The notes under the pieces were generated by a model. It saw only the letters and a program-made list of their open reading frames with translations. It did no database searches and was not told the DNA's origin. From contig CM055104.1 of NCBI GenBank assembly GCA_029204225.1, positions 48,740,451-48,804,450 on the forward strand: a stretch of 64,000 nucleotides of DNA, given 5' to 3'. Below are positions 1 to 64,000 of the stretch, piece by piece. How positions within the stretch are numbered: the stretch's first letter is position 1; every line of letters begins with the position of its first letter. Position numbers and translations under genes: made by a program. Origin of the DNA: Diphasiastrum complanatum. Its lineage: Eukaryota > Streptophyta > Lycopodiopsida > Lycopodiales > Lycopodiaceae.

Positions 1-5
1 AGAGT

Positions 6-859
6 TTGCTTTCTGTTGGTGTAATGGCAAATCAACATCTTAAGGTTGAATTTGTCAAGGATGGTTGCCTTATGAGGGATATGAACCATAAAGTGGTGGC
101 GAAGGGTTATAGAGATAGTAACTGTGGCCTTTATAAATTGGATGCTGCAAAACCAGGAGAATATGGTTTGGCTATCTCAACATCATCTCAATCTGAGTTG
201 TGGCACAGGAGACTTGGTCATTTGAACTATGGGAGCTTGAGATTGATGGCGAAGCTGAAGATGGTAATAGGGTTACGGCATTGCAGGATGATCATCATGC
301 AATATGTGAAGGATGCGTCATGGGAAAGCATCACAGGGAGACATTCAAGAAAGGTGGAGCTGCAAGAGCTAAGAAACCGCTGGAACTTATTCACAGCGAC
401 CTGTGTGGCCCAATGAAGACCATGTCGTCGGGGAAAGCATATTATTTTATGACTTTCATAGATGATTACTCTAGGAGGACATGGATTTATTTGTTGAAGA
501 AAAAATCTGATGCTTTTGCTTGCTTCAAGGAGTTCAAGACTTTGGTAGAGAACCAACTGGATGCACGCATCAAAGTGCTAAGATCTGATAGAGGGGGCGA
601 ATACAAATCTGATGATTTTGAGGACTTTTGCAAGGAACACGACATCAAAAGACAATTCACACAGTCACACAAGCCACATAGTAATGGTGTAGCTGAAAGG
701 AAAAACAGGACTATTATGGAGAGTGCATGCTCCATGATGAAGAAAATGGGCTTGACCGATTCACTTTGGTCGAAAGCATGCAGTGCGGCAACATTCTTGC
801 AAAATAGGAGTCCTACAGTTGCGGTTCCAAATGTGACTCCCGAAGAAGCATTTACATGA
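6..859 (+). pseudogene. copia gag-pre-integrase and integrase core (frameshifted)
   Basis: The gag-pre-integrase signature 'HRRLGHLNYGSL' is read from base 6. After a frameshift near 265 the frame changes and continues with the zinc-binding end 'CEGCVMGKHH', the catalytic region 'IHSDLCGPM', 'RSDRGGEY' and 'NGVAERKNRTI'. All three DDE acidic residues are therefore still visible. The frame stops at 857-859 where copia homologs carry Trp, which fits a TGG to TGA change. Beyond this the same frame continues with the integrase C-terminal part ('IFVGYDERTKAYRCFDP', about 953-1010). Confidence 0.88.
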
Positions 860-1588
860 ATAAAGCCAAAAATTGACAAGTTTCGTGTCATTGGACGTAA
901 AGCCTATGTACATGTGCCAAAGGAGGAGCGAATGAAACTTGATGCCAAAGCAATCAATCGTATCTTCGTCGGTTATGACGAGAGGACGAAGGCATACAGG
1001 TGTTTTGATCCTGTAATGAACAAGATTCACATTAGCAAAGATGTGATCTTTGATGAGACGCATAGGTATGAAGATGAAGACCATGCAAGTGGTGAAAGCA
1101 TCAAAAGACTTCCCACAATTTTGGAAGAATAAGATGAAGAAGATGCTCCACAAGATGATGTACGTGGAGACGAGAGTCGAGAGGGTGAGTATGAAAGGAC
1201 ACCATCTATTCAAGAGCCTAAGGGGAGATACTTACCAATAGGAGCAATAAAGGAGAAACCGGTTGGAAGTAAGAGACATTACTTAGACACTCCTTGGGAT
1301 ACATACTCTTCACGTAGTGTATCACCTGAATCTAAGATACCAAAATGGTATGAAAAGATCATGAAAGATGCAAAGCTAAGTCAACCAGGATCTAGCACAC
1401 AAGGAGAAATGAGAAGATCAACGCGGGAAAGGAAGTCTCCCGATTGTTATCATGTGAACTATGCCCTAATGAGTGACATTTTGAAGTGTCGAGAGCCATC
1501 AACCTTTGACGAGGCAAAAGATCACAAAGAGTGACAAAGGCCAATAGAAGAGGAGATAGAATCCATTCACAGGCATGATACATGGGAG

Positions 1589-1858
1589 TTGGTTGATCTA
1601 CCACTTGGAAAGAAATCCATTGACAACAAATGGGTGTTTATAACGAAGTTTCATGCGGATGGCACGATAGCAAAGCATAAGGCACGCCTAGTAGTGAAGG
1701 GTTATGAGCAAAGCAAAGGAATTGACTATGAAGAGACATTTGCTCTAGTGGCTAAGTGGACTACGCTATGCCTTATCATTGCCCTAGCATCTCATTTTGG
1801 GTGGAAGATCCATCAAATGGATGTGAAGTCCGCATTAAAGACAAAGTGTTTTACCTAA
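1589..1858 (+). pseudogene. copia reverse transcriptase, N-terminal fragment
   Basis: The motifs 'NKWVFITKFHADGTIAKHKARL', shortened here to its recognisable core 'KHKARLVVKGYEQ', and 'GWKIHQMDVKSA' are typical of the start of copia reverse transcriptase. The frame stops at 1856-1858, immediately before RNase H sequence, so the palm with the YVDD box is deleted. The fragment cannot encode an active enzyme. Confidence 0.85.
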
Positions 1859-1859
1859 G

Positions 1860-2330
1860 TTGCAGGGTTATGTTGACGCTGATTGGACAGAAAGTATAGA
1901 TGATAGAAAGTCAACAACAAGTTATGCCTTCAAATTTGGTAGCGGTTGTTTTTCATGGTCTAGCAAGAAGCAAGATACTATTTCTCTTTCTTCTACAGAA
2001 GCCGAATACAAAACGTTAAGTTCTGCTACCCAGGAAGCTGTTTGGCTACGTAAGTTGTTATGTGAGATTGGCATGAAGCAGGTAAACCCTACTGTTATTT
2101 TTTGTGACAGTCAAAGTGGAATACAATTGGCTAAAAATCCTGTCTTTCACGCAAGGACAAAATATATTGAGGTAAAATATCACTTTGTGCGTGAGAAGCT
2201 ACAATATGAAGATATAAGTATTGTACACTGTTCTACGTTGTTACAAGTTGCTGATATATTTACAAAAGCTTTAAGTAAAGAAAAGTTTGAGACTTTTAGA
2301 GCCAAACATGGCTTGGATATGGTTGTATAA
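1860..2330 (+). pseudogene. copia RNase H domain and polyprotein end
   Basis: An open frame of about 156 codons carries the copia RNase H pattern: 'GYVDADWTESIDDRKST', 'SLSSTEAEYKTLSSA', 'CDSQSGIQLAKNPVFHART', then the end motif 'ADIFTKALSKEKFETFRA'. It finishes at 2328-2330, the usual end of a copia polyprotein. The domain is intact but cut off from the rest of reverse transcriptase by the upstream deletion. Confidence 0.88.
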
Positions 2331-2655
2331 AAAGCCTTTACTTGTAATACTATCATGGAGGTATGTTCCATGAATAGAGTAAACTCCGAATTAAAGAGAG
2401 ACGTTGATCATTGAGGGAGAGAGTTAAAATAGCAATGATCGACTTATACGGTGCTTTCTTATTTCGACGGCACCACGTGTGCTTAGTTCTAGAATTATCG
2501 GGCCATCTTTCAAGCCCTTTGAGTGCTTTTAAGCAACTTTATCTTTGTACTTGTAAGTTAGTTGAATATACAGCTTGTGGAGAGCAATTTTGTTGTCTTG
2601 TCTTGTTGCACTTGATGTTGTGCTGAGGTGATCGATCCGGTCGAGTGTTTTAAAC
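2331..2655. other. non-coding flank of the copia remnant
   Basis: This stretch follows the copia stop codon and should hold its 3' LTR. I cannot place the LTR ends without the partner LTR, which would lie outside the window. No coding similarity is visible. Confidence 0.4.
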
Positions 2656-2667
2656 TGTTTTTCTTAA

Positions 2668-3015
2668 CATGCAGTTGGAGCAGTCTTAATCCAGCCAGGT
2701 GAACACAAAAAAGATTTTCCAATCCGATTTGCAAGCCGACAGCTCAGTGATACCGAAATGAATGATTCAACCACAGAGCGAGAAGCACTGGCAATGATCT
2801 ATGCGGTTAATAAATTTTGACACTACTTGATGGCCACATATTTTGCTTTTTATACAGACCATCAACCCTTGCTCTATCTCGTTAATAAAACTTGCAACAC
2901 CGGAAGAATCACTAGATGGCTGCTTCTGTTGTTGGAGTTTGATTTTCGGATAGTAGTTCGCAAGGGAAAACAACATTACATGGCAGATCACGTGTTACGA
3001 ATCAAATCCCTACTT
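2668..3015 (+). pseudogene. Ty3/gypsy RNase H fragment
   Basis: Reading through stop codons gives a gypsy RNase H: 'AVGAVLIQPGEH', 'FASRQLSDTEMNDSTTERE', 'ALAMIYAVNKF', then 'TDHQPLLYLVNK', 'RITRWLLLLLEFDFRIVV' and 'RKGKQHYMADH'. At least one in-frame stop (about 2818) breaks it. It is the RNase H part only and is unrelated to the copia remnant beside it, so it is either a nested or an older neighbouring fragment. Confidence 0.82.
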
Positions 3016-4150
3016 GTTAGATTGTTGCGAGTTTTAATGCATAAGAAAGGATTTATATCATTCTTCCAGATTCTATATCCAATTCCTAGCTTTTGCATAT
3101 AGAATTTGAGTTAAGTTGTCTAATTTGGCAATTTGGAGGCCAAAGTGAATTTTCAACTTAGAGATATATTTCTTTATGTCAATAAGGACTAAAAATAGTG
3201 TTCTTACTATTTCTAACAACTATATAGGTGGATTAGGTCGGATTTGGACCTACTCTAAATGGTTAGTAAAGATACATTGAATATAGTCATGTTAGATCTA
3301 GGTTTTTGACAAGTACCTATAAATTTTCATAAGTTGCTAATCTTAGGCAAGATGATCCAAATAAGTCAAGAGGATATTATAAATACGCATACAAGTGTGG
3401 AAGAAATTTATCTCTCTCATTCATTCTTGTGAAAGATATCTCTTTGGGTTTCTACATCCATTTTTTGCATCTTGGTGGTGATATAGTGAGATTTTGTGTA
3501 GAATGTTATTTTTCTTATGTATATGAGTTCACACGTGTGAGTACTGTTATTGTACGACTGTTGTACAGACATGAACAATAAATTATCCTATCTAAGTGTT
3601 TATGAAAAGTACTTGTTGAGTTTTCATCTTCTCTGTGTAGTTGATGCATGATTTCTACATTTGTAATAAAGCTAGATGTGCTCGCCAAATTTGCCAAAGA
3701 TCAAGAGGCATAATTAGGTCTTGTGATCTAATTTTTTCACACCAATGTCATCATCTCCAGAAAATGATGATCATGATACTCCACATACTTCTAAGCGAGA
3801 ATATCGGTGATATGGTTTGTAGCTTAAAATGTGCAACAAGGGATGAATTGGAGCATGATGTGTCATTATTTAATGACTCCACATTGCATGCATCCTCTTG
3901 TTAGAAATAGACTCGTTTGGTATGGCGAATTTGTCACATGATGCGACAAATGGTGTATAAGAGATTCATGAATTTTATTTACACATATGTACTACAAACG
4001 TTGCGATCAACATGCAGATATGATGATTAAATTTGAAAATTTTAAAAGGGTTTTCTAGACTTACTTTTTGATAATTTGTAGAAGTTTAAGGTTAATTTTT
4101 TTCTCTCTTTTGCTCTTCTTAGTTGTAAAATCACTAGAATGTCACCTATT
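3016..4150. other. AT-rich DNA with no recognisable gene
   Basis: I see only short open frames without known motifs. They are not supported by codon pattern, splice context or family similarity. Confidence 0.5.
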
Positions 4151-4152
4151 AT

Positions 4153-4440
4153 GGATATATTGTGGTTTCAAATACCAATTAGCCACATTAATAATTAGGA
4201 TTTTTCACCAAATATACTACTTATACCTGAAGGGTTGGGTGGGCTTGCTTTATGACATGTAGTCTTTGAAAAAGTGCCATAATCAAAAAATGAAATGAAC
4301 TCTATACATTTGTATAAATAAATAGCTATTGTTTTTTACCAAACTTGCTATTTGTTTATCTAAAGGGTCAGGTAGGCTTGCTTTGCGACATCTAATCTTT
4401 GCAAAAGTGCCATAGAAGTCGATATATTAAATATTTCCTA
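4153..4440. repeat. imperfect tandem duplication, period about 150 bp
   Basis: Two diverged copies lie next to each other, at about 4170-4290 and 4320-4440. Both contain 'gcttgcttt', a 'gacat' word, 'tctttg' and 'aaaagtgccata' in the same order and spacing. The copies differ by many substitutions, so the duplication is old. No coding function is apparent. Confidence 0.6.
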
Positions 4441-4871
4441 CGATGACGATTGATAATACCCACTCTGTATACTCAATTTTATAGATGAGCTTAGCATCTA
4501 ACAATTGCTCCTTTTTTATCAACTATGTGTAATTTGGATTGTGTGGTAGTATTAGCTTACCTTTGGCGTTGCTCCTTCTACCAAAGGAATGGTGTGTTGA
4601 ACGATGGTTGAAGGAACATAATACCACTTCCTTGTTGCTCCAATCAGGGTGGTTGTGAAGTGCATCATAATATGGTGTGGATTAGTACCACGATTAACTA
4701 GAGATGCATATTACAAAGAATTTATATGATCCTCACTCTCATATTGAGCTCCATCATATTCAGAGGTAGTACTAACTCATTGCTCGAGTATTCATAGGAT
4801 AACCTAGCAAATATTATTGAACGAACTGATCTAAACTCCCAATTTTATTACGAGGGAGAAAAGTGAGATTA

Positions 4872-4983
4872 ATTCTATAGGTTTATACAGATATACTTCT
4901 AGGCCAAATACGCTTGCAAGTGAGTGCAGAATTCTAAAGGGTTATATAGATGTACTTTTAGGGCAGATAAGCTTAGCAAGTGG
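4872..4983. repeat. two-copy tandem repeat of about 53 bp
   Basis: The segments 4872-4924 and 4930-4983 align: both begin 'attcta', continue with 'ttatanagat', 'tactt' and 'taggnca', and end with 'gcaagtg'. It looks like a local duplication and has no coding meaning. Confidence 0.6.
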
Positions 4984-5109
4984 GTGGAGGCAAGAGGTTG
5001 GACTAGGAAGGCTCTAGTTAGGGTTTTAAAGGCTCGAGATTAGGGTTTGCGAGCTCCAAAATGAAACCCAATAAAAACCCTAAAAATGTAGGTGGGAGAA
5101 AGGAGGTGT

Positions 5110-5571
5110 GACAATACCAATGCTGGGCGGGTATATAGGGTCGCGGCTGGTATCAATAATGGGTATCAACATGGTATCAAAAAACTGACCCGACTGGTAT
5201 ATGGATTTCTATACTAGGGTCAAGAATCGGACACCTAGTATTCACTATTTTACTATTCATATTGATACCCAGGTTCGGGAGATTTTGTGGATTTTTGCCA
5301 TGGTATCAATAGTAGTACTATTTTTAGTATATTTTTATATTTCGGGTTTTTTATATTTTAAACTATGATATTGCTCTTTAAAAAATATATTTTTAGCAAT
5401 TCGTACATGTATACCCAGCTGGTATCACCCTTGTGATACCAGCCCGGTCTATACCAGTCTACAACTCCTATACCTCCTTATGTTGATACTCTGTTGGTAT
5501 TAAATTATTTAAAAACCTACAATACCCTGACCCGGCGGATATTGTGATACCCGCCCAACACTGGACAATAC
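5110..5571. mobile_element. non-autonomous hAT element (MITE) with 8-bp target-site duplication
   Basis: The element spans 5118-5563 (446 bp). Its terminal inverted repeats are 'caatgctgggcgggtat' at the left and, read inward from the right end, 'cagtgttgggcgggtat', with two mismatches over 17 bp. Both ends fit the hAT terminal pattern C-A-R-N-G. The flanks carry a perfect 8-bp direct repeat 'gacaatac' at 5110-5117 and 5564-5571, the target duplication size of hAT transposons. The interior is non-coding and rich in 'ggtatc/gatacc' words, so it would have depended on transposase from elsewhere. Confidence 0.85.
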
Positions 5572-6730
5572 CCTAATACCCTATTTCCATTCTAGAAGGG
5601 TTTTGGCGCTGGAGTAGGAGTTGTTCCCCGTGTTCACGATCATTATACGAAGTGTGGCGATGGTGCGACATAAGGTACGCTTGATTCCATTTGTGTTTCT
5701 TTTCTTTCGTGTAGCTGATATTATGATGTTCATGGCTTTTGTCTGTCGTGCATGGGTTGACAGCCATCGAAAGCAGAATCAGAGGTTGGATTAGACACCC
5801 TTGGTTGATAGAGTGAGTCGCTTTTGACAAACGGATTGCATAAGAGTGGGCATCGGCCTCACGCAACCTTAACTTCAGATTAAACCATTGATGAAGCCTG
5901 TCTGTGTGTAGTTTTTCTTTGATTTTAATGTCTTGCAAGCGATAAGCTATCCTCTTGAGCCATTGTCAATTTAATGGATGGTCATGGTAAATAGAAGGTA
6001 CTGGACTTGACACGACAAGCCAGCTCATTTGGTTGAAATAAGTCGGTTCAGCATCCTCTCATTTTCATAGATTTAACTGGCCTAGAATGACACGATAAAT
6101 TTCTTAAAAAGTTATTGTTGCAATCTCTCTATAAACATCAAGAAGATTATGCTGTATCCGTCTGTGGCTATTATCATGTATCCAAACGACTATTATCAAC
6201 ATTATATGTTGGAGCAACCAATAATTAAAGCCATTGTTGATTTCCGTGATACAGCGTTACATCTACGTCCAAAATATAAATACACAAAATGCATATTTTA
6301 TTATTCAGTACCAAGTGATAGACAGTGGACATGCTCAGTAGTTGTTGGTAATTCCAATTAAAACCGTGGGTGTTGGTGCGGGAAAATAACAACGAGTACA
6401 CTTTATGAATAACTAGATCTTACTAGCATTCAAAAGATACATCAAGAGCTAAACACAATAGAAGTGCTGCGCTTGACCTACATAAGCCAGGAATCCAGGA
6501 TGTCCTACATCATGCACTATTCCAAGAAGCATGCTCTAGTTTTTACTTTAGCATGTACTCAGCTTAGCTTGTAGTTAAACTTAACTTGTATTTAAACTAG
6601 ACTTGACTCGTAGTAGAATAGGTCCTAGAAAATGGAATAGATAATAAACCATGACCTCAGGAGGAATACTAGTTAATTATTATTTCTCACACTCCTTGGT
6701 TATCAACTACTCCAAGCGAGTTTCTAAATT
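5572..6730. other. non-coding spacer
   Basis: Short open frames, such as a 121-codon frame on the minus strand at 5573-5938, have no recognisable motif and no supporting splice or codon evidence. I see nothing else here. Confidence 0.4.
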
Positions 6731-6734
6731 TCAA

Positions 6735-7400
6735 AAAAATTCTCTATACCACTTGCCCTTTGGTAAAGATATTTGCCACTTGGCCATTTTCAATGTTTCC
6801 CTCTTGAAATCTTTCTTGTATGTATGTAGTGTTGTTGCATCCAAATGTGTTTGATCCTGCTATAAAAAACATGATCCTTTGCCAATTGGATACAGCTTTG
6901 GTTGTCACATTGTAGTGTTGTAGGACCCTCTTGCTCCTTGTGAAGATCCTTCTAAATCCGCTTGAGCCAAACTGCTTCACATGCAGCAATTGTAGCTGCA
7001 TGATACTTTGCCTTTGTAGAAGACTACTATAGTAGGCTGCTTTTTGGAATTGCATTTAATACAACCAGTTCCAAGACATCTTCTATCTTTAGCATCTCCA
7101 TCCCCAGCCAAACGAAGGTGCCAAAGCTATAACTGTCCTTTGTGGTATTCATTTTTGCAACTAGTGCAATGGTTTCTTCTTAATCAATGGCCTCCTGTTG
7201 AGAGCATAAGCTTTTGCTACAAGCCTTGCCTTTTATTTGTCTATAGTACCATCATATTCGGAACTTTGTCTTGTAAACCACTTTACAACCAATAGCCCTT
7301 GAAGGTAGTTGAGAGGTCCACAAGATCCCATGTCTCATTCCTCATTATTTAACCAATCTCCTCATACATAACATATCTCCATGAATCTTCTTTTGAAACT
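6735..7400 (-). mobile_element. decayed Ty1/copia fragment
   Basis: On the minus strand, 7400-7050 reads as the start of copia reverse transcriptase ('NETWDLVDL', 'GCKVVYKTKF') with frameshifts and stops. Positions 7045-6744 read as the end of RNase H ('YIQERFQEGNIE' and remnants of 'YCDNQSA' and 'KHIEMQQ' type motifs). The middle of the reverse transcriptase is deleted, as in the copia remnant at the window start, but the two sequences differ clearly. Confidence 0.75.
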
Positions 7401-10400
7401 TATTTAAAAGATGCAACCCACATTCCAGAACGTGATCCTGTATTTTTCATTAGGGTTTTCTGGAATGCAATTTTTTTATTTTAAATGGCAATATGGCTAT
7501 TAGATTTAAGGTATTTCAAGAGCAATTTATTTACCTAGTTTACCAGGAGTTTCAAGAGAGTGCAGTCCAGTTTTGGGCCATTAAGTGATTCTTTATAACA
7601 TCTCTATTTATGTATTAAAGTGAAATGAAATCACGTGATCTGTATGTGTAGCAAACTGACAACAATTATGAAGCATAAGCACCCATCTCAAACCTTGTGA
7701 TAGAAACGTGAATCAACCAATGTGCTCAACAAAATACAATGCATTATACAGTGCCAACCTAAAAGTATGCTACACTTGGTGAAGTTGTTGCTTCATGAAT
7801 GGACGAATAGAGAACCATAGCAAACACTTTAAAATGATATTGAATCTCTCTCCCTCTCTCTATGTTCAAAACCCTAAACCTTGAACCATATTGAATCTCT
7901 CTCAATTAGATTCAATGTTGATAATTTTAATGTTGTCTCTTTACAGGTCGCAATTGATCCTCCCTCATCTGACACTACTCTCGATCAAAAGGCCATAGGC
8001 TTTGCTCAAACTTCACTGTATGGTGTATCTTGCTCTATGTTCCTTAGAATCGGGCCTATGGGCAAAGAACCAGACCATGTGTCAGTCTACAGACTGCATA
8101 GGCCAAAGAATGTAAACAAATAAACAAGACTCGCAACACTCCTGATTTAATATGCGCAATATCACCCATCCTTGATGGAGCTATGTGTCACCCGGACGTC
8201 TGGTATCCACCACAAGGTGTAGAATTTGGGCTACAACATGGATGGGTCTATGGAAATAGTCCCATCTCCTCTCCCATTCTCATGGTCATAAGAGATATTT
8301 CTTATGAACTCAACTAAATGAATTCCGGTATAACAAGTTATTTATGGAATTACTCCATAATTGGTATTATGCAATTTCCCTACAAGGATTTCCAAATCCA
8401 AATTACATAATACAAGCACATTCACTAACCCTGATATCCATTTCTTCTCAAAGTTCCATCGGCTAAGCTAAGGTATCGAGAATTCTCATAGACATATAGT
8501 AAAAGCGCCTTGCATAACTAGTAAAAGTTCATGAATGGGGATTTGAGAACACCTCTTACTGTATTCAACAAAATATCTTCGCCGAATAAAGAGTTCTACA
8601 AGCCATTCATTCCTACCGGTCCCTTCATTAGCGCAAACTGAAACTCAAGTTCAACAAGTATCTTGCCAAAAAGCTTTTGCTCGTCCAGTTCCTAATGACC
8701 AAAGTCAATTAGAACACACCGCAACAAACCATGGGTGCTTTACCGACCAAAAACGAAGAAAATATATGGACTTAAAGAAATCCACAAACACAATTTAACT
8801 CTATTCCTTGGGAGTACCCTTACTCCAAAGTTGAACCGTTAAATAGCACGGTACCAGGACCAAAATTCCGACTACCTGGTACCTGCTTGAAAAAAAACGA
8901 GAAAAGTTTAATAATTTGCCGTCAATCCTAAATCCACGAACATAGTTTATGGATTGACAATTAGGATTTAACCGACAATCAAAATTATTTCACCAACCAA
9001 TTCCTCGGTTACAGACCGAAGAATTGATAATTCCATTCACATTGTCGATTCAGGTAGATTTTCCCGATAATCCCCCTTCCGAATCGACGATCGCTTTCAC
9101 CATAGCTATAACTCTAGGCTATTGGCATGCGACAGCCATTACCATTGCAGATAGCCATGCATCCAAAAAAATGGTCGTTCCACAATCATGCACCAGCTCC
9201 CCTTAGCAAAAAGGAAATAGCCATGCTATCCCCCAAGGTTTCAATGCAACCCTAAAGGCCCTTCAAACCCTAACAAGGTTTCAAAGGTAAGCATGCAAGG
9301 CGATAGACGATCAACACTTCCCACGGTCATAACAGCCTCCTTTACCATCGGGTTCTTCTCCCACGGCAGTTTTGGCTGGGAAAAAGCGACCTGCTGCTTC
9401 CTCTGCTGCTCGCGCTCCTCCCTCACAGCTACCTGAGTTGGAAATAGAAGCTGCCATAGCTGCGCTTCAGCCACAAACACCTCCATCGCAGCTCCTTCAA
9501 TCATCCCTCATGCGCCCATGAAAAGGTGAATAAGCATACATTATACTGCTGGAATTCATTTCCAGATGCACGTTCCAGATCCATACTACTGAAAAACGCT
9601 CTTGCACCAGTCTAAGAAGGTACAGGTTGAAAGGATCAGCGATGAACAGTGAGCGCCCTCAAGGCATTGGCAAGACCCATAGAATTGCTGCTAGCAATTG
9701 AAAGGCATAGATCCAACAGCCGACCCACGAACCCGAGCAACCATTCGTGCAATATCTACAGCTGTTTCTTCTTCTGGAATTCATACAAGTTTACCAAGCA
9801 GTCACTACCGCAGATCCTAGCCACGGTTAGTTTATTCATTCTGGACAAATTGATTCCTCACCAATCCATCAACAAACATCCTGCAGCTAAAACTGAATCT
9901 AAACTGTTAAAAAACATTATGGATAGATTTTTTGTTTGTAAATCTAGAAGAGTGAGTGCTAGCACTAATCAGATCAGATTACATATCATTTAGCTTAGAA
10001 GAAATGTTTTAGCCCTTTTGGATGTGACTTCATTTGTATCAGCTTACCGTTATTATCCATTCCATTTTTATTGCACGAGTGACTAGTCTACCATTGCAGT
10101 TGTAAGCACCATTTGCCAGGAAACGTTTCAACATGCTTCCAAGTTTTAGGATTTTAGGTGTTTAACTAGTAACAATTACAATAAAAAGTTGATGATGTTC
10201 CGAATAAGCTTATATTTTTCATGGAGTTCAGGACATTCTATGATGGTTTGCCAGATTAAGGCCTTTAAATCTACATTTGACTCTTCAACCCATGTTGAAT
10301 GAATTTGGGACATTTAGTCATAAAGGATTAAGGACCTACTTGCACCTCCATGGAAATTTAATGGTTAGGCAACTTCTTCGCAGAATGTAGGGTAAATAGC

Positions 10401-10639
10401 TTGAATTTTCAAGTGCGTACTTCAATTATCAATTCAAAAGCCATGTGCCATAGAGCTTCACAAATGAACTTCTTAATATCACACTATTTATCAAAATATT
10501 TTAGATATTTGGAAAACATATAGTATCAAAGATATTATTGATTGTGTAGATAAAATTTTCGAACTCTCTTTTAAGTTATTATTTGCCTATTAAAACACTG
10601 ACTGTTGCATGGGTAACAGTTCTATAAACAACATTGGAG
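7401..10639. other. intergenic DNA upstream of the Utp3-like gene
   Basis: No convincing coding sequence is visible. Short frames at 7881-8123, 9241-9504 (minus) and 9649-9993 have no known motif. The stretch 9240-9560 is richer in GC and contains telobox-like words, so it could hold the promoter or an untranslated first exon of the downstream gene, but the sequence alone does not settle this. Confidence 0.4.
9248..9273 (+). promoter_or_regulatory. pair of telobox-like motifs upstream of the ribosome-biogenesis gene
   Basis: Two AACCCTAA-type words lie close together, at 9248-9256 and 9265-9273 (the second is a full AAACCCTAA), with 'aaaggccc' between them. Telobox elements together with GGCCC/TGGGCC sites are common in promoters of plant ribosomal-protein and ribosome-biogenesis genes. 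They lie about 1.4 kb before the start codon, so this would require a 5' UTR intron. This is inference from motif and neighbour only. Confidence 0.25.
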
Positions 10640-12874
10640 ATGGGAGGGTCAAGGAGTGGGAGAGTTCGTGGGCGGCCTCAACCTTCTTACAAGGGAAAGA
10701 GTGACACCAATATGGGACATTTGGAGGATGACATGGATTTGTGTAAGTGACATGTTTAAGAAAATTTAGCCATATTCAATGAAGAAACCTAAACTTATGT
10801 TTTAGATAGGAGGTCTTTGGTTATAACATAATCTAATGTTTTGTTGTTTTGCTATTATGTAGTCCACAAAAGACGAGACAAGATTCCACTTTCTTTTGAA
10901 AATCCAGGTATGAAATGGAATCTGGATAGAATTTATCTTCGACCATGAAGTTGGATTGAGGTTTCTTTAATCATGAATTTGTTTTGTAAGGTTCTTGTCA
11001 ATCATGTAAGTGAAAATACTAACTTGTTGATTTTTATATAGAATTACTTAAATTTTTTCATTTTCCCCCTTGAAAGTAGGCACTAATGTGAGGTGCTTAG
11101 CTCTCCGGGCTTCTCAAGAAACATATCAATTGGTGAAGAATCAATCTCATCTCATTCATAGGCAAACTCTTATGCCAGTCGTGGGTTTTGCCTTGCAATT
11201 GGTGGTCACCTGACCCACTTGGTCACCGGTTCTTGCAGGGTAAATTAGGGCTACATTTGGGTCCGAACAATCTCACCCCCTTTAGAAAAGTCATTGTGCA
11301 ATGACTTTCCAATTCCCTAAAGGCACAATGCTCATGTGTATAGCTTTCCGCTTGTGCCTGAGCCTTGGAAAGGTTTTGCCTTTCAGCCTCAAGCCTATTG
11401 TGCATGTGAGTCAAAAACTCTGCAACACTTGATACCTTATGTGGAATACGTATGGTTATTGGACATTCCAGTCAGTAACAGTAGGTCAACTCAAATGGAC
11501 TGCCCTTGGATGCATGTCTCTTGTCATTATATGCGAACTTGACTAAGGGCAAATACTTTACCCAAATCGGTTTGCACACTGACATATGCTCAAAGCATGT
11601 TATGTACTACCTGGTTAACCCTTTTGGTCTTTCCATACAACCAAACCTATATCTTACGGATCTAGCCCCCAAGCTATGGATCAATCTCGCACAAGGGATA
11701 GAGGAGTCACACCGGCAGCATGTAGCTAGCTACCAGTCACACAAACAAGCCTACCCTAGTGAGAGCCCAATGGGTATACTTATACCCTCCAAGTCCCATG
11801 CACCACTAGTAGTGCACTGTGACACCTTGCTAGACACCTCTGCAGCCTATCTGGGCCACATCATCTAGTTCCCCTATGACTCACTGATAGACCCATAATA
11901 ATCCACCATCATGAGTTTAGGCCTCCAACCATTATTATGACTATATACACTTGAGGGCCCCAAATCCCTCATAATCATAATTACCTCACGGGTCGAGGTA
12001 GGCCTATTGACCTCTAGCAGGATAATCAATCCGAGATCAGTCGTGGGCATGACAATGGACGCTGATGTCGTTTGTGTCGTCTCCGTGGACGTTGAATCTG
12101 ACTAGTCACGATGAGCTAGGTCAATATCTATGTCATCATTTGAATCTGCTCGGGGATGGCGACTAGTGAAAAAGTCAGTAATCTGAGGCTCTGTATCACT
12201 ATCCACTGGACTGGGATGTCCGCAGCAAGGACATCTCATATATCATAAGGGCAACACATCTAGGATCCAAATAAGTGATGAGAGAACGTTAAGTGGATGC
12301 ATCTCTGAAAAGGCAATGATAACGCCCTCAAATCTCATAACAGGCCGAACATCTGAAAAGGAAATGCTCCTCTAACTCAATCTTTCCCAAGGAACACATC
12401 TGACATAATCTATCCTTACATGGAGTACCTTGATAACGACCAGTCAGGAGGTAATACCTGTACACCAAGCCTCTGCCGCATACAATGCTGGAGGAATGAC
12501 CACGGTGTTGAAGAGATGACACTTACTGGGAGCATCATGAATATAACTTCGGAAACAAAACCTCTCAAGCTGGACCAGGGAGGCGTGACCCTTCCCAAGG
12601 CGATCCGAGGCAGCCTGCCGCATACTGAAAATAGGACCACTGAGTAGAACCCCCAAGTAAGTATAAGATGAAACAATCTCCAAAGGCTGACCATCAAGGA
12701 AAATCTCCTGACCCTGCATGAAAGCTTTGGAAGACCATCACTTTGGTCTTCAATATATTTACCCTCAATCCCCACTGGGTACAAAAAGTATGAAAGCTGT
12801 CCAAATGTCTATGGATTTCAAGAGATAAAGCTGTATGTGATATCAGCTGAGACTATTGAAGAAGTCCGTGATAC

Positions 12875-12944
<70 letters not shown>

Positions 12945-15900
12945 AAGTGTCAACAAAGGAGGGCAACTTGAAATGGTTATACAATCTTTTATGTGGAAAA
13001 TCAAGAAAACATTGTGTGGGTGCCTGTTATATTTTAAAGGTCTTCTTCGATTCTTTGTGTTGTGTAGGTTTTTAATTCTAGGGTGTTCTGACTTGATGGG
13101 CTCAATAGTTCATTTCTGGTTGGTGCTTCTTGCTTGTATGGTGTAAATGTTAATATTAAGGTAGGTTAATATATTGATCTGTGTAATTTGGTAAAGCAGA
13201 TAGCGATGATGACGAGGAGCAAGAAGATCCAGTTTTTAACTTAGAGGTATGAGCTACACAACGTTTATTGTCATAATTGAGATATGGATATCCTAAGCTG
13301 CAGAGTTTTATCTTGATTACTGATCTTTTGGATATCCAATATAAAAGTCTAAAGTCACCAAGAGACCTGATTAGAAGATGTGAAACTACAATAGGATATT
13401 ATTGAACGATCAACTCTCTGCTTCTTACAATCAGCTTAACTAGGGGGATGGATCACTTAAGATTTTTCAAGGATGCTTTGACCAAAACAAGATATGTGCT
13501 TCAACTGAACTGGGCTTTACTGAAGTAGATGCAATTGTAGTGATCAAATGGATAATGGAATGACCAGCTGACACAATAACTGCTGAATATGAAAGGTGGA
13601 ATTCGTTAAGGATTGTGAAGGAAAGCTAACTATACTCTCCCCAATCAATTGCCTACCCAATTTTGAGATTCATAGGTATATTTAGATTGTGTGGCGGGCC
13701 CAATGAAACTTGGTTGTCAATGGTCACTTAATAGTTGACCAAAATAAATGAAGGGCATGAAATGGTCCTAATTAAGGATATTTCTCTATTTCTTGAATGC
13801 ATTATGCACTGGTGGCAATAATTGGTTCAGGAACATGCGGAAAAAGATGAAGTATACTCACAATAGTGCCATAATTACTGGAGGCATGGATAAGTTGGTT
13901 TGGGCCTTCGATAAAAAAGAGGCATGTTATTGAGGATGCCGATGTGAAACTTGACATGTGGCACTTGTTTTTGCAGCTAATTTCTTGATCTCCAATCCAG
14001 AAGTATTTGCACACAGAACTGAAAAAGCATTTGGTGACGATGATGACAATGACCCCTAGGGCCTACTCTTTTACATGGTGACAGTCATAGGGATGAAGGT
14101 AGTAGTGGGAGAGAGATCAATCTCAAGGGTGGTAGGTTGCTTTGGTAGATAGATGAAGCAAAGATTTGCATTGACGATTTTTAGAAGATTAAGGATTTCG
14201 ATATACAGTTGCAGAGTGGTTGTAGTGTTTTTTTTCTTTGAGGATTTTATTTGTGGCATTTCTGAATATTATTTGTGGCATCCAAATACATTAAAACCAA
14301 GAGCATTCTTGAAAAAAGTCTGTTTTCTGGAGTGGTCATGTCTGCTGACGTTGCTCAATGTACTTTCCTGCAAGCTGCAAGACCTGCAACACTAATCTGG
14401 TGCAACTAAGCCTCCACACAGATCTACGTATTTATATATATTATAAATTATGTGTACATGTCTATGGAGTTATTTGTGATAGATATTAAACTCGTGGCTT
14501 AGTTCACTATGCTAATGCAATTTCTTTGATATGTAGGGAGAAGAAAGTGACCAGAGTGAAGATAAGGTGAGCACAAGATTCGACCACGTTTTCTTTTTTG
14601 TGATCTTCTTTATTTGATACTCTAACTGTATATTAGACTGTATTGTAGTTTTCTTTGTTCAAACTATAGGGTACTTATGTTCAGCTTTTTATTTATTTTT
14701 ATTTTTTATTTTTTATTTAAATGTGATTGATTACGCTTGCTTCAAGTTATTCAAAAGGATGCCAACTTGACTTGGTCTATCTATCATATGTCAGCAGCTT
14801 TATGGCTTTGAAATGTGCACATCAAAACTTATGATAATATGTCTTCATTTCCTCAAATGTAGTGCTGATGAACTTGTGACATTTATTCACAGGCAATGGT
14901 TTAGCTAGGCAAATGATTGCGTTGTGCATCAATAAGCTACAAATCCTTTTAGCCCGAAGTGGCTAAGGTTGTTGGTTTCCAAATTATCAGGAAGCCAAGC
15001 CTCCTCATGGAAGTCATATTATTGTACCAGTTTGTTTATATTAAGACACTTTAGTTGGTTCATGTGTGTTTTCTGAATGCATACAGGATAGCGATGACGA
15101 TGAATTGAATGAAGAGGAACTTACTGGTCTTTCAGCCAAAAGTATGAACTTTTGCTATCTTCTTTTTTCCACTACGACTTCCTCTGTTATTGAAGCAAAA
15201 GTTGTTAGGTTTTACTTTCTCAAGTCACAAGTGGTTTCATTGGTTTTCAATGTTGTGAAGGAGCTGTACGGATTCATGGTCACTTCACAACTTTTTAGTT
15301 TTCTTTGAAGCTAGCTATTTCACCTGAACAGGTGTGTTGAAAGGATGTTCTATGTTGTTATCTAGTTGCAAAGCAGGCAAAGATATTGAGACAAAAGACA
15401 GGCACTTTTGACGAAGATGATGATGAACCTGAGGAAGATGAAAAAGAGAAAAGAGCATGGGGTAAAGGAAAAAAGATATATTATAATGCTGAGAATGTGG
15501 ACTTTGAGGTGAAGCGTTCGCGAACTTGTTTATGCTTTTACAGCTATGAACTGTATCCATGGATCTATTCATAATCTCTCAACACTTTGCACTGGACATT
15601 CTTGTCTTTAATATGTCTAACTTTTCCCTTTCTTGGGATTGCCTTCAGCTACAATCTAGTGACGAAGAGGCACCTGCTGAAGAAGAGGCAGAAGTTAGAA
15701 GGTTACAGCAAAAGATGGCTGCTTCTCTTCGTCCAGAAGATTTTGAACAGGATGAGGACGATGCTGATCAGGAAGAGTTTGAGAAGGGCGAAGAGACTCT
15801 TGAGGTCTGCATGTCATTATTCAATACCTTTATTTGTCTTATCTGGTGACCATCAAGGAGCTTCATTTCTTGTCTTTCTAGATGTTTCAAGTCTAAACAA

Positions 15901-18900
15901 AGTTCTGATTCTTCATCATAGGAAAATTGCCTTCATGAAGACACTCTTAAATATTCATTGTTGCAACCCTGTGTAAACTTTTACAAAGGCTTATACTTTG
16001 CTCTCAACCATTTCTGGAGCTCCTCTTGTGAAAACCAACTAAGGTTAGAATTACATGGCATGTGTGAACTGGTTTCTTATTGAATCGGCATTTCAGTACT
16101 TGTCAAGTGTGAAGGCATTGCTAGTATGTTATCAGGTCTTATATTACCAGGATGCACATTTTTATTCATGCCTTAATTTGGAACACTGTGCTGTTTGATT
16201 TTGTAAAGCAGTGAATGCCAGAGAAAATAATTGTTCGTTATTCAAACTTCAAAGGCATCTGTCATCTGCGACAGCAGTTTGTTTATAGTTCGGTTTGTGT
16301 TTAACCCATAAAGCTTGTAAATTTTGTTGGTAATCCTTTTATGACTTCCAGGAAATGGCAAAACGGCATTTGGATGGAGAAGATAGAATCAGTAAAACTG
16401 TACCTTTGATTGAATCTGGAATTGATAAAATTGGCAATGACGTTGAAGCTGTTGCAATTGAACAAGTGAGAAAGGATTATAGTTTATTGACCAAGGACGA
16501 GCAAATGCAAGTGGTAATGAGGTACTTACTTTACAATCCTACCATTGTATTTGAGTTTACTAGAGTTGCAAATGCTGGCCACAAAAGATGATGCTCTGTA
16601 GTTATTTTGTGTGCTTTTTCTAATTCTCTTGTCTTAACAATGCTATCATCTGTTTACCAATGAAGAAACAGGATGCGATCATATAGAAGGAAGCAAATTG
16701 GATCGACATACTTGTAGAAAGTGCAATGTGATACGATTGTTAGAAGTGGTAGGTCTCAAGAAGCTACTGTTAATAAGCTATCAACGTAGCGAAGTCCCTT
16801 GAGATATTCAAATAGCTCCCTTTTGGCCGGGAGGATAGCATGGAATCACAGATTCAACAATTGATTGATGATTATTATGCCAAACTCTAGTGAAGGAAGT
16901 GTAGGTACCAAAAAAAATTTGCTTGTCTTCGAGGCAGTACGCATTTGATTATTTGTTTATCCTAGCTTTGTTTGCACGAATATGGAGCATTTGGCATCCT
17001 CTCCATTATCACAAATTTCTGTCTTGGAAGGTTATGCATTTGATTCTTTCTTTATCCAAGACTGTGTTGAGAAAGTGTGTGGTCGCAATAGGCATATGTA
17101 ATGTAGTCAAGACATCTCATTTGAGTGACTTAAGAAGTAGGATGATACCATGAGGCATGATGCTTACAAGCAATCATGCATCTCGACAGGACCTCTTGAA
17201 ATCAATGCCCAATGCGAATGGTTAGATTGATGGACGGAATGGTGCTGATTATATATCAATGTTTCGCATCGATCATAAACGCTACAAGAGAGATGAGCAA
17301 CAGTTGTATCTTTTGGGCATCACTCAAGTAATACATGCCAAATAAGTTCTCAAGTGCAGCAAACTAACCTCTCAGTAACATGATACATTTTTGGTTTGTT
17401 TTCCCAGTGTAACGCCGAATCTGGTGAGCATAACAAGGGCATAAAGAAGGATGATGAATTTGTAGATTGTCCATAACGTTGATTAGGAAATGCAACGAGG
17501 ATGCTTCAAGCACAACTTTTGTAAAGTATGTGATAAGAAGCTATTAAGGGAGCAGACTTTTGTCATCACCCCAAGTAGATCATAGGTTCATAGTTAGCTG
17601 CCTATACAACTCTCTACAAATCTCAGCATCTAACTCCTCCTGTGTAAGTGGTGCCTGAGGAGCAACAGCTGCCGAGTCCACCAAGCAAGAGTCAGGGTTC
17701 ACCTGCAACCAGAAACAAACGTAAAAAAAAGTTTAGATAACCGCCGAGACTAGTTTAGGAGCAGAGAACAAGCATCAAGGAATATACCAAAGCAAATGAA
17801 AAAACTATACCTGTCTGATCCATGAAAGTGCACAGAGGTCGTGGATGAGCAATTCTATGCAATGTGCAACACATGGTGTCCACACAATGCTGGGTTGCTC
17901 CCTCATCAGAATCTCTCCGATCTGCCTGCAATTTGTGGCGTTGTTTGTGACAACTTGAACCATGTGCTCCACCCCAATGTCATCAATGACATCTCTCATA
18001 GCCTCATATGTGAAGTCGGTTGTGATGGTTGCACCACATCTAGTGGCATCCACACCACGCAGGAAGACTATGCCAAGTGGGCAACAAACCAAGATATTGA
18101 ATGGATCGCCGACGAATGTCCGTTCATCCATCACTCAATATCGTGCATCCATACCCACCACAAAACTTCCATTAGCATGCAAAAAAGTGCGATACTTGCA
18201 AAATGAAACACATCCAAAGAGTTTTAGGAGGCAAGATTCTTACCTCTGCCACGCTGTGCGAATGGAACTCAGCTCCCGCGTGATGGTCTCCTCTTGGCGG
18301 AGCATCCTGCCTCGCAACGCCTCTCCCACGGGAGGCCTCCATGTAGCATCCATTATTGCAATCTGCTCATAGGGCTCCTTGAATTCCCAAGTGTCAGCAA
18401 CGGCAAAAGAGATGCTACACTCATAAAAGAACTGGCCAACCAGTCGGGTGCACCGAGCATGTTGCTCTCTAGGCCACCCACAACGATCCAGAGTTTGTTG
18501 CTTGGGCCTAACCTCTCTCTATTGTACATAGGGCACTTGTGGTCTAGCACACCCTGAGGATGTGGCGGATGGTTGAGCCATGGGTGTGTCTGACCGTGCG
18601 GCGTCACTGTCAGGTGTTGGAGTTGTGTCCCCCTCTATGGTAGGATCTGTCAAAGCATGTGACCCATCTGGTGCTGATGACGACGAGGGACGAGAAAGGC
18701 CTGCTGCCACTGATCCAACAGGCTCCTGTGATACTCGTGGACTTCAACTAGGCCCTGCTGCTGTGGCTGGAACTGGAATAGCCTCTACTGGACCATGTAC
18801 TGCACCTAAACCATGCCCTGCCATGCTACACCTGCACTTGCACCTGTACTAGGCCCTGCACATGATCCTAAAGCTGCCCCTGCTCCTTATCCTTGACCAA

Positions 18901-21900
18901 AAGTTTGTGCTGGTCTCACTTGCTGGGTGGATATACCAGCAGGCCCATACATGTCCAACAGCCTCTGCACCTCTTCTTCAAAGATCCTGGTGCAAGCAGA
19001 TATGCCCAATGTCCGCCCATCTAGCCCTCTGAACCACAACAAGTGAGCCTTGATCCTGGTGAGCGATCTTGTGAAGAGTCCACCGCAATGGAAGCATCTC
19101 CATCTGCGAGCACCTGTGCCATGGTGTGTAACCACATCCCCCTCTATAAGATCAACCTCGACATTGTGTCAATTTGAAATTAGACCTGCAAAAGAAATTA
19201 ACAAGCAAATGTTCAGTTCAAGAAAATATACTGCATTGAATTGCTCACAACAGTTGTGACAAGCATCACCCTAAAATCCTAAGATTTTATATTTAACAAC
19301 AGGTTAAAATTCCAATGAATCAAGTTGAAAGCGTCGAATAGCTTTTTGCTTATCAGAGCATACATCCCAATCATTCTATTAAGCATGGAAAAACGTAGTG
19401 TAGTGCCAAGCCACACCACAATCGAATGCCTATAGATCATATCAGAGGGAGGGCCAAAAAACACGTGAAATTAGGGCATGGGATTGGATGATTCCACTAC
19501 GAGCAAAAATCGGTGAATGTTGTTAGTGTAAGAGTCTTTGTAGGCGTGAAGAGATGCAGTGTAGCCCTAAACCATGCCCCAATCAGATGCTTACACAACA
19601 CTTCACAGTTAGGCGGAAAAATACATGGAATTAGGGCTTGCCAATCGGAAATTGTGGCGCAGACGATAACGGGCGAAATTAACATCACAGGAGTTTCCGT
19701 AGGCATGTAGAAATGCAGTCTAGACGCAGACATCACCTCAATCGGATGCCTACATGTCACTTCATGAAAATGTCAAAATAACACATGTGTGGCATTCAAA
19801 TCTTGCTAGACTTGTTGTAATGGCTGAAACTAACGCTGTAGGAATTACCGTGGGCATGAAGAAAGGTGGTCTAGAACCAAACATTGTTCAATTTCGTTGC
19901 CTACAGCTTAATCTAATCACTTTCGAAAAACTAAGCCTACACTTACCAAAGAACTCTGTTGATTGATTTTGCTTGCCACACAACTCAAATGCTGCTGCAA
20001 TTGTGTGCACCACCTCTGGATCGACAAGTAGATGGACATCAACTACCAAAATACTTATCATTGGATAAATGAACCTTTCTTTTAGCTTTGAAAAATCAAT
20101 AATGTCGTGTCTCGGCTTTTCAAGATTTGTAGTCCTCTTGATTTTGATCTACACAATTTGCTGCAAGGTCGGTCCACATTTTGCAAATCTTGATGAACTT
20201 TCCTTTATCACGATTAGGTCCATTCAGTTGCACGTTTCATTTGTTAACAATTCATAAGCTTAGGTTCTCTATTAGGATGGGTGTACTTTTCCCTTTATTG
20301 AAGTCAAAGCATGACTGACTTGGTTCTATTCTTTTCGTAACAGCATTATTTGGGAATGTTTGCTAGTTCTTACTTGGTGAACTTTTTAAACGATACATAA
20401 TGAAATGGTAGTTGAAAAGCATTTGGTATGATTGCGTATGCCAGTATTATGATTGGATAATTACTATACGTGATAGAGTGGTTCATGGCATGTCGAGTCG
20501 GTTCATCTAGTGAAATGTTATTACTACTTACTTATTTATTTTGCACTACAAGAGGAGAAAGTATCTATACTTATGGATAAAGGTTTTTGAGTGATATAGG
20601 CTCTAATTGGAAGTTTACGTGTTGTTTGCCCTCTAGTGATGCGCCGGAGCTGGTTGGTCTATTGGCGGAATTGAGAGAGGCCCTTGATGAACTAAAGAAC
20701 AAAGTTCAACCTTTGTTGGAGAAGGTAAGAGTGTTGAACCTTACTTACATCTAATTTGTTGTCCTCCTTGTATTTGCTTCTTCCATGTGACTTTGAAGGC
20801 TTTATGCTGCATTTAGATGTGCTTTGCACATTGAAGTTGTGCTTCTCTTGTTTCTTGAGAGTTTGTTTCTTTGGTATCTCAACTTGTCGTTTTTGTTTTT
20901 AAAAAGGCTCCAAAGATCTACTGAAGAAAAAGAAATAAACTTAGTCAAGTCCTTTGTCGTGTGCTATTAGTTTCTATTATTGGAAGCATGGTTTCAAAGA
21001 ATCTCAATTTTGTAGTCTTCTAAGCATATTTGGTCCAAATTTTTGGAGATTCTAATGTGTTTTTTTAATATTTTTTTCTTAAATATGAAGTTTCAAATTT
21101 TTGGATTTTTTTTTGCCCCAATTAATTTTGGTGCTAGCTCACTTCGAGACTTCGCAAATTTTTTTTAAACAGTTTGTTTTCTTTGGGAACTATGAAATTT
21201 GTAAATGCTGGACAATGTAGCGTAGGTTCTCAAATGATTTGCATTTCTTATATGTTTATTAGGAAGTAGATTGCATTTTCTTTAACGTTGCAGACTTTGC
21301 ATGGTATTTGAAGCTTTCAAGTTTATATTGTGATTGTTTCTCAACATAATTTGGTATCTAATTTGTGGAAGAGATTCGTTGAGAATACTACTTATTTAAG
21401 CACTAGCCATCCAATTAAACAGTGATGTGATTGAGTTTAATGACAAATATTAAGAGGGTAAGTACTAAGCAAGCTCCTGACGTTATTTTCAAATGCTTGT
21501 GTCAATCTTCATCTTTTTGAGGCAAAGTAGTATTTGCAAAAAAAGGTTACTAGCTTGTATATCTTATGGCTCTAATCATATAGAGATCATGCTTTGGTAA
21601 GACCTACAACTCCACATATATGTGAGTTTTCTACAGAGAAAAGAGAACCCTTCCTAGAGCCCTTTTATTCACAATCCATGGTTTGCTTATAGTTTTTTCA
21701 TCCTTTACAAAGCATCGATGTTGCACAAGTTCCACTTTCAACTTTTGACCAGCGATCACACCTACTGAAAGCAGATGTGTACTCAATAGTCTTACATACC
21801 TTTGGGTATCTTAAAGATATTAGTATAAGTTCTTTCTTTCTTTCTCCCTTACTGTTACAACCTCTTTGTGGAGTTTGCTCCTAAATTCTAGGAAACTTGA

Positions 21901-24900
21901 CCAAACATCCTATCTAACGCCTATGATTAGGTCCTAACTATGGCACGTGGGTATCTTAAAGACATTAGTATACTTTCTTTCTTTCTTTCTCCCTAACTGT
22001 TACAACCTCTTCATCCGCAAACCGCCAGGTGCCGGTTACCCACTAGGAACCGAACGTCGCACGATCCACCCCGCCGTAGGATCCAATCCAGATCCACCCT
22101 TCGTGCCCTGGCTCGTGACCTATAATAGGCAAGATCCGACCTCCAACCCTGACAACGTCCCATACCACTGCCAGAGCCATTAGCCATCTCCCACCTCAGG
22201 CTAGCACTCATCCTGGTTGTGCACAAGCGCTCACCATCCACCATCTCCTAGGTAGATAGAATGAATGGTTAATGAGACCTCCTCTCCTTGTATACCTCCA
22301 AGGTAGGAGTCTCCAAGCCTAGCACACATCCTAGAACACAACACGTGGCGACCATGCAGGTCCACGAGTCACTGATCAAGTCAACGGCCCAGTCAACATT
22401 CAGCTTCAAGTTGGGTTTGGGACCCAAGAGAGTTGGGTCCCTAACATTCCCTCCCCCTTAAAAGACAAATCTGGGAATCTTAGTCTAAGGTCTCGTTCCT
22501 TTTCCCAAGTATCATCGTCTTTGCGTACACATGAGAGAGAACAACGATGATGAAGAGATGTACTCCAACTATGTCCCATCAGTACATTTGATATAGGGCG
22601 CCAGCCTACATATATATACTTTTTCTAATCTATGTGTAAGCTAAAAAGCATAAATCAAATAGCAAAAGACAAAACTCTAATTGCTATAATTACTACATGT
22701 ATTGGGTGAACACCCAAGATGTATTTCTAAGTAGCAAAACCAAATTCTATTCTAGTTGTAGAGCGCCCACCTACGTAAGGTATGGTGGTATGGGACACCA
22801 TGGCTTATCGGAGATCCGAGCTTGCTTGATGGTGGTTTATAGCTCCAATGCACGGGGGTGAGGTGGTAGTACCTCTATGGTTGGGTGGTAACGTAGTGTT
22901 CGTCACCTGTTGTGCTTTAGCAATGACCGGATCGACGATGGGGATTCTAACATTTGGTATGATACCAAATGTTACAACTCCCATGAATCTCCGATTGCCA
23001 TCCCATACCACCAGCCATCGCCCTTGGCTCTCCCTGACACACATCTCCTGGCCTAGAGATACATCCTGGCTCATGCACGTGCTCTCCATCCACCAACTCC
23101 CGGGTAGACTGAGTGAATGGCCAAAGAGAAGCCCCACCACTATATAGGCATAGCATAGTGGGTCTCATCAAGCACGGTCTTGCCGGCGACATGTGACACC
23201 TAGGATGGTGACACGTGGCACCAAAACATGTCGATAACGCCAAACTTGCGTAAGGGGTCATGCCCCTTACGAGGCCGTCACTCAAGAGCGTACCGTTATG
23301 GTACATAACATTCCCTCCCCCATAAAAACTTCCTTCTATGGGAGAACAAAAAGAGAAAAAGTTTTTCAAGAAGCGGGGCAAAGACAAGACGGACATTGGT
23401 TTCCAAGGCGGGAAAAAGTGCATCAACAAGTTGGATAGCGCAGACTGTGACAAGGCGAGAACCGGCCGCTTGTGCTTCTCCTGCATCGAGAAGGGGCATC
23501 TTTAAAAAGACTGCCCAATGAAAAAGCAAAAGAAATCTTGCAGACAATCTAAATCCTTTAAAGCGCCAGGTAATTCTAGTATTTCTTTTGCTGATTTATC
23601 CTTTAAGATGGCACTAGTTGTGAGAATTGTTGCTTTAATACAGCTGTTTTTGGCCCCCACGACCTCATTCGTATGAATGGGATCGTAGGACGCCAAGCTG
23701 CGACTGTTCTTTTTGATGATGGTTCCACACAACCTTATAAATGCTAAACTGATGCGGAAGCTCAAGGCGGCTACCGTGCCAAGTAATCACTTGTATGTGG
23801 TGAAAATGGCGTCGGGGGAAGATCGGCAAGCTTGGGACCAGCTTGTTCCTCAGTTGCCGCTTAAAATTCAAGATTATGTTGAGCCACTGGATTTTCATAT
23901 AATCAATTTAGATAGCGTAGACATAATCTTGAGAAAGGAGTGGTTTTACTCCAAAAATGAGTCTTTAAGAAAGGATTATGTAACACATAGTATTTCCTTT
24001 TTGCATAAGGGCTCGTTAGTTCAATAAAAGGTGATGTAAATAGATCTTTTGATCCTATGGTTTCTGCTTTAGAAGTTGTTGAATATTTGAAAGACTTTGA
24101 TAATAAAGTTTATCTTTGCTTTTTAAAAGACGAAATTTATGTGGATGACCATGCATTTTAGAGTCTGATTATTGATTTATCACATTTGCCTTTGAATGTG
24201 TCTATAAATAATCCCTTATATACCTCCCCAAAGGAGTGTTGACCATCAGATAGAGTTGCTTCCTGGAAGCCAATCTGTATCTCTTTTTCCATACAGGGTT
24301 AGCATCAAGCAAGAGGATGAGATTTCTAGGTAGTTACAAGAACTTCTTAGGATGGGCCATATTCGGCCTAGTAAGTCCCCTTGGGGAGCACCAATCCTTT
24401 TAGTTAATATTGGATCCTGCTCTGTAAAGGCATTCTACCTATGAGAAGGAGCTTTTTGCAGTCATTCACGCGTTAAAAATATGGAGGCATTATCTTTATG
24501 GTGCCAAATTTACGGTGATGACTGATCACCAATCCCTTAATCACATTTGTGAAGCCAAGGACCTTCGTGGCCGTAAGGCTAGATGGTCGGAACTCATTCA
24601 GGAGTTTGTGTTCGACATTAAATACTGTAAAGGCGTCGAACTGCGTTGCCGGTGCCTTGAGTCGGATTCGAGTGATTAACCAGTTATGCTTTGTTGAGAT
24701 CCAATCTGATTTCTATCTTTCACTTCGGGATCTTTGTTGAACCGATGGGTTTTTCGGTCACATGTCCTGACGGGAGATTCTAGATCTAGTGTTGACCTTG
24801 GGATGCAGGATCCCAAGCAATCCCAAAATGACAAGATACTTGAAGACTATTCCATAAGGAATGGCCTGCTTTTCCAAAAGGGAAAGGTTTGTGTGCCGGA

Positions 24901-27900
24901 TAGGGAGGACTTGAGGGCCCAAATCCTGCAGCAGTGTCATGACAACCCTTGTGCTGGTCAGTTACCCAGGCATACAGAGGACACTTGACCTTGCTAGGCA
25001 AAATTTCTTCTGGCCTAAAATAAAAGGCCATGTTGAGGCATATATTCAAGGTTGTAAACAATGCCAACAAAATAAAGCAGAAAGACTCAAAGTTGTGGGT
25101 CTGCTACATCCCTTGGAAATTCCCAACAAGAAATGGGAAAGTATTTCAATGGATTTTGTGACTGGACTCCCTAAAACCTTGAGTGGTCACGATGCCATTT
25201 GGGTTGTGGTTGACAGGCTAACCAGGATGGCACAATTTATACCAACTAAATTAATTGTCAAGGCATCTGAACTAGCCCAACTTTTCGTTGAAAAGTTGGT
25301 CAGATTGTATGGTTTGCCGAATGATATTGTTAGTGATCGAGACTCCAAATTCACTGGCAAGTTCTGGCAATCAGTATTTAAAAAACTTGAAACAACCCTT
25401 AGTCTTAGTTCTTCGGATCACCCAGAATATGATGGGTAGACAAAACGTGTTAACCAGACGTTGGACGATATGCTAGGAGCATATGTTTATCACCGATAGT
25501 TTGATTGGGAAAAGTATCTCCCAATGGTCGAGTTCACGCACAATAGTGCCAAGCATTCTGCCACCGAAGTCAGTCCTTTTATGCTGATGTATGGCTTTCA
25601 GCCGCGTTCTCCAGTTTCGGTCGGACTCAAAGGTCTCAAGCTATAGATTTACAAGCAACAATAGATTTCCTGCAAGATACGCAAGAAATGCTGCTAGTGG
25701 CCAAGGAAAGCATGAAAACCGCTCAGGATAGAGTTTAGTTTTATGCTAACTGCGGTCGCTCACCTCGGAAATTGAGGTCGGAACTTGGGTGTATCTTAAA
25801 ATCCATAAGGATACTTCGGACGGGAAAATGCCATAACCTATCTCCTCGTTATAGCGGACCTTATAAGGTTGTAAAGAAAATCAATCCGGTCGCTTATCAG
25901 CTAGATCTTGGGATTGGGGTTGGGGTTCATCCTGTTTTCCATATAAGTCGTTTAAAAGGACATAGTAGGAAGGATTCCCTAATTCCGGAAGGTGAATTGG
26001 TTGAGTTAGAGGATATGTCTACCTTTGTTCCTAACGTACCTGAAAAAGTGGTTGACGTTCGTCGTCACCAATTGAGAAACCGTTTGGTTTCTGAATTTCT
26101 TGTACGTTGGAAAGGCAAGTTAGATGATGAGGACACATGGGAGAGAGAAGACTATTTAAGACTGAACTTCCCCCGTTTAGCTCCCATTAGGAGGAGACTC
26201 TTAAAGGGGGAGGGAATGTTACGTACCCATAAGGGCACGCAACAGGAAACTTGAGGTGACGGTCTCATTTATGGACGGAACGTTGATCTGGAGCTATAGG
26301 CCTTTTGGGTGCCACGTGTCAATGTCTTATTGGCGCGCGGTGACTCTTTCTTATGGACCCGCGTCGGTGTGCACGACTGCCGCGTGTCGATGGTCATGCT
26401 TGACTCCTATGGTCGGAGATGACCCCACTTGGACTATGTATATAGAAGTGGATCTCCATGAGCTTGTCATTCATTCTCTCTTGGAGAATGAAGAGCTCTT
26501 CCACTGGTGGTCAGGTCAGGATGATTATCTAGGCCTCAGGATGTAGGTAGGCGAGGGCTGAGGGTAAGGTATGGTGGTATGGGACACCATGGCTGATCGG
26601 AGATCCGAGCTTGATGGTGGTCTATAGCTCCAATGCACGGGGGTGAGGTGGCAGTACCTCAAAATGGTTGGGTGGTAACGTAGCGTGTTTGTGCTGTAGC
26701 AATGACTGGATCGACGATGGGGATTCTAACACAAGGTTCATCCAGTTTTTCACAGTAGTCGTTTAAAGGAACGACTTGATGGATGAATTGATTCTTCAAG
26801 ATAAGCTAGTTCAGCTTGAGGACTTAACATCCTTTGTACCTTCTGAACCACAAGCCATTGTTGATGTACGTCAAGGTGGGCTCAAAAACCGGCAAGTAAC
26901 TAAGTACTTGGTTCATTGGAAAGGAAGTTGTGACTATTGCCTAACAACAACAAGAATCTTGTCTATGGTCAAGTCAGTTTTTTAACAAGGACCTCTATCC
27001 AAATATGACCGAAGTACATATCAGTCTTACACATATATTTTAAGGACAGATATAACTCAGATTGGATCTCAGAAAGCTCAATTGATTAACGTCTCCAATC
27101 TGGCTTAAGGCATCCGTGACACTATTAGAAGTACCCTTCCATTACTCGATGTCATAATGAAAGTCTTTAAATACGACCTCTGAGGTGAATCGCATCGTTA
27201 ATATACTTTAACACTTGATGGTTTGCTACTACAGTTAATTGGGAGCCATAATGTCTCCACACTTTCAAAGTATTAATGACTGCAAAAAGCTCCTTATCGT
27301 AGGTGGAATACCGCCTTTGAGTAGGATCTAGCTTCTTGCTTTCAAAAGCAACCGCTCTACCATCTTGGTACAGGACCGCACCTATGGCATAGTCACTGGC
27401 ATCCGTTTCAAGCTCATGCGGCTTGTTAGCATTCACTATGAGTAAAATAGACGTTGTTAATCAAGCTTTATGAACAGAGGCTGGGTAATGCTATGATTTG
27501 CTGGAAAACATATATCCTTGTCGGAAATCTCGTTCCCCTATGTTTTCAGAAGCCAAACCAATCATGAGGCCTTGTGCTCTGGCTGATTTGAAGTACTGGT
27601 TCTAGCCAGCATCTGATTACTAGCTTCTTTCAGAAGCGGGAGCGCGATGACCTATCAGATGATGAGGCAGTCATACCGGTGAGGGCGAAGGCCCAGCGTG
27701 CTCAGCCACCACCTCTTGCCAGATCTACGCGCGCCTCTAGAACTACCAGAGCTCCTCGATCACAGCCCACAACTGCTATGGGTATCAGACGCTTTTTTCG
27801 AGATTGATATTTATCCTTTTACTTTCCTCAGCAGAGCAGGCGGTTAAGCTCTTGCACCTGTACCCTCTTCAGAGCTGGAGGTTAAGCTCTTGTGTATCCG

Positions 27901-30900
27901 CTCTTTTATGCATTTTATGATTCTATATTGGCTATGTCTTTTCCTAGGTCGAGAGAGTTCTATATTGCCTTTTCCATTTAGACTAGCGGTTTTTATTATG
28001 TTGTCCGACATGGACAGTAATCCTACGAGACATGTACTTATTCATTCTGTCTTATGTGCCCTTGGGCACTCAACAGACATTAATTTGAGGACTGTGTTTG
28101 TTTTCCTTTAGAGCAACACTCTGTTGAGGACTGTGTTGTTTCCCTGTAGCCTAGTACAATTTTCACAGTTCATTAAGGCTAGAACCGTACTTGGTTTCTT
28201 TGAATGTGATTGCTATGCTGGTTGGGCCTAAGTATTTATCTTCGTTGAAGTTGCTATCAGAAATTGTAGTACCCTAAGGCTCAAGCACTTGCTTGAAGTT
28301 TTCACTTGCACGCCCAACAGTCTTTTCACAAAGACATAAACTTCTGTCAGTAGCCTTTAGATTGTGGTAGCTTTTTATGCCTGAGAGAAGTAATCTCAAT
28401 CCACAATGTTACATGCTTGAATGCACTTGTATGTCTGGTCTTTAGAGCTTGAGTGTGCTTTGACCTCTTCTAAAGATGAGTTATACTGCAGGTCTTCTAT
28501 TTACGAGCTTGAAAATTCTATGCAATGAATTAGACTCTGAATGTGTCAGTGTGTGTAGTTTTGAGCCACAGTATTCTTGCTTTGCAATGTTATCTGTAGT
28601 GCTTTAGAAGAGATGTCGTTTTTTTAATTGACTACTTACTTTTTTGAAAGGTTAAAGGAGGGCATTATGCTACAAAAGATGGAATAAGCTATCTGGAGGT
28701 GAAGCATTTATTGTTACTGAGCTATTGCCAGACGATTGTTTTCTATCTCCTCCTTAAAGCTGAGGGGCGTTCTGTGCGTGATCATCCTGTCATCAGCCGT
28801 CTTGTCGAGATTCGCATGCTTATTGAAAAGGCACGGTGGATCTCACTTTGTCCAACTTTTACTTTTTTTTCAATACTAGAACGTCCAACTGTTATCTTTC
28901 TGCTCTGTATTTACGCTTTCACACAGACTGTTTGTCATTGAGTAAATCAACATCAAATTATAGACTGCTCCACCATTGTGGCCGAGGCTTTGAAATGCTG
29001 CAATGAGTTGCATATACACTGTGCAGTTGCTGCTTCAAGTTAATATGATGAAAGGAGAAGGGGAATGGGGTCTGTACGACAACAGGAAGGTTGCAAATTT
29101 TTTGTAATAATCAGTGTAGTTGTGGACTGTGGCACATTATGTGCTATATCTAGATGGAACAAGCAAATTTATACATTGGATTGTCAAAATTGATTGCTGA
29201 TCCAGTGGCTGTCACGTTCCAGATATGCAACTAATTTTCACCTGTTGCCTGCATAGGGTAATCAGTGTTTTTACATGTCCACATATAGATGTTCTTACTG
29301 AAGCCTATAAAGTCATAGAAGTAAGGGGAAAATTATCTTTCACCATTGGAAAGAAAATATACCACATCCTGCTTGCGTACCAGTATTCAAACTTGAACAA
29401 TAATTAGAATATACCACCCTAGGTTTGTCGCTGAAATCAGGTCTTTTCTGTTGGGGCCATTCACTTCTGCTTTGTCATAGTGAGTTCCTAACAAACTAAT
29501 AACCTTCTTTCATTATTCAAAGAGGTTTCGATATGTTCTAAAGCATTTTTACCAGTTGTCTTTGTTAGTATGGCTATGTTGCCTTGCTTTGCTTATATCA
29601 CTTCGCAGCTTCTGGACATCAAGGTTCTTTTGGCTCCATTTTTATAGACACCGACTTTCATTCCATGTAAATTTTTTTGAGAGAATGAAAGGAAGAGACC
29701 CCCTTCCAAAAAAACCATTGAAGGCTTTGGAAACAATTTGCTATGTAGGTGATTTATATGAAGCTAATGATTGCTCTATTTGTTCTTGGCAGATACGGCC
29801 TATTGACAAGAAGCTCCATTATCAAATTGAGAAGTTACTGAAATCAGCTTCTGAACCGTCCAATGATGAGAAAGATGCTGTATTTGCTGGTGAGCAGGAA
29901 GGTGCTCTTAATTATAGACCAAATCCAGACATGCTTGTATCAAAGCTTGGCGAATCTGCTGAAGTAATCACCTCTCCAATTTTTTGTCTTTTCTCTAGAG
30001 TGCTTGAATGAAGTTATGTATATGAAGCTTGGAATCTTGGAAGACTTGCTCATGGTTGTTGAGATATGTGGGCTTCAGGAGTCCGGGGGCATATATCGGC
30101 CTCCCATGATAGCTCCAACAGCCATGCAAGGCGATGAAAATTCTAAGGATCGGAAGTCAAGAGCTCGTGCTGAAAAGGAGCAGCAGCGTCGTGCCTCCCG
30201 AAGTGCCTTTGTGAAAGAACTCGCAAATGATTTGGAAGGCAGACCTGAAGAGGTAAGTTTTTAACTCTTTAATTTTGCACATTGTTTGCAATCCTCAGGC
30301 ATCATATTAAAGCAAGCACGTCAGGCTGTGACTTTGTTAAACTATGGGGATGTGCTCTTTTTAGGTCGGAGAGTTTATTGGATTAGAAAGCAGGGAAATG
30401 CTTAAAGAACGTGCCAAACTGGAAGCCCGTGCAAAGCAAGAAGAGGACTTGTTTACACGTGTTCCTCTTTCAAAGGCTGAGAGACATAAGTTGAAGCATT
30501 TGAAGCGATCACGAAATGGGTAACTTTACTTATCTTCACACAGCATACTTTGTGCTGTGCAGAATTTGGAATTTGTTTTGTTCTGATCTGAGGTGAACTT
30601 CTTTTCATAATGTGTCTTTGATGCAAGCTCATGAAATTCTTCTTTCAGCCCTTGCTTATTTTATTGCCCCTTGACAGGTTGCTTGGTATGCTTGATGATT
30701 TTGATGATGATGTGGCTGATCTGGCCGGTATTGAAGATGAAAGGCAGGCAAAAGTTCCTTCTGGACCACCTGCAGATCTTCTGAAGCCAAGAAAACTCTC
30801 TCAGTTGATAATGGAAGCCAGCCATCCATCAAAGAGGCCTAAGGTAGGCAAGTTGTGACTTTCATCACAGAATGACATGCCGGAATTTGAAACTACTGGA

Positions 30901-32965
30901 ACTTTTGTTTCTTGGCATTTAGATATCCTATTGGTGTTTATCTCAGGTTGATTCTGGAGATGCGGATTTGCCTGTGAGAGCAGATATTGGAGAGAGAAGG
31001 CGGAAACATGAATCAAGGAGGTCCTTCGCTACAAATGCATCCGATGAGGAACCCGAAGATGGAATTGAAACCAAACCTGTTGAGGATGAGTTTTATCAAG
31101 AAGTGAAGGAACTCAGGGCTAGTAAACAGGCTGAAAAGGCTGCAAAATATTCAAGGTTTGTGATGGTTGGGGGTGGTCTAACCTCCAGGGAAAAGCAATG
31201 ATAAATTATAAGTATCTTCTTGCTGTAGTTTTTGAAATTGGGCCAGTATGTTTTACAGGCATAGATTTATGACTTTTGGTTTCTAGATGGCTGTTTGTTT
31301 TCAGTTCTTCCTCTTTGATATGGATTGGGATATATGACTTTCATTTGTAGTCCTTGTCTTTCAGACATTTTTCTGTTTGAAGCCTGTGTGGCAAGTCAGT
31401 GTTTTTTTTTTAAATTCTAGAGTTGTTTATGGCCCATCTCATTAGGTGGCAATTCATCTGTTATGGATCTTTTCTTTCAGTAGTGGGTACAGAGATTCCT
31501 TCAAGAGCCTGTGATGATATCACTTATTTCTTACCAAAAGGTTTGGAGTGTGAAAAGAATTAATTGTTTTTTGTTCAACATTTTTTCCGTATGTACGGTA
31601 CGACATTACATACGTTATCAAACTATGCCTGTGATATCCTCAAACATAATTCTCTATACACAAACACGAATCTTGTGATTCCAGCTTTTTTTACCACCCT
31701 TAAGGCATTGTGAGCCATGTTTTTTCGACGTTTAAAAGAAATGGTGACCCAACTGTTTAAGAAAACTCTTGTTGTTGGTTGGATATTGCACATGGAGAAA
31801 CCTACCTTACGTCTTCATCAAAACGAGCATATTTGTGTATGATTTATAGTTGATGAATAAGTATTGTCAAAATTTTGTCGCCACCACTTTGAGGTGAAAT
31901 GACTTGTGTAGACAAAAGTATATTTGAACTGTACAATTTGGCTATGGTGATATTTTTGAAAAGAGTACCTGGTGAAATCTTTTCAATCTATTTTCTGTAC
32001 TTGAGCTGTTATCGTTAAAAATTTCATAGCAAAAGAGGGGCCTTTATTCTGTAACTATCTGAAACTTGATCCTGCTAGTTCTATTTGGAATATGCAGGTT
32101 CAGTTTACTGTTATAATATTTTTTTTCAAAGTATGACAATCAGAAAACCAGGTTTTAGTTGATGATATTTTCTTTGCAGAAATTTGGTGCTTCCTGTGGA
32201 AGAGGCTGATGCTGATGGAAAGAGACACATCACTTACCAGGTAAGAGAATGGGCGATGCCAGATATGGGTGTGTATTAGGTCAACTCTAGAAGTTAGTGG
32301 ACACTTGGTAAAGAGAAATCAGCTTAAAACTGGATATCTGAAACTTTTTGGTGTCCATAGAAAAGCAAGGTCTTTCAATCAGAAAGATCAGTTCACTATT
32401 TCACCATAAGCCCACGTTTCTGCTTTTGAAAAGTTGAAATGGAATCCTTGTAGTATGCCATACTAAATATTCCACTTGAAGTTATGTCCTGTTACAACCC
32501 TATTGTATAGAATTAAGCACTCATGTGGAAATCGATTTCAAATGGTTAGCTGAGGTCTAAAAGTCCAAAGTTAGTTGAGGAGCATGAAACATTAAATGTT
32601 CATTTCATTGTGTGGGTATCTACAGATGGAGAAAAATAGAGGTCTTACTCCACATCGGAAAAAGATGACTAAAAATCCTCGTAAGAAGTACAAGGTAAGC
32701 TTTTGGTTTTAAAGTTTTATCCAGTGCCTTGTTTACATATGGGCTTAAACGAAAGAGGTTTGCCAAATTGATGAGTTCTTTTCATATTTGGGTAGCTGTA
32801 ACAAGTTAGGTTCGTTCATCTTGGTAACTACAGGTCAAGCATGACAAAGCCGTCATTCGTCGCAAAGGTCAAGTAAGGGAAATCAAGAGGCCTGAAGGGC
32901 CATATGCTGGAGAGTCAACTGGTATAAAAGCCAACATAAGTCGCAGCATTAGGTTCAAAGGTTAA
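10640..32965 (+). CDS. Sas10/Utp3 family protein (U3 snoRNP / SSU processome), with Lcp5-like middle
   Basis: Eighteen exons chain without a phase error into 2154 nt, 717 aa: 10640-10742, 10863-10907, 13200-13246, 14537-14566, 15087-15141, 15366-15508, 15649-15804, 16352-16521, 20637-20724, 28651-28830, 29793-29963, 30079-30252, 30365-30519, 30678-30843, 30947-31155, 32180-32240, 32626-32694, 32834-32965. Utp3 features are the acidic N-terminus, 'RAWGKGKKIYYNAE' (residues 123-136), the C1D/Sas10 domain (about 251-339: 'DAPELVGLLAEL', 'YLEVKHLLLLSYCQ'), 'DIGERRRKHE', and the basic Sas10 C-terminal domain (about 640-717: 'NRGLTPHRKKMTKNPRKKYK', 'RRKGQVREIK'). Residues 340-515 instead match Lcp5/neuroguidin. 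Family role: nucleolar 18S pre-rRNA processing. All introns are GT-AG except intron 10 (GC-AG). Introns 2, 8 and 9 hold transposons. The start codon opens the first exon that fits the family N-terminus. Confidence 0.9.
11220..11700 (-). pseudogene. Ty3/gypsy integrase C-terminal remnant in intron 2
   Basis: Read on the minus strand with several frame changes, 11650-11440 resembles the gypsy integrase stretch after the catalytic Glu ('RVNQVV', 'AYVSVQT', 'KFAYNDKRHAS', 'SPFELTYC'). Positions 11414-11223 resemble the following linker and C-terminal region ('HMHNRLEAERQNLSKAQAQAES', cut here to 'NRLEAERQNLSKAQAQ', and 'FLKGVRLFG'). Stops and shifts make it a fossil. It sits inside intron 2 of the Utp3-like gene, antisense to it. 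Confidence 0.7.
12328..12850 (-). pseudogene. LINE (non-LTR retrotransposon) fragment in intron 2
   Basis: The minus strand carries the end of a plant LINE reverse transcriptase: 'WGLRVNILKTKVMVF' at about 12780-12735, then 'SSYTYLGVLLSG' and 'VVIPPALYAAEAW'. Downstream is a zinc-finger-like tail, 'LCQMCSLGKIELEEHFLFRC' (12440-12340), typical of LINE C-termini. Three different frames must be used, so it is inactive. The 5' part with the endonuclease and catalytic reverse transcriptase core is absent. It is antisense within intron 2 of the Utp3-like gene. Confidence 0.78.
12876..12941. repeat. (GA)n microsatellite, about 33 units
   Basis: An uninterrupted run of alternating g and a, about 66 bp long, in intron 2 of the Utp3-like gene, about 260 bp before exon 3. 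Confidence 0.97.
16522..17579. other. 5' part of intron 8, no recognisable element
   Basis: This is the first kilobase of the 4.1-kb intron 8. It has short frames only and no family motif that I recognise. The transposon in the rest of the intron starts at about 17580. Confidence 0.45.
17805..18206 (-). pseudogene. DUF659 (hAT transposase) exon, copy A
   Basis: The translation contains 'DERTFVGDPFNILV', 'FLRGVDATRCGATITTDF', 'GVEHMVQVVTNNATN' and 'WTPCVAHCIELLIHDLCAL'. This is the DUF659 block that plant hAT transposases share; its second catalytic Asp in 'VTDNAS' is here Asn ('VTNNAT'), which alone should disable it. The exon ends at 'SWIRQ' before a GT donor. It is antisense in intron 8. 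Confidence 0.82.
18887..19135 (-). pseudogene. BED zinc-finger exon of hAT copy A
   Basis: The frame contains a C-x2-C pair ('CFHCGG') followed by 'LTRIKAHLLWF', which is how BED fingers of plant hAT transposases look. BED fingers bind the transposon ends. In this copy it precedes the linker and the DUF659 exon in the expected order. Confidence 0.65.
21806..22015. repeat. direct duplication of about 65 bp, 144 bp apart
   Basis: The segments 21806-21872 and 21950-22016 both read 'gggtatcttaaaga.attagtata', then a ctttctttcttt run, 'ctccct' and 'actgttacaacctctt'. The second copy runs into the LTR-like segment that starts at 21999. The duplication therefore spans the apparent LTR boundary and makes that boundary uncertain. 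Confidence 0.7.
21999..22446 (-). repeat. LTR of a chromovirus-type element (minus orientation)
   Basis: The segment begins 'tgttacaacc' and ends 'gtccctaaca', and is followed at 22447-22465 by 'ttccctcccccttaaaaga'. On the minus strand that is a polypurine tract directly before an LTR beginning TG, the same arrangement as in the intact gypsy element at 56.7 kb. No internal coding region of this element remains on its right side. The left end is uncertain because of the local duplication. Confidence 0.6.
22780..22952 (+). repeat. 5' LTR remnant of the decayed plus-strand chromovirus
   Basis: It matches the end of the 3' LTR at 26560-26731 closely: both read 'gtaaggtatggtggtatggg' and then share most of 160 bp ending 'gacgatggggattctaaca'. 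The first 340 bp of the LTR are missing here. It is followed by 'tttggtat', which fits the start of a tRNA-iMet primer-binding site. Confidence 0.75.
22970..23309 (-). repeat. second chromovirus-type LTR, minus orientation
   Basis: It begins 'tgttacaactcc' and ends 'atggtacataaca'. At 23310-23326 'ttccctcccccataaaa' follows, a polypurine tract on the minus strand. The other side (22953-22969) reads, on the minus strand, 'tttggtatcataccaaa', the first bases of an iMet primer site. The LTR is therefore flanked by both a PPT and a PBS-like word. Confidence 0.65.
23330..26216 (+). mobile_element. decayed Ty3/gypsy chromovirus, internal region
   Basis: In order on the plus strand: end of gag with a CCHC knuckle ('CFSCIEKGHL', stop, 'KDC') at 23470-23515; aspartic protease region to 24027 ('HNLINAKLMRKL', 'MASGEDRQAWDQLV'); a sliver of reverse transcriptase (24240-24405, 'MGHIRPSKSPWGAPILLV'); RNase H (24420-24680, 'YEKELFAVIHALKIWRHYL'); integrase (24734-25720); and a chromodomain tail to 26254. 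Most of the reverse transcriptase is deleted at about 24405, and frameshifts and stops occur throughout. A polypurine tract 'aaagggggaggga' at 26204-26216 precedes the 3' LTR. It lies in intron 9 of the Utp3-like gene, same orientation. Confidence 0.88.
24939..25439 (+). pseudogene. chromovirus integrase core
   Basis: An open stretch of 166 codons contains 'GCKQCQQNKAERLK' (zinc-binding end), '[14 protein letters not shown]' (first catalytic Asp), '[16 protein letters not shown]' (second Asp) and 'SSSDHPEYDG', and is then stopped at 25437-25439, where other elements read Gln before the catalytic Glu region. The preceding histidine pair is frame-shifted. Homologous to the intact integrase at 57-58 kb but clearly diverged. 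Confidence 0.85.
25772..26254 (+). pseudogene. integrase C-terminus with chromodomain
   Basis: The frame holds 'LSPRYSGPYKVVKKI', 'HPVFHISRLKGH' and then a chromodomain: 'VVDVRRHQLRNRLVSEFLVRW', shortened to its core 'SEFLVRWKGK', followed by 'DEDTWEREDYLR'. The aromatic positions of the chromodomain (W in 'VRWKG' and in 'TWE') are kept. Chromodomains of this kind define chromoviruses and direct integration to marked chromatin. The frame reads past the polypurine tract into the LTR and ends at 26252-26254. Confidence 0.85.
26217..26731 (+). repeat. 3' LTR of the decayed chromovirus
   Basis: It starts 'tgttacgtacccataagg' directly after the polypurine tract and ends 'gggattctaaca', giving TG...CA ends and 515 bp. 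Its last third matches the truncated 5' LTR at 22780-22952 with small indels and substitutions, so the element is old. Confidence 0.82.
26732..26935 (+). pseudogene. second chromodomain fragment from another chromovirus
   Basis: Immediately after the 3' LTR a different element's end appears: 'LVQLEDLTSFVPSEPQAIVD' and 'KNRQVTKYLVHWKG' are a chromodomain start with its upstream linker. It is broken after 'HWKG' at about 26925. The similarity to 25990-26140 shows a related but distinct family member, into which the element to the left probably inserted. Confidence 0.75.
27167..27436 (-). pseudogene. Ty3/gypsy RNase H fragment, minus strand
   Basis: The frame reads 'ETDASDYAIGAVLYQDGR', '[20 protein letters not shown]' and 'KELFAVINTLKVWRHYGSQL', an RNase H closely similar to that of the intact chromovirus. 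Only this domain is present. It lies antisense to the Utp3-like gene in intron 9. Confidence 0.85.
27598..27807 (+). pseudogene. short GC-rich open frame with PIP-box motif, possible captured exon
   Basis: The open stretch codes for 69 residues ending at a TGA (27805-27807). It contains 'QHLITSFFQKRERDD', a perfect match to the PCNA-interacting pattern Q-x-x-I-x-x-F-F followed by basic residues, then an acidic patch ('DLSDDEAVIPV'), a Arg/Thr/Ala/Pro-rich stretch, and it ends 'AMGIRRFFRD', a second I-x-x-F-F. The region is richer in GC than its surroundings, and AG dinucleotides upstream could serve as acceptors. It lies in intron 9 of the Utp3-like gene, beyond the retroelements. I do not recognise the parent gene. 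It may be an exon carried by a transposon or a decayed gene end. Confidence 0.35.
28828..28836 (+). other. non-canonical GC 5' splice site of intron 10
   Basis: The coding frame runs to AAG at 28830 and resumes in phase at 29793 with the family motif 'IRPIDKKL'. The genomic sequence at the exon end is AAG then 'gcacgg'. No GT in the neighbourhood keeps the frame: use of 'cg/gtggat' at 28836 shifts the next exon to an early stop. The intron thus appears to be GC-AG. Confidence 0.6.
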
Positions 32966-35900
32966 TAATGTAAGTATATCCTCAACCAATGTCCTTGACC
33001 CTTGTGGTTGCATGTTACCCTTTAAATGAGGAGGCTCCATATTGTTCATTTTCTATCGATTCTCAGGAAGCTTTTGAGGAGGTTCATAAGCTAAACAGGC
33101 AAATAGATATTGAGCTTTTGTTGCCTCAGACAATGCTATTATATGTCTTTGAGGTTGATCAACTTTCTATAATAGAAAGTCAGTCGTTGAAAGACTAGTA
33201 GACTTCTACATCTTTTCTTGTTTGTCAAACTGCTGAATTACAACTGTAGCTAAGGCCTTTGTACTGATGTACAGAAGTGAATCTGAAAAATCTTTTGTGA
33301 ATGTCAGCTTATGTGGTTACTTAAATCTTAAGCCACTTTTTAGCTATGTACTTATGAAGCTTAGTGATAAATAGTTTTGGCACGGCCTTCGCGGAAACTA
33401 TGGATGTTAGGATGTGTTCTATATTGGTTATTAGTTTTTTTTTCTCCACCTTGCATTAAGAATTTTAATATTTTATCATGTCAAGGGAGCAGCCAGCTAG
33501 CAGAAGGGACTCTTCTTCTGCTGTGTAAGATCCACATCGTAAAGGCGAAGTACATTGCCAACAGCAGAATTACATATTGCTACCTGAAGTTGGCCAACTG
33601 CAGGGTGAAAGAATCCAAGAATAAACCAAGGGTGGTATGAAAGTTCTCTTTCTGTGAAAGTGTTCAAAAGAATTCTGAAAGCCATCATCAGAAATGGTAG
33701 TTCAAGCAAGAATACTGTCCACATTGGGACCTACATAGTACAGATATTCCTGGATATTGTGCCCGAGGTTGCTGTGCATGCTGAAAAAATTAGCATTTGG
33801 GTTTTTTGCAACGCTTATACGCCTTCTTGTGTGGTTCTCCCCATTTTGTGCTGTGAGGATGCAGTGCTTTGGAGAGTACTCTACGATTTAGAAGTATGTG
33901 CTCTGTAGTTCTCTTCGTGAGCATTTCACAAAAAATTGCTTTCTTGGGCATAGGCCTCTGACAGACGTCATTCATCATATGCATGCATGCTATAAAACTT
34001 CCCTCTACTTTTCCTCTTTCAAAGTTGCAAGTTTCCGAGGTTAGTGGCTTACGTCGAAGCCTAATTAAGGCTCAAAAGTACATGGACCTGTGGGGTTTTT
34101 CAATTGCAAGTCGAGTAGACAGAATTATAATAGAAGCAGCTGTAAATTAGGAACCTGAAGAAAATTTTCTCTTTGATTTTCTAACGTCAATTCATTATTT
34201 ACTGCAAAGGATGAAGCTTGACTTTGTCAGTTTCATTCAAGTTTTGTAATTTTGTGATTTTTAATGTGGAAAAATGCTCAAACAATAACGTCTCATGGGA
34301 AGAAATCATTTTTGAAATCCTCAATGAACAAACTGATTGTTTATACAAACTTATAGTCATTGTCTCCTTGCAAACAGGGGCTTTGCTCTTTCTTCAATAA
34401 ACTATGTTTTGAAGCTTGCTCTGAAGTCTCCCTCCCTCCCTCCCTGCGATATAGAAGCAAATGAGGCTGAGGCTTCAGAAGCCGCGGCAGGTCTTATGGA
34501 GGAACTTTGTACATCTCGTATGGTGTCCTGGCTTCAACAAAAAGGGTTTTGGTTGAAAGTCATGAAGATTTTTTCCATTCTTACAATGTCCTTGTTACCC
34601 ACATCTTCTTAGTTGTATGTTGTAGAAATTATATAAAGTTCGTAAGAGACTTACGTATATTGCTGTAGCTTGTAAAACTACTCTCATTGACCTTGGTAAG
34701 TGTTTAAGAAATTGCTTGAAAGTAGTGTTGCTTTTAGTTCATGACCTTTGGATAAACTTACTCGAGGGTACACATGTGGCTATAAATAAGACACTAGTTG
34801 GATCCTTTTTGGATAGTTTGTGATTTCGTATCGAAAACATAATTTGTTACATTTTAGCAAGAGGAAAGTAGAGTTAAAGTATGTTAAGTTGAAAAAAGTG
34901 CTTTGCAATTTGAGGTTTGTTGGCCAATGACCGTTGAGGTTAATGATGTTTGTTCATGGCTTTACTTTCTTCTGGACAGTTTGCATTGTTTCTAGGTAAC
35001 CCTTTATTTCAACAAGATATTCCCATGGCTCCAAACTCGCATTCATCTTTTGAGCTTGTTCTTCAGATTGAGTTAATGCAATGATTTTTATTTTGAGTTC
35101 GTCTTACATAACCTAAGCCATCGTTGCAAGGCTACAGTGATCTGGAATGAGCGTTCCTTATCGCTAGCATTCTGGACCGCAGATCACCGTCCAGAACACA
35201 ATTTTATTTGTTTTATTTTTTACATAAAAAAATCAACCCCTAAAAATCAGAATCTAAGAATTCAAAACGAAGCCTTTTTACTGTCTCAATGTTGTCATAA
35301 TTCACTAGCTTGGTATCTTGTAAAATGTTTATGATTGTTTTGAATACGGAATGATTGCTTTCCAATTCTACAAGTTTTTGCAAAGATGCTTTTGCAACCT
35401 AAATAAGAAGTTTAGTTGTTCCATTACTCCATAAGATGATGTCTTTTAGAAACATCATGAAATGTTTCAAACAGTTCTAGATGCTAATTGGTTGCACCTT
35501 CAATATTCTAGCTTTTAGTATAGCCGAAATGAATAATTGTGAGGTAATGACCTTGATTTGCTTCTATTTTGTTTGAACTCTTGTTTGCAATTGAGGGCCC
35601 AAAAGAGTGGTTTGTCTTTTGTTTTGTTCTTTCATGGTGCTTGTCATTTATTTCTCTTTTTAAAAAATGGATTTAACCCCCCCACTAATTGGAGCAAACT
35701 ATTTTCACATGAGGGCACTTGATGGAGGTAATTGCAAGTGGCTTGAATTTGAATTTGAATAAGGTGGGAATGCTCTTCATTTGACATGGGAACACGTTTA
35801 TCACCTTAAGTTAAAGTGGACATTTCTTGTTGCTTCCCTTTGCAAATGAACTTATTCCACGTTGGTGCTCAATCTTGCCACATAGGATGCCACCTAGCAA

Positions 35901-37590
35901 TAAGCCCAAAAACTCGTGTGCATTTCATGTCAAGTTTTGGATCATCCCTATGACTTCGTCTAATAATGTTTGTCATGATGTTGTAATGGGTCGTTTCCTT
36001 TAAGCATTTGTATTTTAGTTTCTTAAACAATGGAACTTAGAATGTAATGGTTTCCATAGGGTTTTTGGATGTCATTTTGAATTTAGTACATTTAGATTAT
36101 GGCGCTTTGAGTGTGTGAGTTGAAAAAGTTTTGTTATTTTTTTCAATGCATAAAAAGAATTGATGATACCTATAATAAAAATCCGACGTTCATGTGGCAA
36201 AAAGAAAACCGTGGCAAAAACCAAACATACTCCAATCGACAGGAATTCGAAGTGCATACGAAAAATAAATGATTACGAAAAATGACATAGATGAAACGAA
36301 CTGAAAATAGATAAAGTCATACCTATTTCTGAGTGCATATGTATGTAGCCGGAAAGCAAAGAAGTGTTAGTCATGAATGCTTCAATTGATTCTACTATGT
36401 TTATCACTTTGCTTTTGTCCTTTGCTAGGACAGAACTGCTCTCAACTAGAACAACCATGAGGGCTCCCATTGACAATAAATCAGTGAGTTTTCAATGGTC
36501 GTTGATAGATCAGCTTGAGACAACAGTTGCAAGCTCTCTTTTCATGGTCGTGAAAGTTCAATTAGCTGAGTCTCTGATCTGACAACTAGCTTAATGATGG
36601 CTTTTCTTCATATCTAATACTCATCGGCATAGTGAAGGCTTGCAAAGTAGTAGTAACGATGGTCAGATGTATTATAGAGATAGCGATGTTAATAATCACA
36701 TCTCTCAACTCTCTTTTGAAAATCAGCAATAATCCTTCAATATTTTGGAAGTCAACTTTCAATTCCTCAACGACTGTAATGTGATTGAATGGTTAGATGG
36801 CTCACTCATCTAGCAACGATGGTAGGCCAGCTCTCCAAATATCTTGCAAGAAAAACTGGGTTCTAATTCACAGAGCAAAGATAATTAAGCACTTCATAGC
36901 CAAGATATTTCAATCTTCCAACGGAGATAGTGAGTCAATGGCACTATTCAAAGTTCATTTTGAGTTCTAATTTTCAACATAAATGCCATCATAGCGAGCA
37001 CACTTCACTAGCTTTCTCTAGCTGATATCTCATTTTACATGTATCAGGCAACGATGGATTACCCTTTATGGCTCGATAGGGAGTAGCAACAAGATAGCTA
37101 TATTGGATCAATCAGTGAGAAAAAGTGGTAGCTCTACATCTTTGCTGGTGGAGCTGGTTATGATCTTCATTCAAACCTCAAGAGCTCTCATTCTCACACT
37201 ATTTCACAAAGAACATAACATTAAATCGAAACCCTAAAATTTACAAAAAAACATAATATTAAATCAAACTCTTCTATCTATATTTTCTTGCTCTCTCATG
37301 TCTCTCACACACATCCTTCTCTTCCTCTCTCATTCGCTCATGATCATAAATCACTAAGACACATATCTGTGTTTAACTACACAAAATATACAATACAAGG
37401 AAGATAGTGTACAAGAAAAAGTTACAAAGAAAGAAATCTTAGTTGCACATAACAAAACAAAAGAATCGTACTTGGAATGAGACAAATGGAATTGATAGAG
37501 TTGAGAAGAAGCGCCAAAAGCCAATCTCCAACAATCTCTTACAAGAATAAAAAATAAGAAAACCCTAGAAAAATGACGCTGCTTTGAGAA
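32966..37590. other. 3' flank of the Utp3-like gene and gene-free spacer
   Basis: The first few hundred bases should include the 3' UTR. Beyond them I see only short frames without motifs. A small 'ctccctccctccctc' run lies at about 34428-34445. Confidence 0.45.
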
Positions 37591-37594
37591 TTCG

Positions 37595-37885
37595 GTCACG
37601 GACGTTGAATTCCAACATCTGTATTATCCGTCGGAATCCGACGTTCGCTTTGTGCTTTTTTTTTTTTGCACAGACAAGTGACGTCATCCATTTAAAAAAG
37701 TTGCAGTCTCCGAAATGGGATGTTGGATTCCGACATTTTTATTGGCCGTCAGAATCCGACGTCTGTAAAAAAAAAAAATTCCGGCAAATTTTTTTTTTCC
37801 AGCAATTTTTTTTTTTTTTTTTGTGTCGGATTTCGACGGATTATGAATTTTTTTTGAATCCGTCGGAGGTGTATTTGTAGACATC
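37595..37885. repeat. repeat unit rich in 'ccgtcggaatccgacg' palindromes
   Basis: The palindromic word 'ccgtcggaatccgacg' or close variants occur at 37628, 37747 and 37820, with the half word 'atccgtcgga' at 37858. They are separated by long t and a runs. Repeated short palindromes of this kind are typical of transposon subterminal regions (for example CACTA or Mutator-like elements). I cannot define terminal repeats or a target duplication. Confidence 0.5.
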
Positions 37886-38285
37886 CAGAGACTATCATCA
37901 ATAGGCATTACAGGAGTTCCATACTTGAAAAGGGCCTTCTCAAAAGATATTTTTATATTTTTTCTCTAATTTTTGCTTCCACTTGGACCAATCAAAAGAC
38001 CCAAAAAATGAAATCTATGTCACGTAGCTCATCGGGACTAGCAAATTGGTTTTTTGAATTTTTTAGATTGCCTCCGTGCAGCTCTTACGCATATGATTGA
38101 TTGACTTGTGCTGCTTCGAATCAACTTCTCCAAGTTAAATTACTATCCTGGAATATGTTACAAACTAGACCACAATTACAAACTAGTTTATAATAGTAAC
38201 CACATTGGTTGGATATTGTGATCACAGTAATCTTGCATAGTCACATTTAGCGACAGTGTGAATGGATTCAATGCAATACCGAAAT

Positions 38286-38446
<161 letters not shown>

Positions 38447-38737
38447 ACAATAGACTCTGTCATTTTTCACAATGAGAAAAACGAAGCAGGAAATTGGATA
38501 CCAAAAAAATACGTTAAAAACATGGGTATTAATGCATACATCATGAAAAAGAGCGTTTAGAAAGAAAAAAATGGTCCAGGTTATCTTTTAGGTCCTATTG
38601 GAAAGCTAGGATTTTTGACTTTAGAGTATCGCTAGGTGTACAATCATTTCAAAGGTATTAGTTCAACATGTTTATATGCATTCCGAGTTGAGTATTCAAT
38701 GTATGTCATTTTATGCAGATTTACTTTTATTTAGCAG

Positions 38738-39097
38738 ACTGAATTTGGATATCTATTTGGAAACTATCCAGATTTGTATCCATCAAATATTAGGGAATGG
38801 GAGCCCACACAATCAATTGCAGGTATATTGGATATCATACATTCAGATATAGAAAAATTGCACTACAAAGGCCGATCTTCAAAAGAACTTGTCGATTGTG
38901 ATATCTATTTTTATGAATCACTTTACATTCCAAATACGCACAAAAGACTTGGAAATCTTGAGGACCTTCAACTTCCAAGCTTGGATAGTGAAGAATGGAT
39001 TACTTCTAACAACATTGTTTTGGAGTCATTTCGATGCAAGCTCTTTACTGATGTAAAGAATTTTATGAAAATCAGTATTGAGTTCAAAAATGTCTGA
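38738..39097 (+). CDS. unrecognised protein, putative exon
   Basis: After a good acceptor ('ttatttagcag') at 38737 an open frame of 119 residues runs to a stop at 39095-39097, with 'TEFGYLFGNYPDLYPSNIRE', 'DIIHSDIEKLHYKG' and 'LPSLDSEEWITSNN'. The amino-acid composition is that of an ordinary soluble protein. I do not recognise the family. The next pieces in the same direction are at 39312 and 41618. No start codon is evident, so it is either an internal exon of a gene with a degraded end, or a pseudogene. Confidence 0.4.
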   Translation, partial: TEFGYLFGNYPDLYPSNIREWEPTQSIAGILDIIHSDIEKLHYKGRSSKELVDCDIYFYESLYIPNTHKRLGNLEDLQLPSLDSEEWITSNNIVLESFRCKLFTDVKNFMKISIEFKNV

Positions 39098-39311
39098 TTA
39101 AGTTGGTTTATTTATTTGAATGTACTTTTTGGTTTTCTTTTTGAATGCAAATGTGCATAGAACACCGACATTATTTGTTTGTAAGGATTTCTATATTGAT
39201 ACATTGTCAGAACTTATGGATAAAGGTTGGGAGCAAAAATCAAATGAAGATATAGATTGTCGAATAAAAAAAGACTCCATTTGCTTTTAATATCAAATTC
39301 AAAGACAAACG

Positions 39312-39572
39312 TTGAGCCTTAATTTTAACTATCAAAGATGGAAAAAGAGTGGTACAACATGGATACCATTACATCAAGACATGGAACAAGATGGACACAC
39401 TGATAGAAAGCAAATTGACATTACATACAATGATGAACTCATTGCTACTATTGAAGTTGAAAAAGACTGGAGCCTTCAATATATCCGAACAGAGCTTGTC
39501 TTATTACAATACAAGCTTCCAGAATACTTTAGGTTCATTGTTCATGAAAAATTGGTAAGTTTTTTAATATGA
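39312..39572 (+). CDS. unrecognised protein, putative exon with ubiquitin-like look
   Basis: The open frame contains 'RKQIDITYNDELIATIEVEK', 'DWSLQYIRTELVL' and 'LPEYFRFIVHEKL'. A beta-turn-beta start followed by 'IRTEL' and 'FRFIV' loosely recalls ubiquitin-like folds, but this is only an impression. A donor-like 'ttggtaagt' lies at 39552-39560. I cannot name the family. Confidence 0.4.
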   Translation: MSLNFNYQRWKKSGTTWIPLHQDMEQDGHTDRKQIDITYNDELIATIEVEKDWSLQYIRTELVLLQYKLPEYFRFIVHEKLVSFLI

Positions 39573-39975
39573 AATTTTATTTGATGCAGTAATTTGTCAG
39601 TAATACAAAGTGCGTTAAAGCTTTTTATATTAATAAAATGAGCCTCGAACATTGGGCTTTTTTTACATACTATGCTTCATTCCTCTATGGTCTTTAGATT
39701 TAACTACTTTTTCTCGTGGCTGTGATCTGGTGATTTTATGTACCAAACGATAGAATGGAGCATTTGGAATCATAAGCTCCGTCGACCTTTGATACTTTTT
39801 TATCTCTCTCATCCAATGGCTTCTTCTCATCGATGTTCTCCTGCCAGTATCGGACGACCTGAGACTCGAAACTTCACATTGAACTGGATTGGGAAGCTAA
39901 TCAGTCTTGGACGTTTGCTTTGCTTTAGCCATAACAAGAATATAAGGAATAGAGTAGCACTGGGCCTTTTCCAAT

Positions 39976-40946
39976 CTACAATTTTCTAATTCTCATAGCC
40001 AACATTAAGTCACGTGGCATGAGTGTCACTCGCTTGGCATGTTGGGCACAAAGGTAGGTATCTTTAAACATAGTAATGAGATGATTTTCAATAGCCTCCT
40101 GCAGTGCAGATACAACCTCACTCGTGATTTTGTAGTCTAGGACTAAATTGTCCATTATTTTTGTGATCACTCTAAAAAATGGTGCCCGGGGCAGCAAGAT
40201 ATTGGTGCTATTCTGGTACTTTGCAATCTCTTCCATAATCTGGGTTGGCGTTGGTGACACTTTCGTCTTGGTGGAGGCTTCATCCTATCCATCCTCTTTC
40301 CTACCTAGGGTGGGTGTGAATGAGCAGTAGGAGCAGCAACAGCAGTAGATCCAGCAGCTCGTGGAGATCCGGAACCAACATCAACAGCAACAGATTTACC
40401 ACCACCAAAACTAGTAGTATAGTGATCGCCAAGTGAAGATCTTCAATAATCCTGTCACATGCAAACCAAACGGACACTTGTGGAGCATAAACCACCCAAC
40501 CAACGGACATGGCTAGTCAATACCCTAACCAACTCACCCCCAAGCCACAATGAATGAATACAAGAGAGATCGATCATTATAAGTAACAGCAAGATGTCCA
40601 TCACCACCACCAGCAAGAGATCCATCACCACCACCAGCAGGAGATCCACCACCAGTAGAAGCTTGGGATCCAGCAGGTCTATGAAAACCAGCAACAACAT
40701 TGGCATCATTGAAATAAGAAGATCTTCGACGTCCGTGGGCCCCGCAGCCTGCACCTCAAAGTCTATGAAATTATGGACATCTTCATCCGTTGGCGTGGGG
40801 ATACAAGGTGTAGTCGGAGGGCTCAGCACCACACGGACTGCTCTACAAAGATTTCTTAAAATTTCGTTTCACCTGATACTATGAAGTTGCTGTGCAATAA
40901 TCTCGACCCTGCTAGGCGCCCTTGCTGTTTGCTTTGTCCTAGCCAT
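39976..40946 (-). CDS. divergent histone H3-like protein
   Basis: Two parts of a histone H3 are clear. At 40946-40873 an exon begins 'MARTKQTARAPSR', the H3 tail start, and ends at a 'CAG/GTGAAA' donor. At 40284-39976 an uninterrupted exon of 102 codons holds a complete histone fold: 'EIAKYQNSTNILLPRAPFFR', 'SALQEAIENHL', 'DTYLCAQHAKRVTLMPRDL', ending 'MLAMRIRKL'. The H3 loop 1 length is canonical, not extended as in typical CENH3. Between them (40740-40290) lie Gly/Ser/Ala-rich frames ('STGGGSPAGGGDGSLAGGGD', 'AAGSTAVAAPTAHSHP'), which would give an unusual long tail. Exact exon joins there are unresolved and require a frame change, so the gene may be decayed. It would package DNA in nucleosomes if functional. 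Confidence 0.7.
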
Positions 40947-41617
40947 TTGTTTACTTCTACCCATAAACAATTCAAAATATGCTAAAAGAGCTTAATTACT
41001 CTAAAAAGATCTTACTGGAGTCAAAAAAGCAAACCAAAATAGAAAAGAAAAGATGAAAAAATCTACGAAATTACGCTCTCGTCTACTAGTAAAAATGAAA
41101 AATGAACAGTAAAATTCCTTTATATATCATGTGGCCCATGCATACTAAAGTTCGACTAGCGTGTTTTGGCCCTATGTATCTTTATGCAAGCTTTTTGGAC
41201 AATATCGGATATGTGCAAATAGTGAGGTGGAGAGATTTCTCACAATTAGTTTGGCGCACAAATTTGATATATGGTTTTAAAATATTCTCAAGAATATTTT
41301 TCATGGAATATTCATTTTGAAAGAATATTCATTTTTTCTGTAGCTATAATGTGGCAAGAATATTCTAAACTATTCGACGGCGCATTTATTTCATGATCCG
41401 TTCTGGTGACATGTGTACAATGGAGAAAGTGTATAGATATCAGTTCAAGGTCAACATAACATTTTGAGTAATTTTTTCATTCTCTCGCTGTTTAGGTCGT
41501 ACATATCGTTCTGGTGCGCAGTTTCTTGAAAGGTTAATATTGCTTTTGTTCACTATGCACATATTCGATACATACAATTAATTTGGTGTTTTTTTTTGTT
41601 AGTATTCCGTTAAAGCA

Positions 41618-42199
41618 ATGTCTTTAGCTTCATGTAGGTCTGATCCGAATATCGTGCTCTCTTCATTTTTTGACGATTTTGGTATTATTGAAGCTAGGGA
41701 GTACTTCATATCGCCGTTTCATAATTTTTTTCATGTTTTTGCTATAGCTCATCAAAATAGACACGTGTTCTTTGAGCCTTACAAGATATTCAACAATTTT
41801 GTTACATTGCCCTTGCAAACGTTTGAGAATATGACTTTTGTGCAGTACACTGATATTGTCAAGCATGTTGATATACAATTGAAAAATAGATTGGATCGAT
41901 TATATACAAAACTTTATGAGAAATTTAACTTCTCAGGTTACTGCCAAATTTGCTTCAAGAAGTGTAGATTAGTTGAATATGGATCAACATTTATATTATA
42001 TTTGATTATTTTGATCCCAAATGAAGTGGATTGCTCAAGCTCCATGCATACTTCACCTCTCTCCTCTTCACGAGATCAGAAGATCAAGGATATAGTCAAG
42101 TTTCTTGAAGAATCTGACATAAAATATGGCAATATTATAGAATTTGACCCAAGTAATAATCGATCTGCATTTGTAGGAGGACAGAAATGCTATGGATGA
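41618..42199 (+). CDS. unrecognised protein, long putative exon
   Basis: An open frame of 193 residues ends at 42197-42199. It contains 'REYFISPFHNFFHVFAIAHQ', 'HVFFEPYKIFNNFVTLPLQT', a C-x2-C-x4-C arrangement ('YCQICFKKCRLVEYGS'), and 'SSRDQKIKDIVKFLEESDIK'. The length and the even composition suggest real coding sequence. I do not recognise the family. Together with 38738-39097 and 39312-39572 it may be one gene whose intron would contain the H3-like gene on the opposite strand. Confidence 0.45.
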   Translation: MSLASCRSDPNIVLSSFFDDFGIIEAREYFISPFHNFFHVFAIAHQNRHVFFEPYKIFNNFVTLPLQTFENMTFVQYTDIVKHVDIQLKNRLDRLYTKLYEKFNFSGYCQICFKKCRLVEYGSTFILYLIILIPNEVDCSSSMHTSPLSSSRDQKIKDIVKFLEESDIKYGNIIEFDPSNNRSAFVGGQKCYG

Positions 42200-42262
42200 A
42201 TCAAATGAAATTCCTTCTCAGTCCTTCTTTGATTTACCTAAATATTACATAGATAATGAAAG

Positions 42263-42616
42263 TTATCTCACTCTACCTAACTTTGTCTGTCCTCTGGTTT
42301 TACGACACTCCCAACATACTAAAGCTTTTCCATCCAAAAACACAGTAGCAATGGAGACTTTTTCACTTTCGAAAAAAAGATTCACGGTGAAATACTTATT
42401 CCAAACATTAAGCCATGAATTTACTACTTGTAAACTCCTCTTTCTTTCCCCTTTATATACTTTAACAAGAGGAGGTACTACATGCTTTTGTTGATTGGCC
42501 AACTTAGACTCAAGAGCTTGCTTCTTTAAGTTAATTTCATGTAGTTGTTGGTTTGTCTCTTGAATTTGTTGGTAGAGGAGTTGTAGGGCTTCTGCCACAC
42601 TATCAAGTTTAGACAA
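42263..42616 (-). pseudogene. Ty3/gypsy gag fragment
   Basis: The frame has a coiled-coil-like, Gln-rich start ('QLLYQQIQETNQQLHEINLK') and then the gag core pattern 'SWLNVWNKYF', 'EKVSIATVFLDGKALVCWE'. Gag proteins of gypsy elements read W-W or C-W at this position. Only this part of gag is present. Confidence 0.7.
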
Positions 42617-44416
42617 GTAAAAGGTAGGATTGTGATCCTAGTATTCAAAGCAACAACAAAGAAAACTAAGATTAGAATAAGACAATAAGGTTATGAATGC
42701 TTTAGTATAAGCTAATGCATGATCTTTTCACAGGCTCTTATAAGCTCAATCCCAAAAAAAAAACTTTTTGAATTCAATCACATGAAAATGACCTGTAACT
42801 TATCCAAGTTATCATTTGCATGTTGGGTTCCTCTTTTAGTTTCCATCATGACACTTTGATTTAAGAGTTAAGAGCAATTATTTCTCTTTCTTCTTGGGAT
42901 CTATTTGCTTCTCTAGAGCCATTTGCATTCTATTAATAATATGGTATTCCTAGCCTATATGCTTGGCTTGGAATACTTTTATGACTATTCAAGTGGCCTC
43001 CTCTATCATATTCAAGTGGCCTTCATGGTCTTATAGGTTTGGCATTGTATGTTTATATGCAACAATGAAGTTCTTATTGGAAGTTTTTCAAGAGCTTCAT
43101 ATTCACTTATAATAAAACATAAAAACTCATATAAAACACACATAGTGGGCTAATACATGTTTATGCAACAATCGAATATTGCACTATTTTTGTTCATATC
43201 GGTGTCTTAAATTGGAGTTTACAAGGCCATCCATATAGTGTGATCTTCAAATCAACAATTATTCAACCATAGTCAATTTTTTAGTTACCATTTGATACAT
43301 TTTGGAGGCCTCTTCTTCGACATATGCATGATGGTACAATACTCTTTATGTTAAAGCTTTAACATTTTCCAAACATTGGCACTCAATTCTCACTTTCAAC
43401 ATGTCAGCCGGAAACAACTGAAAATAATCAACTGAAAATAATGCTCGGTTTTCTCTGAGAACTTAATTCAAACAATGTTCTGACAGAGTTGCATGAATAT
43501 TGTTGGCAAGTCCTTGGGACTTGGACCCCACAATGTTATTCGGCATTATCATATTGCTATTGGGCATTTAGACCATTATGGTGGGATCCTCCATTATTGG
43601 TGACATTTATTATTGCTATTATTGGGCCTGTATTGGTACGTGCAAACCTAGCTACAACTTGTGGGATACAATATGAATGGGCCATAACATCTCACTGCTA
43701 GTTGGCTGATTGTCTGGAGACTAGATGCTTGGACCATCAAGTAGAGATTAAAGTTCCAGAATACATTGAGCTCAAATGCTCAGTATTGTCATTCACTTGA
43801 TCTTCCATGTCAGATTACTCCTTAACATTTATATTCTATTTCTGTGTTTTGCTGTGTTGTTTTGCTCATAACTCGTTACTACCTGAACTAACAATATTGA
43901 GGAGAAATGGCTAATGAAAGTGCTTCTTGCTGTGTGTTGCACTTAAATCAAAGTTAAATATGTTTTGAACACATGTATCTGAATTTCATCATCTGCACCA
44001 AACCAAACATCCAATGTAAAATTTTTCTTCAACCTTAGAGCAACCTGATAGAACAAAGAATTTGGAAATTTAACTTTGAATAAGCTTTCTTACAAGCCGT
44101 TCGTACCCAAGAAGTGCTTTACAAAAAAACACTGCTAGCAAACTCTCGTGGCACTTTCATTGCTATCACATATTCTTAGCTCTTTCGGACGCGAAAAATA
44201 CACTCCATCTCCAAATTGCAAAGATCATCTCTAATAGCAAAGTCACTGAACAATTCAAATATTCTGCTTAACGGATGAAAACACCTGTTGGGATTAAAAA
44301 ACATAAGAGTACACTGGCAGCGACCAATCATCTGAGTCTGCAGCAAATCAATCACAGATCTAACCGATTTTGAGGTAACTTACTTATTGTGAAGCACCCA
44401 CAGCACAGCTGCCAAT
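42617..44416. other. spacer without recognisable gene
   Basis: No frame with known motifs or plausible exon structure is visible on either strand. The right part is expected to include the 3' UTR of the minus-strand gene that ends at 44417. Confidence 0.45.
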
Positions 44417-46782
44417 CTAAAGATCCAACTTCTTCATTGATTTACGGATCATTCCTGCCCAAAGGAGAGCTTTTGCATCAGTATCAGAACTGAGCCAAAC
44501 TTTCTCAGCACGTCTTTGATTCTGTCTGAAATTCTTTGCTCTTTTTGGAGCCAATCGCTCATCCCTTTGCATGAAAGCTAGTTTAAATCGCTCTGCAATT
44601 GAAAGACCTGAATGTATGTGCTTTGGTGCTATGGGACTTTGTATCGGAGAAATAACTGCCCAACTTTGAGGATCAATGTCCTTCACGATCTGCTCATCTA
44701 CGATAACAGCTGGTAAAGCCTCCATTGGAATTGACTGTTGGAAGTAGCTATACTGAGATCGCTTGGGATTGACAACAATACGTGGACCCTCAACTTCTAA
44801 AAGTTCACGAGATTTTTTATCAATGGACGGCTGCAAAAAAATGAGAAGCACAAGATGCCATCAGGATGTTTGAACAATTTCATGTGAGATGCCTTCTGAT
44901 ATGCAATAAAAATAAAAGTTCCACAACTGAGCCGTCTCTGCTTACCCACACAAGCCAACGTAGGACCTGTGCCCCTTTTCCTACTTGCTTTGTTTCCAAG
45001 TCTTCCCAGCTCTCTGCAGCCTCCTCACGATTCAAGCTGGGTAAAATGTAAGGTAAAGCAGCCCTAGCAGCCGCATCACTCACAGAATTACCCCTGCATT
45101 GAAATCTGATGTTAAATAAGCACCACAAATGAACAAAGAAGCTTTCAACATAGGAGAGCTTGTGATGTCAACTAAATCAAATGTGATAATCATTTAACTT
45201 GATCAAACTCACTCACCAGATTTCTGTTCCAAGAATTAAGGTCAAATTTAACAAAAGCTGAAGGAACTTGCTATAAATAACAAGCAAGATAAGCTGAGAC
45301 GTATGGATTATAGAAACTCCTATACTTGTCTCCATAGAAGGTAATTTGCACCACAAGTCAGCAAACCAAGATAATAAATAAAGATATACCCGCAGCGAAG
45401 AGTCTGCAGAGAAGAGCAGTTCTCTATTAGTGCTTGGATTGATTGTGAGGTCAACAGACTGCAGTGACTGCATGAAACACGACAGGGTCATCTGCCATGC
45501 ACACCGAAGTTGAGTAATGAAAGCACTTTAACAAAATTAATGAACTTTCTGAAAGCTGGAGACAGTTTTCACAAATATGTCAATTTCATAACTTTGACAC
45601 AAGAAGGCCAAAACTGAAGATTCAGTATTTAAGCATTAAATAACTCTTGAGAACCAAAATAATCTTGTTTTTCCACAGAAAGAACAAGTGCACACCAGCG
45701 TGATGGTCTAATCTAATTCTAAACTACACTAGTACCCCAGAAGAAACCACATTAAGTGTCTCCTGACTTCTTTCATTAAAAGGAGAGAAGAGTTAAAATT
45801 CAGAACAAAAGCGGTAGAAAGTGCAATATAAATTCCAGAAGTAAAGTAGTTGCCTGGTTTGTTTGCAACTCCATATCAAAGCTCTCAGAAAAAGACCAAC
45901 ATGCTGGGTGTCTAGTTATTGATGAAGTTGGATCATTTCAGAACTATCAAAACTGTCTCACAAACCTCAAAGGGCAACAATGAGATTGCAGATTGAACAT
46001 GAACCAATGTAAATGGCATGATTTTTCTGGTTAGTTGATCATGAGATGCTCTTTCTTTGGGATCACACCTTTGGCTTTTCAAGCAATACACTGTTGAAAA
46101 TTTCCGGTTTCATAATGTGGAAAACCATATCTCATGTTGGTCCCAAAAGATTAATTTCAGAAGATTATAAACTGAAAGCTGCCGCTAGACTGCCAAACAT
46201 AACAAAAGTATCAAGCCAATATAATCTCGTTCCAAAATCTTATCAAGAAACCAAGAAATGGGCACATTATTTCTAGAAGTAGAACATCTTAAATATTTGC
46301 TCATCACCTGTTCAGAGACCAAGGAACAAAGTGGTCAACGGAATATCTACATCAGAACAGCAAATTTGCAAAGATGGACACTGGACATATAGGTGGACTA
46401 GATAAGGTTGGAGAAACTTTGGCAATAAGCTACCCTCAATAATTAGATATATTAGCTTAGATAATCTTACTTCAGTTTACCACCTGAATCAGCATCCGAA
46501 AATGCATCAACTAACAAACATACCGAGAGAAGGCAAATGCATGCAGAGCTGATTTTGAGTTACTATCTCAGCTTTAAGCAATTTACATCCATGTGGAGTT
46601 CAAGTTAAAGACCTTATATCAACAACTTTCAGAAGAGGGCATAGCTTTGCCACTTCCACCATGCCATCATCTGTTACCTCAGAGCCTGACACATCAAGCA
46701 GCTCCCACGATCCATCCGCTAAAGCTAGGAGTAGTTTACTTTGCAACACTCGCCTACGGCGTGCAACCGCCAAAATCTTCAA
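44417..46782 (-). CDS. 3' exons of an FBL11-like leucine-rich-repeat protein
   Basis: Four minus-strand exons chain in phase into 269 residues: 46782-46613, 45467-45390 (acceptor alternatively at 45458), 45093-44946 and 44830-44417, with TAG at 44417-44419. The first two carry leucine-rich repeats ('SWELLDVSGSEVTDDGMVE', 'VAKLCPLLKVVDIR', 'SIQALIENCSSLQTLRCGG'). The last two carry 'LPSLNREEAAESWEDLE', 'GAQVLRWLVW', 'MEALPAVIVDEQIVKDIDP' and 'RDERLAPKRAKNFRQNQRR'. From memory of the family this arrangement suits the C-terminus of the plant BTB/F-box protein FBL11, a predicted ubiquitin ligase adaptor. The naming is moderate, the exon chain is strong. Upstream exons should lie above 46.8 kb but I cannot find them. 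Confidence 0.7.
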
Positions 46783-48278
46783 CTGCAGGCATCAGAAAAT
46801 TAGGACATTCTCCAATTATAATAGAATCGAGAAAAAGAAACTCGTAATTAAACACCCGTGTAGAACATGAAATGAATTATGAGGCTACTGTCAATCTCCA
46901 AAACAGATAAAAATTCTATTTATATCGTACAAATGACTTAATGATCACCTGATGCAGCTACGGTGGATTAACTTATCAACATTTAAATTTCAGTTTGAAA
47001 AGATTAAATATTGTTGAAGCAGTTTACAGAAAAATATTTATCGAGAGTACTAGGCATGCCCACTCAACCTTGAGAACATCAAGTTATGGCAACTTGACAT
47101 AGCATCTTCTATAAGCAAGGGGAAATATTTTTTCCACAACCAATAATGAGATAGAAGAATCCAATGATAGCTGCAAGAGAAAGAAAGGAAACTTTTAAGC
47201 GTTTTTAAACGATGGTGCAGAGGAAGCTTCTTTGTCTAAGAAAATTTCTTCCTGCATTTCACCCCACTGCCTTTCAGAAGTCTGCCACGGCCAAGCTCAT
47301 TTTGCACAACCCTACGGATCCCAGAACACGCTTCACTTCTGTGATTTTATTCAACCTTTGTTAAAACTCCTACAAAGACATTGATTGCATATGTTTTCAT
47401 TCTCAAGGGAAAACAATAGCTTGATAAATCCAAACTCAGATATTATTAGAGCTGTAAAGCCACTTCATCCTCGTTTTTCATACCCAACCTATTCGGCACG
47501 TTAGTATCAGCGGTCTACCAGACACCTCAACCGTATGGTTAACACTCCACTGAGGAATATTCCACAAGGAGGTCCAATTGTGAGCCGATCAGCAATTTTA
47601 CTTCTTCATACCCTCAAAAGTTTATTCTCACCTTGAAGTTCAAAAGCTTTTAAGAAAGATGTTCCTCAGCTTCTAGTGTTGGATCCTTGTCGCTATTCAC
47701 CATGAGCTATTGAACTATCACAATGAGAAAATCTAAAAACATTCAAATAAGCTCATGAACTATCATGGAACTCTTTCCTTTACTAATATCAATCTGAAAA
47801 CTATCACTCCATAATATTTCTGGAATCTGTATTGTATCAACCATAAGAAATTATTGCTTTCCTAGTATGAGATACTAAACTTTTGACTTTATAAAAAAAA
47901 AATTAAATACTAGAGACACAGTAGTTATAAAAAAAGTTGCGAATTTTGCTTAATCAAAGATCTTCTCAACTTCCTTTGCTTTGCCATTCTTTGAGCAAGT
48001 GTCTATATCAGATAAATTATGGTCTCTCAGGCCTTTCCTTTGTCTCTTTAAATTTGAATATTTGTTTCAAACAAACTGCTTCTTTATGGTGAGGTGAAGT
48101 ATTTCCCTGGGTTCTTATTTTAATGATTTAAGGAAATATACGTGGGACAATTTTCCAGACAGAATTTCTGTCCCTATGACACGACAAGACAATCGTAACA
48201 TATCTCAGCAAGACCGTAAATAAACAACGTGCAACTTTATTTCCTGGACTGTCTTTTGATTTTGGCAGTCCCAAAGAA
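46783..48278. other. upstream region of the FBL11-like exons, no exon found
   Basis: The minus-strand gene must continue to the right, since the exon at 46613-46782 starts behind an acceptor. I found no further leucine-rich-repeat, F-box or BTB exon here. The DNA is AT-rich. Confidence 0.4.
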
Positions 48279-48400
48279 GTGCCTTTGTCACTCAAGGTGC
48301 TATCATCCATTGCTCCTTACCTTCCGCTAAACGAGAACATAAGAAATGGAGCATTGTTGTGGTCTCAGAATGTTTCATTTGCATTGAAGGCAGTGGCACA
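48279..48400 (+). pseudogene. short segment resembling the N-terminus of poly(ADP-ribose) glycohydrolase
   Basis: The translation 'VLSSIAPYLPLNENIRNG', followed by 'ALLWSQNVSFALKAVAQ', resembles the beginning of plant PARG proteins, where a 'LPYLPL' stretch is followed by a 'V..ALKA...GP' helix. The similarity ends at about 48395. No other PARG exon is visible nearby, so this looks like an isolated gene fragment, perhaps moved by a transposon. The identification is tentative. Confidence 0.3.
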
Positions 48401-49200
48401 AATTTGCTGCATGGAGAGGAAAATCACTTCACTGATCATGGACATGCATTGCATGAATATCTAGATACTTCAATTCCTTTTGTACAGAACAAACCTTTCA
48501 ACGATCAGCCTTACTTCGCACTTTCTTAGCTAAAGTTGCAAAAGAAGGGCTACAATGTAATTATGCCCCCTTTACATTTGTACAACTTGCATCGACATTG
48601 GGGGTAAAGTAGACATTATAAATCAACAACTTTTCCATGTGAACGAGGAAACTAGCATATAGGAGTGAGTCCTAAAAGCTTAGGGCTATCAAATTGTGTC
48701 TCTAACTTTGTGTACTTGAATTTCTTGATCGGTGACACAACCACATCCCACCATATAACAATCATACCCAGATTGAGAGAGGTTTGATTATCTAAGCATT
48801 GAAGAGAGGGTCTTAGGTGTGAGTTAGAAAACACTCGATAAGATGGAGATCCCTATCCTTGGGAGCCTTGTTATGTATTTGGTTCTAGAAGGCCAGGCCT
48901 CTAGAAGTTCGTTATTAAAAGTAAGCTACAAATTCACGTCAAAAGTCTATGAGTGCGACGTCCCACCAAGGATTTTTCATAGAATACCAAAATCTTCAGT
49001 TGAAAAACACATCAAAAGAAATCATGACGCAACACTTAACCTCCCAACCACAGATGCAGGTTGTACACTTTGTGATTGATACGCATGGTGCTTTCTTGCA
49101 TGAAGTTAGTTTAGGCAAACTTACAACGAGCTTGAATGTCTTGAACTTGAATAGGATCAATGCAACACTAGACTATGAAAACTGTTTGAAGGACATCACT
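48401..49200. other. spacer, probably 5' part of the gypsy fragment that follows
   Basis: Short frames at 48843-49079 and 48949-49209 have no known motif. The right end may hold the leader of the following gypsy element. Confidence 0.35.
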
Positions 49201-51085
49201 GGCAATTAACAATCTTCAACAATAGATTCTTGATATGCAGGCAAAACATAATAAGGAAAATCAGGAATGGAGGGAATTAGTGCAAACCAGGCAAGTTTTG
49301 CACCATCCTCTCTTCACGCCAGATCTTTTTTCCAGAGAGAAGAAAGATAGGACCCCCGATGTCGTGATTCCGTGGTTGGATCATTGGAGTTCGCATTTCT
49401 CTATGCACGATTCCATGGACGACAACAAGATCAGTATGTCATGTATTTGCAAGGTAAAGCATTAACCTGGTGGCAGGATCTTAGAGGCAAGGCCGAGGTC
49501 CCCAAGTCTTGGGAGGATTTTTGTAAGGCCTTCAAGGCGGCCTTCTTACCCATCTTGGATGACTTGAGTTCTATCGCCAGTATGTGACGATTCATATGGG
49601 GAACCGGCCCTTGGATGCATACTTGCAAGATTTTCAGGAGGTATATTCTCGTTTTGCTACAAGAATAGATCCTGCTTTAGTCAAGTTGCATTTTATTTTG
49701 GGATTGCCTAAAGATTTTCAACTCGAACTAAGGAGGAACCAGCCTCATACTCTCAAGGATGTTGTTCGTTGTGCTAAGCTATACAATGATACTCGTATAG
49801 TAGCCAAGCCTGAGCCTGCTGGCCAACCCGAGGGGCAAAGGGTAAAAATACATTCATTTTAAAGAAAGGAAAAGAAAAGGTGAAGGGTACATTCTTTTTA
49901 AAGAAAGGAAAAAAAAAGGTGAAGGGTACTCCTTTGGAGCCAAGTGGATCAAAGAATCGATCCTCCATGGACCAAGAAACCTTTGCAAAGGCCAAGAGCG
50001 ACAACTTATGCTTTAATTGCATGGAACCGGGTCATGTGGCAAAGGAGTGCCCGAAGAAAAGGAAAAATGTTAAAGGGGCTTCTTTTAAGGTGCCAGGTAA
50101 CTCTAACATTTCAAGCATTGATTTGACCTTTGCTAATAATTCTAGTTGTGAGCATTGTTGTTTTGATACGGTAGCTTTTGGTCCCCACGACCTAATTCGG
50201 ATGAATGGGATCGTTGGAGGCCAAGCCGTAATAGTGTTATTTGACCATGGTTCCACACATAATTTTATTAACTCTAAGTTATTGTAGAAATTAAAGGTGG
50301 AAACAAAGCAAAGTGACCATTGATATGTGGTAAAGCTGGCCACAGGAGCAGAGAGTCAAGTTTGAGACCGGATAGTCCCACGTCTTCCTATTCAAGTTCA
50401 GGGATATAAGGATAAATTAGATTTCCATGTAATGAATTTGGATAAAGTAAACATTATACTTGGTAAGGAGTGGTTCTATGAGAGGAATGGGTTGTTAAAG
50501 AAAAACTATGTAGCTCACAGTTGTTGTTCTTGCATAACGGCTCTCTCATTGAATTGAATGGAAATGTGGATATTTCTTTTCCTTATATGCTTTCTGCTAT
50601 GGAAACAGTTAAATGTATGGATGTTGTTGATTGTAATTCTTTCTTTATGCTGGTTGAAGGATTTCACTTACCATGAAGATTGCAATTTACAATATTATAA
50701 TTTCTAGATGGAATTAATGTCTAACAACCTAAAACAAGAAAATTCGTCGGAAGGTGAAACCTTTAGGAAACTTAGACAAGAATTGAACGATGTGTTTCCT
50801 GAACATCCTCCCCCCTCTAGGGGAGTCGACCATGGTATTATACTCATTCATGGTAGTTCTCCTATATCTTTGTATGCTTATAGGATGAGTACTATAGAGG
50901 AGGATGAAGCAGTTGCAAAACTATCTTAAGATGGGCCATGTGAGGCCTAAGTCCCCTTGGGGGGCACCAGTTCTTTTGGTTGATAAAAAAGATGGAGGTA
51001 CTCGTCTTTGTGTAGACCGTAAAAAGTTAAATAAATTAACGATTAAAAACCGTTACCCCTTACCTCGAATGGATGAACTGGGTTA
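49200..51085 (+). mobile_element. decayed Ty3/gypsy fragment: gag, protease and start of reverse transcriptase
   Basis: Gag is read in several frames from 49235: 'IPWLDHWSSHF', 'GKALTWWQDLRGKAEVPKSW', 'SFLQDFQEVYS' type region, 'LHFILGLPKDFQLELRRNQP'. A CCHC knuckle ('CFNCMEPGHVAKEC') lies at 50009-50050. Protease follows ('FDHGSTHNFINSKLL', with His where most elements read Ser, Thr or Asp), and then the reverse transcriptase start at 50904-51085 ('[20 protein letters not shown]', '[18 protein letters not shown]'). Similarity stops abruptly at about 51085. A 38-bp tandem duplication (49858-49928) adds Lys-rich codons before the knuckle. Multiple shifts and stops show it is dead. Confidence 0.85.
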
Positions 51086-51489
51086 TGCAAAAACTCGTTA
51101 TAAGCTTGCAGATTGCAGTACAGTTGCTGAACCCATGTGTGAGATGGGCTATGATGGCATTGGACACCATGGCTACACTTTTGGGAATAATGGATGCTGG
51201 TGTAGATTTCCAAACTCAAGTTGAGCACTCGTCATGCTTTAAAATAGGGAGGGAGAGAGGTGGGTTTGATATCTGAAAAGTTGATGTTGCTTAGTAGTGT
51301 CTAGTTAAGTATAGATCTGAAAGTATTTGCAAATTCAGATCTTTACCTCTTTGGATCTAGGGCCCCAGAAAGTTTTCATTTGAAATTTGGATGCTACAAT
51401 GCTAAATGTCTAACCTATCTCCAATTGAAGTCATTTGTGCTTAAGCTTAAGTATTTTTCATTGCATGCTTACCATGTTCCTAACCATAG
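51086..51489. other. unassigned sequence between gypsy break and hAT element
   Basis: No recognisable coding similarity. This is the sequence joined to the gypsy fragment after its break at about 51085. Confidence 0.4.
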
Positions 51490-51494
51490 TTGCA

Positions 51495-51660
51495 CAGAAT
51501 CGCGATTCTGGGACTGGGCGTTTCGGAAATCGTGTTTCTGAGAAACGCGATTCTCAGCCCAGAATCGCACTCCAGAATCCCACCAAAAAAAAATCAATAA
51601 ATTAAAAATTTTCAACACCTCTTCACGGCCAGAATCGCGCCAGCCGTAGAGGTGTTAAAT
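51495..51660. repeat. foldback (hairpin-forming) segment at the left end of hAT copy B
   Basis: Two inverted repeats lie in sequence. The words 'gcgattctggg' (near 51503) and 'cccagaatcgc' (near 51560) are complementary, enclosing 'gaaacg' type half-sites. Then 'aacacctct' (51614) and 'agaggtgtt' (51648) are complementary around 'cagaatcgcg'. The core word 'cagaatcgc' recurs four times. It looks like the subterminal region of a DNA transposon. Confidence 0.65.
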
Positions 51661-52742
51661 TTTTTTGTTTTGAGCTGTAGGCGTCGGATCTTGGCGTGTG
51701 GATAGTCGACAAGCATCTACTCGGCGATACGGAGGTGGTGTGCACGGTGCCAGGGGGATCTGAGCTTCGAGCAGATCGAAACAATCAGTTTTCGATCTTT
51801 GGTAAGTGTAGGTTTGTCTTTTTGCAAGTGTTGACATTGAGCTGTAGGCAACCAAATCAAGCGTAGTTTGGCTCTAGACCACCTTTCTTCATGCCCACGG
51901 TGATTCCTACGGGGTCAGTTTCAACCATTACAGCACACCTTGCGAGATTTGAACACCACAATCCAAATGCTTGTTTTTTTTTGCCATTTGCACGGTGCTG
52001 CATCACAGGTTTCTGGACAGGGACAGGGACAGAGACAGGGACAGGGGGCAGGAGTAGCTGCAGGTTCACAGGCAGGGGTCACAGGTATGTAGGCACGGCC
52101 TACTACAGGTGCAGAGCCTAGTACAGCACGTTCTGGGCAGGGTTTAGGTGCAGTGCACGGTCCAGGAGGTGCCACTCCAGTTCCACCCGCAGCAGCAGGG
52201 CTTACTTCAGAGGGGAGAGCGTCACATGAGCAGGTTGGATCAGCAGCAGCGGGTCCTTCTCGTCCCTCCTCTTTTTCGGCGGCAGATGCAGCACATGGTT
52301 CGACAGGTCCTCCCAGAGAAAGTGATACACCCACAGATCAGCCATCTGGTTCGCGTGTTAGACCACGAGCGCCATGTGCACAACAGAGAGAGGTTAGGCC
52401 CAGACAGCAGACCCTTGATCGATGCGGGTGGCAGAGAGAGCAGCATGCCCGGTGCACTTGACTTGCTAGCCAGTTCTTTTACGAGTGCGGCATTTCCTTT
52501 GCTGTTGCTAACACTTGGGTGTTCAGAGAGTTTTGCACACAGATGGCAGCCATGGATGCTAAATGGACGCCTCCCAGACGAGAGGCATTGCGAGGCAGGA
52601 TGCTTCGTCAGGAGGAGGAGACCATTACGCAGGAGCTGAGTTCCATTCGCTCAGCTTGGCAAATGTAAGTACTTTGTTTCCATAAACCCAATGCAAGCGT
52701 TTAGGGTTGACTCGTGGCGCAATTTTTGCATTTGGCTAATGG

Positions 52743-53100
52743 GTGTTTTGTGGCAAGTATGGATGCACGATATTGAGTGATGGATGGACCGACATTCGTC
52801 GGCGATCCATCATCAATGTCTTGGTTTCTTGCCCGCTTGGCACAGTATTCCTACGTGGCGTGGATGCCACTCGAGGTGGTGACGCCATCACAGCCGATTT
52901 CATATGGGAGGTTATCAGAGATGTTATTGTTGACATTGGAGTAGAGCATGTGGTTCAGGTTGTCACGGACAACGTTTCGAACTGCAAGCAAATGGGAGAG
53001 ATTATGACGAGGGAGCACCCCAGCATTGTGTGGACACCTTGTGCTGCGCATTGCATAGACTTGCTCATCCATGACCTGTGTGCACTTCCATGGATCAGAG
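52743..53100 (+). pseudogene. DUF659 (hAT transposase) exon, copy B
   Basis: The frame contains 'CTILSDGWTDIRRRSIIN', 'VSCPLGTVFLRGVDATRGGD', 'VVQVVTDNVSNCKQMGE' and 'WTPCAAHCIDLLIHDLCALP', a full DUF659 block. Unlike copy A, both Asp residues, in 'SDGWTD' and 'VTDN', are kept. It ends at 'WIRE' before 'ggtattgg', probably the exon border. This is the best preserved transposase piece in the window. Confidence 0.85.
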
Positions 53101-53214
53101 AGGTATTGGTTTCTCCATTTGCTATGCTATCTTGATTGACGCCTGCTCCATGCTGCTAAACACATCTCAACTACTGTCTAAATTTTTCACTGGATGTCTG
53201 TGTTGCAGGTCACT

Positions 53215-53455
53215 TCTACGGCCATGCGCCTGGTCACTTTTGTTACCACTGGCCCTATTCCGCACCTTCTCGCACCTGAACCTGAAGAAGCCAACACCCA
53301 CACGCTTTGCCTTTTACTTTTTGGCGCTAGAGCGATTAGTATTAGTGAAGGACGCATTGCGGCGGATGGTTTCCGGCGAGTCCTTCCGAGAGTTCGTGGA
53401 CGTCCCACATGCGGCGTTTTTCCGGTCCACTATGTTCGATGAGCAGTTCTAGACA
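53215..53455 (+). pseudogene. hAT transposase exon after DUF659, broken
   Basis: After an acceptor 'gttgcag' the translation gives 'RTFSHLNLKKPTPTRFAFYF', 'LALERLVLVKDALRRM' and 'SGESFREFVD', the RNase-H-like part that follows DUF659 in plant hAT proteins. A TAG near 53452 interrupts it, and the remaining catalytic part and dimerisation domain are absent because the copia LTR begins about 100 bp further on. Confidence 0.7.
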
Positions 53456-53550
53456 GATGCTGAGGAAATTACTGGGGTCCTTCTACCCATTTTTAGAGTG
53501 TTGCGCCTGGTAGACCGTGAGGGGCGACAAATTCCAAGGCCTAGCTATGG

Positions 53551-53914
53551 TGTATCATAACAACATAGTAAGCACACTATGAAAGCTTCAGAACACCAGC
53601 TATGGAGTAGAACACAAAAGCAAGAGAGAGAGGACTTCAAAGCTCACACAACATGAATGAATATTCAAAGTGAAGTAGGGCGTGGAAACCCCTCCAAAGT
53701 TTGGGCTACATATAGCATGTTATGTATAGAGGTGGTGTCTTGCTAATTCTAGCTCTAGAACCCACATGGGTCCTTAACCTACTTGATTTACTTGCCTAAT
53801 TAGCACAAGTGGGGTGTACTATGTACATAAATGTTTTACCCCCATGTCTTATGCACAACTTACAAGTTACAAGTATACAAGCCTTAAGGGGCAAAATAGG
53901 CATTTATTTCAACA
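53551..53914 (-). repeat. 3' LTR of the minus-strand copia element
   Basis: On the minus strand a polypurine tract ('ccattgaggggggg', plus-strand 53915-53928) directly precedes 'tgttgaaataaatgcc', and the segment ends '...tgttatgataca' at 53551, giving TG...CA ends and about 364 bp. Its partner LTR lies beyond the window, so the left boundary is inferred from the ends only. Confidence 0.65.
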
Positions 53915-54089
53915 CCCCCCCTCAATGGCTATTTTGTTCATATCAACACCTAGCATGCTACGAAACTTTTCAAATTTTTCTCTACTAAGTGCCTTAGTAA
54001 AGATATCTGCTGCTTGTTCGTTGGTATCATAGTACTCGAGCTGAATTTCTCCGCTTTGTATCTTCTCTCGTAAGAAGTGTTGATCCACC

Positions 54090-54941
54090 TCAATATGCTT
54101 CGTACGAGCATGGTACACAAGGATTTTTGGCAAGCTGGATGCAACTTTGGCTGTCACACTGAAGAATAGTAGGACCATCCTGTGGAATCTGCACCTCCCC
54201 AAGAAGTCTCCTGAGCCATATTGCCTCGCAGGCAACTTTTGCCGCTGCCCTGTACTCAGCCTCTGTCGATGATAAGGTAACTGTGGGCTGTTTCTTGCTA
54301 CACCAAGAAATGGCCCCTGAACCAAGGTTGAAAGTGTAACCTGTGGTCGACTTTCGATCATCCCTATCACCTGCCCAATCCGAATCGGTAAAGCCTCCAA
54401 GCTGAAGCTTTCTGTCATCTGTGTACTCAATCCCATAGCAGGTTGTCCCTTTGACATACCTCAAAACCCTCTTGGCTGCTTTCCAATGTGCTTCAGTTGG
54501 AAAACTCATGAACTGGCTTGCTACACCAACCGCATAGGAAATGTCTGGTCTCGTAGTGGTGAGATGAATCAGGCTACCCACAAGCTGCCTGTTCAAGACT
54601 TCACATGCATAGTTAGCTTGGGAAATAAACACACAGTTTTCCTTTTTCCAAACCTCCAAGCCAAGACAATAGTGGATTAAGCCCAAATCCTTCATCTCGA
54701 ACTCATTTGATAAATGAGCCTTCACCTTTTCAACAAGCTGCCCATTGTTACCCGTGATGACCAAGTCATCCACATAGAGAACTATCAAAACAATGTTCCC
54801 ATCTTCCTCCTTCACGAATAGGTTGCAATCCGACTGACTCTTTATGAATTGCTCCTTGGCAAAATAGTCGTCAATACGACTATACCAGGCCCTGGGTGCC
54901 TGCTTCAAACCATATAAGGCCTTCTTAAGCCTGCATACCAT
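54090..54941 (-). pseudogene. copia reverse transcriptase palm and RNase H
   Basis: The 283-codon frame contains 'LKKALYGLKQAPRAWYSRID', the catalytic 'LYVDDLVITG', then RNase H with 'GFTDSDWAGDRDDRKSTTGY', 'SLSSTEAEYRAAAKVACEAI' and 'CDSQSCIQLAKNP'. A frameshift near 54115 separates it from its end 'ARTKHIEVDQHFLREKI' and 'ADIFTKALSREKFEKFR', which finishes at 53909. A deletion appears between 'LNRQLVG' and the RNase H approach, since the connecting region is short. Confidence 0.88.
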
Positions 54942-55375
54942 ACTTTCTTTGCCTCAAAATCTTGTGGCTGTTCCATGTAGACTTCTTCAGCCAACTGTCC
55001 ATTAAGAAAAGCACTCTTCACGTCCATTTGATGGACCTCCCAACCAAAAAATGCAGCCAATGCTAAAACCAACCTGATAGACGTGATCTTAGCTACCGGT
55101 GCAAACGTCTCATCATAGTCCAAGCCCTCCTTCTGTGCATAGCCTTTGGCAACCAGCCTTGCCTTATGCTTTTCGATGCTCCCATCCGATTTGTATTTGG
55201 TCCTGTAGACCCACTTACAGGCAATAGGACGCTTCCCTTTTGGTAACTTCACCAAATCCCATGTATCATTCTTGAGAATGGAGTCGTACTCCTCTTGCAT
55301 AGCATGTTGCCATACCTTCTCTTCTGCTGCCTCAACGAATGTATGCGGATCTTGTGAATCCAAAATAGTAGTCAT
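54905..55375 (-). pseudogene. copia reverse transcriptase, fingers
   Basis: Contains 'NDTWDLVKLPKGKRPIACKW', 'KHKARLVAKGYAQKEGLDYD' and 'HQMDVKSAFLNGQL', the standard start of copia reverse transcriptase. The frame is lost at about 54940, where the next segment overlaps in another frame. Confidence 0.88.
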
Positions 55376-55547
55376 AAGTGCAGAGTTTGTCTCCTGGTGT
55401 TCATGCTGCTGGGCTTGCCTTTAAGACCTCCTAGCCCCTGGATTGCTGCTCTCTCCCTCATCCAATATCAAACCATCCTGCACAGTTTGCCAATACCACT
55501 TGGGAAACTTCTTCCTTGCAGTTGGTGATGAAGACGGTGAATAGGAC

Positions 55548-56681
55548 TCAACAGATTTGCTTGCCGCTTTCCTTCCGCTTCCTAGCCTCCTCGGATTCTT
55601 CCTCTTGATCACTCATATGATCATCCTGAGGCTCCCCAATATATGGATGTGGGTCATCAAGTATTGGCACAAATTCACTTGTACCATCCTCCATCTCAAG
55701 TTCCTCTATAGGAGACGTTTGATCTTCTTCAAAGATCACATCTAGACTTATGATCCTCTTCTTGCTAGTAAGATCGTAAAGTCTGTAAGCTTTGCTTTCT
55801 TCACTGTATCCCAAGAAAATACACTTTGCTGATTTTGCATCCAACTTCTTCCTGTTATCCTTGGGAATATGGGCATAGGCCGTACAACCAAACACTCGCA
55901 AAGCGCCCACCTTGGGCTTAATGCCGCTAAATGCCTCTTCTGGAGTCTTGCCTTCCACAGCTTTTGTTGGACTTCTATTCAACAGAAACATTGCTGTGTG
56001 CATTGCCTCGCCCCAAAAAGAGTTGGGCAACCCCTTTGCCTTGAGCATGCACCTTGCACACTCCACAATAGTTCGGTTCTTTCTCTCTGCTACGCCGTTT
56101 TGCTGAGGGGTATGAGGAGCTGTAAGCTGCCTTTTGATCCCATTGGCCTTGCAGAATTCCACAAATTTTGTCTTAATGAACTCTCCACCACCGTCTGACC
56201 TGAGCATCTTTATCTTCTTTCCTGAATGTTCTTCTACCAAAGCTTTGAAATGCAGGAAGTACTTGAATGCTTCAGATTTTAACTTCAAGAAATAAATCCA
56301 AATCTTACGTAAGAAGTCATCAATAAAGGTCATAAAGTAATATGCCCCCCCTGCAGATTTTGTTTGGGTTGGCCCCCACAAATTTGAATGTATCAAGTCA
56401 AGTATGCCTGCTGCCCTAGTGGTGCTTTCCTTGGGAAACTTTTGTCTTTGCTGTTTTCCCATAGCGCAAGCCTCGCAAACTGAAGAGCTTGGCTTAACAA
56501 TTGGAAGCCCCTCCACCATATGATGCTGGTTCAACACCTGCATGCTTTGGTAGCCAAGATGTCCATACTTCTCATGCCACAACCTACCCACATCACTTCC
56601 TTTTTGTTGTATAAGCATGCTGACTAGGGATAGAAGTGTATAACCTGTATAGATTATCTTCCTGCAATCCTTTGGCCACAA
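55548..56681 (-). pseudogene. copia integrase
   Basis: The 377-codon frame carries the zinc-binding end ('HEKYGHLG', 'CEACAMGKQQ'), the core ('RSDGGGEF', 'NGVAERKNRTIVE') and the C-terminal part ('VFGCTAYAHIPKDNRKKLDA', 'IFLGYSEESKAYRLYD'). At residue 100 the motif reads 'IHSNLWGP', with Asn in the place of the first catalytic Asp (coordinates 56382-56384). The frame stops after 'RKRKESGKQIC' through a shift at about 55590. Confidence 0.88.
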
Positions 56682-56704
56682 CCTTCATATTATCACTCAA
56701 GTCC

Positions 56705-57062
56705 TGTAATAGATCCTAACACCACAGTAGGGCAAACACTAACTGATCCACCCAACCTTGCCTACTCCCTGATATAGAGTAAGCCCCTCCTAGCCCAGTG
56801 TGAGGACTGGTAGCATGCTACTGCCAAGTGTCGGCCACGTGGCACTGACGTGGCCGACTGCACGTCGGGACCCAACTGGGGGCCCTATCCTGCTGACAGG
56901 GTCCCTAGGCTGTGTTAGGCCCGCCATGGCTATGGACCGTGCTGGGGCACACTACTCACACTGTCTTGCCCTGTTGGTCATGTACGCTGGACACGACCCT
57001 GACTGTGGTATCTGACCTATCTGTGTTCTCTAGGGTTCGGCACTGGTTACGAGCTCGTAACA
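56705..57062 (-). repeat. 3' LTR of the young chromovirus
   Basis: 358 bp, beginning 'tgtaatagatcctaac' and ending 'gagctcgtaaca' on the plus strand. It is 99.4 percent identical to the other LTR by direct reading. A 'ccacgtggc' palindrome occurs within it. The small open frames in it are repeated exactly in the other LTR and are not genes. Confidence 0.96.
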
Positions 57063-57077
57063 CTCCCTCCCCCTTAA
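57063..57077 (-). other. polypurine tract of the young chromovirus
   Basis: On the minus strand the sequence reads 'ttaagggggaggga' then 'g', directly before the LTR start 'tgttacgag'. It primes plus-strand DNA synthesis in LTR retrotransposons. Confidence 0.9.
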
Positions 57078-57139
57078 GAACCGTCTTGGTCCTCTAAGAC
57101 AAAGTCTGGAAAAATCTTGCGAAGGACGCTGCCTCTTTC

Positions 57140-60100
57140 TCAAGTGGCATTCTCAACAGGCTGATCATTCCACTTAACCAGATATTCTCGGTATAGAGTA
57201 TGACGAGTCTGCGTCTCTCTACTATCAAGAATCTCCTCTGGTTCATGTGGAGGTTGTTGAGGATCCAATGGGAGAACTAGAACACTGTCCCCTACCAGAT
57301 TATCTGATCTGGTTAAGGCTTTTCGTAACTGACTTACATGAAAGACTGGAAAAACCTTACTGCTGTGTGGGAGTTCTAGTTCATAGGTGACCTCGCCTAG
57401 TCTCCTACTGATGGTAAAGGGACCACAATACCTTGGAGACAACTTAGCACACACTCCTGATTTGAGGGTTTTAGAGTCAACAGGGACTCTCAAGTAGACT
57501 TTCTCACCAGTGGAGAACTGCACATCCCGTCTGTGTGGATCTGCATAATGCCTGGCTCGATCCTGGGATTGTCTAATGCTACACTTAGCATGTTCTATCA
57601 TCTGGTTTAGGTCTTCTAAAAAGTTTCTGGCTGCTTCAACTTTTTCTTGTTTAAACCCTACAGCTGTGGGTGAGCGTGGCTGAAAACCGTACATCAGCAT
57701 AAATGGGCTGTATCCCGTAGCTGAATGTTTGGTACTGTTGTAAGCAAACTCTAATATCGAGAGATACTCCTCCCAATTAGTCTGCCTCTTGCTGACGTAT
57801 GCACGAAGCATATCCTCCAGCACTTGATTTACCCTTTCTGTTTGACCGTCCGTCTGTGGATGGTCGGTGGTACTCATATTAAGTTTAGTATGGAGATGAT
57901 GGAATACTGCCTTCCAAAAATTTCCAGTAAACTTACTGTCCCGGTCACTGACTATGCCGGAAGGTAGACCGTACAATTTAAATAGCCCGTCTACAAACAA
58001 CCTCGCTAACTCTGGAGCTCTAACGGTTGTTTTGGTCGGAATAAAATGAGCCATTTTGGTCAGACGGTCAACTGTGACCCATATAGCGTCATTACCCTTT
58101 TGGGTTTTAGGCAGGCCTACTATAAAATCCATGGAGATACTCTCCCATTTACCAGCTGGTATTTCTAAGGGATGCAACAACCCTCCTGCCTTTAAACGCT
58201 CTGCTTTATTTACTTGACATTTCTGGCAACTGGTTACATACTGGTGGACGTCCTTTTTCATACTGGGCCAGAAAAATTGCCTACGAAGAAGCTCATAGGT
58301 CTTCTGTATGCCTGGGTGTCCCGCGCTAGGATTGTCATGACATTCATATAGGACCTGCTGCCTATAATCCTCTGAATTGGGGACACATACTCTATCTCTA
58401 TAGAGCAAGTACTCATCCTGAATGGAATACTGTTTCCATTTGAATCCTTGAGTCAACTGACCCTCAACCACGGGGGTTTGCTTGGGTAATACAGGCTCAG
58501 AATCCTCAACGTCATCTGATGACGTATACTCGGACTCATCATCATCCTCAACGGAAGCTGCCGTATTCTTGGATGAACTGGCACCAGCCCCGGGAACTGG
58601 TTCTGGAGTCTGTAACTGTCTGTTCTGGACCGAGTTCCAGATAATAGAGAAGAATGCATCATGCTGGCATTTCCCTCTCAAGGACTCGAGTAACTCATTA
58701 CGAATCTGAGTAAAACTCAGCTCGTTTATCATAGGCATTCTGCTAAGGGCATCTGCTACTGTATTGAATTTTCCACGCCTATATCTGATAGACATGTCAA
58801 ACTCTTGCATCAACTCTGCCCAACGAGCTTTCCGACCTCTAAGCTCAGGTTGATTGCAAAGGTATCTGAGACTCTCATGGTCTGTCAGGACCTCAAAGTT
58901 GGCACTATACAAATAATGCCTCCAAGTCTTAAGGGCATGGACTATAGAAAAGAGTTCCTTTTCATAGGCACTATACCTAGTCTGTGTTGGCTCGAGTTTT
59001 TTACTCTCGAACGCAACTGGTCGTCCACCCTGAGTTAGCACAGCGCCTACTGCAAAGTCGCTAGCATCTGTTTCGACCACAAACGGCTGATTGGGGTCGA
59101 CGACTTTTAAGAGTGGTGCTGTAGCTAAGGCTGTTTTGAGAGCATCAAAGCTCTCCTGTTGTGCGGACTCCCAAATGAACTCCTTTCCCTTCCCCTTAAG
59201 GAGATTTGTCATAGGGACTGCTATTTGAGCATATTCCTTGACAAATCGTCTGTAATATCCCGCCAGACCAAGAAAGATTTGAAGTTCCAAAATATTCTGA
59301 GGTCTCAGCCAACTGAGTATGGCTTTAACCTTATTTGGGTCCATCTTAATCCCATCTGAAGAGATAATGTGACCCAAATATGCTACTTCTTCAACGAAGA
59401 ATTCACACTTGGATTGTTTAGCATAAAGCTTATGCTTTCTGAGCAGTCGAAACACCTTTCTGAGGTGTTTTAGATGCTCCTTCCTGGTTTTGCTGTAAAC
59501 GAGGATGTCATCTAAAAATACGACTACAAACTTACCCAAGTATGGTCTGAGGACACTGTTCATCAAGGTCATAAAGGTAGCTGGAGCATTTGTGAGCCCA
59601 AATGGCATCACCTTAAACTCATAATGACCGTGACGAGTCCTAAAGGCTGTTTTTGAGACATCTTCCGATTTTATACGGACTTGATGATATCCCGATCTAA
59701 GGTCTATTTTACTGAAAAACTTAGCCCCGTCGAGTTGATCAAACAACTCGTCTGCCCGAGGCATAGGGTATTTATTCTTAATTGTGACTTTATTGAGGGC
59801 TCTGTAATCTACGCAAAGACGCATAGACCCCTCCTTCTTTTTCACCAATAGGACTGGTGAGGCCCATGGTGAACTACTGGTCTGAATTTGGCCTTTCCCA
59901 AGATAGTCTGTTAACTGCCTAGTTATTTCTTCATCCTCTGTTCGGCTGACCCGATACGGAGGTTTAGAAACAGGTGCTGTACCTGGTACTAGGTTTATTA
60001 CATGATCTACCTCTCTGCTAGGTGGTAAACCATGTGGCAAATCTTCAGGAAAAACATCTTTAAATTTAGACAATAAAGTTTCTAATTTATTGATTTTCTG

Positions 60101-61852
60101 CTGAATAGAACTGGAAATAGAAACTTCAGGAATAAACTGAAAGTCACATAAGAATACCTGATGGTCTTCGTCTCCGATTAGCTGACAGAGTTCTGAACTG
60201 CAGACCATAGGGCTGTTGGGGACATCATGCTCCCCATGCAACTGGATCTCTCGGCCTTTATGCTGAAAGCTGAGGGTGTTCTCCTGATAGTTTCTGTGGA
60301 GGGAAGGTCCTAAACTGTAGAGCCAATCTCTCCCGAGAACAATGTCTGTTCGATCCAGGTGCATTATCTGAAAGTTTATTTCATCTTGGTACCCCTGAAT
60401 ACCAAGATTTAACTTACTTACCATAGTTTCCCATATTTTTTTATCTTCACCCTTAGCTAATGAAACTATGTACCTATGCTGACTAGGTACTTCTGGTAGT
60501 TTAAGCTTTTTAACCAGGGTGTGGTTGATGAAATTATGGGTTGCCCCATCATCAACCATGACTCTTACTGACTGGTTACCAACTTTCCCATGCATACGTA
60601 CTAGGTCATGCGGCCCAAAGCTGAAGGGTCTCGCTAGCATTGCAGAGGTGAGCTGGCAACAGTGTTCATGATCTTCATGATACACTTTGATCTCGAAAGC
60701 TGCTGAGTTACTGGGGAAATATACAGTCTGAACAAGATGAACTTGTTTTTTATCTTTTTTAGTGAAAGGCCCCTTGGGACACTGTCTGACTGTGTGTCCC
60801 TTGCCCATACACACAAAGCACAAACGTTCTTGTTTGGCTTTCTCAAAATCATCTGGTTTTAAGGGCTGTATGAGTGACGGGCGTTTCTGAGGAGCTTCAC
60901 CTTTAAATTTATCTTCTTTCTTTCTTTTTAAAAATTTCTTTTTAAATTGAAGGTCTTTCTGAGGAAGCTGCTCAGAAAGTGGTTGCTGTCTCGCTCTCTT
61001 CCTACCCACTGAATCATCATAGATTTGAGCATATCTGAGAGCTTGCTCAAGGGTAGTAGGCGAGTTTCTCTGGACCTCTACTTTATATTCATCTTTGAGG
61101 CCACGGACAAATCCCCTGATTTTCTGATAGTCATCCATATTTTTAATCTTTAAAATTGCTTCTCGATACTGCGAGATATATTGGATGAGGGATTTATCCA
61201 TTACTGTTCTTTCCCAGGCTTCCCAGGCTCTATCCAGTTCATTTTCTGGTAGAAATTCTCTTAGGAAAGCTTCTTCAAAAGCTTTCCATGACCGGGGAGT
61301 CTGCCCAGTCTCCTGGAGATTTAACCACCACTTATAGGCCATAGGCCCTAAAGAAAGACTGGCCTCAATTGCTTGCAAATGGTCAGGGGTCTGTTTAAGA
61401 GCATGAATGTTCTTCCATTTGCTGAGGAAGGTTTGTAGAATATCTGCATTTCTATCCTTCTCTTCCCCATTAAAAGTAGGAGGCTTTAAATCTTTAAAAA
61501 CACTGGGGTGAGACCGTAAAGTCTCACCCGAAACTGATGGAAGTGGAGAAGGGGATAACTGAGAAGTGGAGGGAAGGCTTCCTTTCGCGGAACTCAAAAT
61601 CAAGTTTTTGAGTTCAGCGAACGAGTCGTCCACACTGGACTTGAAATTGGCTAATGCCAACTTCAGTTCATCCACTTCTGTTACCAATTGGAGGAACTGC
61701 TCCTTGGTAACCAGTTCGTCGAGTTCTTCGGCGAACTGTTCCTGTTCTTCTACTTCCATGGGTTCCTTCCCTTTTCTGTAAGCCAAGGCTTCTGTTTCAA
61801 GTTCGTCGAAGCCTCTCTCCGGGGGTTGATCAGGTCCCTGAGGAGTGGTCAT
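57140..61852 (-). CDS. chromovirus gag-pol polyprotein, 1570 aa, stop inside chromodomain
   Basis: One uninterrupted frame. Domains: gag about 115-285; CCHC knuckle 345-358 ('[14 protein letters not shown]'); aspartic protease about 425-520 ('DDGATHNFI', 434-442); reverse transcriptase about 635-850 with 'FLDD' at 779-782; RNase H about 923-1040 ('[13 protein letters not shown]'); an acidic Ser/Asp/Glu linker 1100-1120; integrase with H1172, H1179, C1209, C1212 and the triad D1242, D1303, E1339; then a chromodomain from about 1537 ('EEILDSRE', '[11 protein letters not shown]'). The TGA at 57140-57142 falls where chromodomains carry a conserved Trp. The frame stays open for 21 more codons to a TAA at 57074-57076 beside the polypurine tract. 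All catalytic residues are kept, so the enzymes may still work. Confidence 0.95.
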
Positions 61853-62640
61853 CTTCGGAACTGAAAGAGAGCTACCTTAACTTCTGAAGGAAAAAAAGTC
61901 TAAAAGACTAATTTACAACTGTACAAGGAGGGAAAGAAAACTTAGCTCTTTCTGAGAACTGTACTTCCACAGAGAGAATCAAGAAAAGCCCTTTCAGCTC
62001 TTCCTCCACTGCTTTCAGATCTGCTGTCCGGAAAAATCAGAGATCAAGGTACCAAGAAAAAGAAACAAACTTCTGATCGTCTTGGCCCCTTCCCTCACTG
62101 TCTGAGGTGTATACTTTTTGCTCCAAAATTCCCGTTTTAGGACCCAAAAACAGTTGCAAACTTGTGGTTTCTGCCAAAGACCTTCCTCGCTGCCTGACCA
62201 GGAGTGTTGCTACTTGGTTTTGCTTACTTTGAGACCCAAAATCCCTCTCAAAATCTGATTTTCTAGCAACACCTTCAGCGCTGGACCTGCACCCAAGATT
62301 CTGTCTCAGATCCGCTCCAAATTCCAGAAAATTTCACTCCAAATTCGAAGTTTCCACCCAATTTGGCAGTGCTGGACCTGCTCCACGTTTTCTATTTAAA
62401 ATGTGCTCAAAAATCCACAATTGATACATAAAAATCAAGGGTAAATCCCTGATTTTTCAGCGCTGAGCTTCTACAAGGGATTGTGCCTCAAACAACTGTA
62501 AATTCCCAGCAAATTTCAAGGATTTGAAAGCTGTTCCTACAGCGATTTTCCTCCTCAATTCTTTCCTGAGAATCTGAGAAATCTTTCCTATCTTCTGATA
62601 GCTTTCTCTACTGCTGTCCTGAACTCCCTAGGATGGAGAT
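61853..62640 (-). other. 5' leader of the young chromovirus
   Basis: About 790 bp between the primer-binding site and the gag start codon. It contains no long frame. It is rich in 'ctgctgg', 'gacctgc' and 'aaaatc' words that recur imperfectly (for example the phrase 'gctggacctgc' at 62280 and 62370). It would hold the packaging signal. Confidence 0.6.
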
Positions 62641-62653
62641 GGCTCTGATACCA
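62641..62653 (-). other. primer-binding site for initiator methionine tRNA
   Basis: On the minus strand 'tggtatcagagcc' follows the 5' LTR after one base. It is the standard plant retrotransposon primer site complementary to the 3' end of tRNA-iMet. Confidence 0.93.
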
Positions 62654-62654
62654 G

Positions 62655-63012
62655 TGTAATAGATCCTGACACCACAGTAGGGCAAACACTAACTGATCCA
62701 CCCAACCTTGCCTACTCCCTGATATAGAGTAAGCCCCTCCTAGCCCAGTGTGAGGACTGGTAGCATGCTACTGCCAAGTGTCGGCCACGTGGCACTGACG
62801 TGGCCGACTGCACGTCGGGACCCAACTGGGGGCCCTATCCTGCTGACAAGGTCCCTAGGCTGTGTTAGGCCCGCCATGGCTATGGACCGTGCTGGGGCAC
62901 ACTACTCACACTGTCTTGCCCTGTTGGTCATGTACGCTGGACACGACCCTGACTGTGGTATCTGACCTATCTGTGTTCTCTAGGGTTCGGCACTGGTTAC
63001 GAGCTCGTAACA
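62655..63012 (-). repeat. 5' LTR of the young chromovirus
   Basis: 358 bp, 'tgtaatagatcctgac' to 'gagctcgtaaca' on the plus strand. It differs from the 3' LTR at two sites. In element orientation it would contain the promoter; I do not see a TATA box that I would trust. Confidence 0.96.
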
Positions 63013-63017
63013 AGTCC

Positions 63018-64000
63018 AACACAAGACAAGAAGTAGCATCAAATTCTACTTTCATATTTTGTTGAGTGATAGCTCCTACTGAAAGAAGATTTTTAGCAAG
63101 TCTTGGTACATATAAGACATTCTTAATGACTTTGACTTCTCCTGATGGAAGCTTTACAGGTATTGTGCCCTTTCCCTTGACCTTGTGTGTTGAGTTGTCA
63201 CCTAGGCACACCTCTTGTCCATCACTAATCCCCACAAAGGTATCAAACCAATCCCTATGAGGGGTCATGTGCTTTGAAACGCCTGAGTCAATGTACCAAC
63301 CACCTGTTGTAGCTTGTGAAGCCAATGCAACAGAGAATAACTCAGCTTGCCTTATGTCACTCTGCTCCTCTCTTGCAACACTCTCAACAACATTTCCTCG
63401 CTTCTTTGTGCCCTTCTTTTGGTCTGCATGCAAGCTTCTTCTTGCACTCAAAAGCAAAGTGTCCATATTTACCACAGTAATTGCAATTCCCCTTCCTTCG
63501 AGGTGTGGAAGAAGTATTCGAGGAGGATTGTGCTTCTGACATCTGCAAGTTCTCCATTCCTTGCTCAAGTGTTTGTGGTGCTCCTTTGTTCTTGCCTTTA
63601 CCTTTCTTCTTATCCTTAGCTGGATTTTGCTTCTTCTTAGAAGCAAAGGCATGCTCCTGGAAATCTTCCCTCTTGGAGAGATTAACTCTCCTCATCTCCT
63701 CCTGTAACAAGAGACCATAGACTTCTTCATAGGTAGGGATCTTCTCTCTCACTGATATCATCATCACAAAGTTTTGATAAGCATATGACAAGCTATTCGG
63801 AACTATTGGCACCAAGTCTTTGTCAGCAATAGACTCTCCAAGTACAGAAAGCTGATATCTAATATCCTGAATCTTAGTAAGATGATCGGTAACTGTCTCC
63901 CCTGTCTCCATTCTGAGAGTGTACAACTTGTTCTTCAAGTAGAAAAACCTGGTTGTACTTGCTGTCTCATACAATGCACAAAGAATGTGCCATGCATCCA
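63018..64000 (-). mobile_element. Ty1/copia element, gag and protease part, runs off the window
   Basis: The right-hand part of the split copia. Gag (63974-63384) contains 'DHLTKIQDIRYQLSVLGES' and 'EVYGLLLQEEMRR' and a CCHC knuckle ('CNYCGKYGHFAFEC'). After a frameshift near 63430 the protease follows ('WYIDSGVSKHMTPHRDWF', 'NVLYVPRLAKNLLSVGAI'), ending at the gypsy insertion. The 5' LTR lies outside the window. Confidence 0.9.
63384..63974 (-). pseudogene. copia gag with zinc knuckle
   Basis: The 196-codon frame starts inside gag (UBN2-type region: 'FFYLKNKLYTLRMETGETVT'), passes a Lys-rich linker and ends just after the CCHC knuckle. It shifts frame at about 63430, so gag and protease are no longer joined. 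Confidence 0.87.

Follow-up and report, generated by a model that had tools for sequence, protein, structure and literature searches.

The gene studied here, from the clubmoss Diphasiastrum complanatum, was originally predicted to combine Utp3/Sas10 ends with an Lcp5/neuroguidin-like middle in one protein, which raises the question of whether such a mosaic is real and, if so, how it came about. The locus lies in a window of 64,000 nucleotides, to which all coordinates below refer, and comprises 18 exons at 10640-32965, all on the forward strand. The spliced exons reproduce the deposited protein O6H91_13G091500 (P0001, 717 aa) letter for letter. A frame or gene-model artefact is thereby ruled out, as the original prediction had maintained, and is also countered by transcript-derived proteins, with the block and Utp3 parts occurring together in P0006 and P0021 (full), and the block being joined to the C-terminal part in P0124. 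In a single reading frame, Utp3/Sas10-type N- and C-terminal parts flank an Lcp5-specific block, an arrangement now borne out by Pfam and by a profile search of the PDB; the gene is not a stand-alone LCP5/neuroguidin.

Exons 1-9 (10640..20724) encode residues 1-279, the Utp3/Sas10-type N-terminal part including the WGK...YY motif, with exons 1-4 at 10640-10742, 10863-10907, 13200-13246, and 14537-14566, and exons 5-9 at 15087-15141, 15366-15508, 15649-15804, 16352-16521, and 20637-20724. In a profile of 42 pooled proteins, this part aligns with the N-termini of human, yeast, and Chaetomium Sas10/Utp3. Intron 9 (20725..28650; 7.9 kb) is non-coding for the protein and holds the remains of a Ty3-type retroelement, with matches to integrase, SH3_Tf2-1, and chromodomain at 24939-25439 and 25772-26254. 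The region originally singled out, 28651-30843, corresponds to exons 10-14. Exon 10 (28651..28830; residues 280-339) encodes the majority of the PF04000 Sas10/Utp3/C1D domain (E 2.5e-25; residues 210-290 of a 668-aa model) and is similar to human UTP3 and human neuroguidin to much the same degree, in agreement with the earlier view that it is assignable to either family. Across 21 mosaics, the mean identity of the two halves of this domain was 0.32 and 0.44 to human UTP3, and 0.35 and 0.47 to human neuroguidin. The donor site of intron 10, directly upstream of the block, is GC (AAG|GCACGG, first base 28831); the remaining 16 introns are GT-AG. Downstream of the block, exon 14 (30678..30843; residues 506-561; GLLGMLDDFDDDVADL...KLSQ...KRPK) is common to the mosaics and to THALLO, the plant UTP3/SAS10, and exons 15-18 (30947-31155, 32180-32240, 32626-32694, and 32834-32965) encode the Utp3 C-terminal part with the Sas10 C-terminal domain PF09368 (E 7.4e-29; residues 594-666 of the 668-aa model). 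In single-sequence searches, human Sas10/UTP3 matched this model in two stretches, 181-308 and 530-667 (6.2e-36), and neuroguidin aligned to residues 197-468 (1.8e-28).

The Lcp5-like block occupies exons 11-13 (residues 340-505): exon 11 (29793..29963; residues 340-396; IRPIDKKL...YRPNPDML), exon 12 (30079..30252; residues 397-454; YRPPMIAPT...FVKELANDLEGRPEE), and exon 13 (30365..30519; residues 455-505; ESREMLKERAKLEARAKQEEDLFTRVPLSKAE...), with which the block ends. A profile of residues 396-505, made from 14 rows that we chose out of 63 (10 mosaics and four LCP5s, with 13 invariant columns among them), was run against 177,635 PDB sequences. Its first three ranks were all Lcp5/neuroguidin, namely human neuroguidin (7mq8_NC, E 1.1e-9), yeast Lcp5 (5wlc_NC, 1.2e-5), and Chaetomium Lcp5 (6rxu_CY, 4.3e-4), followed by CLOCK (0.041), and no Sas10/Utp3 chain was present among the 12 matches at E<=10. 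Motifs named in the original prediction gain profile support in exons 12 and 13; the first of the set, IRPIDKKLHYQIEKLL at the start of exon 11, proved not to be Lcp5-specific, since the human UTP3 alignment also runs through it, and beyond this shared motif exon 11 continues Lcp5-like. Two fungal Sas10/Utp3 alignments start in the second half of the block (Chaetomium at profile position 421; yeast 6ke6_5H at residue 383 of the 668-aa model) and were not counted, because the stretch concerned in Chaetomium Utp3 is rich in lysine and aligns poorly, and the block-only profile finds neither chain.

The clubmoss protein resembles two known types at once. Like LCP5/neuroguidin (NGDN; the plant neuroguidin of ~320 aa), it has PF04000 followed by RPIDKKL, YRPNPD, and YRPP and, further along, a P-E-E segment and an LF-RVPLSK segment; standalone LCP5s, which make up 122 of the 255 pooled proteins, differ in lacking the Utp3 N-terminus and the Sas10 C-terminal domain. 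Like THALLO/UTP3/SAS10 (Arabidopsis At2g43650, human UTP3, yeast Sas10), it has an N-terminal acidic region with WGK..YY, PF04000, an SGDxDLP...ERRR segment, and PF09368, but 87 pooled proteins of that type are without an intact Lcp5 block, so that the segment is not a feature of all plant Utp3 proteins. The full N-PF04000-block-C arrangement was found in 43 of the 255, including proteins from liverworts, streptophyte algae, and chlorophytes (Marchantia, Riccia, Calypogeia, Closterium, Micractinium, Chlorella, Trebouxia, Volvox, Gonium, Parachlorella, Micromonas, and Bathycoccus), and hence the mosaic is no peculiarity of the Diphasiastrum gene. Such proteins differ in label, being filed under either name: Marchantia P0003 (60% identity) is deposited as 'U3 small nucleolar ribonucleoprotein protein LCP5', Micractinium P0062 (42%) as 'Something about silencing 10', and Chlorella vulgaris P0097 (39%) as 'Neuroguidin', all with the same full architecture. 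Literature searches found no paper describing the combination. In the mosses, Selaginella, ferns, and seed plants that were sampled, a THALLO/UTP3 lacking an intact block occurs together with a separate LCP5. Among the best 120 of 686 LCP5 matches, separate LCP5s were present in Ceratodon, Ceratopteris, Adiantum, Selaginella, Cryptomeria, Amborella, and others, and no row, many being nameless, named Diphasiastrum or a liverwort.

A separate LCP5 gene elsewhere in the Diphasiastrum genome, which the original prediction suggested looking for, was not found in a search of one assembly (5,176 contigs), conducted exon by exon with the best candidates scored and the mosaic locus itself as positive control. 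A Selaginella LCP5 query recovered four exons of the mosaic locus (E 8.4e-18 to 2.4e-9; 55-62% identity) and a block query recovered three, with the next places at E 7.9 and 4.3, respectively. A PF04000 search of the genome likewise reported one place. Given that a genome is expected to have a C1D/Rrp47-type PF04000 gene as well, diverged members can escape searches of this type. The mosaic locus thus appears to be the sole LCP5/neuroguidin gene of Diphasiastrum and is probably also its sole UTP3/SAS10 gene, judging the copy number of the UTP3 parts by the PF04000 search.

In phylogenetic analysis, 26 land-plant LCP5s and six land-plant mosaics (Diphasiastrum, four liverworts, and P0006) formed one group (100/98) adjoining zygnematophyte-type mosaics; a similar group was recovered in a reduced set including 19 THALLOs (99/98) and after adding human sequences (99/96). 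Rooting with human UTP3 and neuroguidin was rejected: the lengths of their branches (2.5 and 3.0) were excessive, and UTP3 was placed beside Chlorella, which was taken as an artefact, so only the grouping of the green rows was used from that tree. Traces of the block were also detectable in THALLOs. With an exon-13 HMM built from seed-plant standalone LCP5s, the DDF element being excluded, 51 of the 87 THALLOs outscored every one of 1,740 shuffles (best shuffle 4.3 bits; highest THALLO score 47.6), although these rows are not independent, five named Sphagnum near-copies being an example; all 1,740 shuffles were beaten by 30 of the 87 with a whole-block model and by 23 with an algal-mosaic model. 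P0009, which adjoins fern THALLOs in the tree, retains an eroded whole block (102.6 bits), and remnants in angiosperm THALLOs are weak (<=12.3 bits). The block is eroded also in THALLOs of plants that possess a separate LCP5. A general Utp3-type trace in standalone LCP5s was dropped as a candidate, because for the later part of exon 14 just two of 122 (P0138, 19.0 bits; P0137, 17.6 bits) exceeded all 610 shuffles, the best of which reached 8.8.

Taken together, these comparisons make it likely that Diphasiastrum keeps a green ancestral two-in-one gene, and that in other land plants reciprocal loss divided it between two duplicates. A protein with the Utp3 N-terminus, the PF04000 helical domain, the Lcp5 block, and the Utp3 C-terminus would already have existed in the ancestor shared by green plants. 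The THALLO copy of mosses, Selaginella, ferns, and seed plants would have lost the Lcp5 block and their LCP5 copy the Utp3 ends, the direction from combined to separate being inferred from a tree whose root is taken to lie among the algae. On this view, LCP5 and THALLO as separate genes of land plants look derived, and a fusion of two parent genes, as first envisaged, does not fit there. Judged from its distribution, the mosaic is neither a recent nor a local fusion. Recent exon shuffling in the clubmoss lineage, by which a UTP3 gene acquired a piece of LCP5, might be suggested by the confinement of the block to exons 11-13 and by the unusual donor of the adjoining intron, but is scarcely credible, as the same order occurs in liverworts, streptophyte algae, and chlorophytes, no donor gene was found in the Diphasiastrum genome, and all other mosaics would have to be independent fusions. 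It is also quite improbable that the block is a mere passenger in an ordinary UTP3 of a clubmoss without LCP5 activity. THALLO is reported to be essential in Arabidopsis (PMC5085252), and THALLO-type proteins do without an intact block; the clubmoss block, however, remains intact and in frame, with 62-65% identity to its liverwort counterparts, and the invariant columns of mosaics and LCP5s stand against the eroded block of THALLOs.

As to the ultimate origin, there is a somewhat better than even chance that UTP3 and LCP5 were separate before green plants and that the mosaic arose in the green ancestor by one recombination between these paralogues, the old LCP5 being lost and the mosaic later duplicating and dividing in land plants; such an origin would be compatible with the preferred explanation. 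Sas10/Utp3 and Lcp5/neuroguidin are separate chains in human and fungal structures, the block profile retrieved no opisthokont Sas10 chain, and every named mosaic among those listed comes from a green lineage, but the sampling is without non-green algae and protists and the searches need shared five-letter words. The alternative that eukaryotes ancestrally had the combined protein, with animal and fungal UTP3 and LCP5 as products of a similar split, seems unlikely: the near-equal closeness of PF04000 to both human proteins leaves room for it, but the same block profile and green distribution count against it, and a profile built on the stretch downstream of the block retrieved neither Sas10 nor Lcp5 chains at E<=10, so that neither profile supports it against solved Sas10 chains. 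A survey of T. brucei, in the portion available, lists SAS10/UTP3 and no LCP5 homologue (PMC13248013), which leaves room for the ancestral form and counts against recombination in the green ancestor. Were the ancestral form correct, the division in land plants would repeat a much older one, and a single polypeptide could occupy the Sas10 as well as the Lcp5 position in the small-subunit processome. Within land plants, the chances are evenly balanced for a single duplication at their base with later loss of the LCP5 copy in clubmosses and liverworts, which would make the clubmoss gene a THALLO orthologue with its block retained, rather than an unduplicated gene. Constraining the LCP5s together (log-likelihood +2.7, p-AU 0.61) or the land-plant mosaics and THALLOs together (+0.8, p-AU 0.54) is consistent with this, as is the tree without THALLOs, where a weakly supported branch (47/74) has every LCP5 on the same side. 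When THALLOs were included and the topology was left free, however, moss LCP5s fell beside liverwort mosaics (80/71), and a separate moss duplication, for which three of the 'moss' rows were assigned by tree placement, was not rejected (p-AU 0.18 and 0.13). The AU tests therefore decide neither for one duplication nor for several.

On the preferred reading of a retained two-in-one gene, the clubmoss protein would serve both the UTP3 and LCP5 roles in the processome. For the Lcp5-like role, it may pair with AATF/Bfr2 via PF04000 and the following helices; binding through this domain is reported for yeast Bfr2-Lcp5 and human AATF-NGDN (PMC9160021). For the Utp3-like role, the Utp3 parts may join the Mpp10/UTP-B side, Chaetomium Utp3 being described as binding Mpp10 (PMC5558966). 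Both places could be occupied by one bridging chain or by two copies. UTP3/Sas10 and Lcp5/neuroguidin have hitherto been treated as separate processome subunits, and their union in one chain across apparently much of the green lineage poses the question of whether one molecule serves both sites or two copies do. Orthology tables that score one partner as missing could mislead, because the green proteins go by LCP5, neuroguidin, or SAS10 names. Land plants show the undivided form, an intermediate whose block is eroding (P0009), and the completed pair, which makes the family a promising case for duplication-degeneration-complementation.

Splicing of 18 exons at window positions 10640-32965 (2,154 nt including the stop codon) exactly reproduces the deposited 717-aa protein of Diphasiastrum complanatum (Lycopodiaceae), O6H91_13G091500, the window itself lying at C13:48740451-48804450 of a 1.74-Gb assembly in 5,176 contigs. 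All introns are of the GT-AG type save intron 10, which opens with GC (AAG/GCACGG) and closes with AG; this donor, at window position 28831 in the intron directly 5′ of the Lcp5-like block (residues 340-505, exons 11-13), is the sole non-GT donor of the gene. The 7.9-kb intron 9 contains pieces of a broken Ty3-type element on the forward strand (24939-26254), with domain matches to integrase and chromodomain. Further retroelement sequence lies on the reverse strand at 54090-63652, where Copia-type pieces with domain matches to RVT_2 (54090-54941), gag_pre-integrs/rve (55548-56681), and Pol_BBD (62906-63652) lie on both sides of a Ty3-type element whose single open frame (57140-61852, 1,570 aa) matches gag, protease, RT, RNase H, and integrase; the arrangement looks like a nested insertion.

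At E ≤ 1, Pfam recognizes only PF04000 and PF09368 in the protein, with no match between the two. By sequence comparison, the block is LCP5. The alignment of human neuroguidin (1.8e-28) spans PF04000 and the block, and that of human UTP3 (6.2e-36) covers PF04000 and the start of exon 11, and then the C-terminal part. The original prediction had assigned the block to Lcp5 by its motifs, and these comparisons agree; IRPIDKKLHYQIEKLL, however, is common to the UTP3 and neuroguidin families and is by itself no mark of Lcp5, because human UTP3 aligns through the start of exon 11. Exon 10, encoding most of the PF04000 domain, resembles human UTP3 about as much as human neuroguidin. A profile of residues 396-505, built from 14 rows of our own choosing among 63 (10 mosaics and 4 LCP5s), was searched against 177,635 distinct PDB sequences; human neuroguidin (1.1e-9), yeast Lcp5 (1.2e-5), and Chaetomium Lcp5 (4.3e-4) ranked first to third, followed by CLOCK (0.041), and none of the 12 matches at E ≤ 10 was a Sas10/Utp3. 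When 42 pooled proteins were made into a profile, Sas10/UTP3 chains matched it chiefly at both ends and neuroguidin at the center; the alignment of Chaetomium Utp3 begins inside the block (profile position 421), in a lysine-rich, poorly aligned stretch.

Proteins were pooled from the best 120 of 461 matches to the whole protein (7,999 candidates scored), the best 120 of 686 matches to PF04000 plus the block (269 aa), and 42 matches to the block alone among 834 candidates of whole-protein length. Scored against four HMMs derived from 22 of the mosaics, which match by construction, and sorted under limits that we set (N-terminal part at least 15 bits, PF04000 at least 40, C-terminal part at least 60; block intact at 120 or more, eroded at 20-120), the 255 pooled proteins comprise 43 full mosaics (Utp3 N-terminal part, PF04000, block, and Utp3 C-terminal part), 87 THALLO-type proteins (plant UTP3/SAS10 without an intact block, which is eroded in 17 and has no score in 70), 122 standalone LCP5-type proteins, and 3 partial ones. 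The mosaic protein of the original prediction is real in sequence, and is older and more widespread than that prediction supposed. Named mosaics are from Diphasiastrum, Marchantia, Riccia (two), Calypogeia, Closterium, Micractinium, Chlorella (two), Trebouxia, Parachlorella, Tetradesmus, Astrephomene, Gonium, Volvox, Chlamydomonas eustigma, Dunaliella, Micromonas, Bathycoccus, and Prasinococcus; others we take, from record prefixes, to be from Mesotaenium, Spirogloea, Chlorokybus, and Mesostigma. Named THALLO-type proteins come from Sphagnum, Physcomitrium, Ceratodon, Selaginella, Adiantum, Cryptomeria, Araucaria, and many angiosperms, and the LCP5 type in Ceratodon, Selaginella, Ceratopteris, Adiantum, Cryptomeria, Taxus, Amborella, many angiosperms, and, presumably, Ginkgo (P0139, from its record prefix). 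Both occur in Ceratodon purpureus, Selaginella moellendorffii, Adiantum nelumboides, Cryptomeria japonica, Magnolia sinica, and Nymphaea colorata. Two LCP5 entries, one opening with an RRM domain (P0123, Aquilegia) and one continuing into retroelement sequence (P0121, Taxus), may be merged gene models.

No LCP5-type row named as Diphasiastrum or a liverwort occurs in the best 120 of 686 matches, many of whose rows are nameless, which is only suggestive of the lack of a separate LCP5 in these plants. In the Diphasiastrum assembly, searched exon by exon with the best candidates alone scored, the block returned three exon matches at the window locus (E 8.4e-31 to 1.0e-24) and two others at only E 4.3 and 5.4. 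Selaginella neuroguidin returned four exon matches at the same locus (55-62% identity, E 8.4e-18 to 2.4e-9), a built-in positive control showing that the search picks up an LCP5 this diverged, and a fifth at E 7.9. Thus, the separate LCP5 gene that the original prediction proposed to look for elsewhere in the genome was not found with either query. A PF04000 search (E ≤ 0.001) found one place and no C1D-type gene; as such a gene is presumably to be expected in this genome, searches of this kind can miss diverged members.

Descent of THALLO from the mosaic would predict residual block sequence in THALLO proteins. Residues 446-516 of 26 LCP5s were made into an HMM, which scored at least 10 bits in 32 of 87 THALLOs and at least 15 in 24 (best 60.1), with reversed THALLOs reaching 1.8 bits and 435 shuffles 7.8; angiosperm scores were weak (≤12.3 bits). 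Later models end at residue 505, excluding the DDF element kept by both THALLO and LCP5. With these, and with THALLO rows that are not independent, the best shuffle was exceeded by 51 of 87 THALLOs for exon 13 from seed-plant LCP5s (4.3 bits, 1,740 shuffles; Sphagnum, 47.6), by 30 of 87 for a whole-block model of those seed-plant LCP5s (6.8), and by 23 of 87 for exon 13 from algal mosaics (6.4). In P0009, a transcript protein grouped with fern THALLOs at 98/89, the whole block is recognizable yet eroded (102.6 bits). Utp3-type sequence C-terminal to the block is clear in only 2 of the 122 standalone LCP5s.

In a tree of PF04000 and the block (37 mosaics and 26 LCP5s, 272 columns), all 26 LCP5s, Diphasiastrum, four liverwort mosaics, and the pooled protein P0006 form one group (100/98), which joins zygnematophyte-type mosaics in a larger one (100/99). 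The tree has no inferred root, the chlorophyte rows named as outgroup falling on no single side of any branch; given any root outside land plants, the land-plant LCP5s in this alignment are nested among mosaics. The land-plant group recurs at 99/98 in a reduced tree of 596 columns (16 mosaics, 15 LCP5s, and 19 THALLOs), for which LCP5 rows were masked except at residues 249-516 and all but three THALLO rows were masked over the block, and at 99/96 with human neuroguidin and UTP3 included and four long-branched mosaics removed, human neuroguidin not grouping with plant LCP5s. Either one early duplication with later losses of LCP5 or several duplications may underlie these sequences, as the constraint tests reject neither. 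One branch of the first tree has all LCP5s on the same side, weakly (47/74), and constraining them together gave a slightly better tree (p-AU 0.61), as did land-plant mosaics with THALLOs (0.8 better, p-AU 0.54). Joining moss THALLO with moss LCP5 cost 11.6 log units and was not rejected (p-AU 0.18), and joining moss with liverwort rows cost 13.0 (p-AU 0.13), three of the seven "moss" rows being nameless and assigned after the tree was seen.

A study of THALLO in Arabidopsis (PMC5085252) mentions neither Lcp5 nor neuroguidin in its main text; nor does "Lcp5" occur in the available text of a survey of ribosome-biogenesis factors (PMC3919561). The combination of UTP3 and LCP5 is not described in the titles and opening abstract text of the open-access literature searched. 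The two-in-one protein is real and well supported as sequence, and its bifunctional role is putative. Yeast Lcp5 pairs with Bfr2 via matching helical domains, and residues 1-148 of human NGDN suffice to bring down AATF (PMC9160021). AtCHE1 is an Arabidopsis homologue of AATF (PMC12402150). Utp3/Sas10 contacts Mpp10 at the latter's N-terminal region, and a role as the link between Mpp10 and UTP-B has been proposed for it (PMC5558966). A proteomic survey of T. brucei includes SAS10/UTP3, and an LCP5 homologue is not listed in its available text (PMC13248013). The combined protein has all parts needed by both roles save a second PF04000 domain. A single chain might bridge the AATF and Mpp10 sites, or two copies might bind, one per role; the bridging chain would be the simpler option, and two copies would fit duplicates that specialized later. 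Metagenome mosaics (P0042/P0044, P0084, and P0108) lie on deep or unresolved branches; if any of these is not green, the mosaic would predate green plants.
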